A stretch of 55,069 bases of DNA from Clostridia bacterium (GTDB taxonomy: Bacteria > Bacillota > Clostridia > Oscillospirales > CAG-272): the NCBI GenBank assembly GCA_017517745.1, contig JAFWYJ010000025.1:1-55069 (forward strand), read 5' to 3'. Numbering within the stretch: position 1 is the first letter of the stretch; each line of letters starts with the position of its first letter. This document shows, piece after piece, positions 1-55,069 of this stretch. The position numbers were made by a program, and so were the translations under genes. The notes beneath the pieces were generated by a model. That model searched no databases. It was not told the DNA's origin and saw nothing but the letters and a program-made list of their open reading frames with translations.

Positions 1-2
1 GC

Positions 3-170
3 TATATGAACGATGCGCAGGTCACGAAATCGATCAAGAACGATGCCAATGCCGCAGCTGATACGGCAGCACTGAACGCTGCGTTCGCGAGCTGCTACTA
101 CGGTGTTAGCGCAGAAGAGATCGAAGCAAACGAAACCTATCTGGCAATCCTTGCCGCACTTGTTGGCTGA
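3..170 (+). CDS. C-terminal fragment of an unidentified protein
   Basis: The window opens inside a reading frame that runs for 55 codons to a TGA. The frame is Ala, Asn and Asp rich and ends in a hydrophobic ILAALVG tail. No family is recognisable from so short a piece. It is followed 22 bases later by a strong hairpin with a T-rich flank, which fits the end of a real gene. The other two forward frames stop almost at once. The start lies outside the window. Confidence 0.55.
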   Translation, partial: YMNDAQVTKSIKNDANAAADTAALNAAFASCYYGVSAEEIEANETYLAILAALVG

Positions 171-192
171 TCAAACAATCATACCTATTTTA

Positions 193-228
193 GGGCTGTC
201 TCAAGCTAAGCTTGAGACAGCCCCTTTT
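193..228. terminator. Bidirectional hairpin terminator, shared repeat type
   Basis: A 13-bp perfect stem (GGGCTGTCTCAAG / CTTGAGACAGCCC) with a 5-base loop is followed by CTTTTC on the plus strand. It would end the leftmost plus-strand gene and the facing minus-strand gene. The same stem sequence recurs at 13075-13107, so this is a dispersed terminator type. The last codons and stop codon of the facing gene lie inside the stem-loop. Confidence 0.8.
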
Positions 229-2419
229 CATGATGCTCTTCGCCAACGCCCAACCACTCGCAAATCCCGGCGATCTCTTTTTGCGCACGGTGGCGCAGCT
301 CCGCACAACTCTCTTCCAACAACGGGACAACCGAGGAACGGGACAACATGCATGCCTCCAAGCGATCGACGAGCGCGCCGACGCTCAACTCCTCCTCCAA
401 AAGAAGCTCCTGCCCTGCCTCGCGCGCAAAGGAGGCGATCTTGGCATCCCGCGGATCGGCAGGAATCCCAACGGCGGGAATTTTCATCGCCGCGGCAAAA
501 ACCAACGCATGCAAGCGCATGACCACCGCGGCTCTGCAAACGCCAAGCAACGCCGCAGCATCGGCAGGCTCACGCAAGACAAACCGATGCGCGCCAAGCT
601 CCGCAAGATCGCCGGGGATCTCGACCGAATCGCTTCGCCGATCGAACACCGGGAAAATCGGAATCATTCGATGGCGCAGGCAAACCACGCGCACCGCCGC
701 ACAGACGATCCGTCCGGTGAGGGCAGTTCCCCTTCCCCCGCGCAAAACAACGCCGAGATAGCCCTTTGCAGGCGGCATTCCATGAGAACGCAGGATCGCA
801 AGTGCGCGCGAACGCGGCGGCAAAGGCATCAGAAGCCCCGCGTCCGCCCCCAAATGCAACCGCCCCGCATCCACCCCGATCGAGGAGAGCAAGCGCATCG
901 AATCGCGATCTCGCAAGCCGACGTAGTAAGTGCGATTCAACACACGCGCGACACGTTTGCAGGCGGATTTTCCGGAGAGCGGTCCGATCCCCGCGCCACA
1001 GATCGCGGTGGGAACGCCCATGAGATTCCCGAGTCGCAAAAGTCCAAGATAATAAAACAGCGAGCGTGCGCTCGTCAAATCCTGCAACAGAGATCCGCCG
1101 CCGCAAATGAAGAGATCCGCCCGTGAAAGCGCAGTCAGAATCGCGATCGGATTTTTACGCGATATGCACCGCACACCGAAGCGGCGGCTGTCTCTTCGCC
1201 ATGCACCGCTGAGCGCAATCACTTCAACCTCCGGTGCGGCGGCGTGAAAGCCCTCCAACATCCCCAGAAGAATGGCGTCGTCTCCCGCGTTTCCGCAGCC
1301 GAAATAGCCTCCCACGACCACACGGGAACGCGCACGCGGACGGATGCAACGGTGATAGAAAGCGTAGGTCTCACGGCACATCCGATCGGCACTGAAGCGC
1401 GACAGCATCAACGATCGGCAAAACAGCCCAGCCGCGCGTCTTTGCACGGGATCCTCCAACAGCGCTGTCAGCGCCTCCTCCAGATTGGCACGGCTCGGGA
1501 GATCTTCTCCCCTGGCGCAAAAATTCGAGAGCGCGGCACGGTCGGCATTCTCTTCGCAAAGAACTCCCCCAAAACCCTGATTTCCACAAAGCACAACGGC
1601 GCATCCGCATGCACACGCCTCCATCGCCGCGCGGGAAACGCCGACAAAAATATGCGCCGCCCGCAATCGCGACGGCATATCCGCCTCCCATCCTCGCACC
1701 TCCACGGCTGTTCGGCAGAGCGCGGCGTTGATCTCCTCCGCGCGCGCCCGTATGACCTCATATTCGCTCCCGCCCCCCGCGATTTCGATCGTGAGCGCGG
1801 GATAACGCCGCAGCAGCGACGGAGCGATGGCGCAGAGAAGCTCCGCTCCCCGACTGCAATCGGCATCCAATCGGCTGGCAAACAAGATCCGCACGTCCCC
1901 CTCCCTCGGCTTGTCAGGCGGAGAAAACCGGGAACAATCAATGCCGTTTGGAATGACGCGCACGCGCTCGGCGGGGAGGCGATATTGTTCACACACGTAG
2001 TCCCGCAGATCCTCGCTGACCGCAATCGTCCGCTCACCCCAATAGCAAAGCCGCGAGAGGATCGGACCGTTGCGAAAACGCGCGTGGACGCTGACCGCGA
2101 CGGCGCACCCTCCTCTTTTCGCGATCCCGCGCAACAGAAAGGCGGGTATCCTCGCATGCGCGTGCAAAAGATCAAACCGCTCGTTTCGCACAAGCTCGAG
2201 AATCCTTCTCCGGATCCGAAACAGTGCCCACGGAAAATGTGTTGGCAGCGCTTCCCGCAAAACCCGCACGCCCTCTGTCTCCAATCGATCCGCCACCGAG
2301 CCGCCGCCACACAAAAGCCATACCTCAGCCCCCATCCGTCGCAAGCCTCGGATCAGTTGCGCGATGTGTGTTTCGGCTCCGCCCGCGTCCATGCGATCGG
2401 TCAACATCAAAATCTTCAT
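206..2419 (-). CDS. Glycosyltransferase (GT4) fused to CsaB-type pyruvyl transferase
   Basis: A 737-residue two-domain enzyme, probably cytoplasmic or membrane-peripheral and acting on cell-wall polysaccharide. Residues 1 to about 360 look like a GT4 glycosyltransferase: an N-terminal [11 protein letters not shown] motif and a donor-site stretch [12 protein letters not shown]. From about residue 366 the sequence becomes a polysaccharide pyruvyl transferase ([19 protein letters not shown], then [10 protein letters not shown] and GLRDRDS), the CsaB family that adds ketal-pyruvate to secondary cell-wall polymers and so creates ligands for SLH-domain proteins. No SLH protein is seen in this window. 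The ATG is preceded only by a purine-rich stretch, so the start is less certain than most. The final codons (KGLSQA, stop) are supplied by the terminator repeat. Confidence 0.85.
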
Positions 2420-2710
2420 CTTTTTTCACACGCCGCCGAAAAACACTCGGCGTCCTTTCCAAATGCTTGGTTCCAAGGCTATTTTCTGCAAGCCGGTGCA
2501 TTTTCATACCAAGCGCGCCGATTTCCGACAAAAAACGCGCACCAGGACAACGCTTTGACAATATACTTTCCAATGAGAGGCTTCTCGGAAGAAAATTCCT
2601 GCGACAAAGTGTTTCCGCAGTGTTTACCGACCTCGGTTGACGGTAACAATAGGAACAGAACCGCACCGTGGAATCATTCGCCTCAAGCACAAAAGAAAGG
2701 AAATTCGATC
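2420..2710. other. Divergent intergenic region, no gene seen
   Basis: This gap separates the minus-strand glycosyltransferase gene from the plus-strand toxin gene. A short hairpin (CGCCGA / TCGGCG) lies near the start of the glycosyltransferase. A TTGACA box occurs near 2558 but has no good -10 partner. I could not assign either promoter. No antitoxin-sized frame with a ribosome site is visible upstream of the toxin. Confidence 0.4.
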
Positions 2711-3208
2711 ATGAGCGTCAGACGCGGAGATATTTATTATGCCGATCTCAGTCCTGTGATCGGCTCGGAGCAGGGCGGCCTGCGCCCCGTCCTCATCATT
2801 CAAAACGACATCGGGAATCGATACAGCCCCACCGTCATCGCGGCGGCGATCACCTCGCGCATGAGCAAAACAAGACTTCCCACCCACATCGACATTTATG
2901 CCGACGAGGTCGGACTCGCCAAGGATTCGGTGATTCTCCTGGAACAGATCCGCACCCTTGACAAGCGGCGTCTGAAGGAAAAAATGGGACACCTGGACGA
3001 GCGCACGATGGATCACGTCAACACGGCGATCGCCATCAGCTTCGGTCTCGGCACCCCGCAGCAGGATGCCGCCAACCGAGCCATGATGCACCGAGTCCCG
3101 CCCTACACCCCTCGCACCCCCGCCGCTGTTGCGGCAGTAATGCCGCAAGAGGATGACGGACGCGCACCGCAAGCCACTTCCACCGCCGACAACCCACAAG
3201 GAAGCTGA
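2711..3208 (+). CDS. ndoA: EndoA/MazF-family mRNA interferase toxin with C-terminal extension
   Basis: Sequence-specific endoribonuclease of the MazF/PemK family. Residues 1-115 are close to Bacillus subtilis EndoA as I remember it: [20 protein letters not shown] at the start, Arg25 in the RPVLIIQND strand and Thr48 in AAAITS, the positions of the catalytic pair. The family is normally about 116 residues; this one has 165, with a Pro/Ala/Gln-rich tail of about 50 residues that looks disordered. I chose the ATG behind AGAAAGGAAA because the family N-terminus begins there; the frame stays open far upstream but that part has no toxin similarity. No EndoAI/MazE-type antitoxin precedes it, which is unusual. 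A perfect 16-bp hairpin follows. Confidence 0.92.
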
Positions 3209-3225
3209 GATCCTACATGACGTCA

Positions 3226-3264
3226 AACAACGCTCCCACGCTTGATAGGCGTGGGAGCGTTGTT
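3226..3264. terminator. Perfect 16-bp hairpin after the toxin gene
   Basis: AACAACGCTCCCACGC and its exact complement enclose a 7-base loop. It follows the toxin stop codon by 17 bases. T-tracts are weak on both sides (TTGTT on the plus strand, TTGTTT on the minus). It probably terminates the toxin gene. The minus-strand remnant gene reads straight into it. Confidence 0.65.
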
Positions 3265-3286
3265 GAAGCAAGCCATGCGCCTGACA

Positions 3287-3613
3287 GGGTTGAATCAGCG
3301 TGATCGGCTTGTTCTTTTTTTTCGTATATTTCGCAGTATATTGGCTTCCTTTCGATCGGCTATCCCATATGACAAGCACGGCATCCGCCATGTCGACCAT
3401 TTGCTCGTTGCGCTTGAGCGGTGCGGCGCGTCCGTAAAGATCATACCGAGGGCGTATGATATATTTGGACAGCCGATGCAAATCCGCATACTGCTCTGCC
3501 AAACGATCGATCCCTCAGGCTCCGCCGCTGATAACGGTGTCAACGTCGGAGGAAATATAGGGCGACAAGTCAAAATCTGTGATACTCCTCGAACCAACGA
3601 TCAGCAATTTCAT
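3287..3613 (-). pseudogene. SLOG/DUF2493-like (YspA-type) gene interrupted by an in-frame TGA
   Basis: The gene starts at an ATG with AAGGAGGA in front and encodes KLLIVGSRSITD, then VISGGA, then TGA, then in the same frame GIDRLAEQYAD and VDMADAVLVIWDSRSKGSQY. This is the order of the nucleotide-binding SLOG fold (GSR motif, SGGAxGxD motif) seen in DUF2493/YspA proteins. The stop replaces the variable residue between GGA and GID, often Arg in relatives; CGA to TGA is one transition. Family-like sequence ends near KPITLIQP, and the frame then runs without a stop into the terminator hairpin and antisense to the toxin, so the natural end also seems lost. Most likely a decayed gene; recoding is possible but unsupported, since genes nearby end in ordinary TGA stops. 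Confidence 0.75.
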
Positions 3614-3632
3614 AGAATCCTCCTTTTTTGAA

Positions 3633-3654
3633 TATATACTTATATAAGTATATA
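3633..3654. promoter_or_regulatory. Perfect 22-bp palindrome between divergent genes
   Basis: TATATACTTAT followed by its exact complement sits between the SLOG remnant (minus) and the small HTH gene (plus), 20 bases from the first and 65 from the second. A two-fold symmetric AT-rich site beside a small Cro/C1-type regulator gene is a natural operator candidate for that regulator. Binding is inferred, not shown. Confidence 0.5.
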
Positions 3655-3719
3655 CCAAAACAGATAGATTGTCAATAGCGTATATATTCGATAAAATAGA
3701 TATCAAAGGAGGGATATCC

Positions 3720-3941
3720 ATGGTAAAATTGAAGATCGATCAATGCTTGAAACAGCGCGGTATGACTCGCTATGAGTTAGCCAAGCGAACCGAGATCAAA
3801 TTTCAAACGATAGACCGCTACTATAAAAACCGCGTCGTTCGTTACGACAGCTATATTTTAGACCGCATCTGCGCGGTTTTGGAATGTCAACCGTGCGACA
3901 TCATCGAATATGTGAAGGACGAGGAAAGGTCTGCGCCCTGA
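3720..3941 (+). CDS. Small Cro/C1-type (YozG-like) HTH regulator
   Basis: A 73-residue DNA-binding protein consisting of little more than one helix-turn-helix: KIDQCLKQRGMTRYELAKRT is followed by a recognition-helix region (EIKFQTIDRYYKNRVVRYD) and a last helix ending in CDIIEYVKDEE. This is the pattern of the short Xre/YozG-type regulators. The ATG is chosen because AAAGGAGGG lies 5 bases before it. It diverges from the SLOG remnant over a perfect palindrome and may autoregulate. A cloverleaf-like repeat with a T-tract follows and may end its transcript. Confidence 0.85.
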   Translation: MVKLKIDQCLKQRGMTRYELAKRTEIKFQTIDRYYKNRVVRYDSYILDRICAVLECQPCDIIEYVKDEERSAP

Positions 3942-4050
3942 TGCGAAGTTCGAAAGTTTCATTCACAAGAAAAAAGCCGATGCAAATGCTTCGGGTTCCT
4001 AAGGACAGTTTTAACAATAAAATAACAGAAAGACAAACGGTTACAACCAG

Positions 4051-4176
4051 AGGCTCCCTTGTGTAAAGGGAGCTGTCAACGAAGTTGACTGAGGGATTGT
4101 TTGAGTATAAATTTCAACTTTTACAATCCCTCCGTCACGGCGTTGCCGTGCCACCTCCCTTTACACAAGGGAGGCT
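4051..4176. repeat. Cloverleaf-like imperfect palindrome (MITE-like repeat)
   Basis: The ends form a 22-bp inverted repeat with one mismatch (AGGCTCCCTTGTGTAAAGGG on the left). Inside are three further stems in series: GTCAAC/GTTGAC, GAGGGATTGT/ACAATCCCTC and CACGGC/GCCGTG. The whole 126 bp can therefore fold as a closed stem with three arms. The right end runs into TTTTT. From memory, similar elements are scattered through gut Clostridia genomes, but only one copy is in this window, so mobility cannot be shown here. It fills most of the 393-base gap between two genes. Confidence 0.65.
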
Positions 4177-4276
4177 TTTTGTTTGCCTGTAAGTGCGCAC
4201 TTACTCACCACTATTGTGTTGGTGCGACTATTCAACTATCAGTAGAAAATGAGTAGCCTATTCAAAAAGAAGGTTA

Positions 4277-4305
4277 TTGAACATTCCTCCTTGATGTAGT
4301 ATAAT
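4277..4305 (+). promoter_or_regulatory. Sigma-A promoter for the HTH-methyltransferase gene
   Basis: TTGAAC, 17 bases, TATAAT, ending 29 bases before the start codon. Both boxes are near consensus and nothing else in the gap competes. Confidence 0.75.
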
Positions 4306-4334
4306 ATAATTGTTTCCAAAAGGAGGTCGTGCTT

Positions 4335-5150
4335 ATGAATATCGGTAAAATTATAACAGATAAGCGAAAGTCGCTCGGATTAACTCAACAGGCGTTGGCA
4401 GAAAAACTCAACATTTCTTTTCAAGCCGTTTCAAAATGGGAAAATGGTACTTCTTATCCCGATGTTACGATTCTCCCCATGCTTGCAACTACTCTTAAGG
4501 TTTCTATAGACTCTTTGCTTGGATATTCCTTGCAATCGCTAACCGAATATGACAAGCGATATGATATGGAGGGCTATTATTGGGGCTTGTCACCCAACCA
4601 TCTTTGTTACGAGATTATGCGTCTCAAGCCTCCGACCACGCCATATAAAGTGCTTGATATAGGGTGCGGTGAGGGTAAGGATGCTGTTTTTCTCGCAAGA
4701 AATGGATATAATGTAACTGCCTTTGACATCTCGGAACAAGGCTTATCAAAAGCACGTGAGCTTGCCGATCACTGTGGTGTTAAAATAGATTTTTTCAAAG
4801 CAGATATCCGTGATTTTAGACTTGAAGCGGATTTTGACATAATTTTTTCGAGTGGAGTATTTCATTATATACCGCAAGAACAACGCAAAAATGTCATTGA
4901 CAGCTTGAAGATACACACCGCAACAAACGGAATAAATGTCATAAATGTTTTTGTTAGAAAACCATTCATTCCATTACCACCCGATATCGAGGAAAGCGAG
5001 ATGGCTGCAGGAGATTGGAAATCAGGAGAACTATTGACATACTATTACGATTGGTTGTTTAGAAAGAGTGAAGAAAGAATTTTTGATTGTAACAGCAGTG
5101 GAGTTCCCCATAAGCATTGTATGGACGTAATAATTGCAGAAAAGATTTAA
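4335..5150 (+). CDS. XRE-type HTH fused to a class I SAM-dependent methyltransferase
   Basis: A 271-residue fusion. Residues 2-65 are an Xre helix-turn-helix (KRKSLGLTQQALAEKLNIS, then FQAVSKWENGTSYPD). Residues from about 90 are a class I methyltransferase fold with motif I VLDIGCGEGKDAVFLARNG and the acidic end of strand 2 (VTAFDIS), then DFDIIFSSGVFHYI. The methyltransferase half resembles TehB-like small-molecule methyltransferases. The substrate is unknown. The ATG is 8 bases after AGGAGG; a GTG 6 bases upstream is too close to that site to be the start. It is a single-gene unit with its own promoter and a following hairpin. An autoregulated detoxification or modification enzyme is a reasonable guess. 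Confidence 0.88.
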   Translation: MNIGKIITDKRKSLGLTQQALAEKLNISFQAVSKWENGTSYPDVTILPMLATTLKVSIDSLLGYSLQSLTEYDKRYDMEGYYWGLSPNHLCYEIMRLKPPTTPYKVLDIGCGEGKDAVFLARNGYNVTAFDISEQGLSKARELADHCGVKIDFFKADIRDFRLEADFDIIFSSGVFHYIPQEQRKNVIDSLKIHTATNGINVINVFVRKPFIPLPPDIEESEMAAGDWKSGELLTYYYDWLFRKSEERIFDCNSSGVPHKHCMDVIIAEKI

Positions 5151-5157
5151 TACAAAA

Positions 5158-5187
5158 GTCTCGGCAAGGGAACTCCCTGCCGAGGCT
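5158..5187 (+). terminator. Hairpin terminator after the HTH-methyltransferase gene
   Basis: CTCGGCA pairs with TGCCGAG and GGG with CCC across one bulged A, followed by CTTTAAC. The U-tract is short, so it may be only partly efficient. Confidence 0.5.
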
Positions 5188-5249
5188 TTAACTATTCAAA
5201 ACTGTCCTTTAGCATCCGAGGCTAAATCGCATCGGCTTTTTTCTGTTGT

Positions 5250-6113
5250 TCAATTTTCCAACACCGAGTCGATCAAAGCCGTCAGCGCATCCTTTGTCAT
5301 CGCACCCGTGCGCTTGGCAACCACGATGCCGTTCTCATCGAGCACCAGCGTCATGGGATAGGCGTAGCCATTCAAAGAGAGAAAATAGCTTTCACGCGCG
5401 TCATCGTGTCCGAAAATGATCGGAGAATCGGCGTAATGCTCGGCGATGTACGCGGGAGCGTCTGTGATTCCCTGGTAGGAATGAACGGCAATCATGACGA
5501 TTCTGTCACCGTATTCCCTCGCCACCTCGTCAAAATGCGGAAGCTCTGCCATGCAAGGACCGCACCACGTACCCCAGAAATTGAGCACCGTCACCTTGCC
5601 GGCATTTCGGACGTTAAAGGTCTCGGCATCACCCTCGCCCTCAAACAGCGGAATATCCCACGCATAGCAAAGATCTCCCGGCAGACTCCCCTCCGGTAAA
5701 ACCTCGACAAATCTTGCCCAGAGCAACAGGTCGGCGTTCTCGGTGTAAGAAAGCGTCTCGAACACCTCGGAAAGCGTCTTTCCGCTCCACGCGCTCACGT
5801 CCACGGGTTGCTCCCATTTGCCCTTGTCGCGATACCAACCGACAAAGCGGAAGCCTTGCTTGGCGGGAGCGATCGGAACACCGCTCTCCGAGAAGATTGC
5901 ATAAAGCTCGTTGTCAACAATAAAAAGAAGATTCGCCGTCTCTCCCGACAGCGACGGCTGTGTGCTTTCCTCTTCTCCACCGTTTCCCGTGTCTACCGTT
6001 TCTTCGGACAGCGGCAGTGTGGTTTCCTCTTCTCCTCCATCGTTCACGCATCCGCTCAAAAGCAACGCGGAAAGCAACAGCAACGACAGCAGGATTTTCA
6101 AATACGGTTTCAT
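5250..6113 (-). CDS. TlpA/ResA-like thioredoxin-fold lipoprotein
   Basis: A 287-residue exported lipoprotein. The signal peptide (KILLSLLLLSALLLSGC) ends in a lipobox with Cys22. A Glu/Thr-rich linker follows, then an InlB-like strand pair (FRFVGWYRDKGKW). From about residue 170 comes a thioredoxin fold of the AhpC/TSA-Redoxin type: NFWGTWCGPC puts the redox cysteines near 184 and 187, and YAYPMT gives the cis-proline near 253. It should sit on the outer face of the membrane and reduce or exchange protein disulfides. The ATG behind AAGGGGG is chosen because the signal peptide begins there. A consensus promoter lies upstream. Its partner, for example a CcdA-type membrane reductase, is not nearby. 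Confidence 0.9.
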   Translation of the reverse strand: MKPYLKILLSLLLLSALLLSGCVNDGGEEETTLPLSEETVDTGNGGEEESTQPSLSGETANLLFIVDNELYAIFSESGVPIAPAKQGFRFVGWYRDKGKWEQPVDVSAWSGKTLSEVFETLSYTENADLLLWARFVEVLPEGSLPGDLCYAWDIPLFEGEGDAETFNVRNAGKVTVLNFWGTWCGPCMAELPHFDEVAREYGDRIVMIAVHSYQGITDAPAYIAEHYADSPIIFGHDDARESYFLSLNGYAYPMTLVLDENGIVVAKRTGAMTKDALTALIDSVLEN

Positions 6114-6149
6114 CTTTCGTCCCCCTTTGACCGGATCTTTGTTACTTAC

Positions 6150-6178
6150 ATTATAACACACCGCCCCCGAGTTGTCAA
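6150..6178 (-). promoter_or_regulatory. Consensus sigma-A promoter for the thioredoxin lipoprotein
   Basis: On the minus strand TTGACA, 17 bases, TATAAT: a perfect match to both hexamers, 36 bases before the start codon. Confidence 0.85.
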
Positions 6179-6253
6179 TATCACGCTGACGATCCTCAAC
6201 TTTTCCCCGGTTGAAAAGTGAACTTTTTTCAAAAAATCCAAAAACTTGCAACA

Positions 6254-6291
6254 AAAAAGCATTACCTCCATGCACCAAGGTAATGCTTTTT
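6254..6291. terminator. Bidirectional terminator
   Basis: AAAAAGCATTACCT and AGGTAATGCTTTTT form a 14-bp perfect stem with a T-run on either strand. It closes the long minus-strand operon upstream of it and insulates the thioredoxin lipoprotein promoter. Confidence 0.85.
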
Positions 6292-6309
6292 GTCTTGTTC
6301 CCAAGATGA

Positions 6310-6441
6310 TTATTTCTTGTTTTTCTCTTTTGAGCGTTTGTCGTTGATGATCTGCAACAGCTCGGCTCGCATTCTGCGGGGAAACCGAAAGTTTTTGCTG
6401 TTACGATAACCGCGCAATCCGAGGAAACCGAGGGAAGGATC
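6310..6441 (-). other. 43-codon frame directly after the YwaF-like stop codon
   Basis: The frame continues past the TGA of the upstream membrane-protein gene for 43 codons to a TAA, followed by the operon terminator. It begins DPSLGFLGLRGYRNSKNFRF and ends in a basic tail (KRSKEKNKK). The GFLG start recalls the beginning of some small DUF3796-type membrane proteins, but no membrane segment follows. Possible starts are an internal TTG or ATG without a clear ribosome site. It may be a remnant, a translated tail or chance. Confidence 0.25.
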
Positions 6442-7245
6442 TCAAATCTGCTCGCAATCGATTTCTCCTTGCGTTTTGTTTTTTGTGTTTCCCTGCATAC
6501 GCGCCTTGCGGTCGATCAGATACCACGGCAGATATGCGAGCACAAAAAGCACCGTGACCGCTGCCGCCATGATCAAAATACGAACCGCAAAAATGGGAGG
6601 CAGAATGTCGAGAATCGAAGGCGTGTCCTCGGGCTTCGCCATGAAAAGATAGTTGGCACCGGGGCCGATGATGGTGTTCGCCGCATATGCGACAACAGCC
6701 AAAACACCCAAACCGATATAAGCCCGCACGAAGGACTTGATCGTCGGACGCATTTTATGCACGAAGATCATATAGAACACCGTGATGTATCCCAGCGTAT
6801 GCTCCAGCCAGAACTGATAGTAACGGAAGCGCAACGGACCCGTATAAGTAATGACCGTGGGCGTGATCAGCGCAAAGACCGTTCCCGAAAACAGCCAGAA
6901 ATAGCAGAAGTCAAACAGCGACTGTGACTTGGTCAGGACCATATAGCTGCCGAAGATCACCACCCAACCGCAAACCGTGATCGGAAGATGGTCGACGGGA
7001 TTGGGACCAAGCTCGGGAAGGGCAATCAAACGCCAATAATATGACATTTCGGAAATGATCATGGCAAACGCCAATGCATAGCGGATCTTCGGCTCATGTT
7101 TCCAGGATGCGATCTGCTCACGGTAGCGGCTGATCAAGAGGATCAGCCCCACCATCAACAGAATCGGCAGGAAATGCGCCAACGAAAAATTAACGAACTC
7201 CACCTCGTCGCTCTGTCCGAAAAACTCATGCAAAAAATTTTTCAT
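6442..7245 (-). CDS. YwaF/TIGR02206-family integral membrane protein
   Basis: A 267-residue polytopic membrane protein of unknown biochemical function. About six or seven hydrophobic segments can be seen, for example FLPILLMVGLILLISRY, ITVCGWVVIFGSYMV and ILIMAAAVTVLFVLAYLPWY. The N-terminal half carries the family's ISEMSYYWRL, the PNPVDHLPITVCG loop and a later FRYYQFWLEHTLGY segment, typical of the YwaF group. The ATG is chosen behind GAAGGAGA; a codon 10 residues upstream lacks a ribosome site. It lies 51 bases after the last ABC permease gene with no terminator between, so it probably belongs to the same transcript. A role in nucleoside uptake is not implied by the family. Confidence 0.85.
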   Translation of the reverse strand: MKNFLHEFFGQSDEVEFVNFSLAHFLPILLMVGLILLISRYREQIASWKHEPKIRYALAFAMIISEMSYYWRLIALPELGPNPVDHLPITVCGWVVIFGSYMVLTKSQSLFDFCYFWLFSGTVFALITPTVITYTGPLRFRYYQFWLEHTLGYITVFYMIFVHKMRPTIKSFVRAYIGLGVLAVVAYAANTIIGPGANYLFMAKPEDTPSILDILPPIFAVRILIMAAAVTVLFVLAYLPWYLIDRKARMQGNTKNKTQGEIDCEQI

Positions 7246-7296
7246 TGAAAAATCTCCTTCTCTATTTTTTTGCAAAATGAGAGAATCTTTGCAAAA

Positions 7297-8280
7297 TCAG
7301 CGCTCCTCACGGAAATAGGAAAGTCCCAAGGAGGCAGGCGGCTGATTTTCGCGCTTTTTGCGAAGGCTGGTTACGATCAGCACCAGGATCGTTACCACGT
7401 AGGGGAGCATCTCAAAGAGATAGGTGGCGTGCTGCGGGAGTTTCCAACCAAAGAGGGTTGGGAGGTAGGCGCTTGCAACGTAGAGAAGGCCAAAGAGCGT
7501 CGAGCCGATGATGCTCAGCTGCGGACGCCAGAGCGCAAAGATGACGAGCGCGATCGAAAGCCAACCGAGCGCCTCAATGTCCTTGTAAGCACCTGCGGTT
7601 CCCGCATAGTCCATGGCATAGTAGAGTCCACCGAGCGCCGCGATGCCGCAACCGATGCAGGTTGCGCCGTATTTATAAGCGGTTACGTTGATGCCCATTG
7701 CGTCTGCGGTAGCGGGATTTTCACCAACGGCACGCAGATGCAGACCCAGACGTGTGCGCTTGAGGATCCAGGCGGCAACGAGCGCGATCAGGATGGCAAG
7801 GAAGAACATCACGCCGCAATATTGCAGCTTTTCGTTGTTTGCGAAGGGATAGCGGAAGTATTTGGTGGCGTCCAGGAAGGAGGTTTGTGCCTCGCTGCCG
7901 GTCGCGCCGCCGTCGAGCAGCTCCTTGGTCAGGTTATACATTCCGTATTTGCTCAAGCCCGCGCCGAAGATGGTCATTGCAAGACCGGTTACGTTCTGGT
8001 TGGTGTGCAGCGATACCGTGAGGAAGCTGTAGATCAATCCCATGAGCGAGCCGCCCAAAAAGCATGCGAGAATCGCAACGGTCACGAGCAGAACAGGGGG
8101 AAGCATATCGCGGAAGATGTCGATGGCAAAGCATCCGCACATACCGCCCACACACATGACGCCGGGCGTTCCGAGATTGAGGTGTCCCACCTTCTCGGTG
8201 ATGATCTCACCGGTGGAGCCGTAGAGGAAGGTCATACCCAGGGAGACGGCACAAAGCAGATAAGTCAAAAGCATATTCAT
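7297..8280 (-). CDS. Nucleoside-type ABC transporter permease (NupQ/YufQ-like)
   Basis: A 327-residue inner-membrane subunit of a BMP-family ABC importer. It starts MNMLLTYLLCAVSLGMTFLYGSTGEIITEKVGH in outline, with the short N-terminus typical of the second permease of these systems. Conserved loops include the GHLNLGTPGVMCVGG stretch and the cytoplasmic coupling region GLHLRAVGENPATADAMGIN (an EAA-like loop of the BPD_transp_2 family). Eight or so hydrophobic stretches are visible. Its ATG overlaps the stop of the upstream permease by four bases (ATGA), which indicates translational coupling. With its partner it should form the channel for a nucleoside or purine. Confidence 0.92.
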   Translation of the reverse strand: MNMLLTYLLCAVSLGMTFLYGSTGEIITEKVGHLNLGTPGVMCVGGMCGCFAIDIFRDMLPPVLLVTVAILACFLGGSLMGLIYSFLTVSLHTNQNVTGLAMTIFGAGLSKYGMYNLTKELLDGGATGSEAQTSFLDATKYFRYPFANNEKLQYCGVMFFLAILIALVAAWILKRTRLGLHLRAVGENPATADAMGINVTAYKYGATCIGCGIAALGGLYYAMDYAGTAGAYKDIEALGWLSIALVIFALWRPQLSIIGSTLFGLLYVASAYLPTLFGWKLPQHATYLFEMLPYVVTILVLIVTSLRKKRENQPPASLGLSYFREER

Positions 8281-9378
8281 TTTGCGGAACCTCCCTTCGA
8301 CCTCTGCGAGGCACGGAATTTGATTTGATAGTTGATGAAGAATTCACAACCGATAATAAAGAACAGAATGATGCCGATGAAGATATTGGGGATCGCGTCG
8401 TTGACGTCAAAGGCAGTGGAGATCTGCTGACCACCTCGTTGCAAAAATGCGATCAGCCCGGCCGTTCCGATCATGATAAAAGGATTGAATTTGGCAAGCC
8501 AGGAGACCATGATCGCGGTAAAGCCGAGACCGCCGATGCTCTGCGCGGTGACCGAGTGGTCGAATGCCGAAACCTGCAAAAAGCCCATCAGACCGCAGAT
8601 GGCACCGGAGAGCAGCAACGTGCGCACCGTGACCTTGCCCACATTGATGCCAACGTAGCGCGCGGTGTTCTCACTTTCACCCACAACCGAGATCTCATAT
8701 CCCTGCTTGGTGTGATAGAGGTAGATGAACATCAAGGTGGTGAGCGCGAGCACGATCAGGATCACGAGCAGATACTCGTTGAGCACCTGCGGCAGGTGTC
8801 CGTGCTCCATCTCCTTCATCGAGTCCTTGCCGGGATAGAACCATTTGGTGATCGAAAACATCACGAGGTTTGTGGCGATGTAGTTCATCATCAGGGTAAA
8901 AAGCGATTCGTTCGTGCCCCACAGCGCCTTGAAGATGGCGGGAAGCAGAGCCCAGACGGCGCCCGCAACGACCGATGCCGCCAGCGAGATGACAAGCAGC
9001 AAACCGTTGGGAATGCGTCCGCCGAGGAAGAACATGCAGAACACCGATGCAAGCGCACCGATCAATGCCTGTCCGTCGGCACCGAGGTTCCAAAATCGCA
9101 TACGGAATGCGGGGGTGATGGCAAGCGCAAGACAGAGAAGCATTGCGGTGTCACGTCCGAAGATCCAGGTGCGACGCGAGGTTCCGAACACACCTTGGAA
9201 GAATTGGGAAAGGAACTTTGCGGGCGTTGCCTTCTCGCCAATCAGAACGTAGGCAAGCAGTGTGCAGAGCAGCATGGCGGAAACGGTTGCCACCACGCGG
9301 ATCAAAAGCGATTTGCGCAGCGAGATCCGATCGCGCTTCACAATATGGAAGAGCGGCTCTCGCGTTTTTTTGTCGGGA

Positions 9379-9386
<8 letters not shown>
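8277..9386 (-). CDS. Nucleoside-type ABC transporter permease (NupP/YufP-like)
   Basis: A 369-residue inner-membrane permease of the BPD_transp_2 family. A charged N-terminus of about 28 residues precedes the first membrane segment (VVATVSAMLLCTLLAYVLIG). Recognisable loops are FRMRFWNLGADGQALIGALA, typical of the first permease of BMP-type importers, and the coupling region YEISVVGESENTARYVGIN. The start overlaps the end of the ATPase gene by 8 bases and the end overlaps the next permease by 4, so the three are translated as one unit. Confidence 0.92.
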
Positions 9387-10941
<1,555 letters not shown>

Positions 10942-11044
10942 GCTTTTACCTCCGTTTGTGTAAAAATGCCACAAGGATTGAAGAATGCACGCCAACGTCC
11001 GATCCGCTCGCGTCCGTTCTTCAAGCCTTGAAAAATCAAGACGA

Positions 11045-11064
11045 GGCGGAGCCAAGGCTCCGCC
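11045..11064 (-). terminator. Hairpin between binding-protein and ATPase genes (likely attenuator)
   Basis: GGCGGAGC and GCTCCGCC enclose CAAG, and a T-rich stretch (CTTGATTTTTC) follows on the minus strand. A partial terminator here would raise the amount of the lipoprotein relative to the ATPase and permeases, a common arrangement in ABC importer operons. The effect is inferred. Confidence 0.5.
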
Positions 11065-11089
11065 CGCCTGTTTGATTCGGGTGTATGGA

Positions 11090-12295
11090 TCAACCGAAGT
11101 TGGTATTTACCAGGGTAATGCCGTCGATGGTGATATCGAAGTAAGGAGCAGAACGGTACTCAGACTCATGGAAGTAGCCGTCCTTGATAACCTCGGTATC
11201 CTTCTCGTAGTTGGCATCGGTGTTCACGTCTGCCTTGTAGGAAGTGAGCTTCTCGCCGTTCACCGTGAAGGAATCGGTGTCAAACACCTTGATCTCACCG
11301 GAGAGCAGCTTTGCCTTGACTTCATCAAGCTTCGCCTGAGTACCCGCAGCAGCAGCCTGGGTGTTCACTTCGCTCAGAACAACCGAGTTGGTCTTGATCG
11401 AGCCGGTCCAGTCGGTGTCGATCTTCTTGCCTTCCATCACTGCCTTGCAGATGTACTCGAAGTAAGGAGTCCAGTCGATCTTGGAGGAAACGATGAAGGT
11501 TTTGGGGCAGGAACCAACGGTGCTTCCGTTGTAGGAAACGTTGGGAACGCCGCGATCCTCACATGCGGAGGGAGCGCCCATCGAGTCAGCGTGCTGGCTG
11601 ATCAGAACGCAACCGGAGTCGATCAGAGCGATTGCAGCATTCTTTTCCTTGGTCTCGTCATACCAGCTACCGGTGAACTGAACGTCCATGGTCACGCTGG
11701 GGCAAACCGACTTTGCACCGAGATAGAAGGAGGTGTAGCCGGAGATAACCTCAGCAAAGGTGAATGCTCCAACGTAGCCCATCTTAGCCTGTTCAGCGGT
11801 GATCGTGCCGGCCTCGATCATCTCGTTGAGCTTCAGACCTGCAGCAACGCCTGCAAGGAATCTGCCCTCGTAGATCGAAGCGAACGCGTTGTGGAAGTTG
11901 TCGAGGCCCTCGGTGTGAGCCATGGTACCGGTTGCGTGGCAGAACTCAACGTTCTTGAATTCCTTTGCTGCCTTGATCATGAAGGTCTCATGACCGAAGG
12001 AGTCTGCAAAGATCACGTCACATCCTGCATCCACAAGGTCTGCAGCTGCTTCATAGCAAGCGTTGGACTCGGGGATGTCTCTCTTGATAATGACCTGATC
12101 CTCGGTCAGACCAAGAGACGTTGCAGCGCGATTGACTGCCTCAAGGAAGTTTTTGTCGTAGGTGGAGGTCTCGTCATGGAGAAGGATCACACCAAACTTG
12201 AATTCGTCCTTTTCACCCGAGCAGGATGCCATGGATACGCAGAGCGTTGCAACCATGATCAGGACAAGGCACAGAGAGAGAATCTTCTTGAACAT
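11090..12295 (-). CDS. BMP-family (Med/PnrA-like) nucleoside-binding lipoprotein
   Basis: A 401-residue exported lipoprotein, the binding subunit of the importer encoded downstream. The signal peptide ends in the lipobox MASC with Cys25. The mature part shows the periplasmic-binding fold of the BMP family: FKFGVILLHDETSTYDKNF, DVIFADSFGHETFM, then GVAAGLKLNE and MGYVGAFTFAEVISGYTSF. Members studied elsewhere bind purine nucleosides (PnrA, BmpD, NupN). The ATG is placed behind AGGAGGAACA because the signal peptide begins there. Only 57 bases separate it from the xanthine phosphoribosyltransferase gene, so both probably share a promoter. This pairing supports a purine or purine-nucleoside substrate. 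Confidence 0.93.
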   Translation of the reverse strand: MFKKILSLCLVLIMVATLCVSMASCSGEKDEFKFGVILLHDETSTYDKNFLEAVNRAATSLGLTEDQVIIKRDIPESNACYEAAADLVDAGCDVIFADSFGHETFMIKAAKEFKNVEFCHATGTMAHTEGLDNFHNAFASIYEGRFLAGVAAGLKLNEMIEAGTITAEQAKMGYVGAFTFAEVISGYTSFYLGAKSVCPSVTMDVQFTGSWYDETKEKNAAIALIDSGCVLISQHADSMGAPSACEDRGVPNVSYNGSTVGSCPKTFIVSSKIDWTPYFEYICKAVMEGKKIDTDWTGSIKTNSVVLSEVNTQAAAAGTQAKLDEVKAKLLSGEIKVFDTDSFTVNGEKLTSYKADVNTDANYEKDTEVIKDGYFHESEYRSAPYFDITIDGITLVNTNFG

Positions 12296-12352
12296 ATTAC
12301 TGTTCCTCCTAAAAATGTTTTTTATATTTACAAAAGCAAACGCTTTCATAAA

Positions 12353-12925
12353 TCAACAGAATCGGATCCCCTTTTCGGTATCCATCGACGCGATGCGTGC
12401 CAGCGACTCCACGCGCACGCCCTTTCGGCGGATCATCTCTCCGCCGCCCTGGTACACCTTTTCGATCGCGATCCCCGCGCCGACCACCTCGGCTCCCGCC
12501 TGACGGCAAAGATCGATCAGTGCCTCCAGTGCCGAGCCGTTCGCAAGAAAATCGTCAATGATCAGCACGCGATCCCCCGCTCCGAGATAGCTTTTGGAAA
12601 CCACCACGTCATGGTCGGTGTTGTGTGTGTAAGAATGAACCCGGGAAGTCCACAGGTTTCCCGCGATGTTGACGGTTTTCGATTTTTTCGCGAACAACAC
12701 GGGACAATGAAAAAATTGCGCTGTAATACAAGCAATTCCGATTCCACTGGCTTCAATGGTCAAAATTTTGTTTACACCGCAATCGGCAAAAAGTCGATGG
12801 AGCTCCTCTCCCAATCGACACAAAAAGCCAACGTCTATCTGATGGTTCAAGAACGAATCCACCTTCAAAACGTCTCCCTCAAATACTTTACCCTCTTTGC
12901 AAATCTTCTGTTCCAAAAGTTGCAT
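12353..12925 (-). CDS. xpt: Xanthine phosphoribosyltransferase
   Basis: A 190-residue cytoplasmic enzyme that converts xanthine and PRPP to XMP; length and start (MQLLEQKI) match the Xpt family. The PRPP loop VLIIDDFLANGSA lies near residues 120-133, an upstream IEASGIGIA loop near 58, and KKSKTVNIAGN matches the flexible hood. The ATG follows AGGAGGA. It is the first gene of the operon with the BMP lipoprotein and ABC importer, which links uptake to salvage. I looked for a purine riboswitch in the leader and found none: the leader is short and lacks the conserved junction. Confidence 0.93.
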   Translation of the reverse strand: MQLLEQKICKEGKVFEGDVLKVDSFLNHQIDVGFLCRLGEELHRLFADCGVNKILTIEASGIGIACITAQFFHCPVLFAKKSKTVNIAGNLWTSRVHSYTHNTDHDVVVSKSYLGAGDRVLIIDDFLANGSALEALIDLCRQAGAEVVGAGIAIEKVYQGGGEMIRRKGVRVESLARIASMDTEKGIRFC

Positions 12926-12971
12926 GGAAAAGTTCCTCCTGTGTCACAGTGGGAAAATGATAACCGCTTTT

Positions 12972-13000
12972 ATTATATAACACTTTGTTCAAAAAATCAA
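12972..13000 (-). promoter_or_regulatory. Sigma-A promoter of the xpt/ABC importer operon
   Basis: TTGATT, 17 bases, TATAAT on the minus strand, 47 bases before the xpt start codon. The short leader leaves no room for a riboswitch. Confidence 0.7.
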
Positions 13001-13074
13001 TTGGCAAACAAGTCAAAAATTCCGCACTTTTTTGTGACAATTTGACGAACACTGTCTAAATTCGATCCAAAAAA

Positions 13075-13107
13075 GGGGCTGTCTCAACGGAATGTTGAGA
13101 CAGCCCC
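13075..13107 (-). terminator. Terminator of the giant surface-protein gene (shared repeat type)
   Basis: A perfect 14-bp stem (GGGGCTGTCTCAAC / GTTGAGACAGCCCC) with a 5-base loop is followed on the minus strand by TTTTTTGG. It lies 17 bases after the stop of the giant gene. Twelve of the stem bases are the same as in the terminator at 193-228. Confidence 0.9.
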
Positions 13108-13124
13108 GGAGGGTATGTCGGAAA

Positions 13125-16100
13125 TTATCTGTCTTCCGGCATACGGTTCTTGGCGAACAGCAAGCCATCCTCGGTGGAGGTAACACCGATCATATCCAGA
13201 CCGATCTCCGCCTCGGTTCTGGCATCGTCAAACAGATGCACGGAATAAAGCTCGCCGGCAAAGCACTGCGGCTCTCCGCTTCTGTTGTCTCCGCCGATGC
13301 AAAGACCGCTGACCTTTTGAGGAATCGCTGCGCTGAGTGTTCTCGTCTCGACAAGAGCACCGTTTACGTACAGCCGCGCCTCAAGTCCGTCGATCGCCAA
13401 CGCGACGTGCATCAGCTTCTCGGAGCGGATGTCGGTTTCAAAGAGCTCGGTGTAAGCAACGCCGTTTACCTTGTAATACAGACGCAGTTTTCCGTCCGTG
13501 TAGACCTCGATATTGAGCTGATCTGCGCTCGATCCGTCGTAGTTTCCGAGCAATACGCCCGCACGGCTCGAAATGTTGGGATTCAAACGCAGCAGGAACT
13601 CGAAGGTCTTGGGCGTTGCGGCGAAGTTCTTGTCGATCTTTTGGATCACATCCTGCTTCATCGCGCCCACGGCAGCGTCATAGATCTCGTTGGTCTTGCC
13701 GTCTGCAGAAAATTCCGCATAGCGAAGATCCTTTCCGCAATCCGCGCAGTAATCGTGCATCAGACCCACGCCGCCGTTCTCTCCGGGCAGGCGGTCGACC
13801 ACGCTCTGCACGTGGCGGTGGATATCCTCTGCGCTCATTTTCAAAGCCTCGCGGCGGAAATAGGTTGCGGTATAGAGTGCCTCATCAGCACATACGCCAA
13901 GCATATCGGTACGGATCTCCTGCGCACTTCTCACGCCGGAGAAGAGGCTGACCGAGTAGATGGTACCCTTGAAATACTGCGGGTTGCCGACTCTTCCGTC
14001 GCCGCCGACCGTGAAGTCGGTGCAAGATTCGGGAAGCGGTTTCGCAACCGTTTTCTGCTCCGCAAGCACACCGTCAACATAGAGCGACGCAAGCGTTCCG
14101 TCCACGGTAACGGCAATGTGCACGGGCCCACCGGTGCGAACGTCGGTAGCAAAGAAGATATCAACCGTTGTATCGCCGTTGACGTAATAGAAACGAACGT
14201 GTCCGTTTGTATAAATCTCAAGGCTGATCGGATTCTTCACGCTGTGATAGTTTCCGACGATGACACCGGCTCTGCCGCCGTAATTCTTGGGAAGGCTGAT
14301 GACGGCCTCAATGGTCAGAGGCGTTGCATCCAGCGTACAAACGGTCTTGCCCATCAGTTGGTCGGTGAACTTCTGTCCGTACATGGGCGTCATCTCGTTC
14401 TCACCGTAGGAATATGCGGAATACAAGAGATCCGCGGTGTCGGGTGCAACCGCAGCCACGTCGCGTACGATCTCCTTCGCGCTTCTCACGTCGGAGAAGA
14501 GGTTGATCGCATAGATCTTACCCTTGAAGAACTGTGCGTTATCATCACGGTAGTCACCGCCCATTGCCAGAGCCTCGGTCATTTCCGGAAGCTCGACCGC
14601 CATGGTCAGCGTCTGGGAGAATTCCCCGTTGATATACAGGCTTGCTTCCAGCCCCTTCACCGTGATGGCGATGTGTACGGGATTGTCGGAGAGGATACTC
14701 TGATCGAAGATGCAATCGCTTCTGACACCGTTGTTGATCGTGAACAGACGGACCTTTCCGCCGGTGAAGATCTCAATGGAAATCGCGTTCTTTGTGTTGG
14801 TGGCGTAGTTACTGATGAGTGCGCCGAAGCGGCTCGAACTGCTTCCGTTCACCTGTACGAGTGCCTCGAAGGTGTGAGGCATCTCTTCCACGCCCTCGAT
14901 CACGTTCACTTTTCCTGCAGTAAAGGTTGCGCCCGCGAGATGTTCACCCGCAACGGCACTGCCGACCTGCTTGATCTCCTTGCGGAAGATCTTGGAAACC
15001 AGCAAACCGTCGACGTCGGCGGGAACTGCCGACTGTGCATCCTCGGCGATCTCGATCGCCGTTCTGACGTCCTCAAAAGCATGGAGCGAATAGATCGTTC
15101 CTCTGAAATAGTTCGCGTTTGCCGCGCGATGGTCTCCGCCCATCACGAAGGCAACGTCGGTTTCGGGCAGCTCGGTGTTCAGCATCAGCGTTTGCGAGAA
15201 GACACCGTTGACGTAGAGGCTCGCCTCCTTGCCCTCCACCGTCACCGTGACGTGCACGGGCTTGGAGGAAATGACGTTGGCATCAAAGACGCAATCGCTC
15301 TTGACTCCGTTGTTGTTGACGAACAAACGGACTCTTCCCTTGGTGTAGATCTCAAGGGAGATCGCGTTTTGGGGATCCTTGCCGTAGTTGCTGAAGATGC
15401 TTCCCAAACGGTCGCTGTTCTCGCCCTTGACGTGAATCAGTGCCTCAAAAGTGTGAGGCGTGACGTCAACACCGTCAACCGTGTGAAGCTTGGCGGGATC
15501 GAAGGTCGATCCGATCAGCGTGCTCGCATTGCTCTCCTCGGTCTTGTTGAAGCAACGGGAGAATACCAGTCCCTCGGCATTCGTGGGAACGTACTTCGCA
15601 TCGGTACGGATCTCTTCTGCCGTTCTGGCATCTCCGAAGAGATTGATCGAATAGATCGTACCCTTGAAATACTGGGTATTGCCGTCTCTGAAGTCGCCGC
15701 CGATCACATATCCGTCGGGAGAATCGGGCAACGCGGTTACAAATTGTCGGCTCTCTTTCTTTTCCCCGTTGACGTACAGCGTGGCGACGTTGTTTTCATC
15801 CATCGTCACCGCAATGTGAACGGGTTCGGTCGAGCGAACGTCGGTGTCAAAGACGCAATCAACCGTCTTGCCGCCGTTGGTGTAATAGAGTCTGACGCGG
15901 CCTCTCGTGTAAAGCTCAAAGCTGATGACCTCGCCGCCGCTTCTGTTGTTACTGAAAATGATACCGCCGCGATCGTCCTCGGTCTTGGGAAGCAGTACGA
16001 TCGCCTCGAAGGTGTGAGGCGTCTCGGAAAGCGCTCCGTTGAGTCGGTGGATCAGATTCTGCGTGGGATTGAGTCCCGTATTCTTCGAAATCGACTCGCT

Positions 16101-19100
16101 TGTCAATTCCTCTGCAATCAGCTCCTCGGTCACGACCGTATCGCCGCAAAGCAGACACTTCTTGTAGCGCAGACCGTTCACACCGGGCACTGCCTCGCGC
16201 AGAACGATCCATTCGCTTTCCTTGTGCAAGACCTCAACGATCTCGCGCTCACCGCAACATTCACAAACGCGATAGCGGCTGCCGTGCTCGGTATCGGTCA
16301 CCTCTTCGGTGTAGATTTCTTCACCGAAGCTGTGCGGCGCAAGCTCGCAAGGCACGCAATATCTGGTGACCGTCGAGAAGACGGAATCCTCCGAGCAGGT
16401 CTTTTCCTTGATGACCAGCGCGAAGTTGGACTGATAATACATCGATCCGCCGTGCTGATTCATGGAGTTGAGGATCGAAACGTAATAACGCTGTCCGTTT
16501 TCCACGTAGGACATGTGAATGTCCTTGTTATGGACTTCTCCGAAGGGCAATTCGTTGAAGGATTTGTAGCCGATGTCCACGCCAACGACAAGATCGTCAA
16601 ACGGGGTGCTGTCGAAGAATTCCATAATGCCGTAAACCATATTCTTGGGATTGCGGTTGTTATGGAATGCGGCAATCAACATCTCTTCGATCCGTTGTCC
16701 GAGATCGTACGAGCTATTGTATTCCGCGGCGTTCCATGCAAAGGTGATGTAGTCCTCCGAATTGTAAAGCTTGCGGAGATACTTACAGTAGGGGTTCTGA
16801 ATCTCATCCCACTCAAGCAGACCGCCGCCCATCGGCGTGAAGTAGAGCTCGAACACGTCGTCGTTCTCGGTGCCGAGATAGATGATCTGCTCGTCTGCGG
16901 GGATCTCATCTCCGCGACCTGCCAAAATCAGTGCCGCCTGCTCGGTATTTCTGCGGTTGACCAGATCCTGGAACTCGTAGATCTGCTCCTGCTGACGGTA
17001 CTCGGCCAACAGACGCAGATAGTTGACGGAAGTACGGTAGATCTCTTCGTGATTGGAAACAATGGTTGCCGTTTGCAGCTTCCAGTTCGCGTTGTCGCCT
17101 CGGCTTCTGATGCCGTCCAGATTCGAGCTGGAGGTCCAGACCGCGTTGCGGCCGACGTTGCCGTTCATATCGAGATAATGCGAGACCGCGCAAAGCTTGG
17201 TGTGCATCATGTCGGTGCCGCCCTTTTCCGCCAAAGGCCACAGGCAGTGGTTGAACTCAAGATAATCGGATACAACGCCATTCTCCACGTATGCGGGATC
17301 GCAAGGATCGCCAAGCTGTGTGGTGAAGTATTCCTCAAACGTGCGCTCGCCCGCCGTCATGGGGTACGCGTCGATCTGACCGATCACGTTGACGTGAATG
17401 CCCATCTTTGCGGCGCAAATCAGCAGATAAGCGATTCTGACGAAGCCGTATTCATCGTAATCCACTCCGCTGAGCTGGCGCATGTAACCGAAATAACGGC
17501 TGTTGCGGTTGATGTTGACTGCCGCTTGTACCGAGAAACGGTAGGAAGCGATGTCAATATAAACCTCTTCATCGGGATTCGCCTTCTTGTAGCACATCGC
17601 CTGATAGATCATCAAGCCCTGTCCGACGTTGATGTTGTCGGCAATGCCGTATGTGGGATAAACGAAGGAGTCGACGGTTACGGTCGTACCGTTGACGTTT
17701 TCAAAGTACGTCTCGTTACGGCTCATAAAGTTGGAGCTGTTGTCCAGCTTCGGGAACTTGTCATAGGTCGAGTTGATCGACTCATCGCTGGATTTCTGTG
17801 CCAGCTCGAAGATGGGTGCGACCGGAACAGGATCCTTCTGAGGCGTGGTGGGAACAACGGGATCGGGCTTCTCCGCATAATCCTTGTAGGTCGGAACAGC
17901 GGTTGTGACCTCGCTCACCGTCAGCTTATTGTAGATCGCCTCACTCCAATACGCGTCGTCGGGCGTCGCGTTTTCGGTGTCGACGTAGTTCGATTTGTTG
18001 ATGAACAGCTTCGCGCCCGTGCTGTTACCCCAGATGATGGCACCGCCTTCGGTTGCCGTGTTGCCGCTCACCGTAACACCGCTGAGCGTCACGTTCGTTC
18101 CGGTGGTGGTTTCATAGAGGAAGCCGCCCTTGGTTGCGCTGTTCTGAGTTGCGGTAACCGCGTAAATTTCAACCTGGCTCTTGCCCGAAGCGTAAATCGC
18201 ACCGCCGCTCGAAGCAGTGTTGCCCGTGAAGGTACAAGAATGCAGAAGCGTGTTGGTCTCGCCCGTGTAAACCGTGACGGCACCACCGGTCGAATCGGAG
18301 CGGTTGCCCTCAAACACGGTGTTGTAAACCGAAGTCTGGGCAAGATCGTAAATCGCCATCGCGCCACCGGTTCCGGGCGTGTAGTGATTCTTGATCGTAC
18401 TGTTATAGATCTTCAGCGTCGCCTCGATGACGTAGAGGAATCCGCCCGCGCCCTTGGAGCTGTTCTCGGTCGCTGTGATTTGGTTCAGCGTGACCGTTGC
18501 GGTTCCCTTGATGTGGAATGCGCCGCCCTGACCCGCGGTTGTGGTGTTCTTTTCAATCGTCGCGCCGTCGATCTCCAGGATCGAGCCGTTGACGTAGAAC
18601 GCGCCGCCTTCCGCTTCGGCTTGGTTCTCGGAAACGGTGATATCCTTCATGTACGCCTGCAAGCCGGGAGCCGTATAGATCGCGCCTGCCGCGTCTTCGG
18701 CAACGTTGTTGGAGATCTCCGTGTTTCTGATGTCCATAACGAGATGATCGTTTTCAATCGTGCGCTTGGTCGCATAGATCGCGCCGCCGATTCCGCCGGC
18801 AACATTTCCGCTGATCTCGGAATCCTTCACCGTAAGCTTGGTGTTCATATCATACGCGCTCACGTAGGAGACGTAGATCGCGCCGCCGTTGGTGGCGGAA
18901 GACGAATTCGTGATGGTGGAATTGACGATGTCAAAGTAGACACTGCGCGCCGAGATCGCACCGCCCGCCTTGAGTGCGGTGGAACCCGTGATGGTAGAGT
19001 CGGAAACCGTAACCTTGCTCATACCGGACGCGTAGATCGCGCCCGCCTCGCCGTTGGAGGCGTTGGAGGTAAAGGTCGAGTTGTTCACCGTCAGCTCGGA

Positions 19101-22100
19101 TTTGCGATCCAGATAGATCGCGCCGCCTGCGCTGGTGCTCGTACCGCCCTTCAAATCCAGCGCGGCATTTCCGGTGAACGTGGAATCCTCCACCGTCAGA
19201 AGCGCACCGTTCGCAAAGGAAGCGTCGCCGGCATAGGCAGAGATCGCGCCGCCGAGAAGTCCCTTGTTTTCCTCGAAGGTACAGTTGCCCACGTAAACGA
19301 AGCGGGTAACATTCTCTGCGCTCGAATTGGAAATATAGATCGCACCACCGCGATTGTTGGCGGTATTTTCACGGAAGAGCGTGTTTCTCACCGTCATCTG
19401 ACCATAAGCACAGATCGCGCCACCGCTGCCTCCCGCCGCGTTGCCGATAAACTCGGTCGCTCCGTAAATCACGAAGGCGTTCATGGGAGAAGAATAGATC
19501 GCGGCACCGTGAGACGTGGCAGTGTTGTCCTTGAAAACAACCTTGTCCGTTCCCGCGTTCGACTTGCCGATCAGCAGTCGGCAGGTAGCGACGCTGGGAC
19601 AGTAGATCGCGCCGCCGCTTGCGGAGGCAGAGTTGCCCTCGATCACGGCATTATAGATCGTCACCACGCGGTAGTTATACATCAATCCACCGCGAGCGCC
19701 ATGATTGCCCTTGAAGGTACCGCCCCAGATATAGACGTTGGCACGGTTGAAGATCAGACCGCCGTTGGTGGAAACTCTGCCGGCTTCTCCGAGTTCATCG
19801 GAGATCACGTCGTCTCTGACCGCGTTGTTGAGATACTGACCGCCGTAAATATTGAGAATACCGCTGGAAACGATCGCCATAGAACCGCCGACGCGTCCCG
19901 CGCTGGAGATCAGATATTTTTCATCGTAGACACGCTCGTTTCCTACCTTGAAGCAATTCTGCACCGTGACGTTTTCATAGAGATTCACGATTGCGTTGTA
20001 AGACATGAAGAAGACCGTGCCGTAAACTTCAACCTCCATGCCGTCGCGATTGCCGTCGATGGTCAAAAGGTTCTGTTTGACGGAAAGCGGGTTGCCGAGC
20101 GTCAGCTTGGCGTTCTGTCCGAGAAGGAGCGCGCTGACACCGTCCGCATTCTCGCCGACCACAAAAATGTCGCCGCCGAAATTCTTTGCGCGAGTCAGGG
20201 TTCTCTCGATCGTGGAGAAGATCACGGTCTCACCCGTAATATAGAAGGTACGGTCAAGTTCAAAATCCGCGACCACGCGAATATACTTCGCGCCCGCCAG
20301 GATCGCCGCTTCAAGCTCGTCGGCATTCTTGACGTCCACCGCATCCTTCATGTGCTCGTAGGGTTCGTTGCCGTAGTCCAGATATTTCGGAACCTCAACG
20401 CTCTGCTCCACCACGGTAAGCTTGTTGTAGATCGCCGTCGTCCAATACGCCGCATCATACTCACCCGTGTGGTCGAGATCAACGTATTTATCCTTATCGA
20501 TATAAAGCTTCGCACCCGTGCTGTTACCCCAGATGATGGCGCCGCCATCGGTTGCCGTGTTGCCGGAAACCGCCGCACCGCCGAGTGTCACTGCCGTGCC
20601 TGTGGTGGTGGCGTAGAAGAAGCCGCCCTTGGATGCGACGTTCTGCTTCGCGATCACCGCGTACATCTCCACAAGGCTCTTGCCGGAAACGTATGCCGCA
20701 CCGCCGAAAACGCCCTCGTTGCCCGTGAACGTACAGGAATGCAGAAGCGTTTTGGTGGCGCCGGTGTAGACCGTCAGCGCACCGCCGTTCGCATTGGAAA
20801 CATTGTTTTCAAAAACCGTATTGTAAACGTTCGACGTCGAGCTGTCGTACAGTGCAATCGCACCGCCCGTGCCCGTCGAGCTGTTGCCGCTCAGCGTACT
20901 GTTATACAGATTGAGCGTCGCGCCGCTCACGTACATGAAACCGCCCGATCCCGCCGTGTTTTCGGTGGCGGTAACGTCATTCATCGTTCCGACGGCAGAG
21001 GTGTAAAGATAAACCGCTCCGCCGTTTGTCGTCGCTTGGTTCTGCTTGAACGTCGCCTTGTTCAGATCGACGGTTGCTTCGGAAACAAACACCGCACCGC
21101 CGTATTTCGAGCTGTTCCCTTCCAAATCAAGGTTGCGCATATACGCCTCGGCAGCGTCGCCGACGTAGATGGCACCGCCGTAGGTCGTCGCCGTATTTGC
21201 GACGAACACAGAGTTGGTGATCTCTCCCTCTCTGTCATCCTTACCGTTCTCGGTGAGAAGACAGATCGCACCGCCATACTTGCCCGAGACGTTGCCTTCA
21301 AAGGAAGCATTGTCCACAAACAGACGAAGTGCCGATGCATAGATCGCACCGCCCGACGAAGCGGCGCTGTTCTCGGTAAAGGTCGCGTTCTGAATCGAAA
21401 TATAGTTCTTCGCGTAGATCGCACCACCGGTGCCGCCCGAGACGTTCTTGGTGAACGACACGCGACTTTCCACAAGCTCGTTCACCTCTCCGATATAGGT
21501 GAACGCGCCCGTACTGTTAGGCATGTAGATCGCACCGCCGACCTCGGAGGCATAGTTGTTTTTGATGTCCGCGTTGTAAAGATACATCTTGCGGTAGTTG
21601 AAGAAGACACCGCCAAAGGTTGCGCGGTTGCCGTCAAAGGTACCGCCCCAGACCGACAGCACGCCGAAGTTGTAGATCGCGCCGCCTTGCGTTGCAGTGT
21701 TGTCGGCGTCCGCAACCTCGTTGACACCGTTGGAAACGAAGTTACCACCGTAGATATTCATCTCCGCCTTCGCGGCGACGATCGCCACGGCACCGCCGAC
21801 ACGAGCGGGATAGGATACGCCGTAGGAGCCGTTGGTTTTTTCGTTGCCAACCTTTTTACAGTTTTGAACCGTCAAGCCGGAATAGACGTTCACGGTACCC
21901 TTTTCGGTGATGAAAAGCGCAGAGCCGACAACGTCAACCGTCATGTTTGCCGCGTTACCGTCAATGGTCAGAAGATTTTCTTCCGTCGACGCGGGATCTC
22001 CGAGCGTCAACGTCACATCTCCCTCGCAAAGCACGCCGTTTGCAGACTCGCCGATGACGAAGAGATCACCCGCAAAATCCGCAGCTCTGGTCAGCGTCAC

Positions 22101-24314
22101 AGCCTTGTCGCTGTAAACGGTCACGTCGTTTGCGATGTAGAAGGTACGGTCAAGCGTAAAGCTTTCCTTGATGCAAATCCGTGTCAGGCCCGCTGCCAAC
22201 GCGCGTTCCAGCTCGGCAGAGGTCGTGACGTCGGAAGGAACGAGCGGAACCACCGGGAAAATCTCGGTGCCGTCATAATCGTGATAATTGGGAACCACCA
22301 CGACCTGCTCGATGACGGTCAGCTTGTTGGCGATCGTCGCAGCCCAATAGGCATCGTCCCAATCGTCGGTGACGTCAAGATCGAGATACTTGTATTTGTC
22401 AAGATAAAGATCGGCATTGAGGGTATTACCCCAAATGGTGGGACCGTTGTCCGCAGTATTTCCCGAAACGGTCAAGCCGCCGAGCGTCACCACCGTGCCC
22501 GCAGCCGTCTCGTACATGAAGCCGCCGTAGAGCGCGCTGTTGGATTTTGCGGTGATCGAATACATCTGCACCTGGCTCTTTCCGGAGATGTGAAGCGCAC
22601 CACCGTAGTTCCCTGACGTGTTTCCGTCAAAGGTACAGCTGTGAATGAGGGTTTCGGTACCACTTGTGTAGACAGTGATCGCGCCCGCATTCGTCTTGGC
22701 GACGTTGTCCTCAAAGACAGAACCGTAAATTTTCGTCACGGCAGAGGCATAAAGCGCGAGTACCGCGCTCGCCGCCGTGGAGGTGTTTCTTTGGAATCGG
22801 CTGCCGTAGATCGTCAGCTCCGATTCCGTGCTGTAAAGGAATCCGCCGCTCGCGGAGGAGTTCTCCGCACCCGTCACGCGGTTCAGAACCGCCACGGCGC
22901 CCCCGTAAAGTCCGATCGCGCCGCCCTGCGACGTTCCCTTGTTTCCGGTCAGATTCGACTCGTTGATCTCCAACGCCGCCGAAGTTTTTGCATAGATCGC
23001 ACCACCGTATTTTGCGGTGTTCGCGGTCATGTCGCAATCGGTCAAATATGCGCGGCTCTCCTCCATGTAGAGCGCGCCTCCGTTCGAGGTTGCGCTGTTT
23101 TCCTCAAAGGTGACACCCGTTGCGGTCAGTTCCAGCACGTCATCCTTTCCGTTGGGATCGCGAAGGTAGATGGCACCGCCGCTCGAGGACGCACTGTTTT
23201 TGACAAAATACGAATCCGCAATCGTCATGCGAGGGGTGAGTGCCGCAATTGCACCGCCCGAGGCATCCGTACTGTTTTCCGTGAAGACGGCGTTCTTGAC
23301 CGAAATATAATTTCTTACATAGATCGCACCGCCGTGGCTACCCGCATGGTTCTTGGTGAAAGAAACCGCGCTCTCGGAGATCTCGTTCGGCTCTCCGATG
23401 TAGGTAAACGCGCCCGTACTGTTGGGCATGTAAATCGCGCCGCCCAAGCCGGAAGCATAGTTGTTGCTGATCACGGCACGGTAGAGATACAGCTTGCGGT
23501 AGTTGAAGAATACGCCGCCCTGCGTGGAGCGGTTGCCGTCAAAGGTACCACCGTAAACGTACAGCACGCCGAAGTTGTAGAACGCACCGCCCTGCGTTGC
23601 GGTGTTTTCCGTGTCAGCCGTTTCGTTAACACCGTTGTTTTGATATTTACCGCCGTAAATATTCATCTCGGCGTTTGCCGCAACGATCGCGACCGAACCG
23701 CCGATGCGAACGGGATAGGAGACACCGTAGTCACCGTTCGTCCGCTCGTTTCCGGTCTTCTTGTTGTTTTGGATCGTCACGTTGGCAAAGCTGTCCACAA
23801 TGCCCTGCGCCGTCACGAACAGCACCGATCCGACAACCGGAACAGTCAGCGCGGACGCGTTTCCGTCGATCGTCAAAAGGTCGTTCGCCTGCGACGCGGG
23901 GTTGCCCAACGTCAGCGTGACCTCTTCCTCGCAAAGCGTACCGTCCGCCGCTTCACCCACGACGAACAGATCGCCCGCGAAATCGGCAGCTCTGGTCAGT
24001 GTCACTGCCGTCTCGCTGTAAAGCGCTACGTTCTTCGTGACGTAAAACGTCCGATCAAGCGTAAAGCTCTCCACAATGCGAATGATCTCGACATCGGTGG
24101 CGAGTGCCGCCTCCAATTCATCGGAGGATGCCACGTCTGTGATCGATCCCTCCAATTCTTCAAAGACGTCGGAGATGTTTCCCATGCCGTTTTCCACGTC
24201 CACGTACTCCACGTTCCCCGTGCCGTCGGCAAAGGCAACGATCGGACATGCAGTGAAAACCGTGGCAATGATGAGCATCCACGTACTGATCCGAATGAAT
24301 AATCGTTTTTTCAT
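13125..24314 (-). CDS. Giant secreted protein: beta-helix repeats, PLD-like domain, five LamG-like domains
   Basis: A 3,729-residue exported protein. The signal peptide ends near residue 29 (VAFADG). Residues 59 to about 2145 are a right-handed beta-helix array full of GGAIY/GGALY and SGNTA turns, like polymorphic outer-membrane/pectate-lyase-like adhesins. It is built as three blocks of about 635, 632 and 800 residues, each opening with an ELEAA...FTLDRTFY module and closing with IWGN...YNKLTV. Residues 2190-2600 resemble a phospholipase-D fold: HTKLCAVSHYLD, then TSSSNLDG. Two Cys-rich zinc-ribbon-like pairs (CECCG, CLLCG) follow. Five LamG-like domains start near 2769, 2952, 3145, 3330 and 3569 (each PxTFEA or PLTIEA, ending IYSxxLF). 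No LPXTG, SLH or dockerin is seen, so anchoring is unknown. It has its own promoter and terminator. Confidence 0.88.
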   Translation of the reverse strand: MKKRLFIRISTWMLIIATVFTACPIVAFADGTGNVEYVDVENGMGNISDVFEELEGSITDVASSDELEAALATDVEIIRIVESFTLDRTFYVTKNVALYSETAVTLTRAADFAGDLFVVGEAADGTLCEEEVTLTLGNPASQANDLLTIDGNASALTVPVVGSVLFVTAQGIVDSFANVTIQNNKKTGNERTNGDYGVSYPVRIGGSVAIVAANAEMNIYGGKYQNNGVNETADTENTATQGGAFYNFGVLYVYGGTFDGNRSTQGGVFFNYRKLYLYRAVISNNYASGLGGAIYMPNSTGAFTYIGEPNEISESAVSFTKNHAGSHGGAIYVRNYISVKNAVFTENSTDASGGAIAALTPRMTIADSYFVKNSASSSGGAIYLRDPNGKDDVLELTATGVTFEENSATSNGGALYMEESRAYLTDCDMTANTAKYGGAIYAKTSAALEINESNLTGNKGTSQGGAIGLYGGAVAVLNRVTGAENSSASGGFLYSTESELTIYGSRFQRNTSTAASAVLALYASAVTKIYGSVFEDNVAKTNAGAITVYTSGTETLIHSCTFDGNTSGNYGGALHISGKSQVQMYSITAKSNSALYGGFMYETAAGTVVTLGGLTVSGNTADNGPTIWGNTLNADLYLDKYKYLDLDVTDDWDDAYWAATIANKLTVIEQVVVVPNYHDYDGTEIFPVVPLVPSDVTTSAELERALAAGLTRICIKESFTLDRTFYIANDVTVYSDKAVTLTRAADFAGDLFVIGESANGVLCEGDVTLTLGDPASTEENLLTIDGNAANMTVDVVGSALFITEKGTVNVYSGLTVQNCKKVGNEKTNGSYGVSYPARVGGAVAIVAAKAEMNIYGGNFVSNGVNEVADADNTATQGGAIYNFGVLSVWGGTFDGNRATFGGVFFNYRKMYLYNADIKNNYASEVGGAIYMPNSTGAFTYIGEVNELVESRVSFTKNVSGGTGGAIYAKNYISIQNATFTENSAASSGGAIYASALRLFVDNASFEGNVSGKYGGAICLLTENGKDDREGEITNSVFVANTATTYGGAIYVGDAAEAYMRNLDLEGNSSKYGGAVFVSEATVDLNKATFKQNQATTNGGAVYLYTSAVGTMNDVTATENTAGSGGFMYVSGATLNLYNSTLSGNSSTGTGGAIALYDSSTSNVYNTVFENNVSNANGGALTVYTGATKTLLHSCTFTGNEGVFGGAAYVSGKSLVEMYAVIAKQNVASKGGFFYATTTGTAVTLGGAAVSGNTATDGGAIIWGNSTGAKLYIDKDKYVDLDHTGEYDAAYWTTAIYNKLTVVEQSVEVPKYLDYGNEPYEHMKDAVDVKNADELEAAILAGAKYIRVVADFELDRTFYITGETVIFSTIERTLTRAKNFGGDIFVVGENADGVSALLLGQNAKLTLGNPLSVKQNLLTIDGNRDGMEVEVYGTVFFMSYNAIVNLYENVTVQNCFKVGNERVYDEKYLISSAGRVGGSMAIVSSGILNIYGGQYLNNAVRDDVISDELGEAGRVSTNGGLIFNRANVYIWGGTFKGNHGARGGLMYNYRVVTIYNAVIEGNSASASGGAIYCPSVATCRLLIGKSNAGTDKVVFKDNTATSHGAAIYSSPMNAFVIYGATEFIGNAAGGSGGAICAYGQMTVRNTLFRENTANNRGGAIYISNSSAENVTRFVYVGNCTFEENKGLLGGAISAYAGDASFANGALLTVEDSTFTGNAALDLKGGTSTSAGGAIYLDRKSELTVNNSTFTSNASNGEAGAIYASGMSKVTVSDSTITGSTALKAGGAISARSVYFDIVNSTITNSSSATNGGAIYVSYVSAYDMNTKLTVKDSEISGNVAGGIGGAIYATKRTIENDHLVMDIRNTEISNNVAEDAAGAIYTAPGLQAYMKDITVSENQAEAEGGAFYVNGSILEIDGATIEKNTTTAGQGGAFHIKGTATVTLNQITATENSSKGAGGFLYVIEATLKIYNSTIKNHYTPGTGGAMAIYDLAQTSVYNTVFEGNRSDSTGGAVTVYTGETNTLLHSCTFTGNTASSGGAIYASGKSQVEIYAVTATQNSATKGGFLYETTTGTNVTLSGVTVSGNTATEGGAIIWGNSTGAKLFINKSNYVDTENATPDDAYWSEAIYNKLTVSEVTTAVPTYKDYAEKPDPVVPTTPQKDPVPVAPIFELAQKSSDESINSTYDKFPKLDNSSNFMSRNETYFENVNGTTVTVDSFVYPTYGIADNINVGQGLMIYQAMCYKKANPDEEVYIDIASYRFSVQAAVNINRNSRYFGYMRQLSGVDYDEYGFVRIAYLLICAAKMGIHVNVIGQIDAYPMTAGERTFEEYFTTQLGDPCDPAYVENGVVSDYLEFNHCLWPLAEKGGTDMMHTKLCAVSHYLDMNGNVGRNAVWTSSSNLDGIRSRGDNANWKLQTATIVSNHEEIYRTSVNYLRLLAEYRQQEQIYEFQDLVNRRNTEQAALILAGRGDEIPADEQIIYLGTENDDVFELYFTPMGGGLLEWDEIQNPYCKYLRKLYNSEDYITFAWNAAEYNSSYDLGQRIEEMLIAAFHNNRNPKNMVYGIMEFFDSTPFDDLVVGVDIGYKSFNELPFGEVHNKDIHMSYVENGQRYYVSILNSMNQHGGSMYYQSNFALVIKEKTCSEDSVFSTVTRYCVPCELAPHSFGEEIYTEEVTDTEHGSRYRVCECCGEREIVEVLHKESEWIVLREAVPGVNGLRYKKCLLCGDTVVTEELIAEELTSESISKNTGLNPTQNLIHRLNGALSETPHTFEAIVLLPKTEDDRGGIIFSNNRSGGEVISFELYTRGRVRLYYTNGGKTVDCVFDTDVRSTEPVHIAVTMDENNVATLYVNGEKKESRQFVTALPDSPDGYVIGGDFRDGNTQYFKGTIYSINLFGDARTAEEIRTDAKYVPTNAEGLVFSRCFNKTEESNASTLIGSTFDPAKLHTVDGVDVTPHTFEALIHVKGENSDRLGSIFSNYGKDPQNAISLEIYTKGRVRLFVNNNGVKSDCVFDANVISSKPVHVTVTVEGKEASLYVNGVFSQTLMLNTELPETDVAFVMGGDHRAANANYFRGTIYSLHAFEDVRTAIEIAEDAQSAVPADVDGLLVSKIFRKEIKQVGSAVAGEHLAGATFTAGKVNVIEGVEEMPHTFEALVQVNGSSSSRFGALISNYATNTKNAISIEIFTGGKVRLFTINNGVRSDCIFDQSILSDNPVHIAITVKGLEASLYINGEFSQTLTMAVELPEMTEALAMGGDYRDDNAQFFKGKIYAINLFSDVRSAKEIVRDVAAVAPDTADLLYSAYSYGENEMTPMYGQKFTDQLMGKTVCTLDATPLTIEAVISLPKNYGGRAGVIVGNYHSVKNPISLEIYTNGHVRFYYVNGDTTVDIFFATDVRTGGPVHIAVTVDGTLASLYVDGVLAEQKTVAKPLPESCTDFTVGGDGRVGNPQYFKGTIYSVSLFSGVRSAQEIRTDMLGVCADEALYTATYFRREALKMSAEDIHRHVQSVVDRLPGENGGVGLMHDYCADCGKDLRYAEFSADGKTNEIYDAAVGAMKQDVIQKIDKNFAATPKTFEFLLRLNPNISSRAGVLLGNYDGSSADQLNIEVYTDGKLRLYYKVNGVAYTELFETDIRSEKLMHVALAIDGLEARLYVNGALVETRTLSAAIPQKVSGLCIGGDNRSGEPQCFAGELYSVHLFDDARTEAEIGLDMIGVTSTEDGLLFAKNRMPEDR
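18000..24130 (-). repeat. Three tandem ~1.9-kb coding repeats in the giant gene
   Basis: The opening module (ELEAA-type helix plus LDRTFY strand) recurs at 24122, 22217 and 20321 on the plus-strand scale, spacings of about 1905 and 1896 bases. The closing module (IWGN, then YNKLTV or ANKLTV) repeats at matching distances, and the third block has about 0.5 kb of extra helix turns. The spacing points to block duplication, with later divergence in the third copy. Confidence 0.75.
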
Positions 24315-24388
24315 TTTCTTGTTCCCTTTCTCGTTTTTTGAGACGCTGTCGGCACCGCGTTTCGGAATCGCGACGCGCCTTAATTTTG

Positions 24389-24417
24389 ATTATATCATAT
24401 TATAGGAAGAATGTAAA
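24389..24417 (-). promoter_or_regulatory. Sigma-A promoter of the giant gene
   Basis: TTTACA, 17 bases, TATAAT on the minus strand, about 75 bases before the start codon. A second TATAAT lies 8 bases upstream of this -10 and gives a worse spacing. Confidence 0.65.
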
Positions 24418-24518
24418 GAAAAATCGTCAAAATTTGTATGATTTTGTCGCAACAGGAGCCTTTTTCAAGGAGTTGAAGAAAAATTTTTAATATTTTGTTT
24501 GTATTTTGTCAAAAGATA

Positions 24519-24547
24519 TTGCAATTCGGCGTCAATTGTGCTATAAT
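24519..24547 (+). promoter_or_regulatory. Sigma-A promoter of the HexNAc salvage pair
   Basis: TTGCAA, 17 bases, TATAAT, about 87 bases before the kinase start. Together with the divergent promoter of the giant gene it explains most of this 319-base gap; the rest is AT-rich with no other feature seen. Confidence 0.75.
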
Positions 24548-24633
24548 AAATAGGAATAGTGTCTGTTATATCCGAGGGAAAGCCCTCTGATTCCCCCCAA
24601 AATTATAAAAAGTAACGGAGGCGGCATCAAACT

Positions 24634-25788
24634 ATGAACGATGTAAAAAACGTGATCAATCAGTTTGTCATTCACGGTGACATCACCAGCATTGAGCAGA
24701 TCAATAAGGGGTATATCAACTCCACGTACAGGGTGGAAACCTTTTCCAAAAACAAGCACGTCCACAAATATCTCCTTCAGCGAATCAACACCAACGTCTT
24801 CCCCGACGTGGCGGCGCTGATCAACAACTTCCAGCTGACCACGGAGCATTTGCGCGACCGTTTGGAGATGCCGGGATACCACAGATGCGGATCGGTTCAG
24901 CTGCTTCGCAGCACCAAGGACTGCAAACTGTACTATGCGGACGAGTCCGGCGCGTGGCGTCTGATGTCTTACTTTGACAACGTATATTCGCTGGATATTC
25001 CCGACACCCCCGAGGTGTTCTACTACGCCGGAGTTTCCTTCGGCCGCTTCATGAAGGCAATGAGCTCGCTCGACGCTTCCAAAATCAAGGAAGTGATCCC
25101 GAATTTCCACAACACAAAAAGCCGCTATCTCGACCTGGAGGCATCCATCACCCGCAATGCGGCAGGACGCGTCGCAGAGGTCGCAAGCGAAATCGCCTTC
25201 ATCCGCGCCCGTTCCGATCTTTTCGGAAAGATCTCGGAGGCATTGGAAAGCGGAAAAATCCCGACGAGAATCTGTCATAACGACTGCAATCTGAACAACA
25301 TCTTGTTCGACAAAGACACCCATCTGCCCGTTGCCATCATCGACCTGGACACCGTCATGCCCTCGTCTCCCCTGTATGATTTCGGTGACAGCATGAGAAT
25401 CGGCACCAACACCGCCAAGGATGACGAGAAGGACCTGACCAAGGTCTCCTGCAACCTCGAGCTTTATGAAAAATATGCTCAAGGCTATCTCGAGGCATGC
25501 GGCGATATCCTGACCAAGGAAGAATTGGAGCTGCTCCCGTATGCATCTCTGATCATCACGGCAGAGGACGGAATCCGATTCCTGATGGATCACATCGACG
25601 GCGATACCTACTATCGCATCTCTTATCCCGGACAGAACCTCGACCGTTCGCGCACCCAGCTCAAGCTCTTCGAGGACATGGAGAAGAAGCTGCCCGAGAT
25701 CAGAAAAATTCTGCAAAAAATTTATGACAACCTCGGACTGGATGCAAACGTCCTGTCGGAGAACAAAAATATGGAAGTAGGAGTATAA
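24634..25788 (+). CDS. nahK: NahK-like N-acetylhexosamine 1-kinase (APH fold)
   Basis: A 384-residue cytoplasmic kinase of the aminoglycoside-phosphotransferase fold. It resembles bifidobacterial NahK/LnpB along its length: NKGYINSTYRVET near the start, LLQRINTNVFPDV, Brenner motif HNDCNLNN with His215/Asp217, metal-site DLDT near Asp237/Asp239, and YDFGDSMRIGTNTA. NahK phosphorylates GlcNAc or GalNAc at C1. The start follows GGAGG at a rather long 12 bases. The next gene, a GlmU-like nucleotidyltransferase, begins 8 bases after its stop, and its ribosome site lies within the end of this gene. Homoserine kinase-like or choline kinase-like activity is less likely given the NVFPDV and DLDTVMP matches. 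Confidence 0.82.
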   Translation: MNDVKNVINQFVIHGDITSIEQINKGYINSTYRVETFSKNKHVHKYLLQRINTNVFPDVAALINNFQLTTEHLRDRLEMPGYHRCGSVQLLRSTKDCKLYYADESGAWRLMSYFDNVYSLDIPDTPEVFYYAGVSFGRFMKAMSSLDASKIKEVIPNFHNTKSRYLDLEASITRNAAGRVAEVASEIAFIRARSDLFGKISEALESGKIPTRICHNDCNLNNILFDKDTHLPVAIIDLDTVMPSSPLYDFGDSMRIGTNTAKDDEKDLTKVSCNLELYEKYAQGYLEACGDILTKEELELLPYASLIITAEDGIRFLMDHIDGDTYYRISYPGQNLDRSRTQLKLFEDMEKKLPEIRKILQKIYDNLGLDANVLSENKNMEVGV

Positions 25789-25795
25789 AAAACAT

Positions 25796-26551
25796 ATGAA
25801 AGCAATCAGAGCCATTATACCGGCTGCCGGAAAAGGAAGCCGCCTGCAAAAAATCAGCGGAGATCTTCCCAAGGCAATGTTCCCGGTCAAAAACAAACCG
25901 ATGCTGGAATTCGTTTTGGAGAATATTTCCTTCATTGATGAAAAAGAGATTTACATCGTGGTGGGATATGCCAAGGAAAAGATCCTGGAGCACTTTGGCG
26001 ATCGCTATCACTACGTCGAGCAAAAGCAACAGCTTGGCACCGGACACGCCGTGATGGAGTGCGCCGATCATTTCGTCGATTTCGACGGCAGTGTTTTGAT
26101 CGCTTTCGGTGACATGCCGCTGTTCCGCCGCGACGAGATGGAGGCAATGTGCCGTCAGCATGAGGAAAGCGGCGCGGATTGCACCATGATGACCGCCGAA
26201 AACGATTCGCTGAAGCTTTGGGCGCGCGTCATCCGCGACGAAAACGGACGCTTCTCGCGCATCGTCGAGGGCAAGGATTGCACCCCCGAACAGGCAGCCA
26301 TCAAGGAGCTGTTCTCGGGCGTCATGGTCTTCAACAGCAAGTCGCTCTTTGCTCTGCTTCCCGAATTGGGTTGCTCCAACGTGCAAAAGGAATACTACAT
26401 CACCGAGGTGCCCGAGCTCATGGTGAAGCACGGCATGAAGGTGGAAACCTATTTCATCAAAGACGGAGATGATCTTCGCGGCATCAACACCCCCGAGGAT
26501 CTGGAAATGTGCGAGCGCATTTTGACGAAACGCCTTGCCGAAAAGGCTTGA
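25796..26551 (+). CDS. GlmU-like sugar-1-phosphate nucleotidyltransferase, probably UDP-HexNAc pyrophosphorylase
   Basis: A 251-residue cytoplasmic enzyme equal to the N-terminal uridylyltransferase half of GlmU, without the left-handed beta-helix acetyltransferase half. IIPAAGKGSRLQ and the following Lys-Ala (DLPKAMFPV) form the nucleotide-binding signature; QQLGTGHAVMEC matches the UTP/GlcNAc pocket; FGDMPLF carries the metal Asp; SGVMVFNSKSLF and KEYYITEVPELM follow GlmU order. Coupled to the NahK-like kinase, it would turn HexNAc-1-phosphate and UTP into UDP-HexNAc. Free acetyltransferase activity is excluded by length. The transcript ends at the strong hairpin 12 bases beyond the stop. 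Confidence 0.88.
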   Translation: MKAIRAIIPAAGKGSRLQKISGDLPKAMFPVKNKPMLEFVLENISFIDEKEIYIVVGYAKEKILEHFGDRYHYVEQKQQLGTGHAVMECADHFVDFDGSVLIAFGDMPLFRRDEMEAMCRQHEESGADCTMMTAENDSLKLWARVIRDENGRFSRIVEGKDCTPEQAAIKELFSGVMVFNSKSLFALLPELGCSNVQKEYYITEVPELMVKHGMKVETYFIKDGDDLRGINTPEDLEMCERILTKRLAEKA

Positions 26552-26563
26552 GCCTTTCTCCGT

Positions 26564-26606
26564 CAAAATCCCCCAAATCTTGCGATTTGGGGGATTTTGC
26601 TTTTTG
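26564..26606 (+). terminator. Strong terminator after the salvage pair
   Basis: A perfect 16-bp stem (CAAAATCCCCCAAATC and complement) with a TTGC loop, followed by CTTTTTG. Confidence 0.9.
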
Positions 26607-26701
26607 ATTTTCGATGGACGTTCGAATACGTTCGCCAAGGCAACCGCTCCATTTCGACGATCTCCCCCGCTCATCCCCATTCCCGAGAAAAGCAAAAACG
26701 C

Positions 26702-26730
26702 TTGACAAGCATGGGGGATTTTGGTATAAT
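26702..26730 (+). promoter_or_regulatory. Consensus sigma-A promoter of the dGTPase-like gene
   Basis: TTGACA, 17 bases, TATAAT, a perfect match, 76 bases before the start codon. Confidence 0.88.
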
Positions 26731-26806
26731 GAAAGCAAGCGCTTCCTCGGGAAGAATGCCGCCGTAAAAACGCGCGCAGGCTAAAAAACAGAACACAAGA
26801 GGTTTT

Positions 26807-28000
26807 ATGTTATATTACGAAAAGTTATCCGAACCAATCGAACAGCGAATCCGAACCGATCTGCAAAACGGCACCGTGCCGAACCTTGCATTTGACGAAG
26901 CAAACGTCATTCGACGCGCCGATCGAGACGCGGCAAGTGTTTGGCGCACGGCTTTCATCCGCGACATCGATAAAATCCTGCATTGTCCGTATTACAATCG
27001 CTATGCCGACAAAACGCAGGTTTTTTCCTTCTATAAAAACGACGACATCACCCGCCGCGCCCTGCACGTGCAATTGGTTTCGCGGATCGCGCGGACGATC
27101 GGCAAGACACTGCATCTCAATGCGGACCTGATCGAGGCCATCGCCCTGGGACATGACATCGGACACACACCGTTCGGTCACGCGGGTGAGCGCTATCTCG
27201 ATGAGCTTTTGCGCACCCATACGGGACGTCGGTTCAGCCACAACATCCACTCGGTGCGCGTGCTGGATCAGATCTTCCCGCTCAACGTCAGCCTGCAAAC
27301 GCTTTCGGGAATCGCAAGTCATGACGGCGAATTGGAGCTTTCCGAATATCGCCCGCAACCGCTCGACTCGTTTGAGGAATTCGATGCAATGATCGAGGGG
27401 TGTTATCTGGACAAAGCCAACGTCTCCAAACTCGTTCCCTCAACACTGGAGGGATGTGTGATGCGGATCTCGGATATCATCGCCTACCTCGGCAAGGACC
27501 GTCAGGACGCCGACAAGGCAAACATCGTTTCCGTCGGTTGCTTCTCCCCCTCGGAGATCGGAGAATACAATGCCGAAATCATCAACAATCTGATCGTCAA
27601 CATCATCGAAAACAGCTACGGACACGACTATATCAAAATGGACGAGAGACATTTCCAAGCGTTGGCAAAGGCAAAAGCCGAGAATTATGAGAAGATCTAT
27701 CATTATCCCGCCACCGCAGAGAAATTCGATGCGGTGATCAAGCCGATGATGACCGAGCTCTACGAAACGCTCCTGAAGGATCTTCGATCGCACAACACCG
27801 ATTCCCCGATTTTCACCCATCATATCCGTTACGTCAATAAAGCACACTACGCGCATGCAACACCTTATGAGCAGACCGAGCCCAATCAGTTGGTCGTGGA
27901 CTATATCGCAAGCATGACCGACGATTATTTCATCGACCTGCATCACCATCTTTTCCCCGACAGCGCGCACAAGATTGAATACAAAGGATATTTCGACTGA
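26807..28000 (+). CDS. dGTPase-like HD-domain triphosphohydrolase
   Basis: A 397-residue cytoplasmic protein of the dGTP triphosphohydrolase/HD family, which removes triphosphate from deoxynucleotides. The metal ligands read in order: His in RRALHVQLVSR near residue 87, His116-Asp117 in ALGHDIGHTPFGHAGE, and a later Asp in RISDIIAYLGKD. SHNIHSVRVLDQI and ASHDGE match the family's central helices. The N-terminus (RRADRDAASVWRTAFIRDIDKILHC) matches the usual substrate-binding start. AAGAGG precedes the ATG. It stands alone with its own promoter and terminator. Preference for dGTP over other dNTPs cannot be judged from sequence. Confidence 0.87.
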   Translation: MLYYEKLSEPIEQRIRTDLQNGTVPNLAFDEANVIRRADRDAASVWRTAFIRDIDKILHCPYYNRYADKTQVFSFYKNDDITRRALHVQLVSRIARTIGKTLHLNADLIEAIALGHDIGHTPFGHAGERYLDELLRTHTGRRFSHNIHSVRVLDQIFPLNVSLQTLSGIASHDGELELSEYRPQPLDSFEEFDAMIEGCYLDKANVSKLVPSTLEGCVMRISDIIAYLGKDRQDADKANIVSVGCFSPSEIGEYNAEIINNLIVNIIENSYGHDYIKMDERHFQALAKAKAENYEKIYHYPATAEKFDAVIKPMMTELYETLLKDLRSHNTDSPIFTHHIRYVNKAHYAHATPYEQTEPNQLVVDYIASMTDDYFIDLHHHLFPDSAHKIEYKGYFD

Positions 28001-28091
28001 GCGCACCTCAAACACCCGCCGCCACAAATACGCCCCCCATCTCCCCCTGCCCTTTCCATGCCAAAAGCCTTCCGCGCGACGGCAAAGCATT

Positions 28092-28126
28092 CGCCCCCAC
28101 CGGCAAATTGCCGGTGGGGGCGTTTA
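28092..28126 (+). terminator. Terminator after the dGTPase-like gene
   Basis: CGCCCCCACCGGCAA, one base, exact complement, then TTTAG. It is a perfect 15-bp inverted repeat, 91 bases past the stop; the tight loop means the top base pairs open. Confidence 0.75.
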
Positions 28127-28136
28127 GCAGTCATGA

Positions 28137-28227
28137 CCACCAGCCGTGCTGGTGGCTTGCAATAGCCCCCCTGGGGCATGCCACGGGCTGAGCCTATAGG
28201 CTCGGCGAAAAAATCCGCCACTTGCGG
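28137..28227. other. Palindrome-dense non-coding stretch
   Basis: Four short hairpins follow each other: CCACCAGC/GCTGGTGG, GCCCC/GGGGC, GAGCC/GGCTC and CCGC/GCGG. On the minus strand the last is followed by ATTTTTTC, like a weak terminator. Together with the flanking terminators it fills the 449-base gap between the dGTPase-like and surface-protein genes. I do not recognise it as a known RNA or insertion-sequence end. From 28228 to 28405 I see only AT-rich sequence. Confidence 0.4.
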
Positions 28228-28405
28228 TAATTGCCTACCACTATTCAAATAGTAAATATCTATAGCCGTTTTGACTGCTTATATTTTATTATTTGCAAAG
28301 GGCGGCTTCCTCGCTTCGCTCGGATAAATAAACCGAGCAAAGCTAAAGCTTTTTTGGAACCACTATCACTGCCGGTGATTTTCATTATACAAAAAAGCAA
28401 CAAAT

Positions 28406-28436
28406 GAGGGCTACAAGCAGTTTGCTTGTAGCCCTC
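28406..28436 (-). terminator. Terminator of the surface-protein cluster
   Basis: A perfect 14-bp stem (GAGGGCTACAAGCA and complement, 3-base loop) 13 bases after the stop, followed on the minus strand by ATTTGTTGCTTTTTT. Confidence 0.8.
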
Positions 28437-28449
28437 GGAGCAGTGGTGA

Positions 28450-31400
28450 TTATTTGGGTCTGTAACATACCCATTCTTGAACATTAGAAACATCACTTCC
28501 GGATGGATAGCTTGTCGATTCAAGATTTTCTGTTCTGTAGAAATAATAGGTGTAGATTAAAGAGCGATCTCTGTATCTGTACTGATTTACGTATATAGGC
28601 TTACTTGTATCATCAACCTCCCTTGTCGCCTGGTTGTACCAATATATATCCTTTCCTGTTAATTGATTGTATCCATATGCTGCATAGTTCTTACCGCCAA
28701 AAGAATGCGTCTCTTGCTTTTTCAAACTATAATCAAGCCATCCACTTTCTTCATAAGTAACACAGACACCCGATTTGTATGCGCAAGCATAATAATACCC
28801 GTCAGAACCCTTGCCGTAGTATCTACTATAGGAATATTGTGTCTTCTTCTCATATCCCGATATCACCTGCTGTGTTTCAACTTGTCTACTATCACTTGCA
28901 CTTATCGCTCCATCCTGCCATTCACTCCATGCACCGTAATCACTCCATGCAGATGTGGTATTATAGTATATCCATCCACTTAACGAGGAAGAACTCGAGG
29001 TTGTATAGTAGGTTTGCGTGTAAGTATACTTCCTATCTACAATCTGAGCATCCGCAGGAACATCGGATGCACTTGCCCAATCGAGGTCCTTTTCTGCCCA
29101 ATATGCATAAATCGTAAGATCGGTTGCAGAACCTGGAACAGTAGAATCATATACAGGATTTCCGTTAGCATCATACCAACCAATAAAGTTGTGGTAATCT
29201 CTTGTGGGTGTAGGAAGAGATCCCAAACTATTTCCAAAGATTAATGTTTTACCGGATGCAGACACATAGCCACCATTCGCATTGTAATACAAAGTAAAGG
29301 GGGTCGGCGTCCAGTATGCATATACAGTAAAGTTTGTAGCAGAGCCGGGAACGGTAGAATCATATACACGATTGCCGTTTGCATCATGCCATCCGGCAAA
29401 GGTATAGTTTGCCCTTGTGGGTGTCGGCAAGGATCCAAGACTATTACCAAAGGTTAATGCTTTCGAAGAAGGCGAAACGCTGCCTCCATTCGCATCAAAG
29501 TGAACGGTAAACGGGTTTGGTGCCCAATGCGCATACAGTGTCTGATTAACCAATGCGATTACAATCGAATCAGCAGTGATCCGGGTCCCTCCCTCAGCCT
29601 CTGTATACCATCCTGTGAACGTATAATTTGCACGGGTAGGAGTAGGCAGAACACCATAATACTGTCCGTAATATACCGTCTTGGAGGATTCCGAGGCGCT
29701 TCCGCCGTTCGCATTGAAAGTAACTGTACTTGATGTCAGCATACTGTTAAAGATGTCTTCATCAATTTGCTCAACACCATTTGAAGCGGTCAACATACTA
29801 TCATTGGTAATCGCGCCGCAAACCAAATACTTTCCTGTAACATTCATATAACCCGCTACTCCGGAATCGGCTTTGCTAAACGTTACATTTTTGCTGATTA
29901 CGGTATTTGTGCTCTTTGTGCTCAAATTGATATTACCCAAAAGCTTTACTTCGGCATTTGCAGATTCTACAATAAGAGCAAAACCGGGAGCATCTTCCAC
30001 AGTTACACGACCAAGGGCAATTGTGTTAGAACTCAGCTTGATGGGGGTATCGGTGTTTCCTACGAATGTAATATTGCTGATAAATGTTTCCGCTGCATTG
30101 GATTCGATCTGAAGATTGGTAAACGTCTTTCCACCGCCGAACAACGCAAAATATTCCGTAGAATCGGAAACCGTAATTTTACGATTGTCAAAGTAATCCG
30201 AGAGTTTCGTGAGATCAAGGGTGATTTTCTTCGCACCCGAGTTCAAGATTGCCTCTGCAACACTCGAATTTGCTGCCATCGCACGAATTTCGGGACAATC
30301 CTCAAATGCGTTTGCTCCAATAGAGGTTACTAAGCTATCAATTGCAAACATTGTCAAAGAAGTACAACCCTTAAAGGCGTTGTTTCCAATCTTCGTGACA
30401 CCGTAAGCAATCACAGTCTCAAGATTCGTGCATCCCTCAAATGCGTTATCGGGGATTTCGGTAATGTAAATGGGAAGGATCACGGTCTTGATGCTGGTGT
30501 TGCCTCTAAATGCATTTGCATCAATTGCTTTGGTTTGATATGCAGTGTAGGTATTGTCCCCATTGTTGACGGAATAGTATTGAGGAATAGAAACCGTTCC
30601 ATCAAAATGTTCAGGGGCCTCAAAACCAGTAATCGTTCCATCAAGATTTACTTCTACACCATCGGTTCTTCCCGTGACACCTACAATGTATTCGTTTACT
30701 TCATAAGGAATCTCAAAAGTAACGACACCGTTTTCACAGTCGGTGAAGTTAGCGTTGTCTTTGGAGTAATCCAAATACTCGTGTCTTTCATCATCAAGAA
30801 CACTAAACGTATAGGTGTAGTAAGAGCCTGTCGCAACATCATAGCCTACAACGCCATATACGTGGATAGTACCTGCCATTACAACTCGATAATAGCCCTC
30901 TGCATCAACATGATATTCGTATGTCTTCGTTTCGGTTTGAGATGTTCCCGAAGAATACTTCAACGAGGTCTGGTATTCGTTACTCTTGATTTCTTCTTCA
31001 TCAATTGACGAAGTTTTACTATTTTGACCGCCAAGCGCATCCGTCAAATGATAGCTGGTCTTTTTGGAGATCTGCGAAGAAATTGCCTCGGCAATTTGTG
31101 TGTTCGTACTAATCTCGTGGCTCTTTTCATAACCTTCTTCAGAGTTCCAAGAATTTGAATTGTTTTTGATTGTGGTATGATAAGAGGACGAATTGCTCGT
31201 ATTAACGGTCCCCACATAGCTTGAGGCAGAACCATCAACATGATATGCTTCGTTGTCTTTTCTTCCGGCAGCAACCTCTGCGCCAACAGTTGTTGTATTT
31301 TTAACTCCTGCGCTTACATCAACCACTTTTACAGGCAACGAAACACCCGCACTTACCTCATGGGTATTTTGTACACTTAATTTGCCGTCGACATAAGTAT

Positions 31401-33312
31401 TCTTTGAAGTATCATACGATTGGTTAATTCCCACAGATTTATCCGTTGTGACCTTAGATGAAGACGAGCTCGAACCGCCGGACTCGTTACTTACATAGGT
31501 TGATCCGCCGCTACTATTGCTGACAAAATAATTGCCTCCAACAGTATTTCCTTCGGAATCTGTTCTTTCTTCGCTCTTAACTTGCGAATTTTGGCTTTCC
31601 TCTTCCGCTACATAGATTTGATTCCACTCTTCGGACAAAGTCCAACCGGAGCTTCGTGTTGTAGCATTTGAAATAGAGTTAGCAATCAATTCCGCTTGCT
31701 CGGAGGTTATCGTGTCGGTATACGTAAAGCTAACCGTCATATCCAACTTCTGTGTATTTCCAATGTATCCGATTTGATACAACGGAACATTATCAATTCT
31801 TCCGATGTTATAAACGAAAAGGAATTGACCTGTTGAGCTATCTTCTATAATGATAGGTTTTTCATACGAGCTGTAACTTGTTGCTCTATTGCGGTTAGAT
31901 GTCCAGTTTGCATGAAGTGTGATATTACCCGTTGTACCTTCTTTTATTCTTGAAACAATAAATCCATCATCATTTGACCAACCCACGAAAGTATAACCAT
32001 ACCACGACGGGCTTATCAGTGTTGCGCCCGTGTCGATCGTATACGTCATACTTTCCACGGGAACATCGGGAGAATCAAAATTGATCGTATAGACAACCTT
32101 TTCCCATTGTGCATAAAGCGTTTTGTTTCCCGTTGTATTCGCAGTGATTTCGGAAATTTGTGTTCCGTCACTGGTCTTCCAACCTTTGAACACATAACCT
32201 GGAGATGAAAGGTCTTCGAGCTGCAATCCTACTTCCGAAACGTATGTGGTAGGATTATTATTGGCAACACCAACCGTTGCTAAATAGGTGTCTCCACCAA
32301 AAAGGTCGTATGCAATACCGTAATTTGTTCCGGGAATTACAGGAATTACCTGCTGTTCAACAAGTACAGTTCCGCAAACATCACAATGCGAACCTTGTGT
32401 TAAGCCGGTACTTGTATGTGTTGCCTCCACAGCATCATCAATGACCGTATTGTGGCCTGTTGCCGAAACAATTGTTTCTTGTCTGCTGATTTGCGTATTA
32501 CAATCTTCATCACTGTAAATTCTTCCACAGAGCTCACAATACCAAAATTCAATCTGTCCATCTTCAGTACAGGTAGGCTCTTTTGCTACACTATGAATCA
32601 AATCGTGTGTGCAAATTTCTCCGTAATAGAGAATGATATCCTCCCAACCTGCCACATAACGGAAAAGCGTTACCGCATCTTTCGTCGTGATCTTGTTGTC
32701 GCTGTTAACATCAAGAGCAGCAGTATCAACATCAACATCCCAACCGGCAACATAACGAAACAACTGGATTGCATCTTTTGTGTCAACCTTGGAATCTTCA
32801 TTGATATCTCCGGGCAGCCCGTGATATACCGTAATACTTCCATTGATGACAGCAAGCGCAATATCGCCGCTCTCGTTATATACTTCCAGGGGAGTCACCA
32901 CAATATTCGTATCATAATTGTTGGGAGCATCCTCGGCAATGGTAAAACTAAGTGTTGCCAAAGTTCCGTTTGTTGTATTTTCCGCCAAAGGACTGATCAT
33001 AGTAAGCGATTGTGGATTTTTGTACGGCTTGGAGGTTTCAATCATTGCACCCCCAAAATCACTGTTTACCTCAACATTGGTCAGAGAAAGAACTTCGCTG
33101 TCATATGAGATGCTGAGTTGCAATCCTGTCAATCCCACATTATGATCCAAAACAACCTTGACCTGCACGGTGTCTCCGGGACATCCCGTTTGCGAGCTTA
33201 CGGTAATAGTCATCGGCTTTTCTTCCGCAGCGAATGCGGAAATCGGAAGTACACCGAGGAGCATTACAAATGCGATAACAAATGCCATCGCCCTCGAAAA
33301 GCTTTTTTTCAT
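28450..33312 (-). CDS. Secreted cohesin-dockerin protein with shared novel domain, LRR and InlB repeats
   Basis: A 1,620-residue exported protein. The signal peptide ends at AFA-28. Residues 32-165 are a cohesin (VSSQTGCPGDTVQVKVVL start, GTLATLSF near the end). Residues 166-228 are a type I dockerin with two calcium loops (DINEDSKVDTKD and DVNSDNKITTKD). A Cys-rich zinc-ribbon-like part (CELCG, CDVCG) and two InlB-type repeats follow. Residues about 478-875 form an unrecognised Ser/Thr-rich domain shared with the next protein upstream. About 918-1010 are BspA-type leucine-rich repeats (NAFEGCTNLE, NAFKGCTSL). Three near-identical InlB repeats span about 1197-1408. The C-terminal 210 residues are Tyr/Ser/Trp rich (YRYRDRS, VQEWVCYRPK). 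No LPXTG or SLH. AAGGAG precedes the ATG. A 199-base gap separates it from the upstream gene. Confidence 0.88.
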   Translation of the reverse strand: MKKSFSRAMAFVIAFVMLLGVLPISAFAAEEKPMTITVSSQTGCPGDTVQVKVVLDHNVGLTGLQLSISYDSEVLSLTNVEVNSDFGGAMIETSKPYKNPQSLTMISPLAENTTNGTLATLSFTIAEDAPNNYDTNIVVTPLEVYNESGDIALAVINGSITVYHGLPGDINEDSKVDTKDAIQLFRYVAGWDVDVDTAALDVNSDNKITTKDAVTLFRYVAGWEDIILYYGEICTHDLIHSVAKEPTCTEDGQIEFWYCELCGRIYSDEDCNTQISRQETIVSATGHNTVIDDAVEATHTSTGLTQGSHCDVCGTVLVEQQVIPVIPGTNYGIAYDLFGGDTYLATVGVANNNPTTYVSEVGLQLEDLSSPGYVFKGWKTSDGTQISEITANTTGNKTLYAQWEKVVYTINFDSPDVPVESMTYTIDTGATLISPSWYGYTFVGWSNDDGFIVSRIKEGTTGNITLHANWTSNRNRATSYSSYEKPIIIEDSSTGQFLFVYNIGRIDNVPLYQIGYIGNTQKLDMTVSFTYTDTITSEQAELIANSISNATTRSSGWTLSEEWNQIYVAEEESQNSQVKSEERTDSEGNTVGGNYFVSNSSGGSTYVSNESGGSSSSSSKVTTDKSVGINQSYDTSKNTYVDGKLSVQNTHEVSAGVSLPVKVVDVSAGVKNTTTVGAEVAAGRKDNEAYHVDGSASSYVGTVNTSNSSSYHTTIKNNSNSWNSEEGYEKSHEISTNTQIAEAISSQISKKTSYHLTDALGGQNSKTSSIDEEEIKSNEYQTSLKYSSGTSQTETKTYEYHVDAEGYYRVVMAGTIHVYGVVGYDVATGSYYTYTFSVLDDERHEYLDYSKDNANFTDCENGVVTFEIPYEVNEYIVGVTGRTDGVEVNLDGTITGFEAPEHFDGTVSIPQYYSVNNGDNTYTAYQTKAIDANAFRGNTSIKTVILPIYITEIPDNAFEGCTNLETVIAYGVTKIGNNAFKGCTSLTMFAIDSLVTSIGANAFEDCPEIRAMAANSSVAEAILNSGAKKITLDLTKLSDYFDNRKITVSDSTEYFALFGGGKTFTNLQIESNAAETFISNITFVGNTDTPIKLSSNTIALGRVTVEDAPGFALIVESANAEVKLLGNINLSTKSTNTVISKNVTFSKADSGVAGYMNVTGKYLVCGAITNDSMLTASNGVEQIDEDIFNSMLTSSTVTFNANGGSASESSKTVYYGQYYGVLPTPTRANYTFTGWYTEAEGGTRITADSIVIALVNQTLYAHWAPNPFTVHFDANGGSVSPSSKALTFGNSLGSLPTPTRANYTFAGWHDANGNRVYDSTVPGSATNFTVYAYWTPTPFTLYYNANGGYVSASGKTLIFGNSLGSLPTPTRDYHNFIGWYDANGNPVYDSTVPGSATDLTIYAYWAEKDLDWASASDVPADAQIVDRKYTYTQTYYTTSSSSSLSGWIYYNTTSAWSDYGAWSEWQDGAISASDSRQVETQQVISGYEKKTQYSYSRYYGKGSDGYYYACAYKSGVCVTYEESGWLDYSLKKQETHSFGGKNYAAYGYNQLTGKDIYWYNQATREVDDTSKPIYVNQYRYRDRSLIYTYYFYRTENLESTSYPSGSDVSNVQEWVCYRPK
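29080..29725 (-). repeat. Three tandem InlB-type (Listeria-Bacteroides) coding repeats
   Basis: Three ~210-base units each encode xFxANGGxxSxSSKxL, then LPTPTR, a GW pair and YAxW. The second and third share GNSLGSLPTPTR and STVPGSAT motifs and are very similar at DNA level, so copy number here could vary by recombination. Confidence 0.7.
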
Positions 33313-33404
33313 GTTTTTCTCCTTAAAGAAATTTTCTTTTGTTGTCTTGTTGTTTTACCTAATTCTTATAACATCAAAACGAGCTTAATAAATTGTCAAT
33401 GGAG

Positions 33405-33436
33405 GCAACCAACCGAGCAAAAGCTCGGTTGGTTGC
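33405..33436. other. 14-bp hairpin between two surface-protein genes
   Basis: GCAACCAACCGAGC and its exact complement enclose AAAA. No T-run follows on either strand, so it may be an RNA-processing or pausing hairpin more than a terminator. It sits 76 bases after the 1,193-residue gene and 92 before the next start. A TTGACA box follows on the minus strand but lacks a well-spaced -10. Confidence 0.5.
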
Positions 33437-33511
33437 GCATGATTCATTCGATGGCAGAGAACGGAATCTCCTAAAAAGATTCCCCCTCTCTTTAGGATCT
33501 TAAAAGGAAAA

Positions 33512-36500
33512 TTACTGCCAAATTTCAACGCTAGGATACACCGTTACTGTCACTCCGGCATGTAGACGATGCCAATCGTCCGCACCATTGCCGTGTGCTC
33601 CGTATGCCAGATGCATAACGGAAGTACAAGTATTTCCTCGACAGAACCATGATGTATAAACCCATGCCCAGTCTGTCTGCCTTCCTGATCCACGATTAAT
33701 TTCCCAACCCGCAATGTTAGCATTCCCTGCTGTTGATAAATATACCTCTTGAATCCCATCCTCTTCCTCACGCATGTAAAGCGAAACCTCGAAAAGTAGC
33801 GTGTAATCCGAATTCAAAACATTGCCAAAGTGCGAAAGATCAAAGGCATCCAAATCATGGTATTCTTTGCTGGCATCAATTTCTTTATCAAAGACCCCCA
33901 AATCATAAGTATATTTCTTGTTTTCTCTAAGAACACTCACTCTAATATTGTGTGCAGGCATTGGATCCCCAAAATTAAAGACAATTGCTTCCCCTGTGTC
34001 ATCATTATAAAACTCATAGTTGATATATGCATATGCCTCCTTATAAGGGATAACAGGAGCAACGGTGAAAGCACCGTAGTTATATACTTCAGAATTAATT
34101 GGAGCACCGGTAGAAACAGTGTACGAAACAGTGTACTGATTCACCGTCCAGCGTGCCGTCAAGGTATGATCCGACGCCTTGGATACAATGGTATCGCTCT
34201 CAATTCTTTGACCATCTAAATACCAACCTGCAAAGGTGTGTCCTGTTTTATAAGGCAAGGGCAACACGCCATAGACATCATCATATTCAACTGTCCTATT
34301 TGTGGGATCATCTGTTATACCGCCATCAAGATTAAACGTTACGTCATAGGAATTAACAACCCAATCAGCGTACAAAATCACCGTTTCACCGGCAACGGCA
34401 ATATCACAAATCGTGGCGTTATCAGTATAAATGGATGCATCTCCATTCAACGTTGTTTTCCACCCATCAAAGGTGTAGCCTTCTTTTTCAAATGCATTGG
34501 GAATCAATGCAGAGGCCACTCCCAACTCGTGAACAGACTTGGGCATCTCACCTGTACCGCCGTTAGCATCATATTCCACGGTGTAGAACATCTCGGGAAG
34601 CTGCTCAAAGGGAATTTCAAAATCCAAAACATCTCCGCTTATAATACTGATATCATATTCAAGATCAGTCGGCAAGGTGTACAATAAACCGTTATGAATG
34701 GTAGTGGGTACACTATATACATCAAAGACATAGTTGCCCGTATAAGGATTATAGGTTACAATAGCATACACCTTAACGTCCATCAAACGAGCCCAAGTAT
34801 AGTTACCTGCAGGCGTCACACCGGGAACAAATGTGTCGCTTACCGTTCTGCTTACTGATTCTTCCATATAATAGTCTATGATTGAGCGTACTTCATTTTC
34901 TGTACCGTTCTCTTCATAGTTCTTTTCGCTACTAAAACCCGTATTCTCATAAGTATCTGTATCAGAATTTGAATAGCCGCCGGAAAATTCCCATGCACTT
35001 ACCTTGATTCCCTCAACCTCGACCTCTGGTTTCCATTTTGCACCCACTTCCCATCCCTCAGTATGAGTTGACGTGTGAGTTGATATATTTGCCATCTCAG
35101 TTGAAGAAGAAACAATTTTCGAAACGGTTTTCGCCGCTTCCTGCCCAGCAGATACCCCTACAGTGTAAGTTTTGGTTTCTGCCTCAGTATGCTCGGTGAG
35201 ACCATCAAAGGTATAGTTGTGTTGTTTACTTAATACAATATTTTTTATTGCACCAATTTCATATATAAAACTATACCTGCCATATTGATCCATTACACCG
35301 CTAACATAAGTATATTTGTTTTTGTTGGATACGGCGTAGTTTTCTTTGTATATCCAATTTGCCTCAATCGTTCTGTCTCCGATCTCGCCGGCAGGGATCT
35401 CTGTGATTTTATTTCCATCCTCATCCGTCCAATGCGAAAATATGAGACAATCACCGCCACCCGCAGATTCCTTCCATTTAGGAGTGGTCAATCTAATACC
35501 ATTAGCAATGTTATATGACCATGATTCTTCTCTACCAAGACCAAGCAGCGTTATCTTGTATTCATGCAAGGACCTATTCGCATACAAATCAACCTTCTCA
35601 GTATTACCTGCCGGAATGAGCGATATCTTATTTTCATCAGTAAAGTTTTCGCTTGTATGCCAACCGTTAAAATCATATCCTTTCATATCGGGCGGGAAAA
35701 TGTTTTTCAAAGAGAGCACCTCTGACTGTTTATATGCTCCAATCGTATGTGTGTCATTTTCCAAATCAAAGAAGTAGACCAAATACGTATCCCATGCCGT
35801 ATCGACAAGGGCAATTTCTTGAGTAGCGGTCTCGTCCAGATAACACTTTTTACAAACAGAGCACTGCCAATAAGCACGGTTACCAGGATCGTTTGCATCC
35901 ACGGGATCTCTTTCTGCCACATAGTTCAAGCTGTGACCTATGGCTTCAGCCAAAACCACCCGACACACAGTACACCGCTGTGGTTCTGTGCAAGAGGCTT
36001 CAACGCCCGCAATATGCCCGTTGGCGCTTTTAAGAATCACACCGCAAACAGTACAGCTTTGATCCTTCGTGCACGTTGCTTCTGTACCTGGAGCATGATC
36101 GATCATCGGCACACCATACTGAGGCACCAACACTTCATTGCAAACCAAGCAATGTGAACCTTCTGTCAAACCAGTCTCGAAACAAGAGGGTTCCACTGCT
36201 TTGTCAACAACCTCGGTGTGACCTTTTGCGGGATCAATGATATCCGCCAGCGAAATTTCGTTGGCCGCATTCTCATCAGCGAAATACCTACCGCAAGCAA
36301 CACAACACCAATAAGCAATATTACCGTCTTCAGTACAAGTGGGGGCTTTAGCCTCAATAAAACTCAAAGCATGTGTACAAATCTCTCCGCGATGGAGAAC
36401 GATATCAGGCCATTCAGCTACATATCGGAAGAGCGTGATCGCGTCTTTCGTATCAATATGATTGTCGCCGTTGCAATCAAGAGCAGCAGGATCAACGTCA

Positions 36501-37093
36501 ACGCTCCAACCGGCGACGTAACGAAATAAGAGGATTGCGTCTTTTGTGTTGACCTTGGAATCGCCATCGACATCCCCGGGAACTCCGTGATATACCGTGA
36601 CTTTTCCGTTTGCAACAGTAAGCGCAATATTATCATAATTTCCGTTATACACGTCATCCTCGTCGTATGTAATATTGATGCCGGCAATATGATTATCGGG
36701 TGCTTGTCCTGAAATTTCAAACGTAAGAGTTGCCAAGACCCCATTCGTTGAAATATCGTTCAAGGGGCTGATCAGCGTAATTGTTTGAGGGTTAGTATAG
36801 GGTTCCGGCGTTGTAATATACGATCCAAACGCGCTATTAAAGGCAACGTCGGTTAATGTTAAAACATCATCGTACACAACGTCAAATTTTAGCGATGCAA
36901 GACCTGGATTATTCTCTAAATTAATAGTTACTTGTACTGTGTCTCCGAGCGTTCCACTCACAGAAGAAACCGACAATATCATTGCTTCGGTTTCTTCTGT
37001 ATTTTCAGTGGCAAACACCGATAATGGAAGCATATTGACAAGCATAATCAAAGTTATCGCCAAAGCAACAACTCTCGATATATATCTTTTCAT
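33512..37093 (-). CDS. Secreted cohesin-dockerin protein with shared novel domain and InlB repeats
   Basis: A 1,193-residue exported protein. The signal peptide ends at VFA-28. A cohesin covers about 36-170 (VSSVSGTLGDTVQVTINL) and a dockerin about 174-238 (DVDGDSKVNTKD and DCNGDNHIDTKD loops). A Cys-rich part, about 243-398, has five CxxC-type pairs. Two InlB-like repeats follow. Residues about 595-845 match the Ser/Thr-rich domain of the 1,620-residue neighbour: FIYEIGAIKNIVL corresponds to FVYNIGRIDNVPL, TEGWEVGAKW to SSGWTLSEEW, VLDFEIPFE to VVTFEIPYE. Three more InlB-like repeats cover about 847-1070. The C-terminal 120 residues end in a Trp/His-rich part (WAWVYTSWFCRGNTC) I do not recognise. 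The start follows AAAGGAGC, 28 bases after the upstream gene's stop, so the two are co-transcribed. Confidence 0.88.
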   Translation of the reverse strand: MKRYISRVVALAITLIMLVNMLPLSVFATENTEETEAMILSVSSVSGTLGDTVQVTINLENNPGLASLKFDVVYDDVLTLTDVAFNSAFGSYITTPEPYTNPQTITLISPLNDISTNGVLATLTFEISGQAPDNHIAGINITYDEDDVYNGNYDNIALTVANGKVTVYHGVPGDVDGDSKVNTKDAILLFRYVAGWSVDVDPAALDCNGDNHIDTKDAITLFRYVAEWPDIVLHRGEICTHALSFIEAKAPTCTEDGNIAYWCCVACGRYFADENAANEISLADIIDPAKGHTEVVDKAVEPSCFETGLTEGSHCLVCNEVLVPQYGVPMIDHAPGTEATCTKDQSCTVCGVILKSANGHIAGVEASCTEPQRCTVCRVVLAEAIGHSLNYVAERDPVDANDPGNRAYWQCSVCKKCYLDETATQEIALVDTAWDTYLVYFFDLENDTHTIGAYKQSEVLSLKNIFPPDMKGYDFNGWHTSENFTDENKISLIPAGNTEKVDLYANRSLHEYKITLLGLGREESWSYNIANGIRLTTPKWKESAGGGDCLIFSHWTDEDGNKITEIPAGEIGDRTIEANWIYKENYAVSNKNKYTYVSGVMDQYGRYSFIYEIGAIKNIVLSKQHNYTFDGLTEHTEAETKTYTVGVSAGQEAAKTVSKIVSSSTEMANISTHTSTHTEGWEVGAKWKPEVEVEGIKVSAWEFSGGYSNSDTDTYENTGFSSEKNYEENGTENEVRSIIDYYMEESVSRTVSDTFVPGVTPAGNYTWARLMDVKVYAIVTYNPYTGNYVFDVYSVPTTIHNGLLYTLPTDLEYDISIISGDVLDFEIPFEQLPEMFYTVEYDANGGTGEMPKSVHELGVASALIPNAFEKEGYTFDGWKTTLNGDASIYTDNATICDIAVAGETVILYADWVVNSYDVTFNLDGGITDDPTNRTVEYDDVYGVLPLPYKTGHTFAGWYLDGQRIESDTIVSKASDHTLTARWTVNQYTVSYTVSTGAPINSEVYNYGAFTVAPVIPYKEAYAYINYEFYNDDTGEAIVFNFGDPMPAHNIRVSVLRENKKYTYDLGVFDKEIDASKEYHDLDAFDLSHFGNVLNSDYTLLFEVSLYMREEEDGIQEVYLSTAGNANIAGWEINRGSGRQTDWAWVYTSWFCRGNTCTSVMHLAYGAHGNGADDWHRLHAGVTVTVYPSVEIWQ

Positions 37094-37121
37094 AACTTAA
37101 ACAAGCTCCTTTCGGCTGCTT

Positions 37122-38834
37122 TTAATTTGCTTGAATGTTTACCGTTCCATTGATTACTTCAAATACAACCGGATCAAAGTTTTCATCATAAATCTCATCT
37201 TGGTGGAGCGTGATCGTGATGTTCGCCGTTGTATCGACTGTTACGGCATCGGAAATATCGAAGGTCAGAGTTGCAAATGTTCCACTTACAGTAACTTCAG
37301 CAAGAGGACTGATGCAAGTAATTGTCTGCGGATTGGAATAGGGGGTAGGCGCGGTTACGTATGCTCCGAAAGCCGCGTCAAAGGTTACATTACTTAGTGT
37401 AAGTACATCATCGTACGTAACGTCAAACTTCAAAGACGAGATGCCGGGGTTATTAGCAATAGAAATGATAACGTCTACCGTTCCGTCACCAACATTCGCA
37501 ATCACATCATTGACAACAATAGAGGGAGACGTAATATTTCTTTCATACTGTGCCGTTACGGTCAAATCAGTCGTTACATTGTCGAAGCTCTTATCCCATC
37601 CCGTGAAAGTATAATTTTCTCTTTCGGGATCCGCAGGAGCGGTTGCGCTCATTCCGCTTTCAACGGTTTCGGTTTTCAGCACCGTTCCATCATGGTCTAC
37701 AAAAGTAACGGTGAAAGTCTCCACGGCAGGCTCGTTGAAATGCTTGGTCGCATTCTCGATCGCGTCGTTACCGGCGGAAATGCTGACGTTATTGTTCCAC
37801 TCCTCCTCGGTTCCGTCATAGTAAACGTCCGTCAGCGCGGTGCAATTATTGAACGCTCTTCTCGCAATCTCCTCGATCGTGCTCGGGAAGGACACACTGG
37901 TAATCGCCTCTCCCGCAAAAGAAGAGCTGTCAATACCGATCACGGTATCGTTGTCGGGAGATACGGGGGGAATGACAAGCTCGGTGTCCGTGCAATCGCC
38001 CATGCCAATGACATAGCAAGTGCCGTCGCCGTTGCTGTCAAATTCCAAGCCGCTCGAATACTTTACATATACAGGTGTGTAGACCTCGTTTTTGCTTCCA
38101 ACGGTCAGCTCGTATGTAGCGGTCGTTGCAATCTTGTTGTTCTTGCTATCAGACCAATACGCAAAGGTAGCTCCGTTTGCATCGGTCATGGGAGCTGTCA
38201 TCGTGACCTTGTCACCGGGGAGATACAGACCGTGTGTGCAACCGTCATCCAATACTCCTGCCGTCAGCTTCACCTGATACCAATCGGCGGTAGCAAGTCT
38301 GTCCACCTTATAATCGTCCAGATATTTCTGCGCCGCCGCACCGTATGCGAGCATATGCGTCAGCATTTCCTTGAGCTCGGTATCGGTGGACGCGGTTGCG
38401 GTTTTGCCGAGCTTGTTGTAGGCGTATTGGAGAATGCTGTATTTGTTGACCTCACTGTAATAGTCCACGCCATCCACCCGAGAATAGGCACGGGCATAGA
38501 CTACATCGGTCATCTGCTTTGCAGCAAGCTCGGTGTAGTCAAAGGCCATATAGGACGATCCGTCAATCTCGTCATTATCGTAATCCGTGATTTCGGCATC
38601 CTGCGTTCCAATGGTATAATTCGCTTCGGGAGCAGTCCAAATCAGAATTTTCACATTCGAAACATTCGACTTTACGGCATACTTAATGCAAACGGAATCA
38701 CGGAAGGACAGATTGCAATATGCGATGCTGAGCTCAGGGATAGGTGATGTAGCACCCGTCATAATAGCAAAAGCACTTAAGCTACCAATGATAAGTGCCA
38801 GAGTCATCATTAAGGCAATGATTCTTTTTTTCAT
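37122..38834 (-). CDS. Secreted protein with LRR, InlB repeat and C-terminal cohesin, no dockerin
   Basis: A 570-residue exported protein, first large gene of the cluster. A signal peptide of about 28 residues is followed by a roughly 160-residue domain (SIAYCNLSFRDSVCIKYAVK; YSILQYAYNKLGKTATASTD; MLAYGAAAQKYLDDYK) that I have seen in other gut Clostridia surface proteins but cannot name. Residues 278-360 hold BspA-type leucine-rich repeats (IPSxx, RRAFNNCTALTDVYYDGTEEEW), 373-428 an InlB repeat and 435-570 a cohesin (SLKFDVTYDDVLTLSNVTF). Unlike its neighbours it stops right after the cohesin without a dockerin, so it could serve as an end piece. AAAGGAGG precedes the ATG; a small peptide gene ends 18 bases upstream. 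Confidence 0.87.
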   Translation of the reverse strand: MKKRIIALMMTLALIIGSLSAFAIMTGATSPIPELSIAYCNLSFRDSVCIKYAVKSNVSNVKILIWTAPEANYTIGTQDAEITDYDNDEIDGSSYMAFDYTELAAKQMTDVVYARAYSRVDGVDYYSEVNKYSILQYAYNKLGKTATASTDTELKEMLTHMLAYGAAAQKYLDDYKVDRLATADWYQVKLTAGVLDDGCTHGLYLPGDKVTMTAPMTDANGATFAYWSDSKNNKIATTATYELTVGSKNEVYTPVYVKYSSGLEFDSNGDGTCYVIGMGDCTDTELVIPPVSPDNDTVIGIDSSSFAGEAITSVSFPSTIEEIARRAFNNCTALTDVYYDGTEEEWNNNVSISAGNDAIENATKHFNEPAVETFTVTFVDHDGTVLKTETVESGMSATAPADPERENYTFTGWDKSFDNVTTDLTVTAQYERNITSPSIVVNDVIANVGDGTVDVIISIANNPGISSLKFDVTYDDVLTLSNVTFDAAFGAYVTAPTPYSNPQTITCISPLAEVTVSGTFATLTFDISDAVTVDTTANITITLHQDEIYDENFDPVVFEVINGTVNIQAN

Positions 38835-38852
38835 TTTCTTTGTCCTCCTTTG

Positions 38853-39011
38853 TTAAAGCATATCGCCAAGAACTTGAGGGTCCCACTCCCCTTGATTTCC
38901 ATCGCCCGACGTACGGATGATATCCGTATCGGAATATTGGACGATGTTAAGTTGAGGGGCTTCATAGGTCGTTTTAGAAACGATAGCTTGATTGGTGTAC
39001 GTGTGGTTCAT
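38853..39011 (-). CDS. 52-residue peptide gene heading the surface-protein operon
   Basis: A small gene with an excellent ribosome site (AGGAGG, 9 bases before the ATG) and a TAA 18 bases before the start of the first cohesin protein. The peptide has no signal sequence or membrane segment. It starts MNHTYTNQAIVSKTTYEAPQ, has a hydrophobic LNIVQY core, then DIIRTSGDG and an acidic, Gly-rich tail ending in DML. From memory, short peptides with an APxLxIV core followed by DIIxTSGDG are frequent in gut Clostridia; no function is established to my knowledge. It could be a peptide precursor with a leader and core part, or a translated leader that tunes expression. It is the first gene the invertible promoter would drive after inversion. 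Confidence 0.75.
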   Translation of the reverse strand: MNHTYTNQAIVSKTTYEAPQLNIVQYSDTDIIRTSGDGNQGEWDPQVLGDML

Positions 39012-39038
39012 TTTTGTTTCCTCCTGAAATTTATTTTT

Positions 39039-39063
39039 ACCACATACTTTTAATTATGTGGTA
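39039..39063. repeat. Left inverted repeat of the invertible segment
   Basis: A 25-bp site beginning ACCACATAC and ending AATTATGTGGTA; its inverted partner lies at 39289-39313 with 24 of 25 bases identical. The site is itself nearly palindromic (ACCACATA / TATGTGGT arms), as expected of a tyrosine-recombinase crossover site with two inverted protein-binding arms around a short spacer. Similarity stops sharply at both ends. It lies 12 bases upstream of the ribosome site of the 52-residue peptide gene. Confidence 0.8.
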
Positions 39064-39288
39064 TTTCTGTAGCACAGAGGACAATGATAGTGAAATGAAA
39101 TCACAAAAAATTCATATGCGGATAAACCCAAACAAAAAGAAAGAATTGCTTGGGCGTTTTTCTGTGTTGATTTTTCATTTTTACCATTCGTTTCTTACAC
39201 CAAAATCCCACTGTCTTCCGTTATTTCCTCAAAAATGATTGACAAAATCGGATTTCTGTGATAAAATATATTATGTATCCAATTTTTG
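39064..39288. promoter_or_regulatory. Predicted 225-bp invertible promoter segment
   Basis: AT-rich non-coding DNA bounded by matched 25-bp inverted repeats, lying between a tyrosine recombinase gene and the start of the surface-protein operon. It carries one good promoter, now pointing to the right, away from the operon. I found no convincing minus-strand promoter near its left end. Inversion would place the promoter about 67 bases upstream of the peptide start codon. No open frame of note is inside. The layout matches known phase-variation switches driven by tyrosine recombinases; inversion itself is predicted, not observed. Confidence 0.72.
39239..39267 (+). promoter_or_regulatory. Promoter inside the invertible segment, in OFF orientation
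   Basis: TTGACA, 17 bases, TAAAAT on the plus strand. Transcription would start near 39274 and immediately meet the right inverted repeat, whose palindrome plus CTTTCTTTTT could act as a terminator before the transcript becomes antisense to the recombinase gene. Confidence 0.75.
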
Positions 39289-39313
39289 TACCACATAATT
39301 AAAATTATGTGGT
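39289..39313. repeat. Right inverted repeat of the invertible segment
   Basis: The inverted copy of the site at 39039-39063, one base different. Its arms are perfectly complementary over 11 bp (ACCACATAATT / AATTATGTGGT) around two bases. On the plus strand it is followed by GCTTTCTTTTTAAC, a terminator-like tract. It ends 9 bases from the stop codon of the recombinase gene. Confidence 0.8.
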
Positions 39314-39322
39314 GCTTTCTTT

Positions 39323-40162
39323 TTAACACCTCAGCAACCCTAACCTTTCAATCTGCCTGCGGTGAATGACGCCTGTTTCCATGGTGTAAATTCTCGTGGT
39401 ATTCACGCTGCTGTGTCCAAGAATGTCGGCAAGGCGCACCACGTCCTTTTGCAGGCTATAAAACGTGCGCGCGAACAGGTGACGGAGATTGTGCGGAAAG
39501 ACCTTTTTCTCCGACACGTTCGCCGTCTTGCATAGTTTTTTCATATCACTCCAGATATTCGATCTGTCAAGCGGATTGCCGTTTTTCGTCACGAACACGG
39601 CGCCGCTTTTTCTGTTTTGCTCACGGATATACCGACCGAGCATTTTTCGCAGATCCTTGGGCAAAAAGACCTGCCGCCGCTTGCCCTTGCAGTTGATCTC
39701 CGCGATCCCATGCTCCACCGCCTCGACCGTGATGAAACGCAACTCCGACACACGGATCCCCGTGGAGCAGATCGTTTGCATCAGGAGATACAGTCGCTCG
39801 TTCTTCTTGGATTTCGCCGCCGTCAGAAGTCGGTCATATTCGGCTTTGGTCAGCTCCTTTTCAGAGGCTGTGAAGATCTGCCTCTGAATCTTGAGATTTT
39901 TTACCCTCAACTCGTGCCAACCGCAGAAATCAAAAAAGCGATTGAGCGATGACAGTGCGGCGTTGACGCTTGCGGGAGCGTACTTTTCACACAACTCGGT
40001 TTTATATTGCAAGACCGCGCTTTTTGCGAGCGCGCGATCCCCCAACCACTCGCAAAACATTGCCACGTCGCGAAGGTATTTTTCGACCGTTGCCGTCGAC
40101 TTTTCCTCGTCAATCAAATATCTTTTGAACCCCAAAATCATTTCGTCCGTAATGTGTTCCAT
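39323..40162 (-). CDS. Tyrosine recombinase, probable invertase of the adjacent promoter
   Basis: A 279-residue site-specific recombinase (phage-integrase family, XerC/D size). Residues 7-90 are the SAM-like core-binding domain; the catalytic domain follows. All active-site residues are present: Arg137 (STGIRVSEL), Lys159 or 161 (CKGKRRQ), His224 and Arg227 (HNLRH), His250 (LGHSS) and nucleophile Tyr259 (RIYTM). A GGGGGAA ribosome site precedes the ATG. No excisionase, tRNA attachment site or phage genes accompany it; what it borders is a pair of 25-bp inverted repeats. That context favours a DNA invertase over a prophage integrase. A generic Xer-like role is less likely, as dif-type context is absent. 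Confidence 0.92.
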   Translation of the reverse strand: MEHITDEMILGFKRYLIDEEKSTATVEKYLRDVAMFCEWLGDRALAKSAVLQYKTELCEKYAPASVNAALSSLNRFFDFCGWHELRVKNLKIQRQIFTASEKELTKAEYDRLLTAAKSKKNERLYLLMQTICSTGIRVSELRFITVEAVEHGIAEINCKGKRRQVFLPKDLRKMLGRYIREQNRKSGAVFVTKNGNPLDRSNIWSDMKKLCKTANVSEKKVFPHNLRHLFARTFYSLQKDVVRLADILGHSSVNTTRIYTMETGVIHRRQIERLGLLRC

Positions 40163-40312
40163 AAAAATTCCCCCATCATTGATTTAACAGTATTTTACCA
40201 TAAAACCCGAGAATTTATGTTGCATTTCACATCTTCTTTTTTCATGATGCGCAATAAAAGATCTTGTTTTCCGGATAAAAACAGATGAACCCCCCTTCGC
40301 CGAACCTGCAAA

Positions 40313-40350
40313 AAAACAAGGGATATCCCAAACGGGATATCCCTTGTTTT
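40313..40350. terminator. Perfect 17-bp bidirectional terminator
   Basis: AAAACAAGGGATATCCC, a 4-base loop and the exact complement ending in TTTT. It separates the PH-domain operon from the recombinase gene. Confidence 0.8.
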
Positions 40351-40386
40351 AGGTAAAAAAGACCCTTGCATCTCATAGATGCAACC

Positions 40387-40419
40387 AAAAGGCACCGAGC
40401 GCGGACGTCGGTGCCTTTT
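40387..40419. terminator. Second hairpin terminator
   Basis: AAAAGGCACCGA and TCGGTGCCTTTT pair perfectly around a 9-base loop; TTTTTTC follows on the plus strand and TTTTGGTT on the minus. With the hairpin at 40313-40350 it accounts for most of the 359-base gap here. Sequence between it and the PH-protein stop shows nothing else. Confidence 0.75.
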
Positions 40420-40521
40420 TTCATCTTTTTTCGTTGGAACACGGAAGTGTCGGCAACGTTCCTGCATCGTTTGCGCGATGTCAAGTCAGGGTGGCTTCCC
40501 CAAGATCCGCGGGAAGCCCAA

Positions 40522-42051
40522 TCAAAAGGTCAACATGTTTTCGAGTTCATCCGAAAGCGTATCTCGCTGAATATGAACCTTGACTTCATTCGAGTGCGCG
40601 TTGGTTTTCAGGTGCATGACCAGGCTTGCGATTCCCTGCTTCTTACGAAGCGGGGTGGTGACGTTCTCAACGGCGATCAAATTTTTCGCCTGAAACACGG
40701 TGACGCATTTCGTAAAGCCGCCGCTGTATGCGGTGATCTTTCCGTCCCGGACGGCAAGACCGTTGGTATGATAGCGGAAAACGGCACTTATAAAACGGAA
40801 TACGATCACAACGAGAGCCACGCCAAAAATCGAAATTGCAACCGCAGAGATCGCCGCAGAGGGCGCATTCAGCACCGCCATCACCGCAACCGTTCCCATC
40901 AAGGTGATTCCCGAGATGACGCCGAAGATCAGAAGGAACCAAGACACGAACGGGAAAAAGGCTACCGATCTCGTCTGCTTTTCGTCGGGAATATAGTCCG
41001 GCAAAACCCGCTCCAAAATTTCACCGATCTCATCGTATTTGCAAAACGGAACCAGCACGCCAAGGTCGGCATTCTTGTCATCGTCACCGCTGTTGACGGT
41101 GTAACCGATCACTTCCAATCGGATGGAAACGAAGCCGAGCATTCTTTGAACGAGTCCTTGCGAGATCTTCACCGCCTTGATCCGATCGTAGCGGAAGGTG
41201 TTGGTGTGCTTCTCCAGAATTCCGTAGGATATCTGAATGTTGTGATCATGCTTTGTGATGGTGAAGTTGTAATATCCAACGAAGGAATGAATGATGCTTC
41301 CGATGAAGGAGAAGATCGAGAGCAACAACATCACAGCCACCGTGATCAAAATGGCACCGAGGAAATATTCTCCCCACGTGCCGAGAGAATCAAGCTGCAA
41401 CAGTCCCTTGCAAACGCCAAGGACGATGATCGCCAAGACGGCAAACAAAGCCGTGAAAAACACGGTGGTGGCAATGTTGATGAGTGTATACAGCATTTTC
41501 TTGCCGGAAGTGAAGCGGTAGAGACTGTCCTTGTCGGACAGAAGCACTTCCTCCGTTTTCGTCTCGCCCGCGTCGCTCCTGACACCGTTTTCCTTCAGCG
41601 AATTCAATTCGCTCAAAAGAGCGTCTACGACCTTCTCCTTTTCGATGATCGTAATTTCCGCTTGGTGCGAGGTATTGGCGGAGCCGCTGTCAACCGTCAA
41701 AACGGCGAGCCCGAAGATCCTGTGAATCAAATTTTGTTTTTTATTGATGGCGTGTACCTTTTTGTAATCGAGCACCGAGCGTTTTCTGAAAAGCACGCCC
41801 CGGTTGCATTTGATCTCTTTCTCCGTCAGCTCGTAGCCCGAAACTCTGTAATACAGGATTCGGTAAGCGACAAAGCAAAGATAGACTACAACGTAACCAA
41901 TGACGAAAACGGGAATTGCCGCAGCGACGTCATCGGGATTTGAGTCCTCGTTGAGAAAAAAGTCTTGCAAAAACACAAAAACCGCGACAAAGCTGTAGAA
42001 CAAGTCCGTCAACAGACTTGAATAAATATATCCTTTGTCAAATCTCTTCAT
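40522..42051 (-). CDS. YdbT-like membrane protein with bacterial PH (DUF304/bPH2) domains
   Basis: A 509-residue membrane protein. Paired hydrophobic helices (near residues 10-65, about 185-265 and about 365-415) alternate with soluble PH-like domains. Each PH unit has the bPH2 signature: YELTEKEIKCNRGVLFRKRSVLDYKKVHAI; then ISYGILEKHTNTFRYDRIKAV; then AYSGGFTKCVTVFQAKNLIAVE (given here in pieces of the same region). That gives three PH domains, as in YdbT/YvqG-type proteins. The start overlaps the end of the YdbS-like gene by 14 bases. In Bacillus YdbST is linked to resistance to bacteriocins and membrane stress; the same role here is inference. Confidence 0.85.
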   Translation of the reverse strand: MKRFDKGYIYSSLLTDLFYSFVAVFVFLQDFFLNEDSNPDDVAAAIPVFVIGYVVVYLCFVAYRILYYRVSGYELTEKEIKCNRGVLFRKRSVLDYKKVHAINKKQNLIHRIFGLAVLTVDSGSANTSHQAEITIIEKEKVVDALLSELNSLKENGVRSDAGETKTEEVLLSDKDSLYRFTSGKKMLYTLINIATTVFFTALFAVLAIIVLGVCKGLLQLDSLGTWGEYFLGAILITVAVMLLLSIFSFIGSIIHSFVGYYNFTITKHDHNIQISYGILEKHTNTFRYDRIKAVKISQGLVQRMLGFVSIRLEVIGYTVNSGDDDKNADLGVLVPFCKYDEIGEILERVLPDYIPDEKQTRSVAFFPFVSWFLLIFGVISGITLMGTVAVMAVLNAPSAAISAVAISIFGVALVVIVFRFISAVFRYHTNGLAVRDGKITAYSGGFTKCVTVFQAKNLIAVENVTTPLRKKQGIASLVMHLKTNAHSNEVKVHIQRDTLSDELENMLTF

Positions 42052-42532
42052 TTTTCAGTTCCTCGACTCTTGTTTCAAGATTCTGCTCAAGAGCATCGAT
42101 CAAGCGATCCGCCTCCTCGGTCGTGAGGGTGGAAATATCGAAGTTCGAGCCTGCGGTGGAAACGGTCACGTCGCTCAGCTTCAGCATCATCATAATCGGT
42201 CCTTGGTTTCTGTGAAGGTCTTGAATCTGACAAACGGGGATCACCACTCTCTGCCTGAAGATCACGCCCTGCTTGACCACAATGCGCTTGTCATCATACC
42301 CCCAAGCGTACATTTTGTAGCGCAAAACGGGCATGATCAAAATGAGGCCGAGAAGCAAAAGAACGGGGATGCCCACGCTCAGCGAAACGGCGAGCACAAC
42401 GTTGCTCGGTGCCTCCGAGGCAATCAGAATTACCAATACGCCGACCGCGCCACCAACCAGCGCCAAAGCACCGATCGCCGCGCGAATGTACCATAATTTC
42501 AGTACGCTTTTGTCCAATCGATTCATTTTCAT
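42038..42532 (-). CDS. YdbS-like membrane protein with one PH (DUF304) domain
   Basis: A 164-residue membrane protein: two hydrophobic helices (about 14-37 and 44-68 from the chosen start) followed by one bPH2 domain with YDDKRIVVKQGVIFRQRVVI and the IQDLHRNQGP motif, then ISTLTTEEADRLID. The ATG behind TAGGAGA is preferred to one 13 residues upstream, which lies too close to the previous stop and has no ribosome site. It is translationally coupled to the YdbT-like gene. The pair is conserved widely in Firmicutes. Confidence 0.86.
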   Translation of the reverse strand: MKMNRLDKSVLKLWYIRAAIGALALVGGAVGVLVILIASEAPSNVVLAVSLSVGIPVLLLLGLILIMPVLRYKMYAWGYDDKRIVVKQGVIFRQRVVIPVCQIQDLHRNQGPIMMMLKLSDVTVSTAGSNFDISTLTTEEADRLIDALEQNLETRVEELKNEEI

Positions 42533-42563
42533 ACGTTTTCTCCTATTTGCTGAATTTGTTTTG

Positions 42564-42911
42564 TCAGTCAAGCACGACAGACTTCTTCTTGCCTTTTTTA
42601 TTAACGGGATATTCTCTGATGCGAATCACAAAGTCAAGATTGATCGCCTCAAGCTTTCCGTTCTTTTCCACAAGCATTGCTCCATCCGTCACGGCCTTGA
42701 TCACCCCATCGAATTGATGACTGCCGTCAAACGAGTATATCATGCATTCTCTGTCAATAAATTTTTCCGCAAGTTCTTTCATTTCGCCGTTGCCTCCCGC
42801 TTTTCTTTTTTCAATAATTTTTCTTACAATTGCCGCTTTCCGTCGATTACGGAACATCATAAATATGATCATCCACAGAAAAATGATCGGTATGTACGTT
42901 GCCGGGTTCAA
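42564..42911 (-). CDS. Small membrane-anchored protein with a C-terminal small beta domain
   Basis: A 115-residue protein. One N-terminal membrane helix (YIPIIFLWMIIFMMF) is followed by a basic stretch and a short beta-rich domain (FIDRECMIYSFDGSHQFDGVIKAVTDGAMLVE) that reads like an Sm-like barrel; I think of DUF6897, without certainty. The likely start is a TTG 5 bases after GGAGGTGA: the longer frame upstream overlaps the M50 gene and has no membrane-protein character. It sits between the M50 peptidase and the PH-domain genes and is probably co-transcribed. Confidence 0.65.
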   Translation of the reverse strand: MNPATYIPIIFLWMIIFMMFRNRRKAAIVRKIIEKRKAGGNGEMKELAEKFIDRECMIYSFDGSHQFDGVIKAVTDGAMLVEKNGKLEAINLDFVIRIREYPVNKKGKKKSVVLD

Positions 42912-42936
42912 TCTATCACCTCCACCAAAACAAAGC

Positions 42937-44109
42937 TCATCCGTCCGGATGCCGTTCGCCCGCATGAGCGGCCGTTGCGCATCCCGTTCGCTCTGCGATC
43001 CGCATCAACTCTCTTTCAGAGTCAATCTCGTGAGGATATGGGTAGGATTTCGCAACCTTTTCAAATTCGCTCTCGATCGTTGCGGCTTTTGCGGCATCCC
43101 TTTCCCAAAGTCGGGCAAGTGCATATTCCGTGCGAAGAACCGACGGAAACCGCTTCATTGCCCTCATAAACTTCTTTTGCTCTTTGGTCATCATCCTTTC
43201 GACGACCCGGCTGCGATTTTCTCCGATCAACTCCACATAAATTCGATCACACACCAAAAGGTCGCGATGAAGCCCAACCATGCCGCCATCCGTTTCAAGC
43301 AGGTGTGCCATAAGCGCATCCGCTTCTTCGAATCTCTCCTCGTCCATCAGTCTGTTGCAGGCAAACACACCGCGGGTTGCCACCATGCTGTTTTTCATCG
43401 CTTCGTCTGTCGGTACGGCAAACCATTCGGCAGGCATATCTTTCAGTCGAACCCCCTTTGAGCTTTGCTCGGCAACCTTGAGCTGTACCCAAAAGGCTTC
43501 CACGGCTTCCCTGTTTCTCGGCAAAGCAAAGGCGTTATAGCCGTCATTGTCAACCGTTCCCATTCGCATCGGTATGCCGTTCATCATTGCGGTCATAAAG
43601 CCGACTGCCGCAAAGATAAGAAGGATCGGCGAAAGGAACGGAATATTCGGACAAAACCAATATCCCACCAAAAACAGAGCGCCAATGATGACGTTGGCAA
43701 AAGACCCGCCGAGATTATATAACACAAGCGGTATTTTACCGTCCTTCATATCGGGAGGGCTCATCAGGCATTGACCGCCCGTTCCGGCCAAGGTAAGTCG
43801 TTTCAATTTGAGTTTTCCGTTTTCCTTCAGCCACATAAAAGAGGCAATACGAAAAGAAGAAAATTGATATCCCGTCATCAAGCCAAACACAAGATGTCCG
43901 GCTTCGTGGACAATGATATGGAAGAAAAACGCAACGTACATACCGAGAAACAACCCTACAAGGGACAGGATGTTTTGGTATAACGGTGTATCCGCGGATG
44001 ATCGGTCAATATACCGAACCACGATGAATCCGCAAACCGCTCCGATCAGCATCATGAATGCCGTTCCGAGGAATTGCTGCCAAACCAATTTTTTCTTTCC
44101 TTGTTTCAT
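42937..44109 (-). CDS. M50-family (site-2-protease-like) membrane metallopeptidase
   Basis: A 390-residue membrane protein with the zinc motif HEAGH at residues 68-72 inside a hydrophobic helix, followed by further helices (VLYNLGGSFANVIIGALFLV; ILLIFAAVGFMTAMMNGIP) in which the Asn-rich turn and a later Asp (VDNDGYNAF) resemble the M50B third zinc-ligand region. The C-terminal ~180 residues are soluble and helical. The ATG is chosen 8 residues into a longer frame that begins with GTG; neither has a strong ribosome site. It heads the operon with the PH-domain proteins. Intramembrane cleavage of a regulator is possible, but no anti-sigma factor is nearby. Confidence 0.83.
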   Translation of the reverse strand: MKQGKKKLVWQQFLGTAFMMLIGAVCGFIVVRYIDRSSADTPLYQNILSLVGLFLGMYVAFFFHIIVHEAGHLVFGLMTGYQFSSFRIASFMWLKENGKLKLKRLTLAGTGGQCLMSPPDMKDGKIPLVLYNLGGSFANVIIGALFLVGYWFCPNIPFLSPILLIFAAVGFMTAMMNGIPMRMGTVDNDGYNAFALPRNREAVEAFWVQLKVAEQSSKGVRLKDMPAEWFAVPTDEAMKNSMVATRGVFACNRLMDEERFEEADALMAHLLETDGGMVGLHRDLLVCDRIYVELIGENRSRVVERMMTKEQKKFMRAMKRFPSVLRTEYALARLWERDAAKAATIESEFEKVAKSYPYPHEIDSERELMRIAERTGCATAAHAGERHPDG

Positions 44110-44163
44110 TTTCCGACACCTTAATCTTAGCACTACGTATTGAAAAGTTTAACTATCTTTTTC

Positions 44164-44192
44164 ATTATATCACTTTTTTGTGAACAAATCAA
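44164..44192 (-). promoter_or_regulatory. Sigma-A promoter of the M50/PH-domain operon
   Basis: TTGATT, 17 bases, TATAAT on the minus strand, 55 bases before the peptidase start codon. Confidence 0.75.
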
Positions 44193-44288
44193 GAAATTAT
44201 TCCGATTTTCTGCATAGCCCCAAGAGTCGGACCGCTTCGCCGTTCGGTGTCCTTTTCGTCGGCTGATAACTATAATTTTGATACAAAA

Positions 44289-44879
44289 TCAGTCAATCAT
44301 GCCCAATTCCTTCAAGGCTTGAATAAAGGTATCAGCTTCGCCGTTCGGGTTTGCTTTCTGTGTTGCGTCGATGTCATACCAAGCATACTCAAGTCCATGA
44401 ATAATGATGGGCAGTTTTTTGCCGAAACAAGCCTCTGTGTATCCTTCCGATTGCAGTTTTTTTGCTACCTCCGCAACGATCTGCAAAAGTTCATAATGTC
44501 CGACGGGCCCTTTGCCGATATAATTGAAATCTTCGTCGTAGCAATCATCGTCTTCTTCGCCGATGTTGTTAATGCCGTTTTCCTTGTACCACTCAAAAAG
44601 CAGATCGGTCAATTCGTCAGGTTCGTCGGGGTTAATAATCGGGGTTTCGTCTTGCCGCCAAAAAGCATAGTTCCAACGTTCTTCATCATACAGATCTGCG
44701 CCATCACAATCAGATTCTGTACTGTAGCTGATTGCAAAGGATGATACGTTGCTGAATTCCTTATATTCATAGCGTTCGTTAGAGTAGACAAAAAAGGAAA
44801 TTGCATAAATATCGGCTTCCGTCCACGTGTCCATGATCGACTTTACTTTTGAGTATATTTTTTCTGTAATATGGATCAT
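44289..44879 (-). CDS. Uncharacterised soluble protein (DUF4303-like)
   Basis: A 196-residue acidic cytoplasmic protein with no signal peptide or membrane segment. The order of features (DIYAISFFVYSNERYEY, then RWNYAFWRQDETPII, a helical EVAKKLQSEGYTE and a late Asp-rich part) recalls the DUF4303 group, which is often found near contact-dependent toxin immunity genes; that is a tentative match and no toxin is adjacent here. The ATG follows AAAGGAG, 20 residues into a slightly longer frame. It has its own promoter and no operon partner. Confidence 0.65.
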   Translation of the reverse strand: MIHITEKIYSKVKSIMDTWTEADIYAISFFVYSNERYEYKEFSNVSSFAISYSTESDCDGADLYDEERWNYAFWRQDETPIINPDEPDELTDLLFEWYKENGINNIGEEDDDCYDEDFNYIGKGPVGHYELLQIVAEVAKKLQSEGYTEACFGKKLPIIIHGLEYAWYDIDATQKANPNGEADTFIQALKELGMID

Positions 44880-44910
44880 TGTGGAAACTCCTTTGTGTTG
44901 ATTTGACTTA

Positions 44911-44939
44911 ATTATACCATAATCATTCAAAAACCGCAA
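44911..44939 (-). promoter_or_regulatory. Sigma-A promoter of the DUF4303-like gene
   Basis: TTGCGG, 17 bases, TATAAT on the minus strand, 31 bases before the start codon. Confidence 0.6.
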
Positions 44940-45068
44940 TCCTTTTGTATCAGAATTGCGGTTTATGTTTGCGAAAGAACAGTAAAAAGGTGTGTAAATG
45001 CAGGTAAGAACGACTAAAAGTACACCAGCCTGGTTAGTTATCGTATTTGTATATAATACATTCTTTCT

Positions 45069-45743
45069 CTACTTATTATCAATCATCGCAATTAAACAAT
45101 CCAAGGTCTGATTTTCATCCAAATAGATATCAGAGAATTTTTTAAGACGTTCTTGTCCGAAATTATATCGGTCAAAGATTCCTACTGTCTGAAAACCTAC
45201 TTTTTTAGCCGTTTCAAGTGCTACGTATGAATCCTCAAAAACGCAGATCTCACCCTCGGGAATGCCCATCAAAGACTTCGCTTTGATATAAATATCGGGA
45301 TGTTCCTTGCCAACACCGATATCGGCACAAGAAATAACAAAATCGAAATATTTTGACAGGCCGTGACACTCCAGCGCATATTTGACCGTTGACATAGCGG
45401 TCGCGGATGCAAGACACAGTTTGATATTTTGTTCTTTCAGTGAAGCCAAGAGTTTGTCCGCCCCGCATTTTACTTTTGCTACATCCTTATAAAATTCAAA
45501 AATACCGCTTGAAGCAAAGCGGATAAACTCATTCGTGTCGCCGGGGATGTTGTAATAATCTTTAAAATATGTCAATGCGTCGACATATATCATAGTTCTG
45601 ACTTTTTTGTTTAACTCGTCGCTCGGCTTGAATTCGACATCTCCCATATATTTTTCGCCAATTTGTTTCCACAAATAATCCCAAAACATGAGCGAATCTA
45701 TAATAGTACCGTCCATATCGAATATTGCACCCTTGATTCTCAT
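45069..45743 (-). CDS. HAD-superfamily hydrolase (beta-phosphoglucomutase/phosphatase type)
   Basis: A 224-residue cytoplasmic phosphatase. The nucleophile motif I FDMDGTIIDS starts near residue 8; a four-helix C1 cap follows (residues 18-80). Motif II is LCLASATAM, motif III Lys in GVGKEHPDIY and motif IV CVFEDSYVALETAKKVGF. This order fits the subclass that includes beta-phosphoglucomutase and small sugar-phosphate phosphatases. In a mutase the second Asp of motif I is catalytic and present here too, so mutase and phosphatase cannot be told apart by motifs. GGAGGAAAT precedes the ATG. Confidence 0.9.
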   Translation of the reverse strand: MRIKGAIFDMDGTIIDSLMFWDYLWKQIGEKYMGDVEFKPSDELNKKVRTMIYVDALTYFKDYYNIPGDTNEFIRFASSGIFEFYKDVAKVKCGADKLLASLKEQNIKLCLASATAMSTVKYALECHGLSKYFDFVISCADIGVGKEHPDIYIKAKSLMGIPEGEICVFEDSYVALETAKKVGFQTVGIFDRYNFGQERLKKFSDIYLDENQTLDCLIAMIDNK

Positions 45744-45784
45744 ATTTCCTCCAAAGCGTGTCGCTGAATTTATAATTATGTGTA

Positions 45785-45813
45785 ATTATATCATATATTC
45801 GTTTGTTTTTCAA
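45785..45813 (-). promoter_or_regulatory. Sigma-A promoter of the HAD hydrolase gene
   Basis: TTGAAA, 17 bases, TATAAT on the minus strand, 42 bases before the start codon. Confidence 0.75.
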
Positions 45814-45841
45814 GTAAAATATTGCTCCTTACAGTCACAAT

Positions 45842-45940
45842 GTGAAATGAAATTTGCCCACGTTCGCTTCAGCGAATATTTCACATTTGCGGAGCAAATA
45901 TTTCACAGCGAAGCTATTTCACTTGCCCGCAGGGCAAATT
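45842..45940. repeat. ATTTCAC-spaced array of four mini-hairpins
   Basis: The heptamer ATTTCAC occurs at 45878, 45900 and 45916, and inverted (GTGAAAT) at 45842. Between and beside them lie four tiny palindromes: TTCGC/GCGAA, ATTTGC/GCAAAT, AGC/GCT and TTGCCC/GGGCAA. I have a recollection of similar arrays in other Clostridia intergenic regions but cannot name a family. No frame of note crosses it. Confidence 0.5.
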
Positions 45941-45946
45941 TCGTTG

Positions 45947-45990
45947 AAAAAAGCACACATTTGTCCAGGTAGACAAATGTGTGCTTTTTT
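45947..45990. terminator. 19-bp bidirectional terminator
   Basis: AAAAAAGCACACATTTGTC, a 6-base loop and the exact complement ending in TTTTTT. With the hairpin array and the HAD promoter it accounts for most of the 380-base gap after hsdM; 45991-46123 shows nothing else. Confidence 0.85.
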
Positions 45991-46123
45991 ATGGCGGAGA
46001 AGGAGCAATTTGTGTTATGTACACAACAGCCATTCCCTCTTTATTGATGGTATTGTATCATATTTTGGGAGTTGTGTCAAGCTGACAATTTAGTCTTCGT
46101 CAAAAAGATGTCCTCTGAAAAAT

Positions 46124-47608
46124 TCAATTTAACTGCTTTTTCAATTCCTGAAAACTTTCCAAAGCACTCTGTAAATTCTCGATAATGTCATCCGCAAGCA
46201 CATCTGGATCGGGAAGATTGTCAAGATCAGCGAGGGACTTGTCCTTGATCCAAAAAATATCAAGACTTGTCTTATCGCGCTTCATGATTTCATCTACACT
46301 AAACTTGCGCCAACGTCCATCGGGATTTTCCTCCGACCATGTTTCCTTGCGCTCGTGGCGATTTTCGGGATTGTAGCAAACTATAAAATCTTGCAAATCC
46401 GCGTCACCCATCGGATGCTGCTTCAGCGTAAAGTGAATATTGGTTCGGAAGTCATAAATCCAAATTTCTTTGGTCTGCCTATCGGGACTTGCGGGCTTTT
46501 TATCAAAGAATATAACATTAGCCTTTACGCCGGGCTTATAGAAGATACCTGTCGGCAGACGAAGAATTGTATGCAGATCGGTAGTCTGTAACAGCTTTTG
46601 ACGTACTGTTTCACCCGCACCGCCCTCAAACAGAACGTTGTCAGGAACAACGACCGCAGCTTTACCCGTTGCTTTCATGATCGTATTGATATGCTGAACA
46701 AAATTAAGCTGTTTGTTAGAGCTTGTTGTCCAGAAATCCTGACGGTTATATACAAGATCTTCTTCCTCTTCCTCGCCTTCCTCGTTGGTCATCGTAATAG
46801 ATGACTTCTTACCGAAAGGCGGGTTGGTGAGAACGTAGTCAACACGATAACCAGGATCGGTCAAAAGCGAGTCACCCTGCGTTACGGGAACGTTGCCGTA
46901 AATATCACCAATATTGTGCAGATAAAGGTTCATCAAAGCCATTTTGAATGTGGTCTTGACAAGCTCATTGCCGTAGAAGGTTTCGTTTTTGAGAAACTCT
47001 TTTTGCTCTCTATCCAAAGTGTAATTATCGGGATTTGTGAGAAATTCCTGTGCAGCAAGGAAGAAACCGCCCGAACCACAGCACGGATCGGCAATGGTTT
47101 TCTTGGGCTCAGGACGCAGACATTCTACCATAGCACGGATTAAGGGACGGGGCGTAAAATACTGACCTGCACCACTCTTGATATCTTCCGCGTTCTTTTG
47201 GAGCAATCCCTCATAGATTTCGCCCTTGACATCGGAAGACATTGAAACCCATTTCTCTTTGTCGATCATCTGCACAATACGGAAAAGAATAGCCGCATTG
47301 CTGATTTTATTGCTTGCCTGTGAGAAGATCTGACCGAGAATACCGCCCTCTTTTGCAAGCTTTTCAAGCGTTTTCTTGTACTGTTCTTCAAGTTCTGCAC
47401 CCTTGAGCGTATTCATATCCGACCACGTATATCCCTCGGGAATGCCGGTGATCTTCTTATAGGGCGGCTTGGAATATTCATCCGACATCTTCAGAAAGAT
47501 GAGATATGTAAGCTGTTCAAGATAATCTCCGTAAGATACGCCATCATCGCGAAGCGGAGCGCACATACCCCAAACTTTAGAGATTATTGTTGTTGATTGT
47601 TCACTCAT
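46124..47608 (-). CDS. hsdM: Type I restriction-modification DNA methyltransferase subunit (HsdM)
   Basis: A 494-residue N6-adenine methyltransferase subunit. The N-terminal helical HsdM_N domain (residues 5-125) is followed by the catalytic domain: the GQYFTPRPLIRAMVE box, SAM motif I ADPCCGSGGFFL near 172 and catalytic NPPF near 262. The C-terminal helix (ENLQSALESFQELKKQL) is the usual contact to HsdS. The ATG is chosen because AAGGTGAT lies before it; a GTG three codons upstream falls inside that ribosome site. It overlaps the TIR gene by 8 bases (ATGAGTGA), so it is the last gene of the operon and translationally coupled to a TIR protein, not to hsdS. Confidence 0.95.
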   Translation of the reverse strand: MSEQSTTIISKVWGMCAPLRDDGVSYGDYLEQLTYLIFLKMSDEYSKPPYKKITGIPEGYTWSDMNTLKGAELEEQYKKTLEKLAKEGGILGQIFSQASNKISNAAILFRIVQMIDKEKWVSMSSDVKGEIYEGLLQKNAEDIKSGAGQYFTPRPLIRAMVECLRPEPKKTIADPCCGSGGFFLAAQEFLTNPDNYTLDREQKEFLKNETFYGNELVKTTFKMALMNLYLHNIGDIYGNVPVTQGDSLLTDPGYRVDYVLTNPPFGKKSSITMTNEEGEEEEEDLVYNRQDFWTTSSNKQLNFVQHINTIMKATGKAAVVVPDNVLFEGGAGETVRQKLLQTTDLHTILRLPTGIFYKPGVKANVIFFDKKPASPDRQTKEIWIYDFRTNIHFTLKQHPMGDADLQDFIVCYNPENRHERKETWSEENPDGRWRKFSVDEIMKRDKTSLDIFWIKDKSLADLDNLPDPDVLADDIIENLQSALESFQELKKQLN

Positions 47609-48710
47609 CGTTATCACCTTCTATTTTAGCTTTTCTTTTAAGTAAATAATCTACAGTCTCTTTATATGAGTCTTGCACAACACCTTTGGGTATTTGTTTA
47701 ATCTTATCTTCTAATATTTCAATGATTTCTCTCATATCATTTGTTGATTTAATTTCAACATTTTCAAAAAAACCGGGGAAAATTAGACTATTCTCGTGTT
47801 TAACATATAACTTTAGTTGTTCATAGGCTTCATCTAAATCTCCATTAGCACTGTATATAGTAGCTAAAAGCATATCCATACCATCATCACTATCGATATT
47901 TAATTTTTCTTTCAGCTCAAGATAGCGATTTACCATACTGAACCAAAACTCTTTATAAACAGATTTAAAAATCTTGGAGGTAATTCCTCCCCCATAACCT
48001 AAATATACAAATCTTTCTCTTATCGTTTCCAATTCTTTTTTTAAAAGCTCGTTGCTTCGCTCATCATAACTTGTTTTAAGACGACCTTTTAAATTATCAA
48101 TGCCTTTATTCAACTCTTGAATTTTGTTTTGTAGGTCTTCTTTTTCTTTCTCTTTTCTTTCGTTTTCTTTTCGAATCATTGCTTCTTTTTCCACAATAGA
48201 AGAGATAAATACTTTTGTTGCACTCACAAAAGTATTTTCTGCGTTGACCAAAATAGAATGTTTAGGAAGTGTTATCTTTAAATTTTCACAAAGATTTTCA
48301 GCAAACAATCCTAAATCTCCACTATGCTCTTCATCAAGGAAAGAAAATTTATCAACTTTAGAATTTACAAATCCCTTTAAGTCAGACAAGTCTATATCAG
48401 GAAGAATAAGATAGAAACATGATATCTTTTTGTGTTGAGATAAATACCATCCAATACCCAATTCTTCCATACAATACGAACTTGAAAGAAAGTCTCTTGA
48501 AATTATATAAACAATTACTTTTGAACGATTTATTGATTTAGCAATAGCATCATTTAGTTTCTCACCATTATTAACGCCTTGTCCGATAATGGAAGAACAA
48601 AATATTCTACTTTCGCTAACGCCCAATCTTGTTATAAAAGCACATAGTTGCTCTGCAATTTCTTTGTTTTCTGAAGAATGTGAAATAAAAATATTCTTTT
48701 TACAAAACAT
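47601..48710 (-). CDS. TIR-domain protein embedded in the type I restriction operon
   Basis: A 369-residue protein. Residues 5-150 are a TIR domain: KNIFISHSSENKEIAEQLC at the first strand, VIVYIISRDFLSSSYC, then Glu82/Glu83 (CMEELGIGW) where the catalytic Glu of NAD-cleaving TIRs sits. Residues about 170-235 form a charged coiled coil (KENERKEKEKEDLQNK). The C-terminal 130 residues are helical and look TPR-like (ATIYSANGDLDEAYEQLKLYV). Bacterial TIRs often deplete NAD+ in antiphage defence. The ATG lies one base after the HsdS stop with GAGGGAGA before it, and the end overlaps hsdM. It is therefore expressed with the restriction system. Sensor or effector role is inferred. Confidence 0.88.
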   Translation of the reverse strand: MFCKKNIFISHSSENKEIAEQLCAFITRLGVSESRIFCSSIIGQGVNNGEKLNDAIAKSINRSKVIVYIISRDFLSSSYCMEELGIGWYLSQHKKISCFYLILPDIDLSDLKGFVNSKVDKFSFLDEEHSGDLGLFAENLCENLKITLPKHSILVNAENTFVSATKVFISSIVEKEAMIRKENERKEKEKEDLQNKIQELNKGIDNLKGRLKTSYDERSNELLKKELETIRERFVYLGYGGGITSKIFKSVYKEFWFSMVNRYLELKEKLNIDSDDGMDMLLATIYSANGDLDEAYEQLKLYVKHENSLIFPGFFENVEIKSTNDMREIIEILEDKIKQIPKGVVQDSYKETVDYLLKRKAKIEGDNDE

Positions 48711-48711
48711 A

Positions 48712-49317
48712 TTATAATTCTCCCTCAAATGCTTTTTTCAAAATGCTTAACCTTAAAATTTCCACATCACTCAGTGCAGACTCCAATATTCTCTTAATGT
48801 TATCACAACAAGATAACTGAGACTCTATTTGTTCTACAATTAAGAGCTGCGTTTCTTTGTCCTTAGGATATCTTATAGGTAGCTTTTTTAAAATTGTTTG
48901 GCTGATATTAGGTTGAGCTCCTCCTATGCCTTGCTCGATAAGACTATTTCTACAAAGAAGCAAATAATAGTATAAATATTTCAATGTTACCTTTTCATTT
49001 TCAAAAATGGCACATATTGCTTGGTTGGTACATGCCTCAATTCCCAAAAAACCCAGTTTACCAATTGTAGCACCATATAAAGCTATTAAAAGAGTTCCCT
49101 TGGGGAAAAGTTTAGCACTTGAATTCTCTAGCCCTGCTTGTGTGATTTTAATTTCAGAATCCCAAATCACGCCCTTATCCAATTCGCCTGAACGCACCCA
49201 TGGTATAGTTCCACCTTCATAGTATTCCACATGCTTTTTATCTGGAGTTCCACCGCTTGTCATTTTTGCGATTTTACCGAGTTCTTCTGTGACCCATTCT
49301 ATTTTTGTTTCATCCAT
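48712..49317 (-). CDS. hsdS: Half-length type I specificity subunit (HsdS), one target-recognition domain
   Basis: A 201-residue specificity protein, about half the usual 400. It has one target-recognition domain (WVTEELGKIAKMTSGGTPDK start; GTIPWVRSGELD; LLIALYGATIGKLGF; IGGAQPNISQTILKKLPI) and one conserved spacer helix (EQIESQLSCCDNIKRILESALSDVEILRLSILKKAFEGEL in outline). That is complete for one half, with no remnant of a second domain in the 28 bases to hsdR. Half-size subunits can dimerise and recognise a symmetric bipartite site; deletion from a full-length ancestor is the alternative. GAGGTAGA precedes the ATG. Confidence 0.88.
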   Translation of the reverse strand: MDETKIEWVTEELGKIAKMTSGGTPDKKHVEYYEGGTIPWVRSGELDKGVIWDSEIKITQAGLENSSAKLFPKGTLLIALYGATIGKLGFLGIEACTNQAICAIFENEKVTLKYLYYYLLLCRNSLIEQGIGGAQPNISQTILKKLPIRYPKDKETQLLIVEQIESQLSCCDNIKRILESALSDVEILRLSILKKAFEGEL

Positions 49318-49345
49318 ATAGTTCTACCTCATACTGCATAGTGTT

Positions 49346-52084
49346 TTATGCCACCAATTCTATATTCATTTCCATCAAAATCGCCTCGTAGCTCTCGCCG
49401 AACACCTCGTAGAAGCGTCCGAGACCACCCTTTCGGTCAAAGGGATTGAGGTCAAGGTCGCTCGTTTCAATGCTCAAAGACACAGCAATATGGTCTTTGA
49501 CAAGACGGAGCCATTCCATCTGCTCGTCCGTGAAGTGTACCGCACCTGCATTGCGGCGGAGTGTCCACTGCATAAAGTTATAGTTCACTCTATCCGCAAA
49601 CGGAGCAAGATTTTCGGTGTATCCCATTTCGAAGCGAATGATGGAGATAAGGTCTGCAAGCTGTGCCATCGTACCACGCTTTACCTTTTCGGGCTTCTTA
49701 ATGGCATAGCAATCCCAAAGGCGCTCTACGGTAATGCCCTTGGCTTTCAGCTTTTCGTACAGAGCCTTCAGTCCTTCAATCGCCATCGGGCGGTCTTTGT
49801 AATTCTGATTGTAAATGATACGCAGAGCAATGATTTCATCCCTGTTTTCGTCAATAAATTCACGGAAAGAAGAAATCACACGGTCGGCATTTTCCTCTTG
49901 CTGTGAATCGAATCCGGCAAACAGTACCTCGTCAAGATTAACGTTGTCGATGATCTGCTCGTGACTGCGGCGCACGTTTTCAATGTAATCGCGCACGTCG
50001 GGATTTTGGAACGGAGCAACTGCCTCAACCGCCAATGCTTTCTTTGCTTCTGCGATTTGTTCCTTTGAGGGTTCTACGGTTGCAAACTGCTCCTGTGCCT
50101 TGTGAAGAATTGCATCCTCATCAAAGGCGTTCAAAAGCTTTTCAGCAACTTGCCCTGCACTATCACCAACCGTTTCGGCAAACTCTTTCTTTTCGCTCGG
50201 AGTCATCTGACCATTCAGACGAATGACACGGTTTGCAAGAGAGGTGAGTGTATCTTCACTCTTGTCACCGAGCGCTACACTTCTCATCAATTCTTTCATA
50301 CTGACGGACGGTTTACGTTCAAGAATACAAGTTTCAACCTTTTTTGATTTGGTAACACCAACAGCATCAATGATTACAAAGTGATCTTTATTATCGATCG
50401 CATCGGGAGTTACTTTTTGAAGGTCGTCTTTGGAAAGTATACGTGTGCCGCGTCCTCTCATCTGCTCAAAATAATTCCTACTTCTTACATCACGCATGAA
50501 GATCAAGCACTCCAACGGTTTGACATCCGTACCCGTTGCAATCATATCGACAGTAACGGCGATACGCGGATCATAACCATTACGGAAAGCACTTAATACA
50601 CTTTCCGGATTTTTTGCCGAATAGGTGATTTTTTGGCAAAAATCGTTGCCTTCACCAAATTCCTCGCGCACGATTTGAACGATGTCATCTGCATGGCTGT
50701 CGGTTTTAGCGAAGATCAATGTTTTTGGAACGTGTCGACGGTGAGGAAAAAGTGATGTAAACAATTCTTTCTTAAATTCACGAATCACCGCACGAATTTG
50801 ACTGGGGTTGACGATGTCGCGATCCAGTTGCGTAGGCGAATAGTCCAAATCATCGTCCATTTCTTTCCATGCCTTTTCTCTGGATTGTCTGTTTCGGTGC
50901 TCAATATACTGCTTTAATATAAACGCACCGTTTTTGGTAATTTCCGTTTCAATATGATAAATATCCCCGGGCACGTTTACACCGTCTAAAATGGCTTTTT
51001 CAGTGTTGTATCTACTAACTGCATTTTCATTGAAAAAAGCAAATGTGCGTTTATCTGGCGTTGCGGTCAATCCAATAATAAAGGCATCAAAATATTCAAG
51101 GACTTGACTCCAAACATTATAAATTGAGCGGTGGCATTCGTCAGCAATAATGCAATCAAAAAATTCGGGCGGATATTTCTCGTTATAAACAACTTCTTTT
51201 GTGGTCTTTGATTCGGCGTATGTATCCTCATAAAGAGAGCGTTCTTCCTCGGATTCTGCCATCTCTTCGCCTCTCAAAATCGAGTACATCCGTTGAATAG
51301 TACTAATATAGACATGTACATTGTCGGGCATGTATGATGATTTCAAGCGATATACACCGTATATTTCTGAAAACGAACGAAGATCATCGGTTGGTTTATA
51401 AGCTAAAAACTCACGCTCTGCCTGCTCGCCAAGGCTTTTGGTATCAACAAGAAAAAGAATGCGATTCATTTTCGCGTATTTCAAAAGCCTATAGGAAGCG
51501 GTAATTGCGGTAAAGGTTTTTCCTGCGCCCGTTGCCATCTGAACCAAAGCTCTCGGGCGATTTTCAGAAAAAGATATCTCAAGGTTTTTGATCGCCTCAA
51601 TCTGACATTTGCGGAATCCCGTAGGATCAAATTCAGGAAAGTGCTTCATATTGTTGCGAACAGTATCTGCCTGCTTCAAAAGAGCGTTCAGCGTTTTGGG
51701 ACGATGGAAGGAGAATACAGTTCTTGAGCGATACTTTATATCGTTATAGTCGGTAAAGCGTGTGAGCTTGTCCGTTGCTTCGTATGCAAAGCGAATACGG
51801 TAAATACCTTTAATCCACTTAAATGTGCTGTTTGCATAACGAGAAGACTGCCCCTCAACAGCAGTTATGTTTTCGCCTTCATCCGTTTTCTTAGCTTCGA
51901 TAACGCCTACGGGCACACCTTCTATGAAAAGAGCATAATCCACAGGGCCTGTGCTCGTCGGGAATTCCCGAACAGCAACACCGAGAGAAGCTGACAGATT
52001 CAAGGATTTTACATCTTGAATCACCCAGTCGGATTCTATTAACTTTTTATCGATTGTTAATCGAGATTTTTCTTCAGGCTTCAT
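49346..52084 (-). CDS. hsdR: Type I restriction endonuclease/translocase subunit (HsdR, EcoEI-like)
   Basis: A 912-residue nuclease-motor subunit. The N-terminal PD-(D/E)xK nuclease is seen at residues 45-64 (DYALFIEGVPVGVIEAKK). The SF2 motor follows: Walker A MATGAGKT near 183, motif II IADECHRS near 312, motif III LTATP, and motif VI QMRGRGTR. The C-terminal part (about 680-912) is the helical EcoEI_R_C-type region that contacts HsdM. The ATG is 7 bases after GGAGG; a TTG two codons earlier is less likely. All expected motifs are intact, so the enzyme should be active. It is followed by hsdS after 28 bases. Confidence 0.95.
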   Translation of the reverse strand: MKPEEKSRLTIDKKLIESDWVIQDVKSLNLSASLGVAVREFPTSTGPVDYALFIEGVPVGVIEAKKTDEGENITAVEGQSSRYANSTFKWIKGIYRIRFAYEATDKLTRFTDYNDIKYRSRTVFSFHRPKTLNALLKQADTVRNNMKHFPEFDPTGFRKCQIEAIKNLEISFSENRPRALVQMATGAGKTFTAITASYRLLKYAKMNRILFLVDTKSLGEQAEREFLAYKPTDDLRSFSEIYGVYRLKSSYMPDNVHVYISTIQRMYSILRGEEMAESEEERSLYEDTYAESKTTKEVVYNEKYPPEFFDCIIADECHRSIYNVWSQVLEYFDAFIIGLTATPDKRTFAFFNENAVSRYNTEKAILDGVNVPGDIYHIETEITKNGAFILKQYIEHRNRQSREKAWKEMDDDLDYSPTQLDRDIVNPSQIRAVIREFKKELFTSLFPHRRHVPKTLIFAKTDSHADDIVQIVREEFGEGNDFCQKITYSAKNPESVLSAFRNGYDPRIAVTVDMIATGTDVKPLECLIFMRDVRSRNYFEQMRGRGTRILSKDDLQKVTPDAIDNKDHFVIIDAVGVTKSKKVETCILERKPSVSMKELMRSVALGDKSEDTLTSLANRVIRLNGQMTPSEKKEFAETVGDSAGQVAEKLLNAFDEDAILHKAQEQFATVEPSKEQIAEAKKALAVEAVAPFQNPDVRDYIENVRRSHEQIIDNVNLDEVLFAGFDSQQEENADRVISSFREFIDENRDEIIALRIIYNQNYKDRPMAIEGLKALYEKLKAKGITVERLWDCYAIKKPEKVKRGTMAQLADLISIIRFEMGYTENLAPFADRVNYNFMQWTLRRNAGAVHFTDEQMEWLRLVKDHIAVSLSIETSDLDLNPFDRKGGLGRFYEVFGESYEAILMEMNIELVA

Positions 52085-52101
52085 TGTCAAGCCTCCTTCA
52101 G

Positions 52102-52932
52102 TTATTTTCTATAAAGCTCGTCCAATGTTTTTCCGTCTTTATCCTTCCACTCGATCCAACCATTATTACTACCGCCAAGCACAAATGTTGCAGCGGCACT
52201 TGGTGAATTAAAAGACAATGAAACAGAAAGTTTGTATTTTCCATCAATAGAAATGATGTTGCCGCTTGAGAAAGCATTCTGACGCTGTTTTTCTATGGTG
52301 GCAGATACACTCTTATGATTCAAGTCTATTTCTGATCCTTCGAGAACTTCAAATTTGTCACCGTCGTAAACGCCAAAAGCAAGAATGCCGTTGCGTGTTG
52401 TATGTAAGGTTTTTGCATCGTTCAAGGTAACCTTGGTATTATCCATCTTGTAACCTTGTGTCGCCATAATAAATTGAATTTCCTCGTATACTTCCTCGAT
52501 TAAGGGAAGGTCATATTCATCGATCTCATACTTGGGGTTGACCGAGTTTTCTACCTTGTATCGCTTGGCATCATGCGCCTTGCCGATAGCATAAGCTTCA
52601 AGACCGCTTATCATATCAAGGGAGAATGTTTTGCTGTCAGCCAAGAACATAATTGCTTTGTTCCAAAAGTCTTTCGAACGATTGTGGTCATCAAGACGAA
52701 CAACGCCGTTTCTCGTCTGCCCGATATAAATCTGTGCAATTTTATTATCATCATTCTCGCTGATGAGATAGTAAATTCCGGGGCGATTGATGCCCGAAAG
52801 CTTTTTAGCTTCCGACAGCAGAGGACGAGGAATAACGTAAGTCGTCATCGTGGAGAGATGTCTGCGGATGGATCGAATGCCATCGGGCTGACCGTTGTGA
52901 TATATAATTTCAAGCTTTTTACTGATTGCCAT
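52102..52932 (-). CDS. GIY-YIG nuclease-family protein with C-terminal DUF4357
   Basis: A 276-residue protein. Residues 51-130 carry a GIY-YIG fold: GIYYLIS, then IYIGQTRNGVVRLDDHNRSKDFW with the conserved Arg-containing helix and later Glu (SGLEAYAIGKAH). The C-terminal 55 residues (SPSAAATFVLGGSNNGWIEWKDKDG) match DUF4357, a domain usually attached to GIY-YIG or methyltransferase proteins in restriction and defence loci. AAGGAG precedes the ATG. It lies 17 bases upstream of hsdR and 20 bases after the unknown first gene. It may cut or nick DNA as part of the defence operon. Confidence 0.82.
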   Translation of the reverse strand: MAISKKLEIIYHNGQPDGIRSIRRHLSTMTTYVIPRPLLSEAKKLSGINRPGIYYLISENDDNKIAQIYIGQTRNGVVRLDDHNRSKDFWNKAIMFLADSKTFSLDMISGLEAYAIGKAHDAKRYKVENSVNPKYEIDEYDLPLIEEVYEEIQFIMATQGYKMDNTKVTLNDAKTLHTTRNGILAFGVYDGDKFEVLEGSEIDLNHKSVSATIEKQRQNAFSSGNIISIDGKYKLSVSLSFNSPSAAATFVLGGSNNGWIEWKDKDGKTLDELYRK

Positions 52933-52952
52933 TTTAAATCTCCTTAATTCGC

Positions 52953-53768
52953 TTATGAATGCTCGATCGATAATACCAGCCTAATAAGAACACCTGTTTG
53001 GTAAAGTAAAAACTCCAATAATTTTGAATCTACCGCATCATTATGCTTTGCGATGCGATCATTGATATTCTTATAAGAGTTGATCAACGGTTGAAACAAA
53101 CCAGAAATTCCAGGATCTACGCCTTTTTCCCCAAAATACTTGCAGATTTCATTTTTGTTAGTTTCAAGATTTTTGGTATTACCCAAGAACTCCTGCAAAA
53201 AGGATTCAAGAGCCTTCCTTAAATTATCCGCAACATCTCTAATATAAATACCTTCAGAGTATTGTTTTAAAGCAGTCACATAAGTCTTATGAGTATTTGT
53301 ATAGTTCTTTAACCACTCAAGCGGTTCAGATACAAGGGCCGCATCCAATTCTTTGGCCCCCCTAGGAAATATAAAAACGCCGTCCTCGTCTTCAAACACT
53401 TCAAACGGAATGTTTATATCGTTCAAGGTTTGCTTCAAGTAATTTATAACATTGACCTTGTTTGTTGCCTGATAATAAGAGTATCCAGTGAATTGTGGAC
53501 AATATGTATTATAAAAAGCTATATAACGCGCAACAAGCTCCATCATCGAACGACAATATTTAAAACTATCACGCAAATGTTGATATGGGCGACCATGTCC
53601 CCAAAATTGCTCCCCCACCATTTGACAATAATTCAAATATGAATCTTTATCATAGGCATCACCAATTACATTTTCCACATAGTTTTGTGCTATGTTTGAA
53701 AGCATTTTAAACTTAGCATCGTCATTAAATCCAATACCAAGTTTTTCTCTATAATCGACCCATTTCAT
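52953..53768 (-). CDS. Unknown all-helical protein, first gene of the restriction operon
   Basis: A 271-residue soluble protein with no signal peptide. I do not recognise the family. The N-terminal half is Tyr-rich (HGRPYQHLRDSFKYCRSMMELVARY). The C-terminal 100 residues are helical (DVADNLRKALESFLQEFLG) and end with NINDRIAKHNDAVDSK before a hydrophobic helix. That resembles the C-terminal part of some abortive-infection or HEPN-like proteins, where an Arg and His near a helix end form the RNase site, but the Arg-His spacing (RIAKH) is short, so I hold this loosely. AAGGGAGA precedes the ATG. It opens the block with GIY-YIG, hsdR, hsdS, TIR and hsdM. Confidence 0.6.
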   Translation of the reverse strand: MKWVDYREKLGIGFNDDAKFKMLSNIAQNYVENVIGDAYDKDSYLNYCQMVGEQFWGHGRPYQHLRDSFKYCRSMMELVARYIAFYNTYCPQFTGYSYYQATNKVNVINYLKQTLNDINIPFEVFEDEDGVFIFPRGAKELDAALVSEPLEWLKNYTNTHKTYVTALKQYSEGIYIRDVADNLRKALESFLQEFLGNTKNLETNKNEICKYFGEKGVDPGISGLFQPLINSYKNINDRIAKHNDAVDSKLLEFLLYQTGVLIRLVLSIEHS

Positions 53769-53860
53769 TAATTTTTACTCTCCCTTATATTTTCCTATCT
53801 TCTACTTATTAATCTTTCTCAGAGCATCAGATTCCGCTTTGGAGGAAAGAATACAAAACA

Positions 53861-54763
53861 TCAGGCATTATCCAACACATCAAAATACTCATCCAACCGC
53901 TCATCCACATACTCCGCGATGAGCTCGATCATCTTATCTGCGTCACCGTCGCGGTAAAAAGCATCGAAAGCCTCGTAATAGCGTTTGCGGTCGGCGAACT
54001 TGACATTAATGGGCGGGAATCCGTTGCGGATCAATTCGAGGTTGAGGATCAGGCGTCCGGTTCGTCCGTTGCCGTCGATAAAGGGGTGGATTCCCTCAAA
54101 TTCAAGATGGAATCGCGCGATACGCTCCACGGTGGTCATTTCATTCTTTCGCGCTTCGTTCGTGGCAATAAGCTCCGCCATTTTCGGTTCGATCAGGTAG
54201 GGCTGAACCGGTTCGGTATAGGCTCCCATAATACGAACGGGAATGCGGCGATACTGCCCCTTATCCTCGGGGCGGTTCATCAGCACCAACGAATGGATGT
54301 TCTTGATCACATATTCCGAAAGATCAACCTCATTCTTGGCAATCTCCTGCACGTAAAGGAACGCATCGCGGTGCCCCACCGCTTCCAGGTGATCCTTCAA
54401 GGGCTTTTGATCGATGGTCATGCCTTCCAGCGCCAATGCGGTTTCCTTCAAGGTTAGAGTATTCCCCTCGATAGCATTGGAGTTATAGGTGAATTCGATC
54501 ATAAACTCCTGCGCCAGTCGCTCGACCTCTCCTTGCGTCAATGGACGCATTTTGGACAGCCGATCGCGCTTCTTTTCAAGTTCCAGAAGCACCCCTGTCC
54601 TACTCAATCTTCCGTCCATCGGCTTAACCGCATTTTCGGGAATCATATATAGTTTTCCTTTGCGGATCACACCGTCGATCTTACCCTCTGCGCACAAAAC
54701 ACGCACACGACGAGGAGAGATCCCCCACTTTTCCGCGGCTTTTGATGCCTTGATATATTCCAT
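53861..54763 (-). CDS. Fic-family AMP transferase with N-terminal HTH
   Basis: A 300-residue protein. Residues 1-48 look like a MerR-type DNA-binding helix pair (ASKAAEKWGISPRRVRVLC; KGKLYMIPENAVKP). The Fic core follows with motif HPFIDGNGRTGR at 226-237 (catalytic His226) and an upstream inhibitory helix SNAIEG with Ser95 and Glu99, the layout of class II self-inhibited Fic enzymes. It would transfer AMP to a target protein once the inhibitory Glu is displaced. The ATG follows AAGGAGGT; nine residues upstream are open but lack a ribosome site. It lies 92 bases before the defence operon with no clear terminator, so partial co-transcription is possible. Confidence 0.9.
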   Translation of the reverse strand: MEYIKASKAAEKWGISPRRVRVLCAEGKIDGVIRKGKLYMIPENAVKPMDGRLSRTGVLLELEKKRDRLSKMRPLTQGEVERLAQEFMIEFTYNSNAIEGNTLTLKETALALEGMTIDQKPLKDHLEAVGHRDAFLYVQEIAKNEVDLSEYVIKNIHSLVLMNRPEDKGQYRRIPVRIMGAYTEPVQPYLIEPKMAELIATNEARKNEMTTVERIARFHLEFEGIHPFIDGNGRTGRLILNLELIRNGFPPINVKFADRKRYYEAFDAFYRDGDADKMIELIAEYVDERLDEYFDVLDNA

Positions 54764-54803
54764 CAGAGTTACCTCCTTGAGTAAATACATTTATACACTG
54801 TAC

Positions 54804-54832
54804 ATTATAGCACATTTGGGGAATAATATCAA
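54804..54832 (-). promoter_or_regulatory. Sigma-A promoter of the Fic gene, possibly the whole defence operon
   Basis: TTGATA, 17 bases, TATAAT on the minus strand, 41 bases before the Fic start codon. I found no equally good promoter between fic and the next gene. Confidence 0.75.
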
Positions 54833-54877
54833 GTGCTTTTTCAAGTTTTGCCAAAAAGTTTATTCCCGAATTTGTGT

Positions 54878-54906
54878 TTGGAGGAATAATAAATACACAT
54901 TATAAC
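54878..54906 (+). promoter_or_regulatory. Possible promoter of the right-edge gene
   Basis: TTGGAG, 17 bases, TATAAC on the plus strand, 26 bases before the start codon; moderate match. Confidence 0.45.
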
Positions 54907-54932
54907 TTTGAACAACCAAAAAGGAGGTACAC

Positions 54933-55069
54933 ATGTTCCCACCACAACGCTACGCAACGGCGGCGGTAAGTCGAGAGATACCGTTCGCCGTTCAATTATT
55001 TTTATGGCAGTGCATTGACGCACTGGCTTTTTCGCCCGACTATTTACAGGTGTTTCAGTTAACTAACGA
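54933..55069 (+). CDS. Start of a DUF960-like small protein (runs off the window)
   Basis: A frame with an excellent ribosome site (AAGGAGGT, 5 bases before the ATG) stays open for 45 codons to the window edge. It begins MFPPQRYATAAVSREIPFAV and continues QLFLWQCIDALA and DYLQVF, the pattern I associate with DUF960, a small protein frequent in phages and conjugative elements of Firmicutes. The opposite strand frame over the same bases has no ribosome site. The end is unseen. Confidence 0.65.
   Translation, partial: MFPPQRYATAAVSREIPFAVQLFLWQCIDALAFSPDYLQVFQLTN

Follow-up and report, generated by a model that had tools for sequence, protein, structure and literature searches.

Known Invertible Promoters and Surface Switches

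Invertible promoters that adjoin a tyrosine recombinase are already known in Clostridia, and the main text of PMC11892184 describes one inverton group (group 139) with 32 of its 33 members in Clostridia, a link to tyrosine recombinase invertase group 35, and segments that flip in sequencing reads (PMC11892184). Like the locus described here, group 139 has short invertible segments beside a tyrosine recombinase, and the coordinates printed for two of its members give, by our own subtraction, 231 and 241 bp from start to start (PMC11892184), both of which are whole-turn values found among the present loci (see section "Spacing of the Sites in Helical Turns"). Group 139 is probably the present family. 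The terms helical, periodic, spacer, palindrom, crossover, cohesin and dockerin do not occur in the main text of PMC11892184. An earlier note on this DNA had likened its layout to established switches of this class, among them ones in Bacteroides and Clostridioides that invert surface-protein promoters.

Other switches described in Clostridia lie mostly near signaling and chemotaxis genes (PMC5903667). In C. difficile, RecV acts on several unlike repeats at the cwpV and flagellar switches, and in the part of PMC5903667 that covers these elements a recombinase lies nearby only for Cdi7 (PMC5903667). The present locus shares with the RecV switches the phase-variable Clostridia surface genes, the short segments and a recombinase as switch enzyme; it differs from them, as there described, in that the enzyme gene is linked to the site pair.

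The fim switch of E. coli, with two recombinase genes and the gene order fimE–fimS–fimA, offers a further comparison. Its promoter segment is 296 bp long (PMC5903667). The two systems are alike in having a recombinase gene upstream, a promoter-only segment of approximately 300 bp and a surface-structure operon, whereas the present locus has one adjoining recombinase gene, 24-bp near-palindromic sites, a terminator-like site on the recombinase side, and a recombinase that scores far under the NCBIfam DNA-invertase models (30.4 for PRK09870, with a cut-off of 221).

Crossover Sites and Recombinase

The window, i.e., the whole stretch of DNA analyzed (55,069 nt; contig JAFWYJ010000025.1 of assembly GCA_017517745.1), comes from a genome of 2.17 Mb in 62 contigs (97% complete). 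It very probably carries a phase-variable invertible promoter, bounded and flanked by the following features:

39039–39063, no strand assigned: operon-side crossover site (inverted arm; the 24-bp site is 39039–39062)
39064–39288, no strand assigned: presumed invertible segment of 225 bp, without an ORF of note
39289–39313, no strand assigned: recombinase-side crossover site (inverted arm; the 24-bp site is 39290–39313)
39323–40162, minus strand: tyrosine recombinase, the presumed switch enzyme (279-aa ORF, identified by Pfam)

The two 25-nt arms are inverted relative to each other and complementary at 24 of 25 positions, with 225 nt between them, which confirms the earlier observation of two inverted 25-bp sites that differ at one base. 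Both 24-bp sites are nearly palindromic (ACCACATA...TATGTGGT), as had also been claimed, and their centers are 251 bp apart. The single arm mismatch falls at site position 9, adjoining the core, and all six core bases agree between the two sites. The recombinase-side 24-bp site starts 9 bp past the recombinase stop codon; on the other side, 27 nt separate the operon-side site from the ATG of a 52-aa ORF that is preceded by a strong ribosome site (CCTCCT/AGGAGG), which accords with the earlier placement of this crossover site just upstream of a ribosome site. In the source genome there was no further copy of the site at up to two mismatches from the searched pattern, and a reversed control pattern had 0 matches.

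The recombinase matches Pfam Phage_integrase (E = 1.2e-29) and a SAM-like N-terminal domain. It falls under every NCBIfam cut-off, the best scores being for XerA_Arch (142; cut-off 220 bits) and XerD (131.8; cut-off 329.6), and its nearest solved structures are Xer proteins. Residues R137, K159, K161, H224, R227, H250 and Y259 do not vary among the 17 recombinases aligned (the window's own protein and 16 picked from 80 relatives), so that the intact tyrosine recombinase with these catalytic residues proposed from the sequence is upheld.

Promoter Orientation and Proposed Switching

The presumed invertible segment and its recombinase-side border contain these signals:

39239–39267, plus strand: promoter TTGACA-17-TAAAAT, with TG before the -10, facing the recombinase as assembled
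39271–39278, plus strand: TTATGTAT, just past the -10, similar to the inner portion of a recombinase half-site
39289–39313, plus strand: terminator-like stem within the recombinase-side site, with a T-rich tail behind it (TTTCTTTTT)
39127–39154, plus strand: hairpin with a T run behind the promoter, a possible insulating terminator

The promoter, which the earlier note did not include, agrees with 11 of the 12 consensus bases as a sequence match; over 1.6 kb, two promoter-like sites were observed (this one included), against 2.4 expected from shuffled sequences. Because the promoter faces the recombinase, the assembled window represents the OFF form. After computed inversion the promoter would lie at approximately 39085–39113 on the minus strand (ON), and the transcript would run for nearly 70 nt before the start codon of the 52-aa ORF. 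Counting from a presumed start site, transcription in the OFF form would reach the recombinase-side site after some 15 nt; for this transcript a hairpin of 12 pairs is predicted (-15.6 kcal/mol, z -5.45), with a T run behind it. Of 64 loci with relatives of the recombinase, 43 have a T run on the outer side of the recombinase-side site, compared with 9 that have one on the outer side of the operon-side site. The hairpin and the T runs together suggest that the recombinase-side site doubles as a terminator, which probably ends the OFF transcript and spares the recombinase gene antisense transcription. A terminator-like site would give a simple account of how an OFF promoter spares its neighbor.

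In the mechanism that we propose, the neighboring tyrosine recombinase would bind the two near-palindromic sites, the sites would be paired by looping of the 251 bp between their centers, and strand exchange within the asymmetric core would reverse the segment. In the OFF form the promoter would face the 3' end of the recombinase gene and its transcript would halt on the site hairpin and T run, whereas in the ON form transcription would cross the operon-side site and enter, at its ribosome site, a putative four-gene operon, the predicted source of every cohesin and dockerin domain detected in the genome.

In 62 of 66 loci, 13–54 bp separate the end of the best promoter match from the site that it faces. 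The distances from the -10 to this site group near 13, 23, 34 and 45 bp across the 66 loci, approximately one helical turn apart. A half-site motif like that at 39271–39278 occurs 16–27 bp from the site at the promoter end in 23 of 64 loci and at the other end in 5 of 64 (0.9 expected), a count made with a motif and distance range picked after inspection; an accessory half-site near the promoter is thus suggestive only. A terminator within the segment was considered as a regular feature and rejected, being present in the promoter direction in only 19 of 64 loci and in the opposite direction in 24 of 64 (9 both ways).

Site Pairs Among Recombinase Relatives

Genome contigs were scanned, and of 247 relatives of the recombinase the best 80 were kept, the titles of which name Clostridia, Oscillospiraceae, Ruminococcus, Lachnospiraceae and similar groups, nearly all from metagenome bins. 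Both sites were identified in 65 of these 80 loci. The remainder comprise a degenerate pair (L111), a locus cut at the second arm (L068), a short one with one site (L062), nine contigs that end ahead of any visible second site, a single site with no partner (L056), and two loci with the recombinase but no sites (L070 and L104). The sites had been expected to persist where the recombinase is conserved; this holds for the 65 loci with both and does not for L070, L104 and L056. Site pairs recur across the order and the class, and a reversed control of the pair pattern gave 0 matches. A survey of single sites (found in at least 121 of 394 genomes) is not counted here as evidence of switches, because its reversed control pattern matched many genomes too.

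The six-base core is identical between paired sites in inverted orientation in 65 of 65 loci and in direct orientation in 0 of 65, where loci with more than two candidate sites are represented by the pair whose cores agree best; when sites are paired across different loci, the full core matches in 1.6% of cases. There are 35 distinct four-base cores across the loci, none of them palindromic. Cores that match themselves within outer arms common to the whole family are, as a sequence pattern, the signature of strand exchange between copies. The arms are less strict: the outer site halves are fully matched in 27 and 42 of 65 loci, so that arm mismatches as such are common. Position 9 is A in 129 of 132 site copies and T in 2, with C only in the window's operon-side copy.

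Some loci have a further site in tandem with the first and with the same core, 33–41 bp away (L057, L069, L077, L080, L085, L089, L090, L091, L094, and L095) or at 87 bp (L101). The idea that such loci always have three sites was dropped, since L091 and the related G065 appear to have a pair at both ends.

Orientation and Inversion Among Relatives

When orientation is called from the best promoter match, 47 of the 65 loci are OFF and 16 are ON, with 2 left without a call; under a stricter promoter rule (n = 56) the figures are 43 and 13. The segment of L035 is a full-length inversion relative to those of L034, L036 and L041, and that of L061 is a full-length inversion relative to those of L055 and L065, all three of the latter set being in bin SIG626. 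The comparison of related genomes suggested in the earlier note thus finds some segments flipped. L055, L061 and L065 (SVQV bin) are three paralogous cassettes, each ahead of a long secreted-type protein, and a fourth site pair with the same core is present in that genome on contig C163.

Inverted junctions were also looked for in the assemblies. In bin Lapin-003-2 (G065), two contigs (C2 and C42) are identical exactly in their first 77 bp, which contain one segment end (X) plus a site pair, and they part within the site's outer arm, one continuing into the recombinase flank and the other into an apparent operon flank. In L091, which has a flank 85% identical to that of G065 and a contig that ends 9 bp beyond the far site, the two segment ends are unlike each other, with X at the end farther from the recombinase and another sequence at the end next to it. 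Since the ends differ in L091 and X joins both flanks in G065, both orientations are present in the G065 bin. The 77-bp overlap looks like an assembler's k-mer, and an overlap of the same length links two contigs of G062.

Contig ends within 4.9 kb after the recombinase gene fall at a site in 8 of 27 cases, against 0.23 expected; this comparison was conceived after the ends had been viewed, three truncated sites were entered by hand, and L033 and L087 (contigs ending inside the gene) are omitted from it. Ends in or at a site (L068, L081, L084, and L086) could be small-k assembly artefacts. Between L090 and L091, 49 bp of segment end plus site are 100% identical and the flanks only 85%, hinting at segment exchange or shared reads.

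Alternative Explanations for the Site Pairs

The palindromes could be ordinary terminators or operators, with the recombinase a neighbor by chance and no inversion taking place, and the recombinase-side palindrome does score as an intrinsic terminator. However, terminators have no need of asymmetric cores that match at all 65 loci, and neither the inverted segments and paired junctions of the relatives nor the recurrence of site pairs across order and class, with nothing from the reversed control pair, would be expected of them. We consider this explanation very improbable and reject it as a full account, retaining termination as a second role of the site. Fainter still is the prospect of a small mobile element, with the recombinase as its integrase and the two sites as its attachment sites, for which the Phage_integrase domain could be cited. 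Excision requires direct repeats, yet the cores never match directly (0/65), on which ground this candidate was rejected; moreover, the recombinase gene lies outside the bounded segment, and the segment itself lacks an ORF of note.

More serious, but still unlikely, is the possibility that the switch is real in the family and locked in the source genome, through the site mismatch or a silent recombinase, with the operon permanently off or under another promoter. The source assembly carries one orientation only, and the C at position 9 of the operon-side site departs from the near-universal A, both as a locked switch might show. Against this, the six core bases of the window's sites match, the recombinase is intact with its catalytic residues complete, arm mismatches are common among the relatives (see above), and the 251-bp spacing is in phase with the whole-turn rule described below. 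A functional invertible promoter, in which the adjoining recombinase would be the inverting enzyme and inversion would occur in the source organism, is our preferred reading, and the interpretation put forward in the earlier note is supported.

Spacing of the Sites in Helical Turns

At 62 of 66 loci, that of the window among them, the distance between paired sites fits a whole number of helical turns (10.5 bp each); the four that are out of phase include L061, one of the inversion cases. The phase of the spacing is 9.86 in the locus set and 9.88 in the survey. A prediction fixed beforehand, that whole-turn spacing would apply beyond the order, was borne out by 29 of the 32 site pairs found there, and 10 of 12 families had most of their pairs in phase. 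Of 19 non-overlapping nearest pairs that differ in segment length, 15 differ by whole turns (p 0.0096). The distance from the second site to the following ORF showed no periodicity (p 0.58).

The whole-turn rule thus appears in three data sets. Looping is a plausible cause: a loop this short would require the sites to lie on the same face of the helix, so that segment length would evolve in whole turns. It is also conceivable that the spacing reflects descent from a few ancestral lengths rather than selection for helical phase, an explanation to which we give a small share of the probability. Descent does not readily account for lengths that change by whole turns, for the phase common to the locus set and the survey, or for the success of the advance prediction in families outside the order, and the aperiodic distance to the ORF likewise argues against it.

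Selection for helical phase is the reading that we carry into a broader proposal, which we hold to be reasonably probable: that these loci form one Clostridia-wide family in which segment length is selected for helical phase (centers n × 10.5 bp minus approximately 0.6 apart), the promoter is phase-locked, and the recombinase-side site is an intrinsic terminator that silences the OFF form, the copy in the window controlling an entire cohesin–dockerin system. Of these elements the whole-turn rule has the best claim to novelty; the open-licence literature searched gave no match for helical phase in such switches, the papers that came up dealing with a serine recombinase, with looping of DNA in different systems or with unrelated matters. 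Natural sequence variation here gauges a physical rule, in that short inversion loops appear to evolve in helical turns, and this rule could sharpen computational searches for functional invertible segments.

Putative Operon and Its Cohesin and Dockerin Proteins

Downstream of the operon-side site, the putative operon would comprise four genes, the first and last of which were absent from the earlier note:

38853–39011, minus strand: 52-aa ORF, first gene of the putative operon, with the CCTCCT/AGGAGG ribosome site
37122–38834, minus strand: 570-aa secreted-type protein with List_Bact repeats and a C-terminal cohesin
33512–37093, minus strand: 1193-aa secreted-type protein with an N-terminal cohesin, then a dockerin, and List_Bact repeats
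28450–33312, minus strand: 1620-aa secreted-type protein with an N-terminal cohesin, then a dockerin

The 1620-aa gene is probably the final gene of the operon, because the 199-bp gap ahead of it has no promoter-like site; the gap also has no terminator-like site on the minus strand, and the next likely gene past the 1620-aa gene (26807–28000) has the opposite direction. Expression of all four genes would then depend on the orientation of the segment.

A genome-wide Pfam search yielded three cohesin and two dockerin domains, all within the putative operon. As in cellulosomes, there are cohesin and type I dockerin matches above the Pfam cut-offs (that of the cohesin in the 570-aa protein being below the cut-off in one search and above it in another, with LRR_5 in the same protein slightly below), but here the domains sit in repeat-rich secreted-type proteins, and a Pfam scan of the 570-aa and 1193-aa proteins found no enzyme domain in either, the latter containing one of the two dockerins detected in the genome. 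The three cohesin-bearing proteins could chain together on the surface. For a gut lineage represented here by metagenome bins, the locus supplies a concrete candidate switch of a surface system.

The 52-aa peptide has no NCBIfam match. It shares the pattern YE.P...DII.TS...NQG.WDPQ with a 47-aa counterpart, likewise at the operon head, in L063, and a regular-expression scan of 66 loci found the pattern elsewhere only there. The operon of L063 starts in the same way, with the small peptide and a 597-aa ORF that is 62% identical over 554 aa to the protein in the 570-aa position.

First ORFs were picked by script at 59 loci, the window included. Among the 25 of 64 families listed, those matched at E ≤ 0.001 include List_Bact (12), cohesin (9), LRR_5 (8), TetR (4), YpsA (4), dockerin (3) and SLH (2), and by a crude rule 36 of the 59 first ORFs have a signal-like N-terminus. 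Judged from these annotations, the cassette is a module set before many genes, often surface ones. The cohesin-like first genes at other loci make a cohesin–dockerin operon one target among many; the earlier suggestion that such a target is undescribed stands in so far as the open-licence literature searched contains no such report.

Other Features of the Window

Two further regions of the window, both on the minus strand, were characterized from their translations. At 46124–52090 there is a type I restriction–modification set, with names assigned by eye, that comprises an HsdM-like protein (497 aa), an HsdS-like protein of only 201 aa and an HsdR-like protein (914 aa), with a 375-aa protein of TIR-like appearance encoded between the methylase and specificity genes. 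The region 13125–24314 encodes a secreted-type protein of 3729 aa in which numerous GGAIY-like repeats are followed by later repeated blocks.
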